Shown piece by piece: positions 1 to 64,000 of a stretch of 64,000 nucleotides of DNA; the stretch's first letter is position 1; each line of letters begins with the position of its first letter. Location: positions 20,589,260-20,653,259 of the forward strand of contig CM042087.1 in the NCBI GenBank assembly GCA_023512835.1, in the 5' to 3' direction. The notes under the pieces were generated by a model. The model did no database searches. It was not told the origin of the DNA and worked only from the letters and a program-made list of their open reading frames with translations. The position numbers and the translations under genes were made by a program. This DNA comes from Taxillus chinensis. Lineage: Eukaryota; Streptophyta; Magnoliopsida; Santalales; Loranthaceae.

Positions 1-1751
1 AAGGTTAGCTTTGCCGCCATGGGGAAGTGTTCGCCTTTTGGGGATATCAGGATGGCCCCAACACCGTGACCTAAAAGACTGGAGGCTCCGTTAAACCACA
101 TCATCCATATGTCTGATACTTCGGCCATGAGAATGTTGATGTACTCATCTGGAAATCCAACAGTCATAGGCTCGTAATCTTTTAGTGCTCTGTCTGCCAA
201 GTAATCAGCTATTGCACTCCCTTTGATGGCTTTTTGAGGCACATAGATGACATCAGATTCCGATAGGACCAATTGCCATTTGGCAATTCTTCCAGAGATG
301 GATGGCTTTTCCAAGAGATGTTTGAGTGGATCATGCCTTGAAATCAACCATGTGGTATGATAAAGAGTGTATTGCCTCAATCGTCTTGTTATCCAAACAA
401 GGGCACATGTCTTTTCCAATGGTGTGTAATTCGTTTCATTGATGGTGAACTTCTTGCTCAGATAATAAATGGCCTGCTCCTTCTTGCCTATAGAATCATG
501 TTGCCCCAAGACACAACCCATTGAGGACCCTTGGACAGTCAAGTATAAGATCAAAGATCTGTCTGGTACTGGTGGGACCAAAACAGGTGGATTGGACAGA
601 TATTGTTTGATCCTGTCAAAAGCTTCTTGACATTTGTTATTCCAAATTTCTGGATTGTTCTTCCGTAAAGTCTTGAAAATTGGTTCACATGTGGCTGTTA
701 ATTGTGAAATGAATCGAGCAATGTAATTTAATCTCCCGAGGAACCCTCTGAACTCCTTGATGGTTCGTGGTGGGGGCATCTCTTGGATAGCTCGAACCTT
801 GTCTGGATCAATTTCCACTCCTTTTTGGCTCACAATGAAACCTAACAGTTTTCCCGACATGGCTCCAAAAGTGCACTTTTCTGGGTTCAATTTGAGTTGA
901 TATTTCCATAGCCTATTAAAAAGCATACGGAGTACTTCGATGTGATCTTCAGTGCTCCGCGATTTAGCTATCATATCATCCATATAGACCTTGACTTCTT
1001 TATGCATCATGTCGTGGAATAGGGTCATCATGGCTCACTGATAGGTTGCCCCTGCGTTCTTCAGACCAAAAGGCATCACATTATAACAGAATGTGCCCCA
1101 AAGTGTCGTGAAGGTGGTCCTCTCCTTGTGTTCAGGGGCCATATGAATCTGATTGTAGCCTGAGAAGCCATCCATGAATGAGAATAAGGCATGTTTTGCG
1201 GTGTTATCCACTAGGGTATCAATATGAGGAAGCGGGAAGTTGTTTTTCGGGCTGGCCCAATTCAGATCTCTATAATCGACACACATGCGTACTTTGCCTC
1301 CTTTCTTCGGTACTGGTACAACATTGGCCACCCATTCTGGATAGTGGGAGACACTTAGGAAACCTACGTCCCATTGCTTTTTGACTTCTTCTTTAATCTT
1401 CAGTAGCATCTCTAGTCTCATTCTTCGCAATTTCTGTTATACTGGCTTGCACTCTGGCTTCACTAGTATGTGATGCTGCACTATGTCTGTGTCTAATCCT
1501 GGCATATCTTGGTATGACCATGCAAAAATGTCGATGTAGCTTCTTAACAGCTCGATTAACTTCTTCTTGATGTCGGTAGCTAGCAAAGACCCTACCCTCA
1601 ATTCTTTTGGTTTGGCTGTCGTCCCCAAATTCACTGTTTCTACTGGGTCTTCACTTGGAATGGATAAGCAATCATCCCTTTCCAATAGGCGTATGATCTC
1701 TCTCGGTAGCTCGGGTGTCTCCTCCGCCTCATTCTCATCAGCTTCAAACAC
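1..1751 (-). pseudogene. Ogre/Tat pol: reverse transcriptase and RNase H (partial)
   Basis: The minus-strand translation gives a pre-RT segment (1,751-1,437), the RT fingers and palm with VDYRDLN and MPFGLKNAGATYQ (1,430-1,035), then the catalytic YMDD near 990 and the thumb. The RNase H connection with LSKKFTINETNYTPLEKT follows, and RNase H runs to position 1. In-frame stops separate the blocks: one between 1,437 and 1,430 and one just after the GATYQ motif. The polymerase would copy element RNA into cDNA in cytoplasmic particles. It is truncated by the window edge and broken, so classed as a pseudogene. Confidence 0.85.
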
Positions 1752-2018
1752 TGGCTGTTCCTAGTTTGGACTTTGGTCAAACCATAGGCCTCTCGTTTTG
1801 CTTTCACATATGATGTTTTCATTGACATTGTGATACCTGCTTATAAGAGAATTACAAGTTGGTTACCAAATATGATATGCATATGTTATAAATGGAATGC
1901 ACCGTGAAAGATTTGAAGAAAAATACATTTTATTGAAAAGCTTTTGATAAAAACAAACGTCCACCGCTTTAAAAGACATTAAAATAGAATACTTTAAATC
2001 CCAGTGACCCTGTAAGCA

Positions 2019-3823
2019 TTACATTATGGGGAGGTCTAGGCTGGTCCAATTGTTTAATGGATGGCTGGGATCCTCTCGCACCAACTGAACCATCTCGCTT
2101 GGTGCATACTTGTCTGTGTCCAGTGGAGCCACAGTCCCAGTTTTAGTTTCGGATTGGCTTTTGTGGATAAACGCTCCACTCTGAAAAGTATCATGTAAAG
2201 GGGGAAAGCTCCTCCTTTCTTCTTGTACTGGTCTTTTCTGCAACCTTGCCATTCTGATTTCCCTCTTCATGGTAGCTTCCCTTTGTCTGTCAACTTTTGT
2301 AGGGACGTAGCCTAGCCCAAACTTCTCGGTATTTTCTCGGATGGTCAATGGTTTTTGGATTCCTTGAGCCTTTGGGCCTAATCCTTGCCCTGGTTTGTAC
2401 CCCTGTTTAATCATGGTGGCTACAACCATTCTTGCAGCCTTCGAGAGATAAGGGCTTGGGGCAAAAGTGACATTCGCCATCTCAAATGCCCGATAGGAGC
2501 ATTCTGGTATATCTTCATTGTTCTCAGCATAGGGAACCGATGCTGGCTTGGTGACTAAGAAACTTGTTTCCCCAGAGATGCTAATGAGCTGATCTCCCAT
2601 TGCAAGTTTCATCTTTTGGTGGAGGCTTGACGGTACTGCTCCGGCCATATGGATCCAAGGTCTTCCCAACAAACAGCTATAGTAGGGTGTAATCTCCATC
2701 ACCTGAAATTCCACCGTAAAAGTCACTGGCCCAATTAGGAGTAGAATGTCCATAGTTCCCACCACATCATGTTTCCCTCCATTGAATGCTCGTACCTTCA
2801 TTGTACAAGGGCGCATATAGGATGTGTCGACCGGCAGTTGTTGCAGTATATGTAAGGGCATAATGTTCAAGGCAGAGCCATTATCGATAAGTACTCGAGC
2901 TATGGTGTGCTCCTTACATTTGACTGTGATATGCAGAGCCTTTATATGCCCATTTCCTTCTTATGGAAGCTCATCATCTCCAAAGCTGATGATGCTATTC
3001 ATAATGAGGTTACTAGTGAGTCCGTCCACATTCGCCACCGGGATGGTTGGAGGAACATTGGCTTGGCTTAGAACCTTCATGAGTGCTTCCCGGTGAGGTT
3101 GGGAATCCATCATTAATGAGAGCAACGAGATGCGAGCCGGTTGTCAACTCAGCTGGTCCACAATGTTATACTCGCTCTGCTTCATGAGTTTCAGAAATTC
3201 TATTGTCTCTTCCTCAGTGATTGGTGTTCCTTTCTTTGTTACCTCCAGTGTTAGCTCAACGTCGGGTTCGACAACTTTTTCCTTCCTTGCTTTGTCAGCC
3301 ATATCAAGGGCATATGCCCAACCACTCCTGGTCTTCTTTTCTGCTGTGGTGGCTCCCTGGACTACTTCACAGTTGTAATTCCATGGGACTGCTTTGTTTG
3401 TCTTGTAAGGGAATGGGGCAGGAACACGTATGGTGAGAGGCATAATCCCATGAGGCAATTGCGGGATTTCTGGAGTCTTAACATTCAAGACAAGGGGGGT
3501 TGGCACCCATGATGGTTTGTATGACATGTCTCCTTGAATCATATGGCTTTGACTATCTATCTCTTCTGTGGAGAATTCGATCATCCTTTGGTCCATGAGT
3601 TTTTGCACCACCCCGGAAAACTCACTACATTCTGCGATGTCATGTCCCCGTGACATCTTTTGATAAGGGTATTATTTTTCCCCATCTGTTCCTTTTCCTG
3701 CCTTCGGCATGTCTTTAGCAAGTATATAGCCATGTCCCTATAACAGAGTAAATAAATATGTTTTCTCCATTTGTACTTGGGAGACCTTCTCCAACCGTCC
3801 TTTATTCTCGATACTAGAAACAT
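2019..3823 (-). pseudogene. Ogre/Tat aspartic protease region with G-patch motif
   Basis: Minus strand. The upstream part (3,823-3,144) is the gag-protease linker seen in Tat elements, with the conserved EFLKLMKQSEYNIVDQLS near 3,150. The retropepsin follows: the active-site motif is LIDNGSALN, with the Asp codon at about 2,884, so Asn replaces the usual Thr/Ser after the catalytic Asp, as is common in this lineage. The distal LLGRPW motif is near 2,670. Downstream, IKQGYKPGQGLGPKAQGI (about 2,420-2,365) is a G-patch, a glycine-rich nucleic-acid-binding motif often fused to protease in retroelements. A stop near 2,960 and shifts near 3,650 interrupt the frame. It would have matured the Gag-Pol polyprotein. 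Confidence 0.8.
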
Positions 3824-4087
3824 TGTTGGAGTGTTCTGGGAGAGGATTGCTGTTCATATTTGGCGTCCCGATCAGTGCAGAAAAGTCTAGCCACTTTGCA
3901 TCCTTCAATGCCTGAACCTTCCTCTTGAATGTTATACAATTTTCAATATCATGTCCAGCTCCACCTGTATGATATTCACATCTGGCATCTACCTTGTACT
4001 AGGCCGGTGGAGGAGTCTTTATTTCTCCCAAGGGTATAGGGGTTACCATCCTTGCCTCTAAGAGCTTGGGGTATAATTCCGCATAAG

Positions 4088-5408
4088 TCATTGGAATTGG
4101 GTCAAACTCTTGCCGTGGTCGGTGAGAAGCCTAATTTGCTCCTGCTTGCTGGGTCTGGGCCCTCGGTTGCCCCTGTCCTTGGAATGAGGCTCTTGGTCCT
4201 TCCTGAGTTGCTGGCCTTGATTACTCTGGGTATGGTGCTCTCGGTTGAAATGAGTTAGGTACCATTGAATATGGAAATGGAACCCCTCCTTGCGACAAGT
4301 ATGGCATGAATTGGGGAGGTGTGCAGGTGCAGCATAGGCGGCCACTAGTGATCCTTGGTAGTACCTTGGTGCTTGGTAGAATGTCGGCTGCATCGCCTGG
4401 TTCGATTGATACACAAGGTTGCTCTCACCTTCTTTCTTCTTAAGCTGTAGTTGAGACCTTTTTGATGCCTCTGCCACATCACCCTTTAGTTTTCCTCCTT
4501 TAATTCCACTTTCTACATGTTCACCGAATGCGACCAAGTCTGCAAAGCTACTAGAGACGTTCCCAATTAACTTCTCGTAGTAGACGCCTTTCATTGTGTT
4601 GATAAAAAGAGTAGTGAGTTCTCTTTCTGTAAGGGGAGGTTGGACCTCTATAGCAGTCTCTCTCCATCTCCGTGCATAATCCTTGAAGCTTTTGTCGGAT
4701 CCCTTTTCCAAGGACTGCAGGGTTAGTTGATCCAGCGCCAATTCGGTGACATGTTTGTATTGTGCCAAGAAGGAGGTAGCCAATTCCTTCCATGTCTTGA
4801 TGCGGTTTCCATTTAGCTGAAAGTACCAACGAAGGGATGCCCCAATTAGACTTTCTTGGAAACAATGCATGAGGAGCTTGTCCTCACCAGCATATGCCAA
4901 ATGTGTACATGGCCAAATGTGTCTTTGGACACCGGGTCCCATTGAACCTCTCGAATTTCGGCATCTTGAATTTTGGTGGTAGCATCACTCCTGGCACTAA
5001 GCATAAGTCTTGCATGCTAGTTATACCATAGCTGTCAACGCCCTCTACGGCTTTCAATCTTTCCTTTAGACGTCTCAGAGCGGGAGACTCCATGTTTTCC
5101 TGGGGAACTGGGGATCCCACTGCTTCCATTACATTTCCTAGTGCTGGCATAATGAAGTGAGTTTGATTTGGGGTTGGAGGTTGTGCCATAGCAGGATGGT
5201 ATATGGGTGCCTAGCTTGGAGCTAGGTTGGGCGACTAAACGGCCTCCTGTCCCTGCTCTTGATGGTGATTGGTAGTTCCCCCTGTCGTAATTCTTCCTCT
5301 TTCTTCAGTCAACTTTGTGAGCATTTCCATTATTGCAGACATTTGCCCTTGTAAGGCTTGTTGTGACTGTTCCAAACCCATGAGTCTGTTCTCTATTTCG
5401 TCTGCCAT
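4088..5408 (-). pseudogene. Ogre/Tat gag
   Basis: Minus strand. A short leading ORF (ATG at 5,408, stop at 5,235) is a Gln/Glu-rich coiled coil starting MADEIENRLMGLEQSQQALQ. It is followed by 5,189-4,884 and 4,942-4,088, which carry the retrotransposon gag fold (SLIGASLRWYFQLN, then KTWKELATSFLAQYKHV and SFKDYARRWRETA). The protein would form the particle shell and package element RNA. One frame shift lies near 4,900-4,940, and the stop at 5,235 separates the coiled coil. No clear CCHC knuckle was found, as is usual for this lineage. Confidence 0.8.
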
Positions 5409-5790
5409 TGGCTGTGGCTGTGGTATTTGATTGCGCCGAGATCTGAGATTGTAAGAGTGCGCAATCCTGGAGAAAGTCTACTACTGACCTGGGTGCAAGG
5501 TAATTTTTACTTGATTTTCAATTTTGATATGCATGTATCCATGAATGACTATGCGAAGAGTTAGAGAAGCAAATAACTTTATTTCAAACATTTTCAAACA
5601 AACACACAGTACAATGCGGAAATGCCATGCAGATGAGAGCTATGGCTACATGATCTTAAGGCACACTTCCAGTCATCTCCTAAGTAGCACGGCGCCATTT
5701 CCTCTAAGGTGGTCGCTTGCCTGCTTCCTCCCCCTGCTTCAATATGGTCTCGACTTGTTTTTCCCTCAACTGCAACCGCTGGAGAGCTCC

Positions 5791-7090
5791 TTATAGAGAT
5801 GCTTCCAGCCTTTGGATCTGCTGCCTGAGATTTTGATTCTCCTGGAGGATAGCCTTCATGTCTGAAGTTAGCTGTGGCTTGTGTTGTGCCCTCCAAGATA
5901 TGTATATGGGATAAACACCAGGTCTTGGACTTTTGGGTTGCATCTTGTGTGGGGTGGACCATGCCTGATACATCTGTTTTCCTTTTTCTGCGAGCATGGT
6001 TCTGTTGTAGGTGAAGTCACAATATTCCATGCCAAATAGCACAAGGATAATCTGATGATGCCCAACTTGTCTTCCACCCTGTAGTGGTGCATATGCAGTT
6101 CCTCCCCAAAGACCTAGGAGTGGGACCCAATTATAGTCCCCGCAGCTATATGTCATGGAGACCACCGGCATCCAAGGAGCAGTCCAGGTAATGTCAACTT
6201 CTGTGAGGTTCTCTAACTTCCTTTTCTATCTTTTAAAGTCTTTAGGTAGGTTCCACTTGCTAAGCAGAATATCTAGTAGTGTTGTGGCTGGTACGTGATA
6301 AACAGCAGGGAAACGATAAACACTACAGGGGAAATAACCTTGCAACCAGGTACATAGGAGAGGTAGGCACCCCATGAACTGTCTCGAGCCTTTACTCCTC
6401 ATATAAGTAAGAGATCGAATGGTTTCGGCCAAGATAGCAGGAGTAGGGTCACATCCTTTGGGCACCTGCTGGACCAAATCTACAATTGCTCCATCGATGT
6501 GGGCCGGTATCCTCGGGAAAATGACTAGCCCATATATAGCTAGTGTCAGCAATTTGTGTGCCCCTGCTTCTGTTGTGGTTTGTTGCCCGCCCACCATAGG
6601 TTGTGGCTGCTGGTGAGTCCCATACTGGCTTTCCCATTATCTCAGCAAAGGCCCTTCGACATGATCTTCTGGGCTCCGGTAGATAAATTTTCATTTTGTT
6701 TTCCACGGGGATATCCAATAATCTTCTGTATTCTTCTATCGTGGGAACAAGATCTATGCCGTTGAAGTCAAAGCACCACCGTCGAGGCTCTCAGAAATAT
6801 ATGGCTGCCCCAAGCATATCCTTATCGGCCAGTAGCTCGGTCACATGGAGCAAATCCCCAAACTGTTGTATATATATGCTTTTCCTTTCGTCTGACCACT
6901 GCCTCCATATTGTATGTACCTCCTTAGTGTAGTCCAACTGATCTTCTATGATAATATGTTCTGCTTTGTGGGCTTCTTCTGGTGGAAAATCTCCAAGGCG
7001 AAGTTGGATGTCCCAGATGTTTGGGCCACCACTACGACAGCCTCTTTATCCTGAAGGCTTTTTAGGAGATGACTGAAAGTTTCCATGCCT
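5791..7090 (-). pseudogene. Ogre/Tat ORF1, DUF7745-like
   Basis: Minus strand, upstream of gag. The best block (6,597-6,226) reads LLTLAIYGLVIFPRIPAHID ... ILAETIRSLTYMRSKGSRQF ... LLCTWLQGYF. I recognise this as the pattern of the plant mobile domain-like family DUF7745, found in ORF1 of Ogre/Tat elements. The C-terminal part (6,171-5,791) ends in a Gln/Leu-rich coiled coil (ILQENQNLRQQIQRLEASL). Stops and shifts occur near 6,225, 6,600-6,720 and 6,930. The function of this ORF is unknown in the family. The start is not resolved; a Met near 7,090 begins the recognisable frame. Confidence 0.65.
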
Positions 7091-7756
7091 ATATGAATGT
7101 CGTGTTATGCATGATGACAAGTTAGGATGGCAGTTAAAACAAATCAGGTCAAATAGACAGGATAAAGAATAGACCAATAGTAAGGCAAATAAGATGTGCA
7201 GGGGATGACTTATGGACTACCCTACAAAACAAAGGTTAGCATGGCATGGAATGAGCAAACTACATCTGGGTCAATGCCCCTGATGGGCTTCTATTGCTAC
7301 ACCTATCTTATTCGTTGGTTCCCAAACTTCCTCAATAGAGGGCTCTGTACACCATGGGATTTACCGGAGAGGGATCTTAAAAGGACGTGCCTTAAAAGAA
7401 CCTCAAGCTTGAGTGAGGAGTCTGAGGCCCCATTGCGGATAATGATCAACGCGCTGGGGACCGTACTGAACCTCACTAACTTAAATTGTGCTAAACCCGG
7501 GTATAGGGTTATGTATGGATGCAACAAGTATGGAAAGCAGTAAATCACAACTATCATGGTAGTTAAGGCGTATAAATTAATCACAGTTTAAAGATAAACG
7601 ACAACTATAATGGCAATTAGATAAAAAATAAGTAAACCACAATTATATCTAGAAAATAAAAAAACAGCTTATCACGACAGCTAAATATATACAACAGTGC
7701 AATTAAAATAACCTCCTAATCCTAGTTCTAGACCTAACTCTCTAAAGTGTGTAAGT
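7091..7756 (-). other. Untranslated leader between PBS and ORF1
   Basis: No coding block is recognisable on either strand. The small ORFs here (for example 7,196-7,543 plus) show no family features. The position between PBS and ORF1 fits the long leader of Ogre-type elements. Confidence 0.5.
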
Positions 7757-7774
7757 CCACAGCAGAGTCGCCAG
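7757..7774 (-). other. Primer-binding site of the Ogre/Tat element
   Basis: On the minus strand the sequence right after the LTR end (GATGACA, then GC) is TGGCGACTCTGCTGTGGA. This is the Ogre/Tat-type PBS, reported in that group as matching a tRNA-Arg 3' end. Its position fixes the LTR 3' terminus at 7,776. Confidence 0.75.
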
Positions 7775-7775
7775 C

Positions 7776-10237
7776 TGTCATCACTGGTTTTCGTCCGGGC
7801 CCTTTGGGGTAAGCTCAAACTAAACCAATGGTGAGAAAATTTTAGAGTCGCCACCAACTGTTTTTGGGGTACAATTGGATACCCTCTTCTTTGAGTTGTT
7901 TAAAGGTGTGATCTACATTATCAGAGAAGGGTTCGGGAGTTGGTTACGTGTAGGGAAGGATTAGCACCCCTACAACGCCCTTTCGGTATCTATTTTCGGA
8001 GGAGGAGGTTTTCAATTTTATTTGCACTGCCACAACTGGATTAGGTTTCCTAAAAAGTCTATGGTTTTTATTTAGCTAAGTTATTTATTAAAGTCATGAT
8101 TAAAATGGATTTACCCTAAATTTCTAAAGGGAATCAGAAATTTTTTTTTGGTTTTTGTTTGAAGTGGAGAATGAGATCTTAGGGGTTTGTTTTGGTTTTT
8201 GGTTTTATTTTGGAAATTAAAATATGCTTTTTGTTTTTTTGTTTTTTTACATGGAATTGGAAATCCTAAAAATGGAAATACGTTTTAACTTGAAAACATT
8301 TTTTTGTTTGTTTTCTGTTGTTTTTTTTTTGTTTTGAAAACGTTTTATCTTTTTTTGCTTTTTTTTTGCAAGGATAAAACTATGAACTAACACAATAACA
8401 TATAAAGTGATGTGTGTGATTGTGACATGCATAAATCAAATAATGACCCATTCTTTTTCTTTCTTTCCTTTTTCTTCATGCCTCCCTTTATACTCTCTCT
8501 TTTTCTTTCTTTCTTTTTTTTTTTTTTTGCTATACTTTACGTATTACAACATACACATATACAAAAGAAAGGGAAATACAATGAAAACACAACGCATACC
8601 AATAAAAGAAAAAGAAATACAAGGAAATACTAAGAATTACATCACATATAAATATAAATAAGCTGAAAAGTAATGAATAACTAAAGATAGAACCGACTTT
8701 GGGGCTTGCAACACCAATCTTTTGTTTGAGCTCCGGTCAGCGCCGATAGTCACTTGCCCGAATTAGAACCAACAAATCTGGCAGCGAGATTTGTGAGGAG
8801 GATTTCCTGGTATTTGGAGATTGGAGTGATGTATTTTTTGGTTTGAGACTTTTGGTGACTGGGAATACGGAAAGTGGGCATAAGAAATAGGGAAATGAAG
8901 AAGAATTGTTTTTTTTGTTTTGATGAAAAAATGTAAGAGGAAGGGGGCAGAACTGGGTTGTTTGTTTGTGTTTTTTTTTTTTTTTTTTGGTGGGAGAAAG
9001 AGAGCTATAACGAGAAAGAAGGAAAGAGGAGTTGGAAAGGATGGGCGATTTTGATTTTGGGACAGGGAGAGTGTTGGGCGAAAATCTGGGTGTTCCTCTT
9101 TTGGGATTAGGGAGTTGGGCGTGAAGATGGCAGCAGAGTTTTCTAGTTTTTTCTCTCTGCCGAACTCTGGTTTTTTCTCTCTGCTGAACTCTTTTTTTTT
9201 TTGGACGAACTCTCCTTTTTTTTCTCTCCTGCCGAACTCCCCCTTTTTTTCCTTGGTCGAACCCTTTTGTGTGGACAGAAGACTGGTTTTAAAGAGCTGG
9301 CTCAATTTGGCTGGATTGCATTGATTGCAGCATTTAATGCTCTATTATGAATGCCAACACTTTTAATTGTAAGATTCTGGCTTTTGTCTAGTGGCTGGAC
9401 GACCTGTGCATAAAATCAGGAGGCATGTGATTGCCTTTTCATTTTTTTGTGAGCACATGTGACATACAGGCGTTGAAAAGCATCTTTGACAAAAATGGCC
9501 AGCTAATAAAACGTGTCCCGTGAGTAACCAGCGAGAATGCCAGCGAAAGAGGCCACACAGCGAAGGTCAACAGGTCAAAGGGTCGAAGTGTCAGCAGGGT
9601 CGAAGGTTGGTGGGTCAAAGGTCAACGGTCAATGTGTCAAAGTGTCGGTAGGTCGAAGGTCAACGATCAACGGGTCGAAGGTCAGTGGGTCGAAGGGCAA
9701 AGGGTGAAGGGTCGAAGTGTCGGCAGGTCGGAGTGTCGGCAGGCTTACAGGCTTCGAAGGTTGGTGGGTCGAAGGTCGAAGGGGCGAGTCGAAGGTTGGA
9801 ATGTCGGCAGGCTTACAGGCTTCGAAGGTTGGTGGGTCGAAGGTCGGAGTGTCGGCAGCGGGGCTTCGAGGCTTCGAGTCTTCGAGGCTTCGACCTGCTG
9901 ACACTTCGAGTTTTTTTTTTTAAACTTTTAATTACCCTTTTACCCCCACTTAAAATACCAAAATGGACGACCTTTCAGGGATTGTTTAGGAAAACCCGTA
10001 TTCGCCTAAATAGACATTTCAGAGTATTCCTCACGTGCACATTTTCGGGCCAGTTGACCAGGGGCATTGACCATCTTTTGGCAAGTTTAACTTTTCCCGA
10101 CGAAAATTGTTTTGGCCATAACTTCTTCATTTTTCATCGGAATTGAGCTCGGTCAAGTGCATTAGTCTCCAAATTTCATCCTCTATCACCTGGCATTGAT
10201 CTTGGGGCACTTTAGGGGCTGGCAATAGAGGTTATCA
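7776..10237 (-). repeat. 5' LTR of the Ogre/Tat element
   Basis: The inner end is fixed by the PBS. In plus orientation the LTR begins TGTCATCAC, and just inside it is a duplicated GAGTCGCCA motif near 7,847, common in Ogre LTRs. The outer end is placed at TTATCA (10,237), giving TG...CA termini on the minus strand and a length of about 2.46 kb. It is T-rich at 8,130-8,560 and 8,970-9,270 and contains the TCGAAGG tandem repeat at 9,550-9,905. No second LTR is in the window for comparison, so the outer end is an inference. Confidence 0.65.
9550..9905. repeat. Degenerate TCGAAGGT/TCGGCAGG tandem repeat in the Ogre LTR
   Basis: About 350 bp built of interleaved short units such as GGGTCGAAGGTC, AGTGTCGGCAGG and GCTTCGAGGCTTCGA. 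A larger unit of about 60-70 bp (TCGGCAGGCTTACAGGCTTCGAAGG) occurs at least twice (9,735-9,775 and 9,812-9,845). The ORFs predicted across it on both strands are artefacts of the repeat. Confidence 0.8.
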
Positions 10238-10239
10238 AT

Positions 10240-11780
10240 TTTGGGCTTCCCAGTTCGTGTCAATGCATCCATCTTGTACAAATCACATGGAATCTCTAAG
10301 GACCTATTCAACAAGGTATATGGCATGGGCAAAAGGTATATACATCAAATGGGGTTAGTATGTCCAACCCGAACAAAATGGGGTCCAACAATGAGGATGG
10401 TCGGCTGGAGATCAAGTCGATGAAGAGGCCTGAGTCAAGTGCAAGAAGTCATGCAGGAGACACAGCCAGCTCTGTACGAGCCCCAGTTCGCATACCACGA
10501 TAGTCGGTCTGTGTCTCACATACTTCTAAGGGCTCCTTTGCATCTGCTGCAACAATACATATAGCTGAAGTGGTGGAGAACATTGCCAGAACTCATCTCC
10601 CCACTAATTCTACACCCAAGGAGGCCCCTACTGCTGAGCTGCCCAAGGATACTACAGAAGTTAGAGAACCTGCAGTTGGAGGGCAGACACCAGCACAGGA
10701 AACCCCAGAGGATAGGGGTACTACAGCTGTACTGTTGAGCTCTCTTGGGGAGTCTGAGCTAGAAGATTTCTATATGGAATATGCCAAGGCTCATATGACC
10801 CCCGCCGAACTATGCAAGGCATGGATTGCCTTTGGTAAGCAGATGGTAGATAGAGACCATCTGATTAGTTGGTTGGTTGATCAGGGTCTTGTAAGAAAAG
10901 ACCGAGTGGAAGCTGTATCAGTGGTTTCCCCATCTCCCATCATGGTGGACTCACCTGCCACATCTACTCCTCATGATGTTGAGATGGTACCAATTGCGGT
11001 GGAAGAAGAAGCAGAAGAAGAAGAAACCCCTGGTGCTGCAGCCAGTGACTCCGATGCAGGAGCTGTCCCACAGGTCCCTGAGACTGTGGAAAGGACTGAG
11101 ATGGCCACACCATCTGCACCTGTAATTCATCAAGTGGCCACTCAAGTGAGTGAGGAGTACGCAGCCAATATCCCAATGGCTATCCCAGTACTAGCTGCGT
11201 CTCATTCACGTTCCCTGACAGCCGAAGAAGTAGATCTTCTGGGAAGCAAGGTCATTGAGAAACTGATTTCCTCTGGCATCCTCAAAACATCAGTATCTCA
11301 GGCCTTTGAAGAACGATTGGCTACCATGGAGTCAGGTATGGAAGAGGTACGAACTCAAGTTGAATTATCAGACCGTACCCTAGACAAGGTGCAGCAAGAA
11401 ATGACATCACTCACACATGTGACCACAGATGGGCTTAGACATCTGGAGGAACACTGTGAAGACATTAAAGGAGCTTACCAGAGACAATACAAAGGACTTA
11501 GTACAACTCTGGGAGCTATTCTTTCGGAATCTCATCGTCTTGCCAATGGCGAAATATCTTTTACTGTCAAAAACACACATCCATAGCCATCTGACCGACC
11601 TGCACCTGAACCAGTAGATACTCCACAGCCAGCTATGCCTTCCCCGAGTCACTCACCACCTCCATCTACTGCCACTTACATGCGTGGGTGAAAGCGTGCT
11701 CATAGAATCACTGTCATCACTGATTCTGATGATGATGATGATGTTCCCATTGCAACCCGCATGAAGAAACAGACAGTTGC
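10240..11780 (+). pseudogene. 5' part of a decayed ORF split by the Sirevirus insertion (env-like transposon protein?)
   Basis: The frame at 10,303-11,780 is open apart from stops at 10,501 (TAG), 11,584 (TAG) and about 11,689 (TGA). A related-looking segment at 10,241-10,360 lies in another frame. The encoded protein is Pro/Ser/Glu-rich. It has a block ending LISWLVDQGLV near 10,890, an acidic run, a predicted coiled coil (11,220-11,540) and an Asp tract (DSDDDDDV, 11,728-11,751). The order (short helical block with W-DQG, low complexity, coiled coil, Ser/Pro tail) parallels the extra ORF at 20,541, so it may be the remnant of another element's env-like ORF. It is cut at 11,780 by the copia element and resumes in the same frame at 43,707. 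Function unknown. Confidence 0.55.
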
Positions 11781-13147
11781 TATTGGATCAAGGCCAGAAT
11801 TTGGATAATGCTGATAAAGTCCTATGTAATTTGATTTGAGATCTTTTGTGTTTTGTCTTTAATCATTGCAGAAGATATGTTATTAATCCGGAGATACACT
11901 CGTATGAGCAAAGCTAAGGACAGGATACATAATCCTGATCCGGACGAGAGTGAGTGTCGTCAAACACTTGGTAAATAACCAAGTCCCCCCTCATACATAC
12001 GGATTAAGGAATCTGCTCTTAATACCTCAAACATACTAAGGCAAACTGATGCAGAATAAGAATCTTGATGTACAAGGTCGCACGAAGTAAAAGAGTCGAC
12101 ACGGAGTTAAAAAGTTAAGTCTTCCACTCAAGCGAACTAAAGTAAAGAAGACATGGAGTAAGGCATCCGAGTCTTCCATACATACAGAGTAAGGAAGTAC
12201 TGATGCGGAATAAGGATCCGAATCTTTATTCACACGGAGTAAGGAAACCAGATGCGGAGTAAGGAATCCAGACCACCCACTCATGCGGAGTAAGGATGTG
12301 CTAGTACGGAGTAAGCCATTCGATCCTTTAAACTCGCACGGAGTAAGAAACTCGTACGGAGTAAGGAACTTACATGCGGAGTAAGGAAGCGCTGATACGG
12401 AATAAGCACTCCGACCTTCTCATTCACACGGAGTAAGGAAGTCACGACACGAACTAAGGATTCCAGCACCAAATAGATACGGAGTAAGCAACCACTGACA
12501 CGGAGTAAGGTTCCGAGCTTCATTAGCAACGGAGTAAGGAAAATTACACCGGACCAAGAAGATGCTACTTCAACTTACCGCATTTAAAGTCATCAGCTCG
12601 TGGTGTCCCGATGTAAGACATACTCGTTGAGAACCTGAAGAATCTTACACGTGGATCACCCGGATATGTGGACACAACTTTAATTATACTTGGGAACTCA
12701 CAAAGGCACTTATACTCTTCAAACCCAAGATCTTGATCTCCACAAACCACAGCAGTCAAGGCAGAGAGATTACCGAGGAATAGTTAGTGCTGAACGCATT
12801 CCGGAACTACAAGTTCCAAGGTTATCTCTTAGGAATGTTTTTATAAATATTCATACTTGTACATTTGAAAGTGTGTGCGAGCAAGCCTGAATCAACCCTG
12901 TGTATGCACAAGAGTTCAAAGACATAATATAGGCTAGTGTGTGAATCCTTTTGTAAACAGAGTGTAAAAGAGTCTTGCTTCTATTTTGTTGTATTTATCT
13001 TTTGATAATAAAACAAAATACTTCCACTATCTGGTTATCTTCCACGTTGATTCTATCACTTAACTAGATAAGTGTTGTGTCATAAGAGAATCAAAAGAGT
13101 TTCGATAAGAGCCTATTCACCCCCCTCTAGGCTCCAAGGGACCATCA
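11781..13147 (+). repeat. 5' LTR of the Sirevirus-like element
   Basis: It pairs with 23,408-23,840 plus 42,733-43,706. The start TATTGGATCAAGG corresponds to TGTTGGATCAAGC in the 3' LTR. The end CCATCA precedes the PBS by two bases. It lacks about 40 bp present in the 3' LTR (the segment at about 23,625-23,665). A TATA-like TTTTTATAAATATT is at 12,838 and an AATAAAA polyadenylation-like signal is at about 13,007. Confidence 0.9.
12040..12545. repeat. Dispersed CGGAGTAAGG repeats inside the Sirevirus LTR
   Basis: The decamer CGGAGTAAGG, or close variants (cggaataagg, cggactaagg, cgaagtaaaa), recurs every 15-40 bp through the U3 region, with more than 15 copies. The same array is in the 3' LTR at 23,630-23,840 and 42,740-43,100. 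The spacing is irregular, so it is not a simple satellite. In U3 it could serve as clustered transcription-factor sites, which is inference. Confidence 0.8.
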
Positions 13148-13149
13148 AG

Positions 13150-13161
13150 TGGTATCAGAGC
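13150..13161 (+). other. Primer-binding site (initiator tRNA-Met) of the Sirevirus-like element
   Basis: TGGTATCAGAGC, two bases after the LTR end, is complementary to the 3' end of plant initiator tRNA-Met, the usual primer for Ty1/copia. Confidence 0.9.
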
Positions 13162-13208
13162 ACGTTCTATTTGTTCTAAGTAGAGATCCCACTCTTTCAC
13201 TCTCAGCA

Positions 13209-15275
13209 ATGGCCGAAGAAAGCAGTATGCTATTCAACACTCGCCTTAACTCTGGAGGTGCACAAGAGCCCATCCCGAATCAAAGCAGCAGTGAAAACGT
13301 CGACCCACCTCAACCTGCTGCTACCGCCACTCCTCAACCACGGAGTTCTGGTTTTACTCTGACAAAACCGCCCAAATTCACACTTGAGCTTTTCTCCCAG
13401 TGGAAAGCTCGCATGAAGATGTTTATGGTATGCCATGATCATCTCATGTGGCCCTGTCTTCATCAAGAGATTCCAATTCCGATGACTATCGGAGAACATG
13501 GAGTTAGAAGGCCAAAGACGGATGCCGAACTTACCAACGATGAAAGAGCCTAGCAGTGCGCTAGCGAAAAGGCTCTGGCTTACGTTACATCGTCTTTGGA
13601 TTCCAAGGCTTTCACGGACGTCCAAGGCTGCACGATAGAAAAGGCGTCCGGGATAAATCGACAATCCTCTATGAGGGGAGTCAGTCCCAGATGCAAAACG
13701 TGATATGTGCTCTCAGACAGAACTTTGAGAGTTTCAATCACAAACCTGGCGAATCCCTTGAGAGCATCTATCGGAGATTCGGCAAGCTCATTCTAGAGCT
13801 AAAAATTGTCAATGAACACTACACTCAATCTCAAATCAATGACAAGTTCTTTCGATCCCTGCCGGATCGCTACTACTCCAAGCAGCTCCAGATGCAAGCT
13901 GACAAAAATTGGCCATTTACTGCCCTTGAAGAAATATACAGAGAGCTTCGGACTCATGAGGTCAGATTCAGATACACTGACCGTGATGAGAAAATAGCTC
14001 GGAAAGAAAAAAGGGTAGCCCTCAAAGCTACGGAATGCTCCAGTAATCATCAAGAGGATGATACGGATGAGTCGACGAATTCGACTCGGACGCGGAAGAG
14101 GAAATAGCTCTTCTTGTCAAATCCTTTGAACGATTCCTTTGGAAAAGTAGAAAAGGATTCAGAAAAGGCCCCTCATCATCCAGAAGGAAGGAGCGATCGG
14201 AGTCGAGCTCCCAAGAATGCTTTAATTGTGGGAAACCCGGTCACTGGGCCAAGGAATGCAGATCCAAATCTAAGACGGCAGAGAAAAGTGACAAGGTTAC
14301 TCCTCGACGTACCACCTCAGACAATAGCAAGAACAAGAGGAAGGCGTTCGTGACAAAGTACATCAATGGCTCGGAAGAAGAGGAGGAATCCTCGGATGAT
14401 GAGCCAACTCCTAAGCCGAACGTCTGCCTCATGGCAAATACTGAGGTACCTTCTATCTCTGATCTCATGAGTAAAATAGAATCTCTTATTACTGAACGTG
14501 ATCATGAAAAGAATGAGAGACTAATAATTACTCAAATGTACAAAGATATGGAAAGTCGAATAAACGTCTTGAATTTACTATTACTAGACTTGAAAAAGAC
14601 ATAGCTGACTTCAGAGGAAAAGAAGCTTGGTATCACGATCTAAGGGCTGAAAATCATCTGCTAAATACCAATCTCTCAGGCCTAAAAGTTATTGTAAAAA
14701 GACTCAAGAATGAACTTGAGCAGGAAAGGGAAATAAATCGTAAGTGGCTTAAATCCGGGGAAATAGCCTCTTCATTTAGGACTGATCCAGATACTATTCG
14801 AGTCAAACCTGGCCTAGGCTCCGAATCATCAACCTCCAATGCTCAAGCTACTGAGTGTCCTTTGGATTTCACTCCAAAACTAACCAACTTATATCCTGTT
14901 AGTACGTCTAAACCGTTGGATGGTTTCATTTCAGGTGGTACCATAGTTTATGACTGTGGAGTCGAGGCTGTTACTGCACTTCCCGAAGCAGTAGCACCCG
15001 TAACTAATGATGAAGGGCAAGCTGTTGCAGTTAAAGCCAAAACTGTAGCACCCAAAAAGAAAGGAAAGGCTAAGGCTGACGCATCTAGGGCCAAGAGCGC
15101 GTCGCCCAAACGCAATGGATTAGGCCACAGGGAACAGAGTAGAAAGTCTGTAAAATCTAAGAGACCTGTATCCCCTATTTGTACTCGGCATTATAGTGTC
15201 TGTTCCATCTGTAGGGAAATAGGTCATTATCACTATGAATGTTGGAGTTTATCTGATAACTGGCTTTGTAATTAA
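13209..15275 (+). pseudogene. Sirevirus gag (broken), zinc knuckle plus long C-terminal extension
   Basis: The ATG at 13,209 begins MAEESSMLFN. The first segment stops at 13,553 and the copia-type gag fold resumes at 13,691-14,107 (ESIYRRFGKLILELKIVN). A CCHC knuckle CFNCGKPGHWAKEC is encoded at about 14,222-14,263 in a shifted frame. An acidic Glu/Asp stretch and a coiled coil follow (14,350-14,760), then a Lys/Ala-rich basic tail. A second, copia-gag-unlike knuckle CSICREIGHYHYEC lies at about 15,200-15,241, and the segment ends at 15,275. The long coiled-coil extension is typical of Sirevirus Gag. At least three stops or shifts make this copy non-functional as read. Confidence 0.8.
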
Positions 15276-15551
15276 ATTCGTACCAATAAAGATCAGTTCA
15301 ATAAAAAGGGTTCTTCGAGCAAAACAAAATCTAAACATCAAAGGAGTGTATCTCCCAAGATAACCCAAATAAAAGAAGCTGCTGAAACTAACAAATTAAA
15401 GTCAACTTGGAGAGCTAAAAGTCCTAGCAAAGTCAAATCCAGAACTGTTGACATTACTGCTGTTCTTTCTAACCGCCTGAAACAAGTTTGGGCACCAAAA
15501 GTGTAAACTGTTGTCTTTCAGGAGCATCTCTGGAATGCACTGCCGGATCAC

Positions 15552-16540
15552 TTGAAGTTAAAGATCAATCAAAGCAAGTGGATCCTCGATAGTGGATGCT
15601 CCGGACATATGACAGACGATCAGACTCTGCTTGTAGAAGTTAATGAAAAACGAGGTCCATCCGTTTCATATGGTGACAACAGCAAAGGAAAGACTGTCGG
15701 GTATGACACTTTAACCAACGACTGTGTATCAATCACTAGAGTTGCACTAGTCGAAGGTTTGAAGCATAATTTGCTAAGTGTCAGTAATTTATGTGACAAA
15801 GGATTTCTTGTTTCCTTTATGTCCAACACCAGGCAAGTAAGGAAAACTTATCCAGGAGATGTTAAGTTATCCAGATCAAGAGATGGGGACAAATACTCAG
15901 TGGTCTTAAGAAATAATTCTTCTGACCCTGTATGCTTCCTCACTAAAGCTTCAGATGAAGATAGTTGGTTATGGCACAAGTGATGCACACATTTAAACTT
16001 TAAGACATTGTCTAAGTTAGCGTCACTTGATCTTGTCACTGGTCTACCTAAACTCAAATACTCTAGAGACACTCTCTGTCGAGAATGCCAACTTGGCAAA
16101 CAGACCAAACATAGCTTTAAGAGCAAATCAGTTAATTCAATAACTGCTCCTCTACAACTTCTTCATATGGACCTCTGTGGTCCTATTTCTTGTTCCTTCA
16201 CTGGCTGGTGCGAGATATACCCTTGTGGTTATCGATGATTTCACCAGATACACATGGGTGATGTTCCTGAAATCAAAGGATCAAACTTTTGAGCATCTTG
16301 TAGATCTTTTCAACTTGATAAGCAACTCACAAGGACTGAGCATAAAGTGTATCAGGAGTGATCATGGTACAGAATTTGATTTTTCAGATATGAGATCATA
16401 TTGTTCTAAATAGGGCATTCAGCATGACTTCTCTGCGCCCAGAACTCCACAACAAAATGGGGTAGCTGAGCGCAAGAATCGTACTTTAGTCAAGGCTGGC
16501 AGATCTATGTTAGCAGGGGCAATGCTTCCTCTCGGCCTAT
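15552..16540 (+). pseudogene. Sirevirus protease and integrase
   Basis: The retropepsin active site is ILDSGCSGHM (about 15,585-15,614). A GAG-pre-integrase/integrase zinc-binding segment follows, with His residues in WLWHK (about 15,970) and CRECQLGKQTKHSF (about 16,077). The catalytic core has VVIDDFTRYTWVMFLKSKDQ (about 16,230) and IRSDHGTEFDFSD, and then [13 protein letters not shown] (about 16,450), so the D,D,E triad can be seen across frames. Breaks: a stop after WLWHK at 15,981, a shift near 16,205 and a TAG at about 16,411. The integrase would insert the cDNA into host chromosomes. Confidence 0.85.
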
Positions 16541-18826
16541 GGGTCAAGTCGTGTCCATCGCCTGCTATGTTCAGAACAGAACTCTAATAAATAAATCTAC
16601 CATGAAAACACCCTATGAGATGTGGAGAGGACGAAAGCCTTCAATTTCACATTTCCAAGCTTTTGGATGTACTTGCTATATATTGATAAATGGCAAAGAA
16701 ACCCGGAATAAATTTGAACCAAAATTTGATGATGGGATTTTTGTCGGGTACTCATTACATGGCAAGGCTTATCGGGTCTTCAATAGAAAACTTTTTAAGG
16801 TTGAAGAATCTATCCATGTGACCTTTAATGAAACTAATCTTGATTGGTCAAAAGTTGCTTCTTCAAGTTCTAATGTACAGGTCCTGAACAGCAACATCGA
16901 CTATTCGAAGTTTATGAATGTTCCTGTTACACATTCTAACCAACCACGTGGCATCAGCGAGGTACAAAGAAATTATATGGATGATGCTATAGATGATTCG
17001 GACTCAGGACTACCATTAAGCTCCGGACATACTCCTTCGGATACCCAAAATTCCGAAGCACCTTCAAGCCCGTTCGGACCAATTAACACTGAAAGAAACA
17101 GTGTTGAAGAACCACCTAGTTCTACCGTACCTTCTAATACGGAAACATCTGGTCCAGAAGAAGCTCAACTAGCAGATATACCTGAACCACCTAATCTAGC
17201 AGAGCTTCAAATTATTCAAGATCAACCATCACATGCACAGAATTACAGATGGACCCGAAACCATCCCTCAGATCAAGTGATTGGTGATCCTACTGCTGGT
17301 GTAAGAACAAGAGCAGCCACTTTCAACATGTGTCTTTACTCGTGTTTTCTATCTCAAATAGAACCAAAAATGGTAGATGAAGCTCTTCAGGATTCGAATT
17401 GGATAGAAGCCATGCAAGAAGAGCTGAATCAATTTAAGAGAAATAATGTGTGGACTCTAGTACCAAGGCCTAAGTCTCAGCAAGTCATTGGAGTTAAATG
17501 GGTGTTCCGGAACAAGCTTGATACGGATGGAATAGTAATCCGGAACAAAGCCAGACTGGTAGCCAAAGGATATCATCAAGAAGAAGGAATAGACTATGAT
17601 GAGACCTTTGCTCCGGTAGCAAGACTTGAGGCAATCCGAATGTTTCTGGCATATGCATCATATGAAAACTTCATAGTTTATCAAATGGACGTCAAGAGCG
17701 CATTCCTGAATGGAGATCTACAAGAGGAGGTGTACGTTGAACAACCTCCCGGTTTCATTGAACCTAAGGCAGGACATCTAGTCTACAAGCTTCGGAAAGC
17801 TTTATATGGTTTGAAACAAGCTCACAACTTCCAAAAAGGGAAGATAGACACCACCTTATTTCTACGAAAAGAGAAAGGATACACTCCTATCGTACAGATA
17901 TACATGGATGATATCATTTTCGGATCAATAAATCCGAAGCTTTGTGAAGAGTTTACAAAGTTGATGACAGGCAAGTTTGAGATGAGCATGATGGGAGAAC
18001 TGTCCTACTTCCTTGGAATAGAAGTTAAACAATTGAAGGAAGGAATCTTCATTAATCAAGCTAAGTACACTCGCGATCTTATTAAGAAGTTTGGTATGGA
18101 AGGTTCATCTCCCGTCAAAACTCCCATGTCAGTCAGTGCCAAGTTAGATCCTGATGTGGATGGAATATCAGTAAATGTGACTGACTACAGAGGGATGATA
18201 GGATCCTTGCTGTATCTTACAGCAAGTCGCCCAGACATTATGTTTGCAACTTGCATCTGTGCACGATATCAGGCGAATCCCAAGGAGTTACATATGCTTC
18301 ATGTCAAACGGATATTAAGGTATCTCAAGGGAACGATGAATTTGGGACTGGTACCCAAAGGAGTCCAACTTCACCTTATCCGGATACTCTGATGCTGACT
18401 TCGCTGGGTGTCGCATCGACAGGAAAAGCACAAGTGGTACGTGTCGGTTTCTTGGAAATAGATTAATTTCATGGTTTAGTAAGAAGCGAATTCCGTATCA
18501 ACCTCTCTCGCTGAGGCGGAATATATAGCTCTTTGGGAGTTCGTCGCGCACAGCTACTCTGGATGCAAAGTCAACTTACTGACTACGGTTTCAACATGTC
18601 ATCTATTCCACTCTACTGCGACAACACTAGCGCAATTGCTATCAGCAACAATCCTGTCATGCACCCTAAGACGAAGCATATTGAGGTCAGGTATCACTTC
18701 ATACGCGACCATGTTCTCAAAAGTCACATCTCACCTGAAACATGTTGCTATCGAAGATCAACTCTGCGAACATACTTACAAAGCCCCTACCTGATGCAAG
18801 ATTCTCTGAACTACTCTTCCGATTAG
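16539..18826 (+). pseudogene. Sirevirus reverse transcriptase and RNase H
   Basis: A 617-codon frame (16,539-18,392) covers the integrase C-terminus, a Ser/Pro-rich linker and copia RT. The motifs are [31 protein letters not shown] and the catalytic YMDDIIFGS (about 17,900). YGLKQA is followed directly by [11 protein letters not shown], so about 15-20 residues usually present between these motifs are missing, probably an in-frame deletion. The thumb, with [16 protein letters not shown], ends at 18,310. RNase H is split: a degenerate first part (18,393-18,530) and PLYCDNTSAIAISNNPVMH near 18,612, ending at 18,826. Confidence 0.85.
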
Positions 18827-20418
18827 GTATGCTTGACTTCTCTGCATAGTTTCACATTTAACTTACCCAACAGTATACTTACTTTCAAAACATGCGTTGT
18901 GCTTTCATTGATAGTAGTAGATACATACTGATCTTAATGTTGATCATACTTACTGTTTAATGTGCTTCATGCTTCTGATATTGATATCAACTTCATAATG
19001 GGAGGATGTTTGCGTTTCCCGACTGAAGTCGTTTAAGCAAACATGATTAAAGTTTATATGATTAACCTCATTCTGGTTTCATGATCTTAATTTCCACTGA
19101 TCACCACATGACAAATGCCTGTTCATTTAGATTACTCTATTAACATGTATAGTTGAAGAAATGAAATGGGTTAGCTCGGAATGCCTGGTGGATGAATACA
19201 TAATCGCAGTCTGATCAGCTTCTGAAGTATAGTTTCCTAAAAAGATAGGTAGTACTGAATTTCTTTAAGCCGGAAAGGTCTACTGAGAGGATTGCACAAT
19301 CTACGGGGGAGAAAATGCCTGTTCATTTATAAATCCTGTATATGTCTCATGACCTCTTTCCTGGCTGTCTATTCAAGGAGGAGCCTTTCATTGAGAGGAT
19401 TGAATGATCTACGGGGAAGCCTAAGCTTCATCTATTACCTCAGTAATAACCCCCTAATATGTCTCAGATACTCCCTCCTCTAAACCTTTACTTCCGGATC
19501 TGACTGGACATGCATTGTTGAAACAGAATTGAGGCATGCTTGGATGTTTTTTTTTCTTCAACCATGCATTTTAATTGGATAATCAACTGCTTGCTTTTGA
19601 CATGTGTCCGCTTCCTCATTTTTCACTCATGAATCCTAGTTTGGTCAAATCATATGATTTTTAATTAATTTTAGCTACGTCGTTCAGCGGGACAGTTTCG
19701 CTATGTTGACCTATATGAACTTGTGTATTTATTATCTGACATATGCCCTGATTCAGTCACATTGATCATTCTCTAGTATGTATATGTCTATTTCATTCTT
19801 TGTAATGCATAAGTTCTGCTTCTCATTAGTTCGGATTATATAGCTCTTCACTGACTATTTTCTCCTATCCGTACTAACCCTAGCCTGTTAAGCTATTGTA
19901 CTTTTAGTTTATTTTTTTATGAAGCTACAGGTTCAGATTTTCTTTGCAACCTTATCGATAAATCTAGTCCATAGTCTTGGATTTGAAGTGTTGTGGTACT
20001 TCTCTTCTCTTCGACTTATTGACAGCAAAGGAATCTACTTCTCTCTCACCGCACTCTGTTACTACGGATACGGTCTACTTTTCATTCGGATACTCGTCAC
20101 TCGACTATCGTTGATTCTGGATGATTGTCGGTTCATTCCTCCGGACTCCTGACACTGTCAAATTGCGATAATCCATGTCTTATTATATATCGCGTGCTTT
20201 TGAGGAGGAATAATAATGATTCATTGAATGCATGTCTCGGGCTACATACACTTCCCCAGGAAGGCAAACAGCTGTTACCCTTACTTGGTCATGCCGTCTC
20301 CACGTCATTTTTTAATTCGGAGGCGCACCGATATCAAGACTAATGACATCAGCCTATCAAGCGGTTTACTGTTTCACTCGCCAAATTCCTAGACCCGCTG
20401 ACATTCACGGACTCGGTC
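18827..20418 (+). other. Non-coding spacer between pol and the extra ORF
   Basis: About 1.6 kb without a credible coding block. It contains a purine block (GGGAGGATG, near 19,001) and two related blocks, TGAGAGGATTGCACAATCTACGG (near 19,284) and TGAGAGGATTGAATGATCTACGG (near 19,391), each followed by a purine-rich GGGGAGAAAA or GGGGAAGCC. Such repeated purine blocks could be extra polypurine tracts, described for Sireviruses. The role here is inferred. Confidence 0.5.
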
Positions 20419-20540
20419 TTATATATTCTGGTCATTCCTGCGAAGCACGAGTGTTACCCTTTTCAAATCCCTAAAACTCTCATTGCTCCTTTAATCCCCA
20501 AGACCTCGCCTTCCCTCTCGCCCCTCAATTTTCATCTACA
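20419..20540 (+). promoter_or_regulatory. Candidate Pol II promoter and 5' leader of the extra ORF
   Basis: TTATATATTC at 20,419-20,428 is a good TATA box. After about 30-40 bases comes a pyrimidine-rich, purine-poor leader (CGCCTTCCCTCTCGCCCCTC near 20,508) ending at the ATG at 20,541 in the context CTACAATGGC. The layout resembles an ordinary plant gene promoter and leader inside the element. This is inference from sequence layout only. Confidence 0.4.
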
Positions 20541-23234
20541 ATGGCACCGAAAACCTCTCTTTCCGGCATCAATCCCGGCCATCTGGTCGATTGGAGCGCT
20601 GTCTCCGACCCTCCGGACTGGTTTTTCCATCTTCGTCCTCTTCTAGAAGCCTCTCACATACTCAACTTGATCTCCAATCCTGTCGATCTTCTTATAGACG
20701 ACATTCTCGAGTTCTACCAATGGATCCGCTGTACCACCGACTCCATCATCTCCTCTGTTCGCGGTGAATCCATCCTAATCAACCCCGCCGTTGTCCGCGC
20801 TGCTCTCAATCTACCCCCCGGTGAACCACAGCGCCCCGATGCTGATCCCATGGCGGCTTCTATGGGTTGCACCTATAAAGGCAAGGAATACAAGGTGAAG
20901 TCCTTCCAAGGTCGCTATCGCTGTATGGCAGTCATACTGAGTCAATGTTTACTGGCTCGCACTTCCGCTCTGGACTCTGTTCCGTACGATCTTCTTCTAG
21001 CCATGTACGGCGTTTTCGAAGGTCTTCCGATGGACTGGGGGATGTTTTTGTTCCGACTATTGCAGAATGGACCCAAGAACCATTCCTTCGGGCGCATACT
21101 AAGCATTGTCTTCCGGCATCTTCATCCGGACCATTTCGCCCGCTATGATGCTGTTCCATTTCCTCCGGCTTATTACCTTCGCTATCTTACGCCTGATGGG
21201 AACATGACGGCCCGCCGTCCTTCTGCAGCTCTCCGCCTTCTCCCTGCCATGGAACAACAAGGCAGTTCTGTTGGTGACCCCTCCGACATCCATGCCCCTG
21301 ACATCAGCTCTGCTCACCGATCCTCCCGGATTCGGTCTGTTGCTGCACCCTCCATTTCTCAAGCCTCCCAGCACAGCATCCGTGCCAAACCCTCCGAGGT
21401 TGCAGGGCCATCTCAGCGCAGTGTCCCTAAAGCTGTTTCCTCAGCCCCTTCTGCTGCAGATGTCCCTACTCCCTCCACTTCCGCTGTTGCTGCCGTGGTT
21501 GATACCGCTGTTGCTGCCGCCATTGCTGATGTCTCGAAATCTATTCCGGAAGCTCCTTTGCCTCCCCTACCTCAACCCCGAGCCTACCTTGCCCATCTCT
21601 CCGCCGACACCTTAACGGACCTTTGGGTCCTTTTCAGCCTTGCCCACACCGCCTCCATTCCTAACACCGATCTACGGGTGTTTTACACTCGCCATACTCA
21701 ATCCCCGGAGACCATGATCATCTGGAATTTGGACCAAGGCTTTCTTACGCCGGCCTCCATTCTAGATGTGCCGTTCCCTAACCCCTCCAGCCCGGTCCAT
21801 GCCGCACGGAGTCCTTCTCCTGCTAAGGCTGGACCTTCTTCTCCTGCTGTCGCCATTCCCGTTGTTGACCTATCTGGTCAAAGCGGGTCAGCTGCTCCGG
21901 ATGCCTCTGCTGCTCCGAATGCCCCTTCTGCTGCTGCTGCTGATACTCCTACGGACTCCTCTGCCCAGCGCACTCCTGCTCCTATTTATGCGGGGGAGTC
22001 CTCCAAAGCTCTAGAATTGGCCCTTGGGCGTGCTTCTTTTGGCACGGTCCACTCCAACGCTGTGCTCTCCGCCCAGCTGGACCGCCACGCCCAAGCTCAT
22101 AGCGCCCAAATATCCGCCATTGCCGCCAAGGTTGATGCTCTTGGCGCCCAACTCCTCTCCGCCCTCACCGACTCCTCCACTTCCATGGAACAGAAGATGG
22201 ACCTAGTCGCCTTGTCCGTCCACTCCTTGTCTACCTCCTTCATGGACCTGGCGCACACGATGGCTCGCCCTCCCGTTGCACCCCGGCGATCTGCCAAACC
22301 GAGGGAGAGATTGTCATCTGATCCTTCTGCTCCTCCTGCATCACATTCCTCCACTCGTGCTGAGAAGCGGCCTGCCTCTTCATTGCTTCAGGGAGTTCAA
22401 ATCCCCAAATGTAGCCGCTTCTCTCAGCCAAGCTCCTCGAGTGCAGCTCTTCCTCCATCCTCTCCATCCACAGCTGACACCTTCTTCCCATCATACGCGG
22501 CATATGACCCTCTTGATGCAGATGGAAGCGTGCGTAAGGCAATGATTTCCTATGCTGCGTCTACTGCCGAGAGAAGATGTCTCTCTGACCTGTACCCCTT
22601 TTCCCCGGACGACATTCGGACCCTTTGTTCGGAGAAAGGCCTTTTTACAACAGACGACATTGACAACTTCTCTAAGGCTGCTAAAATGGAGATGAGGTTG
22701 TTTCCATCTCTGTACAAGGACGGCCACTTGTTTAAAGTTCTGCCATGCTGGAATGAGGGCTATCTTCCCAGTGTAGATATCATTTATTCCTTTATCGATG
22801 AAATTGCTGAGGATAGCAAGCCATGGAGAACTCTCTCAACTATCCTTATTCCGTACCGGATCATGTCGCCACATTTCATGATGGGCTGTCTTCATGATTC
22901 GGTCCAAACAGATGATTCGATTGATTCTCATCGGATTGTAGAGCAAGATGTAAGAAAGAATCAATGGGAACCACTGTGTCTTAGGTTGACTGAAGCTGTG
23001 AAGAAAGCCAGATTATATGAAAAGTTGGGCATCACTCCTTTGAGTCCAACTGAGAAGCTGAAGGTGACATTCCGGGGCAAGAAGCAAGTGCCACAATAGC
23101 CAGATGGAGATAGCTGCGGGGCCTTTGTCTGTTACTTCATCAAGTCATTCTTAAGTGTGGACAAATCTTGGAGCCAACACACCACTTATTCGATGAAGCA
23201 GACAATGGAGCTTAGAGAGAAAAAGCAACAATGA
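20541..23234 (+). pseudogene. Extra ORF of the Sirevirus: plant transposon/env-like protein fused to a ULP1-like C48 peptidase
   Basis: An 852-codon open frame from ATG 20,541 stops at TAG 23,097 and would continue 44 codons to TGA 23,232. Residues 1-240 resemble the 'putative plant transposon protein' domain seen in env-like ORFs (SILINPAVVRAALNLPPGEP; YDLLLAMYGVFEGLPMDWGM). There follow a low-complexity Ala/Pro/Ser region, a helical block ending IIWNLDQGFL (about 353-405), a coiled-coil-like region (490-575) and a Ser/Pro linker. From about 650 the C-terminus matches ULP1/C48 layout: ILIPYRI, then His778 in SPHFMMG, Asp795 in SIDSH (spacing 17), VPQ, the stop at 853, and GDSCGAFVC with Cys859. 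In Ulp1 these would be H514, D531, Q574 and C580. Such peptidases cleave SUMO-like modifiers. No signal peptide or membrane segment is seen. The first two thirds are noticeably C-rich compared with pol. Start choice: first ATG after the TATA/CT-rich leader. Confidence 0.7.
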
Positions 23235-23394
23235 TCTTCAAGTATAGTAAGCCTTATGTACCTTAATGAAAATCTTGTATAAAGGCTGAATTGTATTCGT
23301 TGCTGATAAATGAAAATGGTTGTGATGTGTATTCCGTATGTTATCTTTTTGCGTCGCTTACAGATCGGATTACAAAGGGTTTGGGCATATCCAT

Positions 23395-23407
23395 AATTGG
23401 GGGAGAT
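23395..23407 (+). other. Polypurine tract of the Sirevirus-like element
   Basis: AATTGGGGGAGAT lies directly before the 3' LTR start TGTTGG at 23,408. Purine-rich plus-strand primer site. Confidence 0.8.
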
Positions 23408-23840
23408 TGTTGGATCAAGCCCAGAATTTGGATAATGCTGATAAAGCCCTATGTAATTTGATTTGAGATCTTTTGTGTTTTGTCTTTAATCATTGCAGAA
23501 GATATATTATTAATCCAGAGATACACTCGTAAGAGCAAAGCTAAGGACAAGATACATAATCCTGATCCGGACGAGAGTGAGTGTCGTCAAACACTTGGTA
23601 AATAACCAAGTCCCCTATACATACGGAATAAAGAACATTTGTGCGGACTAAGGAACGTAAAAGCTACGGATTAAGGAATCTACTCTTAATACCTCAAACG
23701 GACTAAGTCAAACTGATGCAGAATAAGAATCTTGATGTACAAGGTCGCACGAAGTAAAAGAGTCGACACGGAGTTAAAAAGTTAAGTCTTCCACTCAAGC
23801 GAACTAAAGTAAAGAAGACACAAAGTAAGGCATCCGAGTC
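23408..23840 (+). repeat. 3' LTR of the Sirevirus-like element, left fragment
   Basis: Begins TGTTGGATCAAGC and matches 11,781 onward. It is interrupted after GAGTC (23,836-23,840) by Tekay-A and resumes at 42,733. It retains a segment of about 40 bp missing from the 5' LTR. Confidence 0.9.
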
Positions 23841-24392
23841 TGTAATGACCCGTGTGTAAGAAGTTAACCACAAATACCTTGGATGTTGGTGCACAAGTTT
23901 GAGGTAAGAGATGAGCCCAAGAGGGGACTTTTAGGAGGTGCATGTGACAAGTGATAACGTACATTTATGCCCTATGAAGATGCTATGCATATACATGCGA
24001 TTTTAAGCTGTTTTGGCATATTTTGGAGCTCACTTTTGGTATAGTAGATGGCCTCAAACAATTGGCGTGCAAGAACAAAAGTTGCTTAGAATGAGGTCCT
24101 CTATCTACCACAGAAATTTCAGAGCATTTGGAGCTACACGTGAATTCACCCATTTCCCATGCAAGCATATTTTTGCTTCTCAGACCTCTACAAGATGCAA
24201 GGAGGCTTGGGGTGAAGTTTGAGTGCATTTGGAGCTGCACGCCAATTGGGGAATTGGCGTTCAAATTGGCGTGCAGGCATGTTTTTACATGGTTACCTTG
24301 GTTTTGTCATTCTAATCATCTTTTCCCAAAGGACCATGTTGGAATTGTGAATATTTTGGTGTGTATGGATGTGGGAAGGTCATAGCTTGTTC

Positions 24393-24467
24393 CATCAAAA
24401 CTACGTCGTTTTGATGCTGGGACTTAATCAAAACTACGTCGTTTTGATGTTGTGTTGTCTATATAAG
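24393..24467 (+). promoter_or_regulatory. Twin palindromes and TATA box of the Tekay-A LTR promoter
   Basis: CATCAAAAC TACGTC GTTTTGATG (24,393-24,416) is a 9-bp inverted repeat around an ACGT-containing core. A second copy, lacking the outer bases, is at 24,428-24,448. TCTATATAAGG follows at 24,458-24,468, at a distance suiting a TATA box. In the 3' LTR the copies are at 41,318-41,341 and 41,356-41,377 (the second with one mismatch), and the TATA is changed to TATACAAGG. Confidence 0.6.
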
Positions 24468-24521
24468 GAGGAGAAGCCCCTTTGTTTTAGGTTTAGGGTT
24501 TGTTGCTCCACCATCCGTTGT

Positions 24522-24593
<72 letters not shown>
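24522..24593. repeat. (GA)n microsatellite in the Tekay-A 5' LTR
   Basis: An almost pure GA run of about 70 bp, just downstream of the TATA box, so probably in the transcribed leader. It is repeated in the 3' LTR. ORFs read through it (poly Arg-Glu or Ser-Leu) are artefacts. Confidence 0.95.
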
Positions 24594-24594
<1 letters not shown>

Positions 24595-25139
24595 AGGAGA
24601 GCTTCGGTGGTCTACGGAGCGTCTTGCGTGGGTGGTCGGAGTCTTGCGTGGAAGCGGGAGCAGGAGAACATACAAGGTAGGGGTTCTGTTCTTCTTAAAT
24701 CCTCCTCTGTCCTAGGGTTCTAGGGCAGATTATGGAGTTATACCTGTTTATATATATATATAATCTATATAGGTGTGATCTCCTATATGGATGTTGGCCT
24801 TCAATGGCAGTTTTCGATGTATTCTGGTGTTGGATGGTGAGTGCATATTAAGTGTTAGATAAAATGCCTGTGTGAATATGTCTGTGTGAATATGCCTAGT
24901 ATGTGTTTGATAATATGCCTGTGTGGCTGGGTTTGTGGGTTTGTGAATGTATGCATGTTAAGCGTTTGGTAAAATACCTGGAGACTCGCATGTCAAGTGT
25001 TTGATTTTATGCCTGATGGGCTGTGCGAACTAAGTGTTTGGTATTATGCCTGTGAAAGTGTGTATGCTACGTGTTTGGTTTAATGTCTGTGTGACCTTGT
25101 ATGCTGTGTTTGTGGAACCCGGTGGCTGTGGAAGCCCGG

Positions 25140-25340
25140 GACTGGAACTGTTAGCCTGTGTGGCTAAGCCAATATGGCTGTGGATATGTTAGCCCGTGTG
25201 GCTAAGCCTGAGTGGCCGTAAATATGTTAGCCGTGTGGCTAAGCCTTAGTGGCCGTGGATATGTTAGCCGTGTGGCTAAGCCTTAGTGGCCGTGGATATG
25301 TTAGCCTATATGGCTAAGCCTATATGGCTGTGGATATGTG
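25140..25340. repeat. 37-bp minisatellite in the Tekay-A 5' LTR
   Basis: The unit GATATGTTAGCCGTGTGGCT plus AAGCCTTAGTGGCCGTG is repeated about five times with few changes. The 3' LTR has slightly fewer units (42,060-42,260). Confidence 0.85.
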
Positions 25341-25810
25341 TGTGCCATGTGAATGTGGAATACAACTTGTTTATATTTTATTGTCACTACACTGCACCTG
25401 TACACACTCATGTAGACGCTAGGTGCATGGGATGGATTGGGAAGACATGATCCCCTCTTGAGATGTGGTTGCTCACCCCTCCCTCTATGTTGTGTTTTCT
25501 TTCAGGAACATACAGGCATTAGGTGGGACCCCAAGGTGGAAGACCTTATTGATTTTACTGTCTTCTATTTATGTTATTTTTATGGGAATTGATGTAACCC
25601 CAGTGGGGATGGATTGGAAAGAGGATTTTGTTGTAATAAAGACTAGTTTGGATTGTGGATTGCTTTTATGAACATTACTTTCTTGAATGTGTTGTGGATG
25701 TTTAAAATGTTATATTCGGGGTTTGCACCCTAACCCCTTTGCCCTCCGTGTGGGTACAAGGGGAGTCACGTACCGGTTTCCTCGGGTTGGAAATTCGGGG
25801 CGTGACAATA

Positions 25811-25822
25811 TGGTATCAGAGC
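25811..25822 (+). other. Primer-binding site (initiator tRNA-Met) of Tekay-A
   Basis: TGGTATCAGAGC, three bases after the LTR end. Confidence 0.9.
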
Positions 25823-26263
25823 ATGGTCTAGTTGGCCTAGGGTAGTGGGCGGACCTGGTTATCCTAAGTCCTTTGGAGGAGCCTGGAGGGACATACCTGA
25901 TCAACATGGTCCTCTTTGAGCCTCCAAGGTGTACTTGGGATAGTCCAGACCTGAGGTAGGATTTGCATGCATTGGCATTAGGGCACTAGTTGCATTTGCT
26001 GTGAATGGGTACAAAACTGTGGAAAATCTGAATGGTGTGATAAGGTGTGAAATGTGCAACTCTGATTTTATTTGAAGTACCTTGAGCATGACTACGAGGA
26101 AAGGTCCTTGTTTATGTGAACTGTGTGCAATGTTGATTGGTGCAATGTGTAAAATGTGTGTGATGCCATGTACTACTTGACTTGATAGTGGGGTAGAGGT
26201 AGTGAGACCCGATAATTGTCGAACGCGTTCTGACGATTGTGCTTCTTACTTCATGTAGTAAGA

Positions 26264-27342
26264 ATGCCACCGAGGAGAGTGACTCGTGCGTCCGGGCAGT
26301 GGCTGATGAGTCATCTGCCCATGAGGGCCCGGGTGTGGGGCAGTCCATTGGAGGACGTGCACTGTTGCTAGTGCAGCTGCGAGAAGGCATCCGGTTGGAA
26401 GTCCAAGAGCTGAGGGAGGGTATCCGGCAAGAAGTCCGGGAGGAGGTGCGCCGTGAGATGGCGGCACAGCAGGTGGTGCCACCACCACCGCCACCACCAG
26501 CGGGGGAGTTACCAAGGGAGCGTGAGGGTTCACTGAGTGGCATACCGACTCGTGCAGAGGATAACGTGGTGACACGGTTCCGAAAGGAACAACCTCCGCG
26601 ATTCAAAGGGGAGGAGGACCCCGTGTTAGCTGAGCACTGGCTGAGGCAGATCGAGCATGTGTTTTCCTTTCTCCTACCCCGGGAGGAGGATAAGGTGAGA
26701 TTGGCCATTCGGCAGCTGGAGGGGAATGCTCTGGAATGGTGGCAGAGTGTTGCGGGGAGCCGTGCTGTGCAGTTCATGTTGTGGGACGAGTTCCTACAGC
26801 TCTTCCACGATGAATTCTTCCCCGAGTCGTTAAGGTGGCAAAAGAGAGAAGAATTCGGTAGCCTGAAACAGGGATCAAAGACGGTGCCCAAGTATGAGCG
26901 CAAATTCCGGAGCTTGAGCAGATTTGCTCCCGAGACCGTGGCGCAGGAGGACCTGAAGGCCCACAAGTTCACCTTGGGTCTCAGGCCAGCACTTAGGCAG
27001 AGGGTGGCAATTCTGCGTTTGAGGACCTATGCTGAGGTTGTGGAGACAGCCCGAATAGCTAAGAGGGAGCTGGATGATGGGAGGCAGACCCATCAGGGTC
27101 GCCCGTTGCAGGGTGGGTTGGAGCGTGATTCCGGGTCCAAGCGGCCCAAGACTGAGGAAAGGGATAGCAGTTCTTTTCCGCAGCCGGGGACAACCATCGG
27201 TGCCCCCCAGGGAGGTCTAGCTTTGGCGGTAGCGAGACAGGGAGGCCCCGCGGAGGAGGACTCCCCGGCGGTTGTCATTGCTTGTGAGGAGCAAGGCCAC
27301 TTCAAGAGGGAGTGTCCCAAGAAGAACCTGGCGATGCAATAG
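26264..27342 (+). pseudogene. Tekay-A gag
   Basis: The likely start ATG at 26,264 reads MPPRRVTRAS, a common Tekay Gag N-terminus, but that frame shifts within about 60 bp into the long frame ending at 27,342. The long frame holds a charged coiled coil (EGIRLEVQELREGIRQEVRE), the gag fold (PPRFKGEEDPVLAEHWLRQI; LEGNALEWWQSVAG; EFLQLFHDEFFPESLR) and a knuckle remnant CEEQGHFKREC in which the first Cys pair is not intact. It would assemble the particle. The sequence between gag and protease (27,343-27,681) is open in patches only. Confidence 0.8.
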
Positions 27343-27659
27343 CCGTGGACGAGAAGGCCATTTGAGCCGGGTTTGCCGGAGTAGCAACAAGGGAGTTGGA
27401 GGCATGGCATCCAGGATGAGGAGTGACGCCAGGCCAGACACCAGCAGAGAGACTAGCTCGTCGGTGGCAAGCTAGTCGGCGCAGATCGAGTTAGACCCGA
27501 CCCCAGGGGGAGGCCGGAGCGGCAGCAGACCGAAGCTAGAGGCAACCTTAGCGGGAAGCGTCCAGGTGAGTGAGCCGACCGGTGGCACGGGCCAAGGAAG
27601 GGTGTTTGCGACCTGGAGGCGACGTACCAGGACGAGGCCGAGCTACCACCCCCACTAGC

Positions 27660-28044
27660 TGAGGGTGGAGCAGGACCATCGGTGGTTAGAGGTACTCTTT
27701 TGATCTCCCGCATGCTTGCTTCTGTTCTTTTCGATACGGGTGCATCGCGTTCTTTTATTGCTGAGCTTATAGTTGAGGGCTTAGGGTTAACGTGTGTTGA
27801 GGCGGAGAGGCCCTTAGTTGTAGAGTCTCCGGTGGGAGGTATGATTGAGGTGCGACATGTTTGTCACGGTTGTGTGTTAACCATGGGTGATGTGGAACTG
27901 AGCTTCGACTTGCATGTGTTGCCTTTGCGTACTTTTGACCTGATCTTGGGTATGGATTGGCTTATGGCTTTCCAGGCCAAGATAGACTATTACCGGCGGC
28001 GTGTATCTTTCGTGTCACCCGCAGGAACCTCTTGTACCCTGTAA
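27660..28044 (+). pseudogene. Tekay-A protease
   Basis: The active site VLFDTGASRSFI is at about 27,725, followed by the flap region and LILGMDWL at about 27,943. The frame ends at a stop after SPAGTSCTL (28,042), before RT, where uninterrupted Gag-Pol is expected in this lineage, so this copy is broken. Confidence 0.85.
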
Positions 28045-28080
28045 GGGGAGTGGGATCGTGAGGCGAGTCGAGCCGGGCCA

Positions 28081-28988
28081 GTGTTGGACCAGTGGGGTGC
28101 CATTACCCACAGGTTGGCGGCCCTGACCTTTGCTGAGGAGGGGAAGGTGGAGAAGAGGGTGTGGCCCATTGTTGTGGACCAATTTCAGGATGTTTTTCCT
28201 GAAGAGTTGAGGAGTTTACCACCTAAGAGGAGTGTGGAGTTCACCATTGAGTTGGTGCCGGGGACGGGTCCGATTTTCCAAGTAGCGTATCGTATGGGGC
28301 CAGCCAAGTTGAGGGAGCTTCAGAGGCAAATTAAGGAGTTGGTGGGCCAGGGGTATATCAGACCGAGTACCTCACCTTGGGGTGCTCCGATGCTCTTTGC
28401 TAAGAAGGCTGATGGCACGCTTCGTCTCTGCATCAACTACAGGAAGGCGAATTCGGTGATCGTGTGAAGAACAAGTACCCGTTGCCTCGGATAGATGACC
28501 TGTTTGACCAATTGAGTGGGGCCCAGTGGTTTTCCACAATAGATTTACGGTCGGGGTATCACCAGCGCAGGGTTAGGGAGGAGGACATCCCTAAGACGGC
28601 TTTTCGGTGCAGGTATGGGCATTATGAGTGGGTAGTGATGCCTTTCGGGCTCACTAATGCGCCAACGGTGTTCATGCATTTGATGAACCAGGTCTTTGCT
28701 CCATACTTGGATTCGTTTGTGGTGGTGTTTATTGATGATATCTTGGTGTATTCCAAGACCGAGAAGGAGCATGTGGAGCACTTGGTAACGGTGTTGCAAA
28801 CTTTGAGGGACCAGCACTGTTTGCTAAGTTTAGCAAGTGTGAGTTTTGGCTGCAGGAGGTTCACTTTCTTGGCCATGTGGTGTCACCGAGGGAGTTAGGG
28901 TGGACCCAGCCAAGATTGAGGTCGTGGCATCGTGGGCGAGGCCAACCAACGTTTTTGAGATCCGTAGCTTTCTTGGCTTGGCGGGCAT
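28081..28988 (+). pseudogene. Tekay-A reverse transcriptase, part 1 (interrupted)
   Basis: RT motifs: [35 protein letters not shown] (28,411), [27 protein letters not shown] and the catalytic [12 protein letters not shown] (about 28,725). A frame break lies at about 28,465 and another near 28,830. The coding sequence stops in SFLGLAG at 28,988, where Tekay-B is inserted, and continues YRRFVEGF at 38,408. Confidence 0.88.
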
Positions 28989-30954
28989 CGTCACGCCCCC
29001 GAATTCCAGGGAACCCGGAACCGGGTACATGACTTCCCTTACCCGCACCCGAAAGGTCAAGGGGTTGGTGACTAGCACCAATAGAGACTACACCGCGGGT
29101 GCTTGTCTCAAATATGCAACCCTGTACGATCATACATCAAGGGTAATCCTGTACTTTCCCATATATCATCATGCATACAAAGAGTCAAACAGTCATACAG
29201 ACATCACATCATACGGTATGCAAATACAATCGTCCACGGACCCATGTCCGGGATATCACATAAAACAATACGAATATAATCGATCATACATCGAGTAGTG
29301 GGCGTCCTCCTGGAAGAAAGTCCTCCACTAGTCTCGGGTCACACCTGAAAAGGGTAAGCAACAAGTAGGGGTGAGCGACAAGCTCAGGAGGTGACCCTAA
29401 CACTCCACATCATGCAACACATATAAGTCTATATCGTATGCTCGGTGTACTCGTGCACCGTGTGGTGTGCACAATCATCAGGACTCACCGCAACAAACAT
29501 CAGGACAACTTGTCCACGATCCTCCATGGGATCCCGGCTCAGGGCACTCGGCCCTAGCTCCACGAGCTCAACGGCTCAACTCAGGCCTTAGCCTGTCCAC
29601 GCGCAATATGCCCGGCCACGGTCGCCACACGGCTGCCATCGGTTCATATGCCCGCCACGTCAACCACATAGCACCATCGGTGCATCACGGTGAGAACCCA
29701 AACAAGTCACGGAGTCCATGCCCCAATACCTCACATCAACATACTAACATTAGTATGGCATGTCATTCTCAACATTTCCTTTAGAATTGTAGCCGGTCTT
29801 CACAAGTAAATCCTCAACCCTTGATTTATGAAGGAAGTACTCAAAGTAGCTATTTCCTTGAAATTAAAAGTTCCGAAAAAACACTGTTCACTTAGTCCCG
29901 GAAAAACACCGTTCACTTTAGTCCCGGAAACACTATTCACTTAGTCCCAGAAAAACACTGTTCACTTAGTCCCGGAAACACTGTTCACTTAGTCTCGGAA
30001 AAACACTGTTCACTTAGTCCCGAAACACTATTTACTTAGTCCCGGAAAAACTATTCACTTAGTCCCGGAAAAACACTGTTCCCTTAGTCCCGGAAACACT
30101 TGTTCACTTAGTCTCGGAAAAACACTGTTCACTTAGTCCCGGAAACACTATTCGCTTAGTCCCGGAAAAAACACTGTTCATCGTCGTTTTTGCCAATTTT
30201 CTCAGCTAGAACGGCAACCCAAAGAACCCCAAACACTCATAAACACATTTATTTTGATATACACCCCATTACACGTCTTAAATAACTCTAAATTTCATGT
30301 AATCAAGAAATACCTCTTTTATGCATTTAAATCGGAAGATTCAACCAAAAATTGGGTTTCCCCCAAATCTTAAGGTTCACCCCCAAATTCCATGATTTCA
30401 CCCAAATTAAGCATGCTAAGCCTACTATGAATCATATAAGGAGTTAGAATCACCTACCTGGAAGATTCTTTGCGATCCACGAGCTCCAATCGCCCCAAAA
30501 TCACCAAGAAAGCTCTTCACGCTCTTCACCTTCTCTCTCTCTCTCTCTCTTGCTCAAACACGCACGCACCAATAATTGGAAATTTAAGAGATAAGGCAGT
30601 TCTTAATTATATATATATACCGTTGCCAATAATTGGCCTCCCAAGAATAATTGACCCGAATGCAATAATTGACCTCCCGAGGTCACGAACTCCAAATTGA
30701 GTCAAATTATGTCAAAACGCTCGAAATAACGAGCACAACACTGTTTAGATATTATCACACTCAAATGATCGCTCAAACGCAAAGTCAACCAATAAACCCC
30801 AAAAAGTCAACAATCGGGTCAAACGGGGCCCCGACTCGAAATCGGGCCCAAGTACGGTCAAAATGCTCGCATCGACGACTACACTACCGTCCAGGATAGT
30901 TACATTCCCATAGAATGACTATCTCTCAAAACTACCCAAATACGAGTCTTTACA
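28989..30954 (-). repeat. 3' LTR of Tekay-B
   Basis: 1,966 bp, nearly identical to 36,436-38,405, with most differences being one-base indels. It contains the 22-25 bp minisatellite at 29,875-30,180, a CT microsatellite at 30,534-30,550 and an AT run near 30,608. Confidence 0.92.
29875..30180. repeat. 22-25 bp minisatellite in the Tekay-B LTR
   Basis: The unit AAAACACTGTTCACTTAGTC plus CCGGA is repeated about 13 times, with lengths alternating between 22 and 25 bp. The other LTR copy is at 37,320-37,625. Confidence 0.9.
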
Positions 30955-30972
30955 TCCTCCTCACCTTAGGAC
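30955..30972 (-). other. Polypurine tract of Tekay-B
   Basis: Minus strand CTAAGGTGAGGAGGA directly before TGTAAAGAC of the 3' LTR. TTTCGAGGACGAAAAGTC lies just upstream of it. Confidence 0.8.
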
Positions 30973-31228
30973 TTTTCGTCCTCGAAAATAAAACACAAGC
31001 CCAAAAGACATAGCAAAATCCAAGCTCAAGCACCGCACAACAACAAGACACAAAAATTATGATCATCAACATGATCACCAACCACACAGGTGCAATGCAA
31101 CTCACAACAAGCCAAAAAGGCTCACACGATGCCAGGATGCCAACCAACAAACAACAAGCTAAACCACATCTCAAACAACATATGCAAAACAAATGCATAA
31201 AACATAACTCATACCTCAGGGAAGGTCC

Positions 31229-32640
31229 TCACATCCGCCCCACCTCAGGACTGATCGTCCTCAAACAGCTCAGGATGAAGAACCCGCATCTGGCTCTCTT
31301 TTTTCCCAAGTCTGCTCCTCCATGCCTCGGTGTCGCCATAACACCCGAACTAGTGGGATCGTCTTGCCTCGCAAGACCTGGTCCCGCTTGTCCAAAATCG
31401 TGCCGGCATCTCAACAACGGCACCATCATCGCCCAAGTCTATCTCGCGATAGTCCAACACATGAGAAGGATCTGGGTGATACCGCCTCAACCGAGACACA
31501 TGAAACACATCATGTACTCGCGCCAACTCTGGTGGCAAAGCTAACCGATAAGCCACTGCGCCCACGGTGGCAACAATCTCAAATGGCCCCACAAAACGAG
31601 GGGAAAGTTTGGATCCACGTCCAAACCTCCGATGCCCTCGACGCGGTGAAACCCGCAAAAAAAACACGGTCACCCACCTCAAACCGCAAAGGTCGACGCC
31701 TCGGTCTGCGTAGGACTTCCGCTCTACTCAGTCGTTAACATGCGCGCCGAATCAATCGCACTATCTCTGTGGTCTCTCGAACCATATCGGGACCGAGAAC
31801 CGCTGTCTCTCCCGTCTGTGCCCAGGACAAGGGTGATCGACAAGGCCGCCCATACGGCGCCTCATATGGAGCCATCCCAATCGTGGCCCGATACCGTTGT
31901 TGTAAGAGAACTCCACCAAAGGAAGGTGAGTCTCCCAACAACCTCCAAAATCTAGGACACAGGCACGCAACATATCCTCGAGTGTCCGAATCGTCCGCTC
32001 CGATCGACCATCCGTCTGCGGGTGAAAGGTCGACCGAGGTTCACCCTAGTACCCAAGGCTCGCCGCAACTGTCTCCAAAACTGAGATGTGAACCTCGCAT
32101 CCCGATCAGATACAATAGATAATGGGACTCCATGCAACCGCACAATAACATCAATATACCTCTGTCCCAAAGTCCTCACTGGGTCTGTCTCTCGAATTGG
32201 AATAAAATGTGCCGATTTGGTCAACCGGTCGACAACTACCCATATCGTGTCGTGTCCCCTGGAACGAGGAAGTCCAGTGACAAAATCCATGGTCACGTGG
32301 TCCCATTTCCACTCTGGCACTGGCAAAGACTGCAACTCACCAGCGATCTCGGGTGCTCGCCTTGACCTGGCCGACAGGTCAAACACCTCCTCACAAAATC
32401 AGCAACGGCCTTCTTCAGCCTGGCCACCAAAATCGCCTCCTCACGGCATGGTACATCTTGGTCCCACCGGGATGTACGCTAACCTCGACCTGGTGAAATT
32501 CCCGAAGAACCTCCTCCTGAAGAGAAGTGGGAACTATCAGGCGTCCCCTATACCGCAAGACATGCTCTGCATCCCTGGTCCAATCGAAGGTGCCCTGGCC
32601 GGGCTCGAATCCTGTCCCTGATGACCTCACAATCAATGTC
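31229..32640 (-). pseudogene. Tekay-B integrase with chromodomain
   Basis: Minus strand. The zinc finger starts at about 32,490 (VHPGGTKMYHAVRRRFWWPG). The core 32,386-31,952 has [19 protein letters not shown] and [14 protein letters not shown], and the region with the catalytic Glu is in 32,030-31,960, shifted. The segments 31,941-31,735 and 31,682-31,350 follow ([20 protein letters not shown]). A degraded chromodomain (MEEQTWEKREPD near 31,290) is the last readable part, ending near 31,230. There are at least four frame breaks. Confidence 0.85.
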
Positions 32641-34186
32641 CCCCAACCGATCCTCTATGATCCCGTGCCGCATCTCTGGGACTGCTACAACAACACCGAG
32701 GGTCCCTCGCCCCTCACCTGGTCACCATTTGCAACCTCATCGCTACCAACCGACCCATCATCTCCCATTCCTTAATGGCACAATGGGCCACCACGGCCCT
32801 GCTCTTCCTACTCGAGCATCGCCACCACATTACCCTTCCCAAGGGGTATACATCATATCAAACCGAAACTGCATAGGTACTCCACCCACCGCCTCGTTTG
32901 CAAGGTTCAGGTCTCGTTGAGAGAAGATATCTGCAAGCTCTTGTGGTCCGTATACACCACAAACTTCTCCCCAAGGAGATAATGCTGCCACTTTTAAGTG
33001 CAAAGATCACTGCAGCCCAACTCCAAATCATGCGTGGGATAGCTCTGCTCATGTGGTCTCAATCGCCTAGACCCATAAGCAATTACCTGCCGAGTCCGCA
33101 TCAACACACAACCAAGACCCACCCTGGAAGCATCACAATACACCTCAAAAGGCACACCCTCCTGTGGGAGAATCAAGATAGGTCTTGAGGTCAATCGTGC
33201 CTTCGGCTCCATGAAAGCACTCTCACACGCATCGGACCAAATGAAAGGAACTCCCTTCCTAGTCAAGTGTGTCATAGGAGCCGCCAACCGGGAAAAATCC
33301 TCCACGAACCTCCGATAATAGCCTGCCAAACCAAGGAAGCTATGAATCTCAAACACATTCGTGGGCCTCTTCCACGACATGATCGCCTCAATCTTCTTAG
33401 GGTCCACCGTGATACCCTCCGAAGACACCACATGCCCCAAGAAGTGCACCTGTTGCAACCAGAAGCCACATTTCGTGAACTTCGCGTACAACCGATGCTC
33501 CCGCAAGGTCCGCAACACAACCTTGCAAATGCTCCTCATGCTCCCTCTTGGTCGCCGAATAGACCAAGATATCGTCGATGAACACCACAACGAACATATC
33601 TAAATATGGAGCGAACACCTGGTTCATCAATCCCATAAACACTCCTGGAGCATTCGTGAGCCCAAACGGCATCACAAGCCACTCATAATGCCCATAGCGA
33701 CAACCGAACGCGGTCTTAGGGATATCTGCCTCCCTAACCCTCAATCGATGGTATCCAGGACCTCAAGTCTATCTTGGAAAACCATCTTGCACCTCGAAAC
33801 CGATCAAACAGGTCATCGATCCTCGGCAATGGATACCTGTTCTTCACGACCACCTGGTTCAGCTTCCGGTAGTCTATACACAGCCGAAGTGAACCATCCG
33901 CCTTCTTGGCGAACAACACTGGAGCGCCCCACGGTGAGCTACTCCGCCTGATAAAGCCTCGTGCCAATAAATCATCTATCTGTCTCTTGAGCTCTCTAAG
34001 CTCTGTCGGTGCCATCCTGTAGGCCGCTAACCTGATCGGTGTTGTCCCTGGCAACAACTCGATCGAAAACTCTACCTCCCTCATGGGTGGCAAACCGACC
34101 AAGTCCTCGGGAAACACATCCAGGAACCGATCTATAATGGGTGGCAAAACAGCCTTCCCCTCTCTCCTCCTGTCAACCAACGTCAA
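32641..34186 (-). pseudogene. Tekay-B reverse transcriptase and RNase H
   Basis: Minus strand. RT part 34,186-33,734 has [33 protein letters not shown] and [13 protein letters not shown]. After a shift, 33,744-33,397 has [14 protein letters not shown] and the catalytic [12 protein letters not shown] (about 33,580). RNase H lies in 33,590-32,994, with [15 protein letters not shown] and YPTHDLEL, and its remainder to about 32,860 is shifted. The last 200 bp (32,857-32,641) is degenerate. Breaks near 33,740, 33,500 and 33,010. Confidence 0.87.
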
Positions 34187-34194
34187 GTGGCTAA

Positions 34195-34923
34195 CTAGTG
34201 GGTCACATCACCCCACCCATGCCTCAAAGGTCCCAACCTGCATGCCTCCTCGGTCCACTCACCCACAAAGACACCCCGCGTGCCCTCTGGTGTGAGGAAC
34301 GTCACACGCCGTCGAAAACAATCAATCTTGGCCTCCACGGAGATCAACCAGTCCATACCCAGGATAACATCAAAATCATCTAACTCCATGATATACAAAT
34401 CACACAACAGGTTAACACCCCCAAGTGTTACCTGACAAGCACGACGGATACTCTCAAGTATCACAATTCCACCCAAAGGTGAAGCAACCATCGAGACCGA
34501 CTCACTGTCTCCTGGTCTAACTCCAAGCCAACCACCGTAGCATACGAAATAAAAGAATGGGTAGCACCAGGTATCAATCAAAACCGAACAAATAGTATGA
34601 GAAATGATAATGGTACCTCTCACCACCGAAGGTCCTGCTCTTGCCTCGTCCACCTGGTGGAACCTCTCGCCTCTACCTGGTAAGGGCAAAAGTCCTCCCT
34701 CGTGGTCCACCGCCACTAGCCTGGCCCATTGGGGCCTTGCCCCGCTGATCAACATGACCCTGTGCCTCCCGCCGAGGCCGCCTGTGACCCGAGTCGCGTC
34801 TGCATGCTCCGTGCCGGCAGCACCGACCTCGAGACGGAGCCCCACTCCTCTCGTCCGTGATCTCTCGGACGAGGGCCTACACCGCTTTGGTTGAGCTAAG
34901 GGTAACACATTCCCTAGCTCCAT
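34195..34923 (-). pseudogene. Tekay-B protease with damaged active site
   Basis: Minus strand. Flap and C-terminal parts are clear (VILGMDWLISVEAKIDCFRR near 34,330), but where DTGAT(S) is expected the frame reads LIDTWCYPFF at about 34,570. This probably reflects small indels around the active site. It should be inactive as read. Confidence 0.8.
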
Positions 34924-36010
34924 GCCCTACTTTCCCGCATCGGAAACAGGTCATCTTTTTCCTTGGGCGGTCTCTCGAGACATGCCCGGTCAAACCACAA
35001 CTCCAACAGGTCCCTGGCCTCCCGCTGGCTGAACTCTCCCGGGGGCCCACCGCCTGGTCGGAAACCCTCTCGCACCTGCCTCCTCTCGAGCCGAGGAGCA
35101 CCGCTCTCCCCACTCGCCTCTTCTTGCTCGGACCCGCCGAACCGCCCGGCCTCTGGGCTCTCGCCCGATCCTGACCTCGCTCAATAATGATCGCCTTGTC
35201 AACCGCCTCCCGTGCTGGTCAACCGCATCGGTTCCAGCTGTCTTTTCAAAGATGGCCTCAAGCCCTGAATGAAGTCCTGCGTCTTCTGGCCTTCCTTTTC
35301 CCAAGACTCCAGGAGCAAACCGCCCCAAATTCGCGAAGGCCCGCACATACTCCCCCACACTCATGCTACCCTGCACAAGCTCATAATACTCTCTACGTCG
35401 AGCATACCGCAACGAGCCGGGAAAATACTCCCCAAAGAAGCGCTCAACAAACTCTCTCCAGCTGATCCGATCGCCATGGACAGCTCTAGTGGATTCCCAC
35501 CACCTGCGTGGGATACCCAACAAATAGTGCGTCGCCACGCGCACCCGCTCCTCATCCGGCACCCCAATCATCTCAAAGATGTCCTCTGTCCATCTAATCC
35601 AAGTCCTCGGCTACCTCTGGCCGCGAACCATCCTCAAAAGTCCTGGGTGCGTGTTTCAAAAACCGCGCAGCCCAGTCCACTCCTCGTCGTGCCGGCTCTA
35701 CCACGACCTCCTGGCCGGTGCACATCCTGCACCACCCTCGCCCCCGCTCGCTGAGGCCGTGGTGGCCGCCGAGGCTCTTGTTGCCTCTTCAGCTCATCCA
35801 CCTCTCTAGCCATATCCCTCATCGAGCCCTGCATACCCTGCATGGCCTCCTGCAATCGAATCAACACTGCGTCAAATCAGGTCCCACAACGGGAGCCGAT
35901 GACCTGGCTGCGGGCTCTGCTGCCCCTGGTGCCCCGACTCTATCGTGGGTTCCTCTGCCGGACCCTGGCCTCGGACAACCCTCCTCGGTGGTGCCATCAC
36001 ACCTGGCTAC
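34877..36010 (-). pseudogene. Tekay-B gag with two zinc knuckles
   Basis: Minus strand. The start, MAPPRRVVRGQGP, is near 36,000 and is followed by a stop. The coiled-coil part is 35,867-35,634. The gag fold is at 35,571-34,990 (LGIPRRWWESTRAVHGDRIS; FVERFFGEYFPGSLRYARRR; LVQGSMSVGEYVRAF). The knuckles are in 35,113-34,877: CWSCGLTGHVSRDRP, which lost its last Cys, and an intact CFRCGKVGHGAREC. Several shifts. Confidence 0.82.
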
Positions 36011-36420
36011 AACAACAAACAACAAACAATCAATACTAGCACCGCAAGACAAAACGACCATCAAAGGCACAACCGACTTGTAGGTTCTCACCACACGACC
36101 CGTAGGTCCATACCATGCATATAGCATCGTGTCCCCCATCAGGGTACACCACAATCAAGTCCTGGCTCTCACGGCCACGTGCCATCCTGGCACCACATAC
36201 AAGCACATCACACACAAAGACAAGCTAGTGCCCTATATGCACACAATCATACCACTAGCAATGCACCCCATCCCCATGTATGCTCCTAGGATGATCTAAC
36301 TGACACCAAAATAACCTAGAATACATGTAAGGACTGCGTTGATCGGGCGCCCCCCCTACGTTTTCCAAGTCACATGGAATCAATTAACCACCCCTCACTA
36401 ACCTAGGTCCACTAGACCAT
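36011..36420 (-). other. Tekay-B leader between PBS and gag
   Basis: No coding block seen on either strand. Its position corresponds to the 5' untranslated leader of the element. Confidence 0.6.
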
Positions 36421-36432
36421 GCTCTGATACCA
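36421..36432 (-). other. Primer-binding site (initiator tRNA-Met) of Tekay-B
   Basis: Plus-strand GCTCTGATACCA is TGGTATCAGAGC on the minus strand, next to the 5' LTR end at 36,436. Confidence 0.9.
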
Positions 36433-36435
36433 ACT

Positions 36436-38405
36436 TGTCACGCCCCCGAATTCCAGGGAACCCGGAACCGGGTACATGACTTCCCCTTACCCGCACCCGA
36501 AAGGTCAAGGGGTTGGTGACTAGCACCAATAGAGACTACACCGCGGGTCTTGTCTCAAATATGCAACCCTGTACGATCATACATCAAGGGTAATCCTGTA
36601 CTTTCCCATATATCATCATGCATACAAAGAGTCAAACATCATACAGACATCACATCATACGGTATGCAAATACAATCGTCCACGGACCCATGTCCGGGAT
36701 ATCACATAAAACAATACGGAATATAATCGTATCATACATCGAGTAGTGGGCGTCCTCCTGGAAGAAAGTCCTCCACTAGTCTCGGGTCACACCTGAAAAG
36801 GGTAAGCAACAAGTAGGGGGTGAGCGACAAGCTCGTAGGTGACCCTAACACTCCACATCATGCAACACATATAAGTCTATACTGTATGCTCGGTGTACTC
36901 GTGCACCGTGTGGTGTGCACAATCATCGGGACTCGGCCGCAACAAACATCAGGACAACTTGTCCACGATCCTCCATGGGATCCCAGCTCGGGGCACTCGG
37001 CCCTAGCTCCACGAGCTCAACGGCTCAACTCAGGCCTTAGCCTGTCCACGCGCAATATGCCCGGCCACGATCGCCACACAGCCTGCCATCGGTTCATATG
37101 CTCGCCACGTCAACCACATAGCACCATCGGTGCATCACGGTGAGAACCCAAACAAGTCACGGAGTCCATGCCCCAATACCTCACATCAACATACTAACAT
37201 TAGTATGGCATGTCATTCTCAACATTTCCTTTAGAATTGTAGCCGGTCTTCACAAGTAAATCCTCAACCCTTGATTTATGAAGGAAGTACTCAAAGCGCC
37301 TATTTCCTTGAAATTAAAAGTTCAGGAAAAAAACACTGTTCACTTAGTCCGGAAAAACACTGTTCACTTTAGTCCCGGAAACACTATTCACTTAGTCCCG
37401 GAAAAACACTGTTCACTTAGTCCCTGGAAACACTGTTCACTTAGTCTCGGAAAAACACTGTTCACTTAGTCCCTGGAAACACTATTTACTTAGTCCCGGA
37501 AAAACTATTCACTTAGTCCCGGAAAAACACTGTTCCCTTAGTCCCGGAAACACTGTTCACTTAGTCTCGGAAAAACACTGTTCACTTAGTCCCGGAAACA
37601 CTATTCGCTTAGTCCGAAAAAACACTGTTCATCGTCGTTTCGCCAATTTTCTCGGCTAGAACGGCAACCCAAAGAACCCCAAACACTCATAAACACATTT
37701 ATTTTGATATACACCCCATTACACGTCTTAAATAACTCTAAATTTCATGTAATCAAGAAATACCTCTTTTATGCATTTAAATCGAAGATTCAACCAAAAA
37801 TTGGGTTTCCCCCAAATCTTAAGGTTCACCCCCAAATTCCATGATTTCACCCAAATTAAGCATGCTAAGCCTACTATGAATCATATAAGGAGTTAGAATC
37901 ACCTACCTGGAAGATTCTTTGCGATCCACGAGCTCCAATCGCCCCAAAATCACCAAGAAAGCTCTTCACGCTCTTCACCTTCTCTCTCTCTCTCTCTCTT
38001 GCTCAAACACGCACGCACCAATAATTGGAAATTTAAGAGATAAGGCAGTTCTTAATTATATATATATACCGTTGCCAATAATTGGCCTCCCAAAGCAATA
38101 ATTGACCCGAATGCAATAATTGACCTCCCGAGGTCACGAACTCCAAATTGAGTCAAATTATCGTCAAAACGCTCGAAATAACGAGCACAACACTGTTTAG
38201 ATATTATCACACTCAAATGATCGCTCAAACGCAAAGTCAACCAATAAACCCCAAAAAGTCAACAATCGGGTCAAACGGGGCCCCGACTCGAAATCGGGCC
38301 CAAGTACGGTCAAAATGCTCGCATCGACGACTACACTACCATCCAGATAGTTACATTCCCATAGAATGACTATCTCTCAAAACTACCCAAATACGAGTCT
38401 TTACA
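36436..38405 (-). repeat. 5' LTR of Tekay-B
   Basis: 1,970 bp, TGTCACGCCCCC to GTCTTTACA in plus orientation. Pairs with 28,989-30,954 and has the same minisatellite (37,320-37,625), CT run and AT run. Confidence 0.92.
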
Positions 38406-39226
38406 GTACTATCGTCGTTTTGTCGAGGGGTTCTCCCATTTGGCAGCTCCTATGACAGCGTTGACTTGGAAGGGAGTAAAGTTTGAGTGGACTGACAAGT
38501 GCCAGCAGGTGTTTGAGACTCTCAAAACTCGTTTGACCACTGCACCTGTGTTGAGGTTGCCTAGGGAGGATATTCCGTATGAGGTATTTTGCGATGCGTC
38601 CAGGGTTGGTTTGGGGTGTGTACTTATGCAAGAGCACAGTGTGGTAGCTTATGGGTCAAGGCAGCTGAAGCCTCATGAGCAGAATTACCCTACCCATGAT
38701 CTTGAGTTGGCGGCTGTCATCTTCGCCCTGAAGAGTTGGCAACATTACCTTTTGGGGGAGAAGTTCGTGGTGTTCTCGGATCACAAGAGCCTTAGACATC
38801 TTTACTCGAAGGACTTGAATTTGAGGCGAGAGGAGATGGGTGGAGTATTTGCAGACCTTTGACTTTACTCTTGCCTATACCCCGGGCAAGGGTAATGTTG
38901 TGGCTGACGCGTTGAGCAGAAAAGGGAAAGCTGAGGTGGCCGTGAGAGAGTGGAAGCTGATGGAGCAGTTGGCGATGTTGCAGCAGCAGCCTGTTGTTCG
39001 TGATGGTGGGACAGTCCTAAGTCCTTTGGTGGTTGTGCCTGAGTTGTACCAGCGTGTCCGGGAGGAACAGATGGGTGATATTAAGTGTGAGGTTCTCCGT
39101 GCCCGTATTGAGGCTGGGGAGCTATCTGAGGACTGGACAGAGAGTCCTGAGCATGAGTTGTCTTTTCAGGGGCGGTTGGTAGTGGCTTCTTCCCTCAGGG
39201 ATGAGGTGATGAGGGAGTTTCACTAG
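38406..39226 (+). pseudogene. Tekay-A RT end and RNase H, part 2
   Basis: Resumes the RT connection after the Tekay-B insertion ([18 protein letters not shown]). RNase H has [15 protein letters not shown] (about 38,590), [16 protein letters not shown] and [14 protein letters not shown] shift at about 38,845 leads to [20 protein letters not shown] (38,863). The segment ends at a stop at 39,226, next to the integrase zinc finger. Confidence 0.88.
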
Positions 39227-40597
39227 TCTAGAGTTGCTGTGCATCCAGGGGGTACGAAGATGTACCATGCACTTCGAGGACATTTTTGGTGGCCTAGGAT
39301 GAAACGCGATGTGGCTGCTTTTGTTTTGCGGTGCCTCACGTGTCAGCAGGTGAAGGCTGAGCATCAGCGACCGGTGGGCATGTTACAACCCTTGCCCATA
39401 GCAGAGTGGAAGTGGGACCACATAGCGATGGATTTTGTGACTGGTCTTCCACCCACCACAGAGAGGAAAGATATGATTTGGGTGATTGTGGATCGACTCA
39501 CAAAGTCGGCCCATTTCCTGGCTGTTTGAGAGCGGGACTCTATTGGGACATTGAGTCATCTATACATGAACGAGATTGTGAGACTACATGGAGTACCATC
39601 ATCGGTTGTCTCTGACCGGGATTCAAGGTTCACTTCCCGTTTCTGAGCAGGTTTGCAGGAGGCTATGGGGACCAAACTTCACTTGAGTACAGCCTTTCAC
39701 CTTGAGACTGACAGCCAGACAGAGAGGACGAATCAGACTTTGGAGGACATGTTATGGGCCTGTGTGTTAGATTTTGGGGGTTCATGGGCGACTCACCTTC
39801 CTTTGGTGGTGTTTGCCTACAACAACAGTTATCAGGCATCCATTGGGATGGCTCCTTTTGAGGCGTTGTATGGGCGGCCGTGTCGATCACCTTTGTGTTG
39901 GACCGAGGTGGGGGAGACAGCTCTCTTGGGACCACAGTTGGTTCAAGAGGCTACCGAGAAGGTTAAGTTGATTCGTCAGCGTTTGTTATCAGCTCAGAGT
40001 CGGCAGAAATCTTATGCGGATCAGCGGCGGCGACCTTTGGAGTTTTTTGTTGGTGATCATGTGTTTCTTCGTGTTTCTCCACGTCGTGGACATCGACGGT
40101 TTGGGCGAGGTTCGAAGCTATCTCCACGGTTTATTGGTCCTTTTGAGATTCTGGATCGTGTGGGGCCTGTGGCCTACTGGTTAGCGTTACCACCGCGGCT
40201 GAGTCGAGTGCACAACATGTTTCACGTGTCCCAGTTGCGGAAGTATCACCCTGACCCCACTCTTGTGATCGATTGGGGAACATTAGACATTGCGGATGAC
40301 ATGTCCGTTGTTGAGGCCCCTATCCGTATCCTAGATCGGCGAAAGAAGCTTTTGCGTGGTCGTGCTATTCCTTTGGTTCGCGTGCTGTGGCAGCACCGTG
40401 GCATTGAGGAGGAGACATGGGAATGTGAGTCCGTGATGCGTGAGCAAGACCTGAATTGTTCGAGGATGAACAATCTTAAGCGTGGGAGGTGGCTGTTGGT
40501 GGCTGTTGGCCAAGGGATAGTGATGTGTTTTCTTGTATTAGTTGTGTATGATTTGGTGTATTTGTTTTGTCTTTTAGACATGTGTTCATATTTGTGA
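39227..40597 (+). pseudogene. Tekay-A integrase with chromodomain
   Basis: The H2C2 zinc finger (HPGGTKMYHALRGHFWWP then CLTCQQVKAEH) starts at about 39,240. The DDE core has [13 protein letters not shown] (Asp at about 39,430), a second Asp near [11 protein letters not shown] (39,610), and then TERTNQTLEDML (39,720, with the Glu). Stops: 39,527 and 39,646. The frame 39,653-40,597 has the C-terminal GPFEILDRVGPVAYWLALPP region and a chromodomain (ILDRRKKLLRGRAIPLVRVL ... EEETWECESVMRE) that ends near 40,445. The chromodomain marks the chromovirus group and is thought to guide insertion to heterochromatin. Confidence 0.88.
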
Positions 40598-40775
40598 TGT
40601 GTATTTGTGACATGCGGATATGTGTTGTTATGGATTATGGTGGTACCTTGTTATGTGCTGTTATGTGCTGTGCGCGGTGTATGACCCATTTGGGTGTTGT
40701 GGCTCACCGTGTGGCAAATGGGTAGCTTGTGTTTGTTTTCCTCATATGTCATTTCTTTTCGAGGACGAAAAGTCT

Positions 40776-40789
40776 TAAGGGGGAGAGGA
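40776..40789 (+). other. Polypurine tract of Tekay-A
   Basis: TTAAGGGGGAGAGGA directly before the 3' LTR. It is preceded by TTTCGAGGACGAAAAGTC, a stretch also present at the same place in Tekay-B. Confidence 0.85.
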
Positions 40790-41450
40790 TGTAATGACCC
40801 GTGTGTAAGAAGTTAACCACAAACACCTTGGATGTTGGTGCACAAGTTTGAGGTAAGAGATGAGCCCAAGAGGGGACTTTTAGGAGGTGCATGTGACAAG
40901 TGATAACGTACATTTATGCCCTAGGAAGATGCAATGCATATACATGCGGTTTTAAGCTGTTTTGGCATATTTTGGAGCTCACTTTTGGTATAGTAGATGG
41001 CCTCAAACAATTGGCGTGCAAGAACAAAAGTTGCTAGCATATTTCAGAGCATTTGGAGCTGCACGTGAATTCACCCATTTCACGTGCAAGCATATTTTTG
41101 CTTCTCAGACCTCTACAAGATGCAAGGAGGCTTGGGGTGAAGTTTGAGTGCATTTGGAGCTGCACGCCAATTGGGAAATTGGCGTTCAAATTGGCGTGCA
41201 GGCATGTTTTTGCATGGTTACCTTGGTTTTGTCATTCTAATCATCTTTTCCCAAAGGACCATGTTAGAATCGTGAATATTTTGGTGTGTATGGATGTGGG
41301 AAGGTCATAGCTTGTTCCATCAAAACTACGTCGTTTTGATGTTGGGATTCACTTAATCAAAACTACGTTGTTTTGATGTTGTGTTGTCTATACAAGGAGG
41401 AGAAGTCCCTCTGTTTTAGGTTTAGGGTTTGTTGCTCCACCAGCCGTTGC

Positions 41451-41527
<77 letters not shown>

Positions 41528-42727
41528 AGGAGAGCTTCTGGTGGCTGCCGGAGCGTCTTGCGTGGGTGGTCGGAGTCTTGCATGGAAGCGGGAGCAGGAG
41601 AACATACAAGGTAGGGGTTCTATTCTTCCTAAATCCTCCTCTGTCCTAGGGTTCTAGGGCAGATTATGGAGTTATACCTGTTTATATATATATATAATCC
41701 ATATAGGTGTGATCTCCTATATGGATGTTGGCCTTCAATGGCGGTTTTCGATGTATTCTGATGTTGAATGGTGAGTACATATTAAGTGTTTGATAAAATG
41801 CCTGTGTGAATATGTCTGTGTGAATATGCCTAGTATGTGTTTGATAATATGCCTGTGTGGCTGGGTTTGTGGGTTTGTGAATGTATGCATGTTAAGCGTT
41901 TGGTAAAATACCTGTGAGACTCTGCATGTCAAGTGTTTGATTTTATGCCTGATGGGCTGTGCGAACTAAGTGTTTGGTATTATGCCTGTGAAAGTGTGTA
42001 TGCTACGTGTTTGGTTTAATGTCTGTGTGACCTTGTATGCTGTGTTTGTGGAACCCGGTGGCTGTGGAAGCCCAGGACTGGAACTGTTAGCCTGTGTGGC
42101 TAAGCCAATATGGTTGTGGATATGTTAGCCCGTGTGGCTAAGCCTGAGTGGCCGTGGATATGTTAGCCGTGTGGCTAAGCCTTAGTGGCCGTGGATATGT
42201 TTGCCGTGTGGCTAAGCCTTAGTGGCCATGGATATGTTAGCCTATATGGCTGTGGATATGTGTGTGCCATGTGAATGTGGAATACAACTTGTTTATATTT
42301 TATTGTCACTACACTGCACCTGTACACACTCATGTAAACGCTAGGGGCATGGGATGGATTGGGGAGACATGATCCCTACTGAGCTGTGGTTGCTCACCCC
42401 TCCCTCTATGTTGTGTTTTCTTTCAGGAACATACATGCATTAGGTGGGACCCCAAGGTGGAAGACCTTATTGATTTTACTGTCTTCCATTTATGTTATTT
42501 TTATGGGAATTGATGTAACCCAGTGGGGATGGATTGGAAAGAGGATTTTGTTTTAATAAAGACTGGTTTGGATTGTGGATTGCTTTTATGAACATTACTT
42601 TCTTGAATGTGTTGTGGATGTTTAAAATGTTATATTCGGGGTTTGCACCCTAACCCCTTTGCCCTCCGTGTGGGTACAAGGGGAGTCACGTACCAGTTTC
42701 CTCGGGTTGGAAATCCGGGGCGTGACA
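40790..42727 (+). repeat. 3' LTR of Tekay-A
   Basis: 1,938 bp, same layout as 23,841-25,807: twin palindromes at 41,318 and 41,356, (GA)n at 41,451-41,526, minisatellite at 42,060-42,260. It lacks about 20 bp that the 5' LTR has near 24,090-24,110. Confidence 0.92.
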
Positions 42728-42732
42728 GAGTC

Positions 42733-43706
42733 CTCCATACATACGGAGTAAGGAAGTACTGATGTGGAATAAGGATCCGAATCTTTATTCGCACGGAGTA
42801 AGGAAACCAGATGCGGAATAAGGAATCCGGACCACTCACTCATGCGGAGTATGGGTGTGCTAGTACGGAGTAAGCCATCCGATCCTTTAAACTCGCACGG
42901 AGTAAGAAACTCGTACGGAGTAAGGAACTTACATGCAGAGTAAGGAAGCGCTGATACGGAATAAGCACTCTGACCTTCTCATTCACACGGAGTAAGGAAG
43001 CGCTGACACGGACTAAGGATTCCAGCACCAAATAGATACGGAGTAAGCAACCACTGACACGGAGTAAGGTTCCGAGCTTCATTAGCAACGGAGTAAGGAA
43101 AATTACACCAGACCAAGAAGATGCTACTTCAACTTACCGCATTTAAAGTCATCAGCTCGTGGTGTCCCGATGTAAGACAAACTCGTTGAGAACCTGAAGA
43201 ATCTTACACGTGGATCACCCGGATATGTGGACACAACTTTAATTATACTTGGGAACTCACAAAGGCACTTATACTCTTCAAACCCAAGATCTTGATCTCC
43301 ACAAACCACAGCAGTCAAGGCAGAGAGATTACTGAGGAATAGTTAGTGCTGAACGCATTCCGGAACTACAAGTTCCAAGGTTGTCTCTTAGGAATGTTTT
43401 TATAAATATTCATACTTGTACATTTGAAAGTGTGTGCGAGCATGCCTGGATCAACCCTGTGTATGCACAAGAGTTCAAAGACATAATATAGGCTAGTGTG
43501 TGAATCCTTTTGTAAACAGAGTGTAAAAGAGTCTTGCTTCTATTTTGTTGTATTTATCTTTTGATAATAAAACAAAATACTTCCACTATCTGGTTATCTT
43601 CCGCATTGATTCTATCACTTAACTAGATAAGTGTTGTGTCATAAGAGAATCAAAAGAGTTTCGATAAGAGCCTATTCACCCCCCTCTAGGCTCCAAGGGA
43701 CCATCA
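42733..43706 (+). repeat. 3' LTR of the Sirevirus-like element, right fragment
   Basis: Continues the LTR after the duplicated GAGTC (42,728-42,732) and ends CCATCA at 43,706. It matches 12,175-13,147 closely, including the CGGAGTAAGG array and the TATA-like TTTTTATAAATATT at about 43,397. Confidence 0.9.
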
Positions 43707-43991
43707 GCTGCTCCCTGCCAACCATCTTCTTCCACTTCGCCTGGTCCTTCCACTACCAATCCAAGTACGGCTGAGTACACCATGCCTGCTTCACCTACTA
43801 AACCAGCCGCTACTACCACCGACCAACCGTTAGCCCCACCTCGCATTGTAACAACTGGAGGCACCTCAGCTGAACTGCTGCATTCAACACCTATGTTGCT
43901 GGGGATATCACTGCGAGGACTTGTGGCTATAAAGCCTTCTTCACCGGACCTGACCTGTGTCGACTACTACATGACGGTATTGGCACCTTAG
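43707..43991 (+). pseudogene. 3' part of the decayed ORF split by the Sirevirus
   Basis: With one GCTGC duplication removed, the frame of 11,701-11,780 continues without a shift to TAG at 43,989. It encodes a Pro/Thr/Ser-rich tail and then LLGISLRGLVAIKPSSPDL. No ULP1-like block follows, unlike the extra ORF at 20,541. Function unknown. Its value is as proof of the pre-insertion reading frame. Confidence 0.6.
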
Positions 43992-45191
43992 TGCTCCGGG
44001 GATAATATTTTTCACTGATTTGATGCATTTATGTGCATATCCTTTATCCGGTGGTGGAGCATGAGGATATCTGTTAACTATTGAAATTGTACTAACATTA
44101 ATCTTTCATTGTCAAGAAGAAGGCACATACTTTCGACGCTCTATTTATGCTCTGATTTTTTGGGTTTGTAGCTATATTGGTTCCTTCATGGTTTGCAAAT
44201 TTTATGTTTTATTTTTCATTAGATGGGTAGAAAGATGTAAATCTAGAAGTAAATGTCTACCCTGAACGAGATCTCAGAGGTCATATATGGTGTTGATGGC
44301 ATTTTTCTGCTTTACTGGCAATTGTTTAGCGACATTGTTTTTGGTTATAATGGAATCATACCATGCTTCTGACATTTCGTGATAAAATCCTTTTTCAAAA
44401 GGGCGATAATGATTATGAGGTTCAGAATGGTTTTGGTGTGACCTATGAGATGCAGTTGTGAAAGTTGTAGGATAATCCTTGTGAGGTTGCGGTGTACCAT
44501 AAATGTCTCATGAATTGTAAAGGTCTTCGCATGTTAACAATGTCTCTTGTTTTGTACTCTTTTCGATCCATGGCCACAAACTATTACGTCCTTCATTTTG
44601 TTTTTGCTTGATATATGTTGTGAGACGGAAGTCAATATTTTTGTCTAAATTGTTTGGCATTATATGAGATGAGATAATAAATTAAAATATCCTTTCCTTT
44701 TGAAATATGCAATGCATAAGAAAATTTCAAACTACAAGTAATACATGATATCAATTAGTTATGGAATTTCATCATTTTTGATATTATTATAAATATTTTG
44801 TTTTCATATCTAATACTTGTCATAATAGCATATGTTTGATTTTTTTAGTGGCATCAATCATGTGAATCAATAATATCATTAAATTTATTTCACTAAAAAA
44901 ATAAATTTTTTAAAAAATGTCAATTGCAGTTGAGGTGTCATCTTGCTGTTAGAACACAATAAAACTATGGTCAAGTACGCCACCTTAGTGACGGTTGCAT
45001 TGCAGTTTTGCCATGCCATTGCTGGTATGTTTTTCCATAAGTGTATTATGGGCGTGGTACTTGTGTAGGAATCTGAAGTCACATTAGTATTAATATTTGT
45101 TTTACTTCCACGAAGAACACGTTCTTTATGGGTGGCGAATGATCTACTTGAATGCAAGAGCAATGTTATTATCCATCAATAACCATAATAT
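43992..45191. other. Unassigned intergenic DNA
   Basis: AT-rich, no ORF, terminal repeat or RNA feature that I can support. It may hold remnants of whatever carried the ORF ending at 43,991. Confidence 0.4.
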
Positions 45192-45292
45192 CGTGACAGC
45201 AGGCCCGGCCCAAGGGGGAGGCCCAGTAGGTGGCTGCCTAGGGCACTCGGCCCCTTGGGTCAATTAAGGGGCACAATTTTTTTAGGTATAGG

Positions 45293-45743
45293 GCACCCCG
45301 CACCCGCTGACGCCGACGCTGCACGCATCCACTCCCCGCATCGCAACGCAGACGCAGACGCAAACGCAAACGCAGAGTCGCGCATCCCCCCAATCCCGCC
45401 GTATTCGACTCCCTTTCACCGTCCGACAGCCTCGGCGACGCAGACGCCCTCACCCTTTCACCGATCGAGGCCTCTGCCTCTGGCTGTGTGACGGCCGACG
45501 GCGATGGGACATCAGTCGACTGTCGATCCGAGCCATCCAGCGCCAGCGGGTGTCGACGAGGGACGAGCCATCGGGCGACGCCGTGACGGCGACGGGCGAT
45601 CCGATCCTCCACAATCCACTCGTCTCCTCAGACCTCGGCAGACGGCTCACGGCAGACAGCAGCTCGGCTCCTCTCCTCTCCCGGCAAGTCGGCAACGGCA
45701 ACGCAGGCAGAGACAGACGCTGCGACGCAAACCGTGACCACTG
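45293..45743 (+). other. GC-rich 5' region of the hAT element with CGCAGACG repeats
   Basis: About 450 bp with high C+G and many CpGs inside an AT-rich transposon. It includes a short tandem of CGCAGACGCAAACG-type units (45,341-45,378). It ends at CCACT, followed by GTAAGGTT, a good splice donor. An acceptor TTATTTTAG at 46,061-46,069 lies 17 bases before the transposase ATG, so this is likely the transposase promoter and first non-coding exon. ORFs on both strands here are likely composition artefacts. Confidence 0.5.
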
Positions 45744-46086
45744 TAAGGTTTTTTTTTTAAAATTAATAACAATTTTAAATTGAATAATTCAATTACAAAT
45801 TAATTATTTATTATTATTCTATTGATAGATGATATTTTGATTTGAATCATTTGATGATTATGAGATCGATATTCATGTTTGAATAATTTTAATTGAATTG
45901 AATTATGTTATTATGATATTTAAAATTACGGGACTCATTTGAATAATTTTAATTTGGTGTTACACTGTGTTGAATCATGTATGGATCAATGGATGATTTT
46001 GTTTAAATTGTTTTGGTGATGTACTGATGTTTTTAGATTTTAATTGAATTAATATAATTTATTATTTTAGGAGTCATCATTAGATC

Positions 46087-48623
46087 ATGCCTCCTAAAAA
46101 GCAACTTTCCGGATATGCAAAAAGAAAAAGAAAACAGGATAAAGATGATTTTATTCAAAGTCAATCTGGATCCCTTCAGAAGTTTTTAGTTTCTACTAAA
46201 CAACCGAGAACTTCGGATTTAGGCATTGAAGAAGAACCTAGTAATCAAGATTTAACAAATGAAGAACCTCTTAATGAAGCCATGGTGAACGAAGAAGAAA
46301 CTCCTAATCAAGACTCAGTGAATGAAGAACATCATTCTAATCAAGACATAGTCAATGAGAATAATCAGAATGAAGATGACAGTGAAGAATGTGGGCTTCC
46401 ATTTTGTTCAAACATTGATGATCCGAGTGAGTGGAATGTTCTTGATCAGAATCTTATAGATACCTTAGTCAAAAGGGGTCCTATGAGGAAGGATGATACC
46501 AATTTATTGGTAGATGATAACAATCGACATTTCCCATTTTCCCATTACATCCGACACTTGCCAAATGGAGAGAAGCATGACAGGAAATGGTTAGTATATT
46601 CATATACTACCCATAGAATATATTGCTTTTGTTGTAAGCTGTTCAAGAAAGCTAGGAACACAACTCAATTAGCTGGTGAAGGCTACAGAGATTGGAAAAA
46701 TGTTACTCATAGACTTAAATCCCATGAATCCAGCAGTGATCACATTACTTGCATGGAAAAATGGTTTGAACTTACTTTGAGATTTGAGAAGAATGAAACA
46801 ATTGATAAACATCTGTAGGAACAAATACAAAGAGAGAAAGAACACTGGAAGCAAGTATTATTGAGGATTATTGCTGTTGTGAGGACTCTAGCTACACATA
46901 ATTTACCCTTTCGAGGGAGCCATGAGAAGATATATGAAGAGAGTAATGGAGTTTTTTTGGGAATAATTCAAATGATTGCTGAATTTGATTCAGTAATGCA
47001 AGAACATTTTCGGCGTATTGAAGGTACTTGAAATTCATTCTCACTATCTTAGCCATAAGATTCAGAATGAGTTGATACAATTGATGGGAAATGAGGTCGA
47101 AGTAAAATTGTTGAAAAAATCAAGCAGGCAAAATACTTCTCAATAATACTTGATTGTACTCAAGGATGTAAGCCATGAAGAACAAATGTCACTAGTAATC
47201 CGGTGTTTGGATGTTTCAACAAGCCCAGGTAGAAGTGAAAGAGTATTTTCTTGAATTTTTGAAAGTTCATGACACAACCGGTCAGGGCCTTTTTGATGTG
47301 CTAGTGGAAGCTTTGGAAGCTCTTGAACTTGATATTGGTGATATAAGAGGACAAGGCTATGACAATGGCTCTAACATGAAGGGAAAACACAAAGGTGTTC
47401 AGAAAAAAATGCGTGAAATAAATCCTAGAGCTTTTTACACTCCGTGTGGGTGTCATAGCCTTAACCTTGCACTTTGTGACATGGCTAACTCTTGTGCTAA
47501 AGGTAAGCATTTTTTTGGGGTGTTGCAGCGCACATATGTAATTTTCTCTTCTTCTACAAAGCGATGGAAGATTTTTAAAGATAATGTAGATGGTCTCACA
47601 GTGAAGCCACTTTCACAAACACGTTGGGAGAGTCATATTGAGAGTGTTAAAGCAATAAGGTATCAAGCTCCTCAAATAAGAGATGCATTACTTGACTTGG
47701 CAGATTCATGTGACGATCCTAAATTGTCTAGTGATGCTAGGACAATTGCAACACATGAATTTGAGAATTTTGAGTTCTTGGTTGGTATGATTATTTGGCA
47801 CAACTTGTTGTTTGCTATTAATACTATTAGCAAGACTCTTCAAAATGAGAACATGAATATTGCTATTGTTGTAGAACAGTTGAGAGGAATTGTTACCTTT
47901 TTTGAAGAATATAAGGAAACTGGATTTATGGATGCCAAAATTGAAGCCATGGAAGTTCTTTGTCTATTGGGAGTTGAACCAATTTTTCAAGAAAAACGCA
48001 TCATTCGCAGAAAGAAACATTTTGATGAGAATGCAAGTGAAGAAGTGACACAATCAGTCAAGAATTATTTCGAATAAATTACTTCATATATATTGTTGAC
48101 CAAGGCCTTACTTCACTTAAGGAGAGGTTTGAGCAATTTCAGCTATATGAGCAGAATTTTGGGTTTTTGTTTGATTTGAAGAAGCTAAATTCAGTTGACA
48201 GTGAATGTTTGAAGAGTTATTGTCTCAAACTTGAAGATTTCCCTCAAATGTGATGGACATTCATCTGATATTGATGGCAGAGATTTATTTTTAGAATTGC
48301 AAGTATTGAAAAATTCTTTGCCAAATGATATAAAGAGTCTGATTGAAGTGTTAAATCATTTGAAAGTAATGGATGGTTGTTTTCCAAATGCATGGATTGC
48401 TTTCAGGATATTACTTACCATTCCAGTTACAGTTGCATCTGGAGAAAGAAGCTTTTCAAAATTGAAATTGATCAAATCTTACCTTCGGTCAACAATGTCA
48501 CAAGAAAGATTGAATGGGTTGGCCATTTTATCCATCGAAAATGATCTTGCAAGTAAGATTGAGTATGATAGTTTAATTAGCAATTTTGCGGGTGCAAAAG
48601 CAAGAAGATCAAAATTTCTGTGA
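46087..48623 (+). pseudogene. hAT transposase, TTF-type zinc finger and hAT dimerisation domain (broken)
   Basis: The ATG at 46,087 begins MPPKKQLSGYAKRKRKQDKD, a basic start followed by Asn/Glu repeats. The TTF-type zinc finger includes YCFCCKLFKK (about 46,620). A TAG at 46,816 ends the first 243 codons, and shifted frames continue to about 47,210. 47,211-48,077 holds the catalytic-core signature GQGYDNGSNMKGKHKGVQ and LSQTRWESHIESVKAI. A final frame, 48,231-48,623, carries the hAT C-terminal dimerisation motif ([20 protein letters not shown]). The enzyme would cut and paste hAT elements. At least four breaks imply this copy cannot move itself. Confidence 0.88.
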
Positions 48624-49126
48624 TTGTTGCTGGTTTGCTCCTAATGATTTTCTAGGTAATTATATAAAATAATAAATAGTATTTGTACGTTTATGTTTGA
48701 TTATATATTTTATTGTATTTATTATTTTTTCTTTTTTTCAGGTAACAGACAAAGAACAAATCATTTATGTTTTGGTAATGGATGAAGATGGTGATACTTG
48801 TCTGTTTAGATTAATCAGGTATGTTATAATATTAATTTTTCTATTTATATTTATAATGATGAAATGAGCTTAGATGTGATCTAAATGAAGATTATTTTTT
48901 AAAATTAATTATTGTATCACTTATGTGTTATTTTGTTTTTATGATTATATGATTGATGTTCTGAATTAATAGTTATAAATTTTAACTTAGGATTATTATA
49001 AATTTTAAGTAGGTTAAGAAAAATCTAAGGTTCAATAACATAAAAAAAAATAGGGGCACTTTTTTTAGAAGTTTGCCTTAAGTCGCCTAGGGCATCCAAT
49101 TTATTAGGGCCGGCCCTGGTGACAGA

Positions 49127-49698
49127 ATGAAAGAAAAAAATAATGAGGCTTTTTTATGTTAAATTATCACAAATTTATATTGTAAGAATATTCATATCAG
49201 TTTTTCTTCGATAAATTTTCTCAAATTTATAGTTTTAAATTATTTTTTATTTTTGTATATAAATATAAATTACAATAAATTTTCTAAATCATCAATATTT
49301 TATACTACTTATTTTATTTAATAATATTTTTTATAATTTAATATGAAATATAAGTTAATATTATAGAAAACGCAAAAGAGTGAGGTGAGAATTTTTTTTA
49401 AATATAATTTAATAATTATAATGAGTAAATAATATTTTTTTAATATGTATAAACTTAAAAAAAATTAAATATAGATTAATAGTTGTTCGTTATTGGACCC
49501 AAATACACCCGCGTTAATTGTCAGTCATATTTCAAATATCCACAACCATGGACCTTTCTCAACCACAGACCTCTTTTCTCCACCAATGACTACATATATC
49601 TGATCTCAGACGCTGAGACACTTAAGGCTTAGCCTATTTCCACTGCTGTGACTCCGCATGTCCGACTGTCTAAGGCACTTTTCTGGCGCTTCCCCCAA
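49127..49698 (+). promoter_or_regulatory. Upstream region of the membrane-protein gene
   Basis: AT-rich until about 49,480, then mixed sequence with a CT-rich 5'-leader-like stretch (ACCTCTTTTCTCCACC near 49,569). CTACATATATC at 49,590 is a weak TATA candidate only. The hAT element sits immediately upstream, so its right end may affect this promoter. Confidence 0.3.
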
Positions 49699-52600
49699 AT
49701 GGGTCGGAACAGAACTTCATGGGCAGTCCATTTGCTTTACTGGGTATTTTTTCTGGGTTTCTGTAATGGTGCAGAGATCCCTGTGAGTATCCTCCAAGCT
49801 CCTCCCACCTACTCACACCGTCCTTATACTAAATTTGTGTTTGAAGTTCTCGCGGAAGGGAATACATATGATTGCCCCAACTGTAGTTTCCATTGCAAGG
49901 TGCGTTTGTTTCTAGTACTCCTGTCGGATTTGTGACTATCACGTTAATTATGGTTATGCATTTAATAAACTTCTTAGGATAAACATGAAGCTGTGAATTC
50001 TCTTTGTGGCATTATTGGTATCATGCTTTGATAAATCATGCTTTAGTTGGTTTGCTCATGTATTATGCAGTCCTTGTAAGGGTTATATAGTGGATTTTTT
50101 TTTTGGAATTTCGTGAGATTGTTACAGTTTTCTAACCTTACCCCACTATTTCTTCCTCATACGAAGCACGTACAGTCAGAGCCCAACCAAGTGCGGTCTT
50201 GGATTTATAATACTGAATCGAAGTTCATGACTTTCAACTTTTGTTTTAAGTTTACATTTCATTATGTTGATTTTTTGAGTCACTTTTTGTTTTTTGTGTT
50301 TTTTTTTGGGTTCCCATCTAAATGGATTGTTTGACCCATTGGCAGCTGGATAATTACAACTCCTCACTTTGTCAAGATAGGAATGTTTCATACGAAGGCC
50401 TCCGGGATGGAAATCATACATTCGAGGTCTGTGCCGATGACGGTTCCAGAGGAGTTGGCTGTGCTAGCTATAACTGGACTGTTGGTAAAGAAACTGCCCT
50501 CTATTCTTTCGATTTTTCAGTGTTCTTGCTTCGTCATCTTTTATGTTGGAAGACTGTACTACGTTAGACCTCCAGGCCAAAAGGCCCCTCAGATAAGCTG
50601 GAAACTGTCTTAATGTCTTATGGTTATTGCTCAATAGCTGTAGAGATGATAATTAAATAGTCATGGCAATGGATTTTAACTGCTTCAAATGCGTGGGTGT
50701 GTTATTTTTGTAATATTTGTTTGGTCCATTTTCCGGGTTTGTGTTTTACCTTCCCTACCGCGCGTGATATAATCTGGTTTTAGGGAATTTCACAATTCAG
50801 ATGTGGGTTGACTTTTATGTGGCTTGCTTGCTTGATGGGAAGCCAACTCAATGGTTTTTTATGTGAGAAGGGAAATGGTGAATATATGGGGAAGTCCTAT
50901 GTGTTCTTAATTGAAATTCTGGTGAAATGCTTCGCCAAGGCTCTTTAAGTTCTTAATTGGAATTTCCAGTGTTTGTTTGTTTGTTTGTCTTCGGTTCAAG
51001 ATTTGAAATATCAGATGGGATAAGAATGCTGGGTTCGGTACAGCATTTTCAAACGTGGTTTATTTTATAATCATTGAAAAGCTAAAAATGGCATTTGAAT
51101 CAAATTTCATTTTGAATAAAGTTTGATATTTTTTAATAATTAAGATTCTATTTTTCAAATTCAAATTGAAAACATGATCAAATTAAATTCAAATTCAAAA
51201 TTGAATTTAAATTCAATTGTATTTTTTATTTTCAAATTCAATTTTTTTCAATTATTTGTTTTCCCATTTTCTTTGCTTTTTTACCTTGATGCATGAATTT
51301 TTTTTTTTAGAGATTCAAAATGGAATTATTTTTATAGAATCATGCTTAAAGCTCCAATTCGAATAAAATAAAAAGTATCGAAACAAAAACACGACACATG
51401 ACAAACATTTCTTTGTTTCTTAAACTAACTATCCTCAATTTGATTTTTAGTTATGTTAAAAACATAGCTTTAAGCAATTAAGCATACGTTGCTTATACAT
51501 GGTGATTGCTTTCACCCTTATTATTTAATTTGTACGTTGTAAAATCTTTGGATACTTGTTTCTGTTAACTCTTATTAATTTTCTGATTTCTAGTATTCCA
51601 TGCCCCCGCCCCCCTCCCCCCTCCTCCCTCCCCCCTCCCCAGACACAGTGCCCCCTACAGCATCTGTTTCGGCTTCAACATCTTTCACACAAAACGACAA
51701 CGTTTCTGCTATTATTGCTTTCAGTGAACCTTGTGTTGGTGGAGGTGGTTTCACCTGCTCATCCGTAAATGCCTGCAATGTGAGTAGGTGTCCTACCCAA
51801 GCATTCATTGATAACTCAACTATTTTGCTTTGATATTCATGTTACTGTGGTAGTGTCAACTGGCGATGTTAGGCATTGGTCGAAAGCATGTTAATTACCT
51901 ACCCTATTCTTGATGAGAGGAACATTCTTACATTCTTTTCGAGGATTTTTGTTTTCTAAGATATATTTGTTACGAAGCATGTTTCAATTCCACTGTAAAA
52001 TTCAGTTATAGACTCTCATTGTCTCTCACATGCATGCGAGAGATGTTTGGGATTGCATAAAAAAGAAAATATGTTCATAGCTTTAAGCAGTCATTTGGAA
52101 ATTTTGTTGAAGTTATTTAAAAAAATAATTTAGTGTACCGTAATTTTTAGTTTAAATATGTAACTGTTTAATAAAAGAAATTGCTTAAAATGACTAATAT
52201 TATTATTTACTTGTTTTGTTTTTTAAATTACTTCTTAGAAAAACTACAGAATTTATACGCCGCCAAAGGTAATTTCTTTTGGCTTAAAACAAGTGCCAAT
52301 GAAGCTCCTTTAATTTTTTTTTCCAAGTCGGATACCAGTTTGGTGTTTTTTGCTTGAGAAATCAGTGATTTTTTTTACAGGAAAAATCCCAAACACTTTC
52401 TTCGGTGCTAATCTCATGAAGTATAGATTTAAAACATAATGGGATCTGCCATTTGGATTCCAATAATTTCATTATCTTTTGGGGGATAATGGACCCACAA
52501 GGAGCATAATGTCGAAATCATTGTCTAAACAATATATTGAACGTCATCTAATTTTACTTTCTTTTTCTATTCTTCCTAGGGTACAATTACTTCAGACATG

Positions 52601-55600
52601 AATATTAACTATAGCATGATCTATTTTAATAGATTACTATAAATCTGTACAGCTTCTTGTTTATGGTTGCGGTGAAGTTATACCATCTACACTCCAGATT
52701 ATTCAACCAAACCTCACTTTTTCACTTATAGTGGGTTTGTCTTCTAAAGCTCAGCATGGACGTGCTATACTTGTCATAGATAAGGGTTTTTGTTCAGACA
52801 GTGCTGGAAACAGATTTACAAGGACAAAAAACTCTATTTTCACCGTGCATTTTGGTGAGCCAATGATTTGATTCTATTGTAATTTTATACGTTTCATTTG
52901 ATTTAGAATTCTCAACTTTTTTATTCTTGTGTTGGCTAGTAAATTCTCAATTTTCTTATCCTTGTGTTTTGACTGTATACAGATCGAAGGAATGTTTTTG
53001 TGAATTTAACGGCTCAAATCCCTGAAAAACAATTTCAATTACATGGTGAAACTAGAACGATCCAAGCGACTCATAGATATGAGAACCTAAAGGTGTACTT
53101 TTACTCCTCCCAATCGGTTCTGAACTCATCAGTTGAAATTCTTCATTCTCTCCACACGAGTCAAGGCCGCCTTCGTCCAATTACTGTAAAACGCCACAAT
53201 AATCGTAGATTTGGCTTTGAGGTCAGCTGGTTTATTTAGAAATTTCTTATCTTGTTCAAATTTAAAGAACCTTCAACTTAGACCTTTAGTTGGATTCTTC
53301 ATTTTCAGCTTGACAATTTATCAAGCACAGCAATTGTCACTATAGACATTGATTCCAAGTCAATAATAAGCAGTGAAGGGACTGCTATTTCTCCAGTTGC
53401 ACCCATTACCTTCCTTTATGGTAACCTTTTAATGTGTTGAAAAGATCTATGTGGAATAAGCTATTCTCACGTTTTCTAGATTTTTTTTTTTTTTTTCCTA
53501 TTGCAGTTATAGTTTTAAGCATCACTGAGAATTTATGTAGGGTACCTGGAAAAAAAATTATGGGTTGCTCAATTTTTTTGTTTCCTTTTGATATGGACTT
53601 GGGGGAATTTCAGATTCTCAAAGGCCTGCTGTGAAGTTGAGTACAATATCAAGCAAGAGGACAAGAAAACAAAGTATTCCAGTGTTGATAAGATTTACAA
53701 AGCCAGTGTTTGGCTTCAACTCTTCCGATATATCAATCTCAGGGGGGCATTTGCAGAGGCAAGTAGATTTCTTAGTAAGACCACATAATCATCTTTCTTC
53801 TCTAGTTCAATGCTGAAGGGAGATGGAAAGTGAAAATAAAATTCAATTGCTAACTGATTATTAATGGTTTCTTGTTCCCTGTTAATCATTTTCAGCTTTT
53901 CTGACATCAGTACCAGCATGTACGCTGCTGAAATACTTGCAGATGCTGACATTGTATCTGTCAAGGTTCCTGAAAACATTACTGAGGATGTTGCTGAGAA
54001 CAAGAATCTTGCGTCTGATGTTTTACGAGTGAGACACTGTAAGGACTGTTGTCTCCTTTTGCATATGCTCAGCAAGTTATCATAGGATTTCTGATGGAAG
54101 TATTTTGTCTCGATAATGTTTTATTTGATTTTAAACATTGTTTTGACAGATTCTGTACCAATAGTTTCTACTGTGCTATCCATCTTTGTGACAACTAGTT
54201 TGGTAGTGACATCTTTTTCTGCGGGACTGCTCGCTGTTTCAACTGCAAGCCTTCAGTCTGTTGGTGTACTTTTTAGATCATCTACCTTTATTTCAGCTGA
54301 CCCTGCAAGGAATCTTTTTGTATGAAATACCTAACTAAATTTTGTAATATCAGATTAGTGGCTTTATAACCTAGATCAGACAGAATCTAACATGCGACTA
54401 TCGCTTTTATCTACAGAGAACTGTGAGCCACGTCCAAGTTTTTGCATTGTCAAGATGGTTGGCGGTTACCTTGCCAGTTGAGTATCATGAATTTGTGAGG
54501 AAATTACAGTGGACTATTCCTTGCTTATGGCTCCCATGGGAAACAAAACACATGCACCCCCTTGACACTGAACCCTCTGCCTTCACTCCATCGGCCAGTT
54601 CCAAATGGTATGGCCTAGGATTTTCCAAAAGCATGCAACCAGATGAAAAGAAGTCGGTGATGGATGCTTCTGTATATGGGTTGCCACTTACTCCAATGGA
54701 GTACAAACTAGTTTTTGATGTTAGGAACCTTTCTATTCTTAACTTTTTTTTTTTTTTTTGCGAAATATATTTTGACAGAACATTTCATCTGCAGATCCAA
54801 AAGAACAGACCAGATGCTCAGAATACCATGGATCTGGATAATTCAAATGGGTAAATTATTGGGACATCTCATGTCATTCACTCTCTAATGTTGTCATCAT
54901 TGGATGGATCATCCAATTCACCAATTATTAATCACGATCTCCTTTAGGTGGAAAGTAATTTTTAACATGATTGATGTGACTGTTTAGTACGCAGTCTTGC
55001 AATATGATTAATACGTGGCTTTAAAGCCCCCGCCTCAACCCTTCTTTTTCGTAGGTGGAGGGATTTCAATGAAAGAATCTTCTGGTTAGCCGTAGCCTGT
55101 GGTGGGTTAATTCTCTTGCATTTTATACTGCTCCTACTATTAAAATTCAAGAAAAAAAGCTCAAAGAAACAGGGAGGCTATGGAACACTAACACTACCAA
55201 GATTTGAGATATTTCTTCTCATTCTTGCACTTCCTTGCATTTGTCAAGCGTCAGCTGCTCTTATGAAAGGTACATTGATTAATTTAAACTTTCTCCGTAT
55301 AGTTCTAAGTATACGCATTTTACTGTAATCACACTGCCCAGATCTGGCCACTACTTGGTAGTCCAAACATCTTAGTCGTTCATCTTAAATGGCTGAGATG
55401 ATGGTAGTTCTCACTGCAAATCTTTGGCTGGGATGTTTTTTCCCCACCCCATCCCACCACATCCATACCCCACTGATGATTGGAATTGTAAAAGTAAATA
55501 ACATAACAATATTTCACATAATATTACAGACCTTCACAGAACCCATACATATAATATTATAGGAATCAAATATGGTAACGCATTATATGGTATACATTAA

Positions 55601-58600
55601 TGTGTACATTTCAATACTCTCCCTCAAGTTGGAGCATATATGTCATATAGCCCTAATTTGTTACAAAGTTTATGCACACGATTACCCCTCAAGGGCTTAG
55701 TAAAGATACATATAGTATTATAGGAATCAAATATGGTAACGCATTATATGGTACATTAATGTGTACGTTTCAATACTCTCCCTCAAGTTGGAGCATATAT
55801 GTCATATAGCCCCAATTTATTACAACGTTGATGTACACAATTACCCCTCAAGGGCTTGGTAAAGAGATCAGCGTGATGTTTGGTTTGGATGTGCGTGAGC
55901 TCAATTGTATTGTTCCATACTTTCTCACGTAGAAAATGACAATCAACTTCAATATGTTTCGTCCTTTCATGGAACACCGGATTGGACACAATGTAAATAG
56001 CTAACTGACCATTATAATGCAACACTGAGGAACGTAAAGAAGGTAAGCCAATTTCGGACAATAACATTATCAACCATGTTAGTTCACCTGTTACATGTGC
56101 CATTGCTCTGTACTCGACCTCGGCACTAGATTTCGACACTACATGTTATTTCTTACTCTTTCATGTCACAAGATTTCCACTAAGATATATGCAATAACCA
56201 GTAATGGAACGTCTATCGATTGGACAATCGGCCCAATCAGTATCAAAATAACCATGAATATTGAGGTTACCCTATTTTGTAAATAGAAGACCTTGTCCTG
56301 GTGCCCCTTTCAAGTACTTAACAATCCATAATACTGCATTCTAGTGGGTAGTGCAAGGAGCACTCATAAATTGGCTCATGGTGCTTATAGCAAAGGAAAT
56401 GATATTCCCAGGTCCAAGCGTGATTGTTTTGGTATATGTGTGTGTATACAGAGAGGGGAGTGAATCTGTATACTCTAAAACTATTCCTTTAGTTTTAACG
56501 AGTAGGATATTTTAGAGAGATTTCTCTATTAAATGTAGTCTTTATTTGGATGGTCTTTTAGTGTCTCATGCAATATCAGTCACAAGCAAGCATGTATGAG
56601 AGAGAAGAGACAGAGACACACAATATACGTGGTTCGAACAATGTGATATACTCCACAGAGATGAGGGTGTACCTACACCGAGTCCAATCCAGTAAAGTCT
56701 AGCCCTTATTACAATTGGATCAACTCTGTCTTCTATTCAATGCAAATACAAAAACAGTATTGCTCCAGAATTTACTCACTGTAAGAATCTATCTGACGCA
56801 ATCTGCCCCTGCGTTGCTGACCGTTTGCAATGCTCACCCTTCAACCACTCCTGTATCAGACTCACGATCTGTTCACTGAATGTATGAGGAAGAAAGATAG
56901 ATTAACTTACTGTTATCTTTTTCTTTCAATCTTCCTCTCTCTCTCTGTATTTCTCTGTTGAACTACTCTGCGTCGTCTTCTTGTATCTCTGTAGATACGT
57001 TTTTTGTCTACACAAAATATTATCGACCCCTTCAAGTCAGACATATTTCTTGCTTTTATAAGTCAGCACCAATCAGAAACCCTTCGTCTAGCGTTTAGCA
57101 TGTTTCTCTCTTTGATCTTCATCGTTGAAATATGTTAAACCACTTTCGGATGATGTTCACGTATTTTTCAGTACTTAGCGTACTTAAAACTGCTGTCTGG
57201 GTAATGACTTACTAAAATGGTAAACTTCAGCACGTTTTGCTTCTTCGTATCGCTCTCCGTCCCTTTGATAAGCCACATCCTCGAAGACATTGTCTCGTAG
57301 CATTTTTGTGAGTCTACGAGTCTTCATCTTCGATTCTTCGAGTCTTAGTCTTCGAACCAAGGGCATTGATCTTCCAATTCTTCTGCTCCCTGGCTTCGAG
57401 TCTAGGTCAGAACTAGTGCTTAACTGACATCTCATTCTACGAGCCTTTGAACCCTATGAGTCTTCGAGTCAGTGACACCTACATTCTGCCATGGCTGATT
57501 AACTGATCACGGGTCTCCGCAACAGGTCCCTCTACGACCCTGCCAGCTTCAATCTACGACCCTGCGAGCTGCGACTCTACGAGTCTTTGCATCGAATCTG
57601 CGAGACGCGACTCTTCACTTGTCTACTCCTTGGGTCTGTAAAATTACGACCCTTCGACCCTGTGGCCCTTCGAGGCTTTGACCCTGTGCCTCTTCAAGGC
57701 TTCGAGCTCCATGGTCTGATAGTCTACGACCTTCCACTTTCGAGTTGCCTAGTCTACGATCTTCGACCTTTGAGTTGCCTAGTCTACGACCTTCGACCTT
57801 CAAGTTGCCTGGTCTATGACCTTCAACCCTACTGGCTACGAGTCTACAGATCTTCAAGTTAAAAACATACATAGGTAGACTCCCTCTACGAGCTCACTCT
57901 AAGAGATCACTCTACGAAGTTATCCAACCAAGTACAGATCTTCGACCCAGACCTTCGACCCTACGAATGCCACTTCCTGCATCATGTTGACAACAATGAC
58001 AATACAATCGCGCAGGAACAACAGGAAATATCTGGTCTAATAATGGTCAAATAGTTTAACTTTCCAACTAATCTTCAATATTGAGCCAGATTATATAACA
58101 AATCACCATGTTCTAAATCCAATCGGATAGTAGGATCTATGGGTGAATCAGCAGGTTTGACTCTTGCGTAGCCAACCTCCACAAGTATATCCAGCACATA
58201 TTTCCGTTGCGACAAAGAGATAGAACAACCAGAGTAGGCTACTTCAATCCCCACGAAATGGCGTAATTGACCTAGATCGTTAGTGTAAAACTCAACCTTA
58301 AGAAAATGCTTCAAACTTTGAATGTCTTCCGTGTCACTACTTATAATGACAATATCAACATATACAACCAAGAGAATACAGCTAGCAATAGAAGAGGAGT
58401 AAAACACAGAATGATCCACTTCACATTGTCACAGACCGAAACGAACAAGAGCAGTACTAAAATGGCTATACCAAGCTAGTGGAGATTGTTTCAACCCATA
58501 GAGAGCCTTGCGAAAATGACATACCCAATGCTCCTCCTGAGCAACAAAACCAAGTGATTGTTCCATATAAACCTCTTCAACAAAGTCACCATGGAGAAAA

Positions 58601-61600
58601 GCATTCTTGACGTCAAGTTGGTGGGATAATCTAGTAGTGGTGACAAAGTTGAACATAGGATAACGAGAGCATAAGAGACCAGTATAAGAAACAAACTAAT
58701 CAAGAGGCCGACCAACACAGGAGCGTGTACCTTTTCGTTGTGCAATAAGCAGATCAAGGGTCAGTGGCGGACTAGAAGATGGGACGTTAATTGAGTGGGC
58801 AAGAGCCTCAGGGAGAGGAGTAAGAGGCCAACGTTGATACATTTGCCCAGTTGGAGAACTCATGTCAAGTGAAGTAGACATATCAGAAAGAACTAGAGAA
58901 ACAGGAATAGGAAGAAACAAAAGAGCAGGATTGCTGGGTGAGGAAGAAGAGTAATAAGATAGATCCTCATGAAAATTAACATCACAGGAGACATAAACTT
59001 GACTATGTGTGGGATCAAAACATCGATATGCTTTCTGAATGCGAGAATAGCCAACGAAAACACATTTAATGGAACACAGATCCAATTTATCCCAACCAGG
59101 TCCAAGATGCTGCACAAAACAAACAAAACCAAACACACAAAGGGAAAGAGAGAAAAGTGGGCTACTAGGATAAAGAATAGAATAAGGAATACGTCCATGA
59201 AGAACAGAAGAGAGAAGATAGTTAATCAAATAACATGCAATAAGAACAGCAAAACTCTACAGATATTTAGGCACATGCATATGTAAAAGTAAACGAGCAA
59301 TATCAAGCCGATGACAATTTTTCCGTTCTATAACTCCATTCTATTGAGAAGTATAAGAAAAAGAGGTTTGATGGACAATACCGTGAGAGGTAAGAAATGA
59401 TTAAAATCCAGATGAGAAACTTAAATATTCTTTTGCATTATTAGATCATAAACACTTTACAGAAACTTGAAATTGAGTTTGAATTTCAAAATAGAATTGC
59501 TAAAAATAAGAGAACACTTCAGTTCGATCTTTTATTAAATATAGTCAAGTCATACGAGAATAATCATTGACAAAGGTGACAAAATACTTGAAACTGGAGA
59601 AAGCTTATACGGGACATGAACCCCATATGTCAGAATAAACTAAGGCAAAGGGTGTATCCACCCGATTTATGTCACGCGAAGGGAATGACACACGATAATA
59701 TTTACCTAACTCACATGTTTCACAAGGAAGAGTCTTAACAGACACAACAGATGGCGATATAGACTGGAGTGTACGGAGGGAAGGATGTCCTAAACAACAA
59801 TGTAGTCGAAAAATATCAGAAGAGGGCTGGGCAACCGTAGCATCGGTAGCAGAGGAAAGAGCTCCATCAAAGTAATAGAGACCATTAGCTTCAGTGCCCC
59901 CACCAATCGTCCGTCCAGTCTTCAGATCCTGGAAAACACAAACAGATGATGAAAAAGTTATAAAACAATTAAGAGATTTAGTCCACAAACTAACATATAT
60001 CAAGTTATACAGTGAGTGTGGTAAATGTAAAACGGAAGAAAGTAAAAGAAAGGGACTTAATCAAGTGGTTCCAGTGCCCGTGATAGAAGTTTGTGAACCA
60101 TCAGCAAAGGTAACAGGGTGTGATAATGTGGGCGGTGTAGATTGAAAACAAGACAAGAGGGTAGAGTTACCAATCATATGATAAGTGGCACCAAAGTCTA
60201 TGGCCAGGCATCAGATGTGGAAGAAAGTATACAAAAGGAACTATCTAAAGGTCAAGATGCCAAAGTAGCAATGGTTGCAAAAGCCTTAGCCATTTGGGCA
60301 GCACCTACCAAAGAATCATAAGTAGCACGTGATAGTGTAACCTGTCCAACAAAAGAAGGTGTGGACTCCATAGCAACCTCCAAAGCAAGAGTTGACTCAT
60401 TAACCCCAGCATATGCTATATGTGTTGGGTGAAGCTTCGGATGAAGAGTAGAGTATAAAATAAGACTTTGTATGTCCAACTTTCTTACAATGTGTATAGA
60501 AACATTGTGTTCGACCATCAGGTGGAACATAAGCACCACAAGGACTTCGCCCATATCACGCCACCACGACCTCGTGTACCACGGCCCCGACCACGTTGGA
60601 TCCCGGGAACATGTGTCACTAGAGCAAATGACTCAAAGGAAACTGAAGTAGTGAGTGAAGGCTTCGTTTCAATAGTGTAACGGAGAATACGAGAGAAAAC
60701 CTCATCAATAAAAGAAAAAGACCGTTCACAGATAACCTGACGCCGAAGATCTGAATGGGAAGGTCTCAAACCTTTAAAGAATAGCATAACAAACATATCT
60801 TCCTATCACTTTGTCAACACATCGACCTCCATAGTGGACGGTAAAAAGGTATCAAGCCGCTACCAAAGAGAAGTAAATGTAAAGTAGAATTCTAGTAGAG
60901 ATTTATCCCCAAGCTGTAGATCAAACAATTCCCCCCATGTGTCATAGACATGTTGCAGATTATCTTTGCCAGTGTACATTATGGCACATTTATCCCAAAT
61001 ACTTTTGGCGGATTTACACAGCATAAACTGAGGAACTAGTCGCAGTTCAATGCTATTTCATAGTTGAGTACGAATAATTGCATCGCCTTTGGCCTATTTA
61101 GCTTTGGTTTCCGTAGTGGAACCAATCGGGGGGCTATCAAAATACAAATATGGCGCTTGATTAGTAGCCAAAGCATAAACTTCAACGGTCGTAGACCAGG
61201 GCACATAATTCGAACCATTCAATTTCACAAAGACAAGTCAAAGAGTTGAATTATTGGTTGTTGTCATAGCTTAATACAGGAGCAGCAGGAAAGAGAGCTA
61301 AGGATCACCCAAGGTACAGAATTTCCACACATCTTTTTAACATAACGATCCAGCAATAATAGTCACGAAAGCGATTCAAACGAAACCAACAATAATAATC
61401 ATCGAGCAATCCAAACCACAACCTCAGTATATATGCCCAAGGCTTAACAGCATACAAATAAGATATATATGTAAAACAATAGAGCAACTGCTGAGAAAAA
61501 TGGCCTAAAGCCCATCATCACATGTTTGTGTCATCATCATCAATCTCATGCCTGGCCGATGTCACCGAGACATACGTCAGATCATACGTCAAACCAATCA

Positions 61601-63557
61601 TCACTAGAGTGCAGAGCCGATGTTGCCTGGCACAGCCGATTGTTAGACGAGAGTGAGATCAGGTGCACTGTAATCGAGATCGAGTATGCTGTCGAGGCCA
61701 AGGCTCTCTGTCGTCATCCGTCACCAGAGAGATCAATTGAGAAGTCGCTGCATCACAGGCTCTCCATCGTCATCGTCAGTCGCGACAGACAAGCTCACCG
61801 TCGTCGACAATCGACGAGAGGTTATCTTTGTCAGACAAGGTCGCCATCTCCGTTAGACAAGCTCGCCATCTCCTTTGTCTTGTAGAACGCTACGTCGCCA
61901 GTAGCGTTGTTCACCAAAGCACGTCGAACCTTATAGGCTTGGATACCGTGGAAAGGTAAATAACATAATAATGTTTCACCTAATATTACAGACCTTCACA
62001 AAACCCATACATATAGTATTACAAGAACCAAATATGGTAACACACTATGGTATACATTAATGTGTACGTTTCAACAGGAATCAAACACCTGACCTCCTAC
62101 TAAGGTCCTGTGTCCAACCATCCGGACAAGCCTCAAGGGACTGGGATGTTTGGACTAACTCAACTATCTCCAGCAAGGTTGCTGATTCAAATCGATCTAG
62201 CTCTAAAATATTGAGTAGACATATTTAGGAAGCTATTCAACACTGATTCTAAATGAATAAGTGCGAAATATTGATCATATATACCTTCATTCAATATATA
62301 TATAGATACTTACCATTGCTTTTCCAAAGTTTTCATTTGTGGCCCCTACAACTAAGAATATGTGCATATTGTCATAATAACTATTTTCAAGTCCGCAACT
62401 AATCTAGATTCATATACCATGCTAATCATGCAGGAAATTCACCTTCAGGGGTCACAGTTGGGAGTCTATTCCTAATTGCGGTGTCTTTTCTGATGCTTGC
62501 ACTATTCTTATTCATCTCAATTGGAATTTCCCTCGGGAAGCGACTACAGTACAAGGAAGTCCAACGAGAAGGCAGAAGATTCCACTGGTACCATGACATT
62601 GTCCGTGCAACTCTAGGACCTGGTAAAAAAGGCCAGTGGACATGGAAGGATGAACCCAACTCTGTTCATCTAATCGCATTAGGACCTCTATTTGAGGACC
62701 TAAGAGGACCCCCGAAATACATGCTATCACAGATCTCCTGGGGAGACACCCAAAACCAGCAACACATAATCACGTCCGATGATGAAACTGAGGATGCAGA
62801 GGCACCTTTCATCCAGAAACTGTTTGGAATTTTGAGGATATATTACACTCTACTTGAATCTGTGAAACGGGTGTGTTTGGGAATCATGGCCGGCACCCAT
62901 ATGAGGAATGGGTCTTCCAATTCTGCAACTATTACTCTCTTATGCATCACCAGTTTTCAGCTATTCTTTCTTGTTCTCAAGAAGCCTTTTATTAAGAAAA
63001 CGGTCCAGTTGGTTGAGGTCATCTCAGTAGCCAGCGAACTGGGCATCTTTGCCACCTGTTTCGCGCTTCTGGAGAAGGAATTCCCACCCAAGGATGAAAA
63101 GAAAATCGGGATATTTATGCTTTCATTTTTCTTGGTTGGTTTCTTAACACAATTGGCAAACGAATTGTATGCTCTATATAAACAAATGAAGCAGCTGGAC
63201 CCTGAGGGGAAGTCTTTCTTTACAGGTTTGAAGACAGCATTGATTGGACTTGTCTTGCTCCTTATACCACAGATGATCAAAAACCTCGAAGGCAGGTTTT
63301 TGGTGGGTGATCAACACAGTGCTGGCGAAGGGGCTAGGGACATTGTGTCTTTTGGTGGAGAGAGGTGCATGCCGTCTGGGTTTACAAACAGGGATGCCTC
63401 GGGCAGCAGTGACAGACCACAGTTGAAGCAACTGAGAGATCTAGCAAAAGCAAGCTTTACTGCGGATGTTAGCAGGTCATCTGTAATTTCGCCAGACTTA
63501 GAGTCCAAACCAAAGAGGCTGTACAATGATTTAGAAGCCATATTTGCACCCAAGTGA
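49699..63557 (+). CDS. Plant multi-pass membrane protein with large extracellular Ig-like region, 13 exons
   Basis: Exons, with GT-AG introns unless noted: 49,699-49,899; 50,346-50,484; 51,643-51,779; 52,653-52,854; 52,983-53,221; 53,309-53,420; 53,614-53,758; 53,896-54,038; 54,150-54,319; 54,417-54,719; 54,795-54,850; 55,055-55,269; 62,434-63,557. All phases agree and give about 1,061 codons without a stop. The ATG at 49,699 is preferred to an in-frame non-ATG extension because it starts a signal peptide (MGRNRTSWAVHLLYWVFFLG, ending near CNG/AEIP). Residues 25-440 are Cys- and N-glycosylation-site-rich and resemble repeated bacterial-type Ig-like beta domains (DTVPPTASVSAS; DSQRPAVKLST; FSEPC near each). 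A hydrophobic segment at about 442-467, another cluster at 624-686, and five in the last exon suggest about eight membrane spans. I recognise it as a conserved plant family without an established function; I give no symbol. Confidence 0.85.
53759..53895 (+). other. GC-AG intron 7 of the membrane-protein gene
   Basis: The donor is CAGAG/GCAAGT, the strong GC-type donor consensus, and the acceptor is ATTTTCAG/C. Only this junction restores the frame (HLQS-FSDIS). A nearby GT cannot keep the frame. Confidence 0.75.
55487..55616 (-). repeat. 3' LTR of the Ale-like element
   Basis: In plus orientation TGTAAAAG to TTTCAATA. The last CA is changed to TA here; the partner LTR ends AACA. Matches 61,949-62,076. 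Confidence 0.85.
55546..55866. repeat. 160-bp tandem duplication of LTR end plus PPT
   Basis: 55,546-55,706 and 55,707-55,866 are near-identical. The unit holds the inner half of the 3' LTR, the polypurine tract (CTCTCCCTCAAGTTGG, at 55,617 and 55,776) and the adjoining pol end. It creates a second, partial LTR copy inside the element. Confidence 0.85.
55783..56399 (-). pseudogene. Ale-like RNase H
   Basis: Minus strand from the edge of the solo LTR: FAISTMSQFMSAPCTTH, then the RNase H domain with SKSSAEVEYRAMAH (56,136), KHIEVDCHFLREKV (55,945) and TKHHADLFTKPLRG. The H and D/E residues are preserved. Stops near 56,285 and 56,145 break the frame. Confidence 0.85.
56400..58023 (-). mobile_element. 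Solo LTR inserted in the Ale-like RT
   Basis: 1,624 bp with TG...CA termini: TGATATTCCC in plus orientation, and GGAACAACA at the right end, so TGTTGTTCC on the minus strand. It is flanked by an exact GGAAA duplication (56,395-56,399; 58,024-58,028). Removing it with one duplication rejoins RPDIS-FAIST of the copia RT exactly. It contains an ACGTGGTTCG motif (about 56,628) and a CTACGAC/TTCGACC tandem array (57,520-57,960). No coding content. Orientation is inferred from the TGTTG start. Confidence 0.85.
57300..57960. repeat. CTACGAG/TTCGACC-rich tandem array in the solo LTR
   Basis: Short units such as TACGAGTCTTCGAG, CTACGACC and CTTCGACCTT recur. The larger unit GTTGCCTAGTCTACGA plus CCTTCGACCTT repeats about three times at 57,739-57,815. 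Composition and the TTCGA core resemble the array at 9,550-9,905. Confidence 0.75.
58024..59000 (-). pseudogene. Ale-like reverse transcriptase
   Basis: Minus strand. The RT frame starts after the integrase end. Motifs: QLDVKNAFLHGDFVEEVYME (58,620), [20 protein letters not shown], then a break, and the catalytic region VYVDIVIIS (about 58,356), where the usual YVDD reads YVDI, a missing catalytic Asp. The thumb follows (LKHFLKVEFYTNDLGQLRHF) and the domain ends at RPDIS at the solo LTR. Confidence 0.85.
59001..60003 (-). pseudogene. Ale-like integrase
   Basis: Minus strand. The zinc-binding segment (HCCLGHPSLRTL, CETCELGKY) is at 59,800-59,690, and DIWGSCPV with the first core Asp at about 59,620. 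The rest of the core, with an NGVIERKN remnant, is shifted at 59,600-59,240. The C-terminal part, 59,229-58,696, holds CVFVGYSRIQKAYRCFDP. Confidence 0.8.
60250..61275 (-). pseudogene. Ale-like gag
   Basis: Minus strand. It starts MTTTNNSTL near 61,270. The copia gag fold follows (FVKLNGSNYVPWSTTVEVYA; WDKCAIMYTGKDNLQHVYDT; LLEFYFTFTSLWQRLDTFLP), then a Gly/Arg-rich GRGRGTRGRGG and a degenerate zinc knuckle (CKKVGHTKSYF, about 60,480). Several stops (for example 61,244, 61,098 and 61,057) disable it. Confidence 0.8.
61937..61948 (-). other. Primer-binding-site-like sequence of the Ale-like element
   Basis: On the minus strand CGGTATCCAAGCC follows the 5' LTR. It resembles the iMet PBS TGGTATCAGAGC with a few changes. 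Confidence 0.55.
61949..62076 (-). repeat. 5' LTR of the Ale-like element
   Basis: 128 bp, TGGAAAGG to TTTCAACA in plus orientation, canonical TGTTGAAA on the minus strand. It is followed by the GGAAT duplication. Confidence 0.85.
62434..63557 (+). CDS. Exon 13 of the membrane-protein gene: transmembrane core and cytosolic tail
   Basis: 374 codons with the stop. Membrane spans: SLFLIAVSFLMLALFLFISI; TLLCITSFQLFFLVL before KKPF; VEVISVASELGIFATCFALL; IFMLSFFLVGFLTQL; ALIGLVLLLIPQMI. Between the first two lies a soluble loop with an acidic ITSDDETEDAEAP. The spans, with a KKPF..K..VE pattern, recall TRP/Flc-like membrane proteins, but this comparison is weak. The tail (residues about 950-1,061) is polar and Ser-rich. 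Confidence 0.8.
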
Positions 63558-64000
63558 TACCATTTGACCCAACAGCCTCCTATTTTTGTATCATCAGGGG
63601 TGTTAAAATGGGTTTTTGAAGTTCAACTGATTTCTAGCAGGTGATTTAGATATGGGGCTGGTAATGAAACCTACAATATTGTAATCCATATCAGTGTGAT
63701 CCATGTATTTATTATGATATTTTAGTATTGCTTATTCCCTTTTATGCTATCAAACAGCCAGGCAAAACAGATCCATGACCCAAGCAACCTTAAACTCCCT
63801 CCCTAACAATGAAGAAACTACCTCCCCCCTCCCTACAACCAGATGGCTAGCTCTCAGACCACCTGGCACTGCCTATGCAGCCAAGCCCTTCCCTCTTACC
63901 CTCTACCCCAATGAATAAAAAACACTTGCACTTACCCTCAAAGTAACATAGAAATGGTTGCACTATCCCCTCCTCCCTATGTGGGCTGACATGCTGGTAA
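63558..64000 (+). other. 3' untranslated/downstream region
   Basis: No further ORF. An AATAAA at 63,914-63,919 is a possible but distant poly(A) signal. The region after 63,760 is C/A-rich and unassigned. Confidence 0.35.

What the first reader, a model, noticed from the sequence alone, without database searches (positions are those of the whole stretch)
20541..23234. A Sirevirus extra ORF that ends in a ULP1/C48-type cysteine peptidase
Seen: His778 and Asp795 spaced by 17 residues, and GDSCGAFVC with Cys859, preceded by VPQ, in the order and local context of the Ulp1 catalytic triad; the N-terminal 240 residues look like the plant transposon/env-like domain. Known: ULP1-like genes have been carried by MULE DNA transposons (Kaonashi type), and Sireviruses often have an env-like ORF of unknown role. 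Inference: this copia element carries a SUMO-protease-like protein in the env position, which would be a route to act on host SUMOylation or silencing factors. I do not know of a described Sirevirus family with this fusion.
Basis: partly seen in the sequence, partly recalled or inferred. Interest (0 to 1): 0.9.

Follow-up and report, generated by a model that had tools for sequence, protein, structure and literature searches.

The report
Retrotransposon gene ending in SUMO-protease-like domain
A plant copia-type jumping gene carries an extra gene whose tail looks like a SUMO-removing protease, but in this copy a stop codon cuts the protein just before the catalytic cysteine; such tails are known in other kinds of mobile DNA.

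Summary
The ORF is real and lies in a Sirevirus-type Ty1/copia element: 5' LTR 11781-13147, gag-pol, linker, extra ORF, polypurine tract, and a 3' LTR split by a later Ty3/gypsy insertion. Its C-terminus resembles a ULP1/C48 cysteine peptidase: His778, Asp795 and Cys859 align with the catalytic triad of SENP1/SENP2/Ulp1. The Pfam C48 match covers only 34-35 residues around the Cys: 19.9 bits with the stop as X (cut-off 20.7), 23.3 bits with it read as Gln. The N-terminus is only weakly Transposase_32-like. I have one copy: protein and viral-contig searches found no relative of the ORF, and the host-genome search did not complete. Extra 3' ORFs are usual in SIRE elements, and Ulp1 domains are known in MULEs, Ginger1 and some non-LTR elements; ten paper searches showed no LTR-retrotransposon case. 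Best reading: a Sirevirus lineage acquired a ULP1-like tail in its extra ORF, paralleling MULE KIU proteins, and this copy is nonsense-mutated. Function is inference.

The parts
11781..13147 (+). 5' LTR of the Sirevirus-type element (starts TA, where the 3' LTR has TG; ends CA); CGGAGTAAG box x11, TATAAATA at 12842, C-rich signal at 13118
13148..13161 (+). intervening AGTGG plus primer binding site TATCAGAGC
   Evidence: published Sirevirus junction in PMC2829016
13131..18826 (+). gag-pol remains: eleven open pieces in three frames; copia gag, CCHC knuckle, Pol_BBD, gag-pre-integrase, integrase core (below cut-off), SH3 and RVT_2 by Pfam; RNase H by eye only
18827..20540 (+). linker without a long ORF
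20541..23099 (+). extra ORF, 852 aa: weakly Transposase_32-like N-terminus, low-complexity middle, start of a C48-like domain with His778 and Asp795; ends in TAG
23100..23234 (+). continuation of the same frame after the TAG: 44 codons with GDSCGAFVC (Cys859), then TGA
23398..23407 (+). terminal polypurine tract TGGGGGAG plus AT before the 3' LTR
23408..23840 (+). 3' LTR, first part
23841..42727 (+). Ty3/gypsy element inserted in the 3' LTR (LTRs 23841-25807 and 40790-42727; duplication GAGTC at 23836-23840 and 42728-42732); not part of the finding
42728..43706 (+). 3' LTR, second part (its first five bases are the gypsy target duplication)

Best explanation
A Sirevirus-type copia element whose 3' extra ORF encodes an accessory protein with a Transposase_32-like front, a low-complexity middle and a ULP1/C48-like cysteine peptidase tail. 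Most likely mechanism (inferred): in intact copies the protein is made from its own message, the front brings it to element or host chromatin or to the virus-like particle, and the tail removes SUMO or a similar tag from proteins there to the element's benefit, in parallel to the Ulp1-bearing KIU proteins of MULEs. In this copy the activity is lost to a nonsense codon before the catalytic Cys. Shown: element anatomy, ORF, stop, triad-like residues in register. Inferred: expression, SUMO specificity, target, benefit, existence of intact copies.
For: Position between RT and PPT/3' LTR in a structurally complete element. An 852-codon frame beyond chance. C48 match at the Cys block and hhalign over 152 columns with His and Asp in register, reached by 2 of 400 shuffles; MAFFT puts all three residues in the catalytic columns. 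No frameshift and one stop in 2.7 kb of this ORF, while gag-pol lies in three frames. A Tanacetum copia protein carries PF20167 behind its RT (P0055). Ulp1 domains in other elements (passages).
Against: One copy, and it is truncated. PF02902 is below its cut-off unless the stop is read as Gln, and nothing is found in the pieces apart. The hhalign score comes from the Cys block: 130 of 400 shuffles score as high. MAFFT puts His and Asp in register in 28 of 400 shuffles. Pairwise, the triad comes into register with SENP1 (score within its shuffles, 83 of 500 as high) but His and Asp do not with SENP2 or Ulp1. Asp-Cys spacing is 64 against 49-53. The pre-stop piece alone: no Pfam or PDB match, hhalign probability 0.2%, useless fold (pLDDT 35.6). 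No relative in the protein searches. PF20167 is weak.
Confidence: 0.5

Rival explanations
1. One-off capture: this copy or a small subfamily picked up a host or MULE-borne ULP1 gene piece, fused it by chance to the extra ORF, and it has no role for the element.
For: Only one copy in hand; no relative; base composition of the ORF (GC 0.537) differs from gag-pol (0.424) and linker (0.39); the tail is already broken.
Against: The frame runs on from the Transposase_32-like front to the C48 tail without a frameshift, which an accidental fusion need not give.
Confidence: 0.17
2. The tail works without peptidase activity (a binding or structural remnant), or the TAG is a leaky stop that lets a small share of product carry the Cys, as stop suppression makes the SIRE1 env-like protein.
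For: Stop suppression is reported for SIRE1 (cited in PMC2829016, passage); the frame stays open for 44 codons after the TAG.
Against: In SIRE1 the stop lies between pol and env, not inside a domain; the bases after this TAG do not fit the readthrough motif that I recall; the rest of the element is decayed too.
Confidence: 0.13
3. The C48 resemblance is chance or convergence at one short motif, and the extra ORF is an unrelated fast-evolving SIRE extra ORF.
For: The Pfam match spans 34-35 residues and is below cut-off with X; the pre-stop piece alone shows nothing.
Against: His-Asp block pattern in 144 and Cys block pattern in 121 of 200,000 shuffles, all three residues in 2 of 200,000 (patterns written after seeing the sequence); hhalign register in 2 of 400.
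Confidence: 0.13
4. The ORF belongs to a MULE or other DNA transposon (KIU-like) that landed in the linker of the copia element.
For: Ulp1-bearing MULEs are known in plants (PMC13317346 passages).
Against: No inverted repeats of 16 nt or more bracket it (target duplications not tested); no long ORF in the linker; 173 bp from TGA to the 3' LTR; no DUF1985 match in the ORF. The review calls KIU-bearing MULEs non-TIR, so this is not excluded.
Confidence: 0.05

Closest known systems
SIRE/Sirevirus extra 3' ORF (eORF-3'F, 'env-like')
   Same: Place and sense between pol and PPT/3' LTR; 74% of SIRE elements in PMC6317226 have such an ORF, in 19 groups without mutual similarity (passages)
   Different: A C48-like tail; none is mentioned in the passages that I saw, and the paper's table of domain hits in extra ORFs (a supplement) could not be read here
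KIU: VANC genes of VANDAL MULEs with a Ulp1 domain
   Same: A transposon accessory protein with a Ulp1 domain (PMC13317346 passages)
   Different: DNA transposon; VANC proteins have DUF1985 (PMC5735166 figure legend), no match here
Ginger1 transposases with a C-terminal Ulp1 domain
   Same: Ulp1 domain as C-terminal tail of a mobile-element protein (PMC2836005 passages)
   Different: The tail is on the transposase of a DNA transposon in animals, not on a separate extra ORF
NeSL and Utopia-1_TSP non-LTR retrotransposons with a Ulp1-like protease
   Same: Ulp1-like domain in a retroelement (PMC4640811 passages)
   Different: Non-LTR elements of nematodes, domain at the N-terminus of the RT protein
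SENP1, SENP2 and yeast Ulp1
   Same: Order His, Asp, Cys; His-Asp spacing 17; PQ..G..CG.F block
   Different: Phe instead of Trp after the His, Asp-Cys spacing 64 instead of 49-53, stop inside the Cys motif

Membership tests
Sirevirus (SIRE lineage) | 5' LTR/PBS junction CA-A(T/G)TGG-TATCAGAGC | tested here: met
   CA-AGTGG-TATCAGAGC at 13146-13161 (PMC2829016)
Sirevirus (SIRE lineage) | Terminal PPT AGGGGGAG ten bases before the 3' LTR, then AT and TG | tested here: inconclusive
   TGGGGGAG-AT-TG at 23398-23409: place and attachment site fit, seven of eight PPT bases
Sirevirus (SIRE lineage) | Several identical PPTs near the 3' LTR (average four) | tested here: not met
   No exact AGGGGGAG; NGGGGGAG only at 19304, 21991 and 23398. 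A usual feature in the paper's set, not the phylogenetic definition
Sirevirus (SIRE lineage) | C-rich integrase signal near the LTR end and TATA box in the LTR | tested here: met
   CACCCCCCT at 13118 and 43677; TATAAATA at 12842 and 43401, later in the LTR than the middle given in the paper
Sirevirus (SIRE lineage) | RT groups with SIRE in a tree | not tested
   RVT_2 at 220.6 bits shows copia; no labelled references were at hand
Peptidase C48 (PF02902) | Pfam match above the curated cut-off | tested here: inconclusive
   23.3 bits with the stop read as Gln, 19.9 with X, none in the pieces apart; cut-off 20.7
Peptidase C48 (PF02902) | His and Asp of the triad in register | tested here: met
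   hhalign 152 columns, 2 of 400 shuffles; MAFFT also, but 28 of 400 shuffles; pairwise global with SENP1 but not with SENP2 or Ulp1
Peptidase C48 (PF02902) | Catalytic Cys in the encoded protein | tested here: not met
   TAG six codons before the Cys codon in this copy
Peptidase C48 (PF02902) | Ulp1 fold | tested here: inconclusive
   Pre-stop piece folded alone: pLDDT 35.6
Peptidase C48 (PF02902) | Cleaves SUMO or a related tag | not testable with these tools
   Needs an assay on a natural intact copy
Transposase_32 (PF20167) | Pfam match above the curated cut-off of 45 bits | tested here: not met
   18.2 bits, E 0.0024, residues 42-176
KIU / VANC of VANDAL MULEs | DUF1985 and a MULE around the gene | tested here: not met
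   No DUF1985 match; no bracketing inverted repeats

The most novel reading that the evidence does not exclude
Some Sirevirus 'env-like' ORFs are not envelope genes but anti-silencing or SUMO-editing factors: a plant-transposon front joined to a ULP1-type peptidase, arrived at independently of the KIU/VANC proteins of MULEs, so that retrotransposons and DNA transposons converged on the SUMO pathway of the same hosts.
Probability: 0.2. Interest if true: 0.8.

Novelty: new variant of a known kind. Interest (0 to 1): 0.5.

Why it matters
What the extra 3' ORFs of Sireviruses do is an open question; the passages I saw call their function speculative or not proven (PMC6317226; PMC2829016). A ULP1-like tail would give one group of them a biochemistry that can be tested and a parallel with KIU proteins of MULEs.

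Tried and rejected
Relatives. Whole ORF against the protein collection: the 7995 candidates sharing most words were scored, none at E 0.001; at most 100 words are used and the ORF is rich in Ser, Ala and Pro, so this is a weak negative. Residues 660-852: 564 candidates, none at E 10. Control with the RT piece: 7992 of 7992 scored candidates at E 0.001, with named plants among the 120 rows listed, so the collection holds plant elements; of those 120 rows one (P0055) carries PF20167 and none PF02902. Viral contigs: no relative of the ORF or of the RT piece. tblastn in the window: only the ORF itself.

Structure. AlphaFold of the pre-stop piece, one sequence: pLDDT 35.6, so no fold search was made. 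PDB by sequence: pre-stop piece nothing at E 10; with X at the stop seven chains, the best an Hsp40 (SIS1, E 0.47), then SENP1 (E 0.79 and 0.8).

Considered. A nested MULE: no bracketing inverted repeats, not excluded. A membrane protein: one borderline hydrophobic stretch, residues 313-331, mean hydropathy 1.62, Ala-rich; no membrane predictor was run. dN/dS and an RT tree were not done, for want of copies and labelled references.

Full report
WHAT IS THERE. The window holds a Ty1/copia element of Sirevirus type. The 5' LTR is 11781-13147 (1367 bp). The 3' LTR begins at 23408, is interrupted after 23840 by a later Ty3/gypsy element (23841-42727, with its own LTRs and GAGTC on both sides) and resumes at 42728-43706. 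The target duplication of the Sirevirus reads GTTGC / GCTGC, four of five bases alike. The LTR parts differ at 19 of 393 and 25 of 979 aligned sites, gaps left out, about 3%. With a rate recalled as 1.3e-8 per site and year this is of the order of a million years.

LINEAGE. PMC2829016 (passages) lists Sirevirus landmarks. Found here: the junction CA-AGTGG-TATCAGAGC; a PPT with seven of eight bases, followed by AT and TG; a C-rich signal in both LTRs; a TATA box in both LTRs; and a repeated box with a CGG core (CGGAGTAAG, 11 copies in the 5' LTR, 9 in the resumed 3' LTR). Against: no cluster of several PPTs; the box is not palindromic and has no copy in the linker, unlike the env-bearing elements of that paper. 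Pfam finds copia gag, a CCHC knuckle, Pol_BBD, gag-pre-integrase, SH3 and RVT_2, and an integrase core at 30.7 bits, below its cut-off of 32.6. RNase H is recognised by eye only; its two pieces gave no Pfam match. No RT tree was made.

THE EXTRA ORF. It starts at 20541 (ACAATGGC around the ATG), 1.7 kb after the RNase H remains, and is open for 852 codons, which is beyond chance. The frame then goes on for 44 codons, with GDSCGAFVC, to a TGA. The peptide with the catalytic Cys is therefore not part of the normal product of this copy. gag-pol is worse off: eleven open pieces in three frames.

IS THE TAIL C48? With the stop read as Gln, PF02902 scores 23.3 bits against a cut-off of 20.7; with X, 19.9 bits, E 7.1e-4; the two pieces apart give nothing. 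Each match covers 34-35 residues around the Cys. For the rest I used SENP1, SENP2 and Ulp1. An HMM of the three scores 13.4 bits on the X-joined region, 7.7 on the post-stop piece and nothing useful on the pre-stop piece. MAFFT puts His778, Asp795 and Cys859 in the catalytic columns and the stop in the conserved motif before the Cys; with the part before the Cys block shuffled, His and Asp still fell in place in 28 of 400, so this alone is modest. In pairwise global alignments His, Asp and Cys came into register with SENP1 (83 of 500 shuffles scored as high), only the Cys with SENP2 (1 of 500), and none with Ulp1 (100 of 500). hhalign aligns 152 columns with His and Asp in register, E 1.7e-4, probability 49%. 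Its score is reached by 130 of 400 shuffles, since the Cys block carries it, but 2 of 400 reach 150 columns and 2 of 400 have His and Asp in register. The N-terminus of the ORF as a control gives probability 0.8%, the pre-stop piece alone 0.2%. Pattern shuffles (144, 121 and 2 of 200,000 for the His-Asp block, the Cys block and all three residues) used patterns written after seeing the sequence. I judge a diverged C48 domain likely, about 0.85, not proven.

THE FRONT. PF20167 (Transposase_32) matches residues 42-176 at 18.2 bits, far under its cut-off of 45. A Tanacetum coccineum copia protein (P0055) carries PF20167; its stretch behind the RT aligns weakly with the front of this ORF (18% identity over 168 columns, E 0.004 for the single comparison). 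Such fronts may thus occur in other copia elements. The ORF at 10570-11583, just before the place where the element landed, shares 20% identity over 84 columns with residues 337-416 (E 0.007 for the single comparison); it may be an extra ORF of another element.

HOW IT MAY WORK. This is inference. VANC proteins of VANDAL elements counter silencing (PMC5735166 and PMC10398659, abstract openings in the listing), and some carry a Ulp1 domain (KIU) whose own role is called unknown (PMC13317346 passages). A front that targets and a tail that removes SUMO would let an element edit proteins at its own loci, or partners of the particle or of integration. Nothing here tests expression, localisation or activity. 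PMC2829016 reports stop suppression, splicing and an internal promoter as proposed ways to express such ORFs (passages); the linker of 1.7 kb speaks against simple readthrough from pol here.

WHAT IS KNOWN. In PMC6317226, 74% of SIRE elements carry an extra 3' ORF, in 19 groups without mutual similarity (passages). Ulp1 domains are reported in MULEs of plants and animals, in Ginger1, and in NeSL and Utopia non-LTR elements (passages). Ten full-text searches showed no Sirevirus or other LTR-retrotransposon with one. Limits: searches listed 20 of 59, 69 and 54 papers; I saw passages of eight papers, and a ninth, PMC7264820 on additional ORFs, held none of the six terms asked for; supplements were not readable; the library holds open-licence papers only. 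Hoen et al. 2006 and van Leeuwen et al. 2007 were seen only as cited.

VERDICT. Observation partly confirmed; interpretation partly supported; a new variant of a known kind, resting on one broken copy.

Noticed in passing
23841-42727: Ty3/gypsy element nested in the Sirevirus 3' LTR: LTRs differ at 60 of 1927 sites, about as much as those of its older host element; gag at 26239-27339, SH3_Tf2-1 at 39653-40594.
   Followed up: partly
28990-30954 and 36437-38405: Direct repeat pair (about 98% identical; 24 of 1960 sites differ) inside the gypsy element, with tandem repeats; looks like LTRs of a further nested element. A minus-strand RVP_2 protease ORF lies between (34198-34923).
   Followed up: partly
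10570-11583: 338-aa ORF just before the Sirevirus insertion, with weak similarity (20% over 84 columns, E 0.007) to the middle of the extra ORF; no Pfam family above its cut-off.
   Followed up: partly
46087-48077: Two ORFs with sub-cut-off matches to zf-C17orf113 and DUF4371; from recall this looks like a hAT-type transposase remnant.
   Followed up: no
2019-4942: Minus-strand ORFs with Retrotrans_gag (4091-4942) and G-patch (2022-2870) matches above cut-off.
   Followed up: no
58699-59229: Minus-strand ORF with a copia SH3_retrovirus match (66.8 bits), a piece of another copia element.
   Followed up: no
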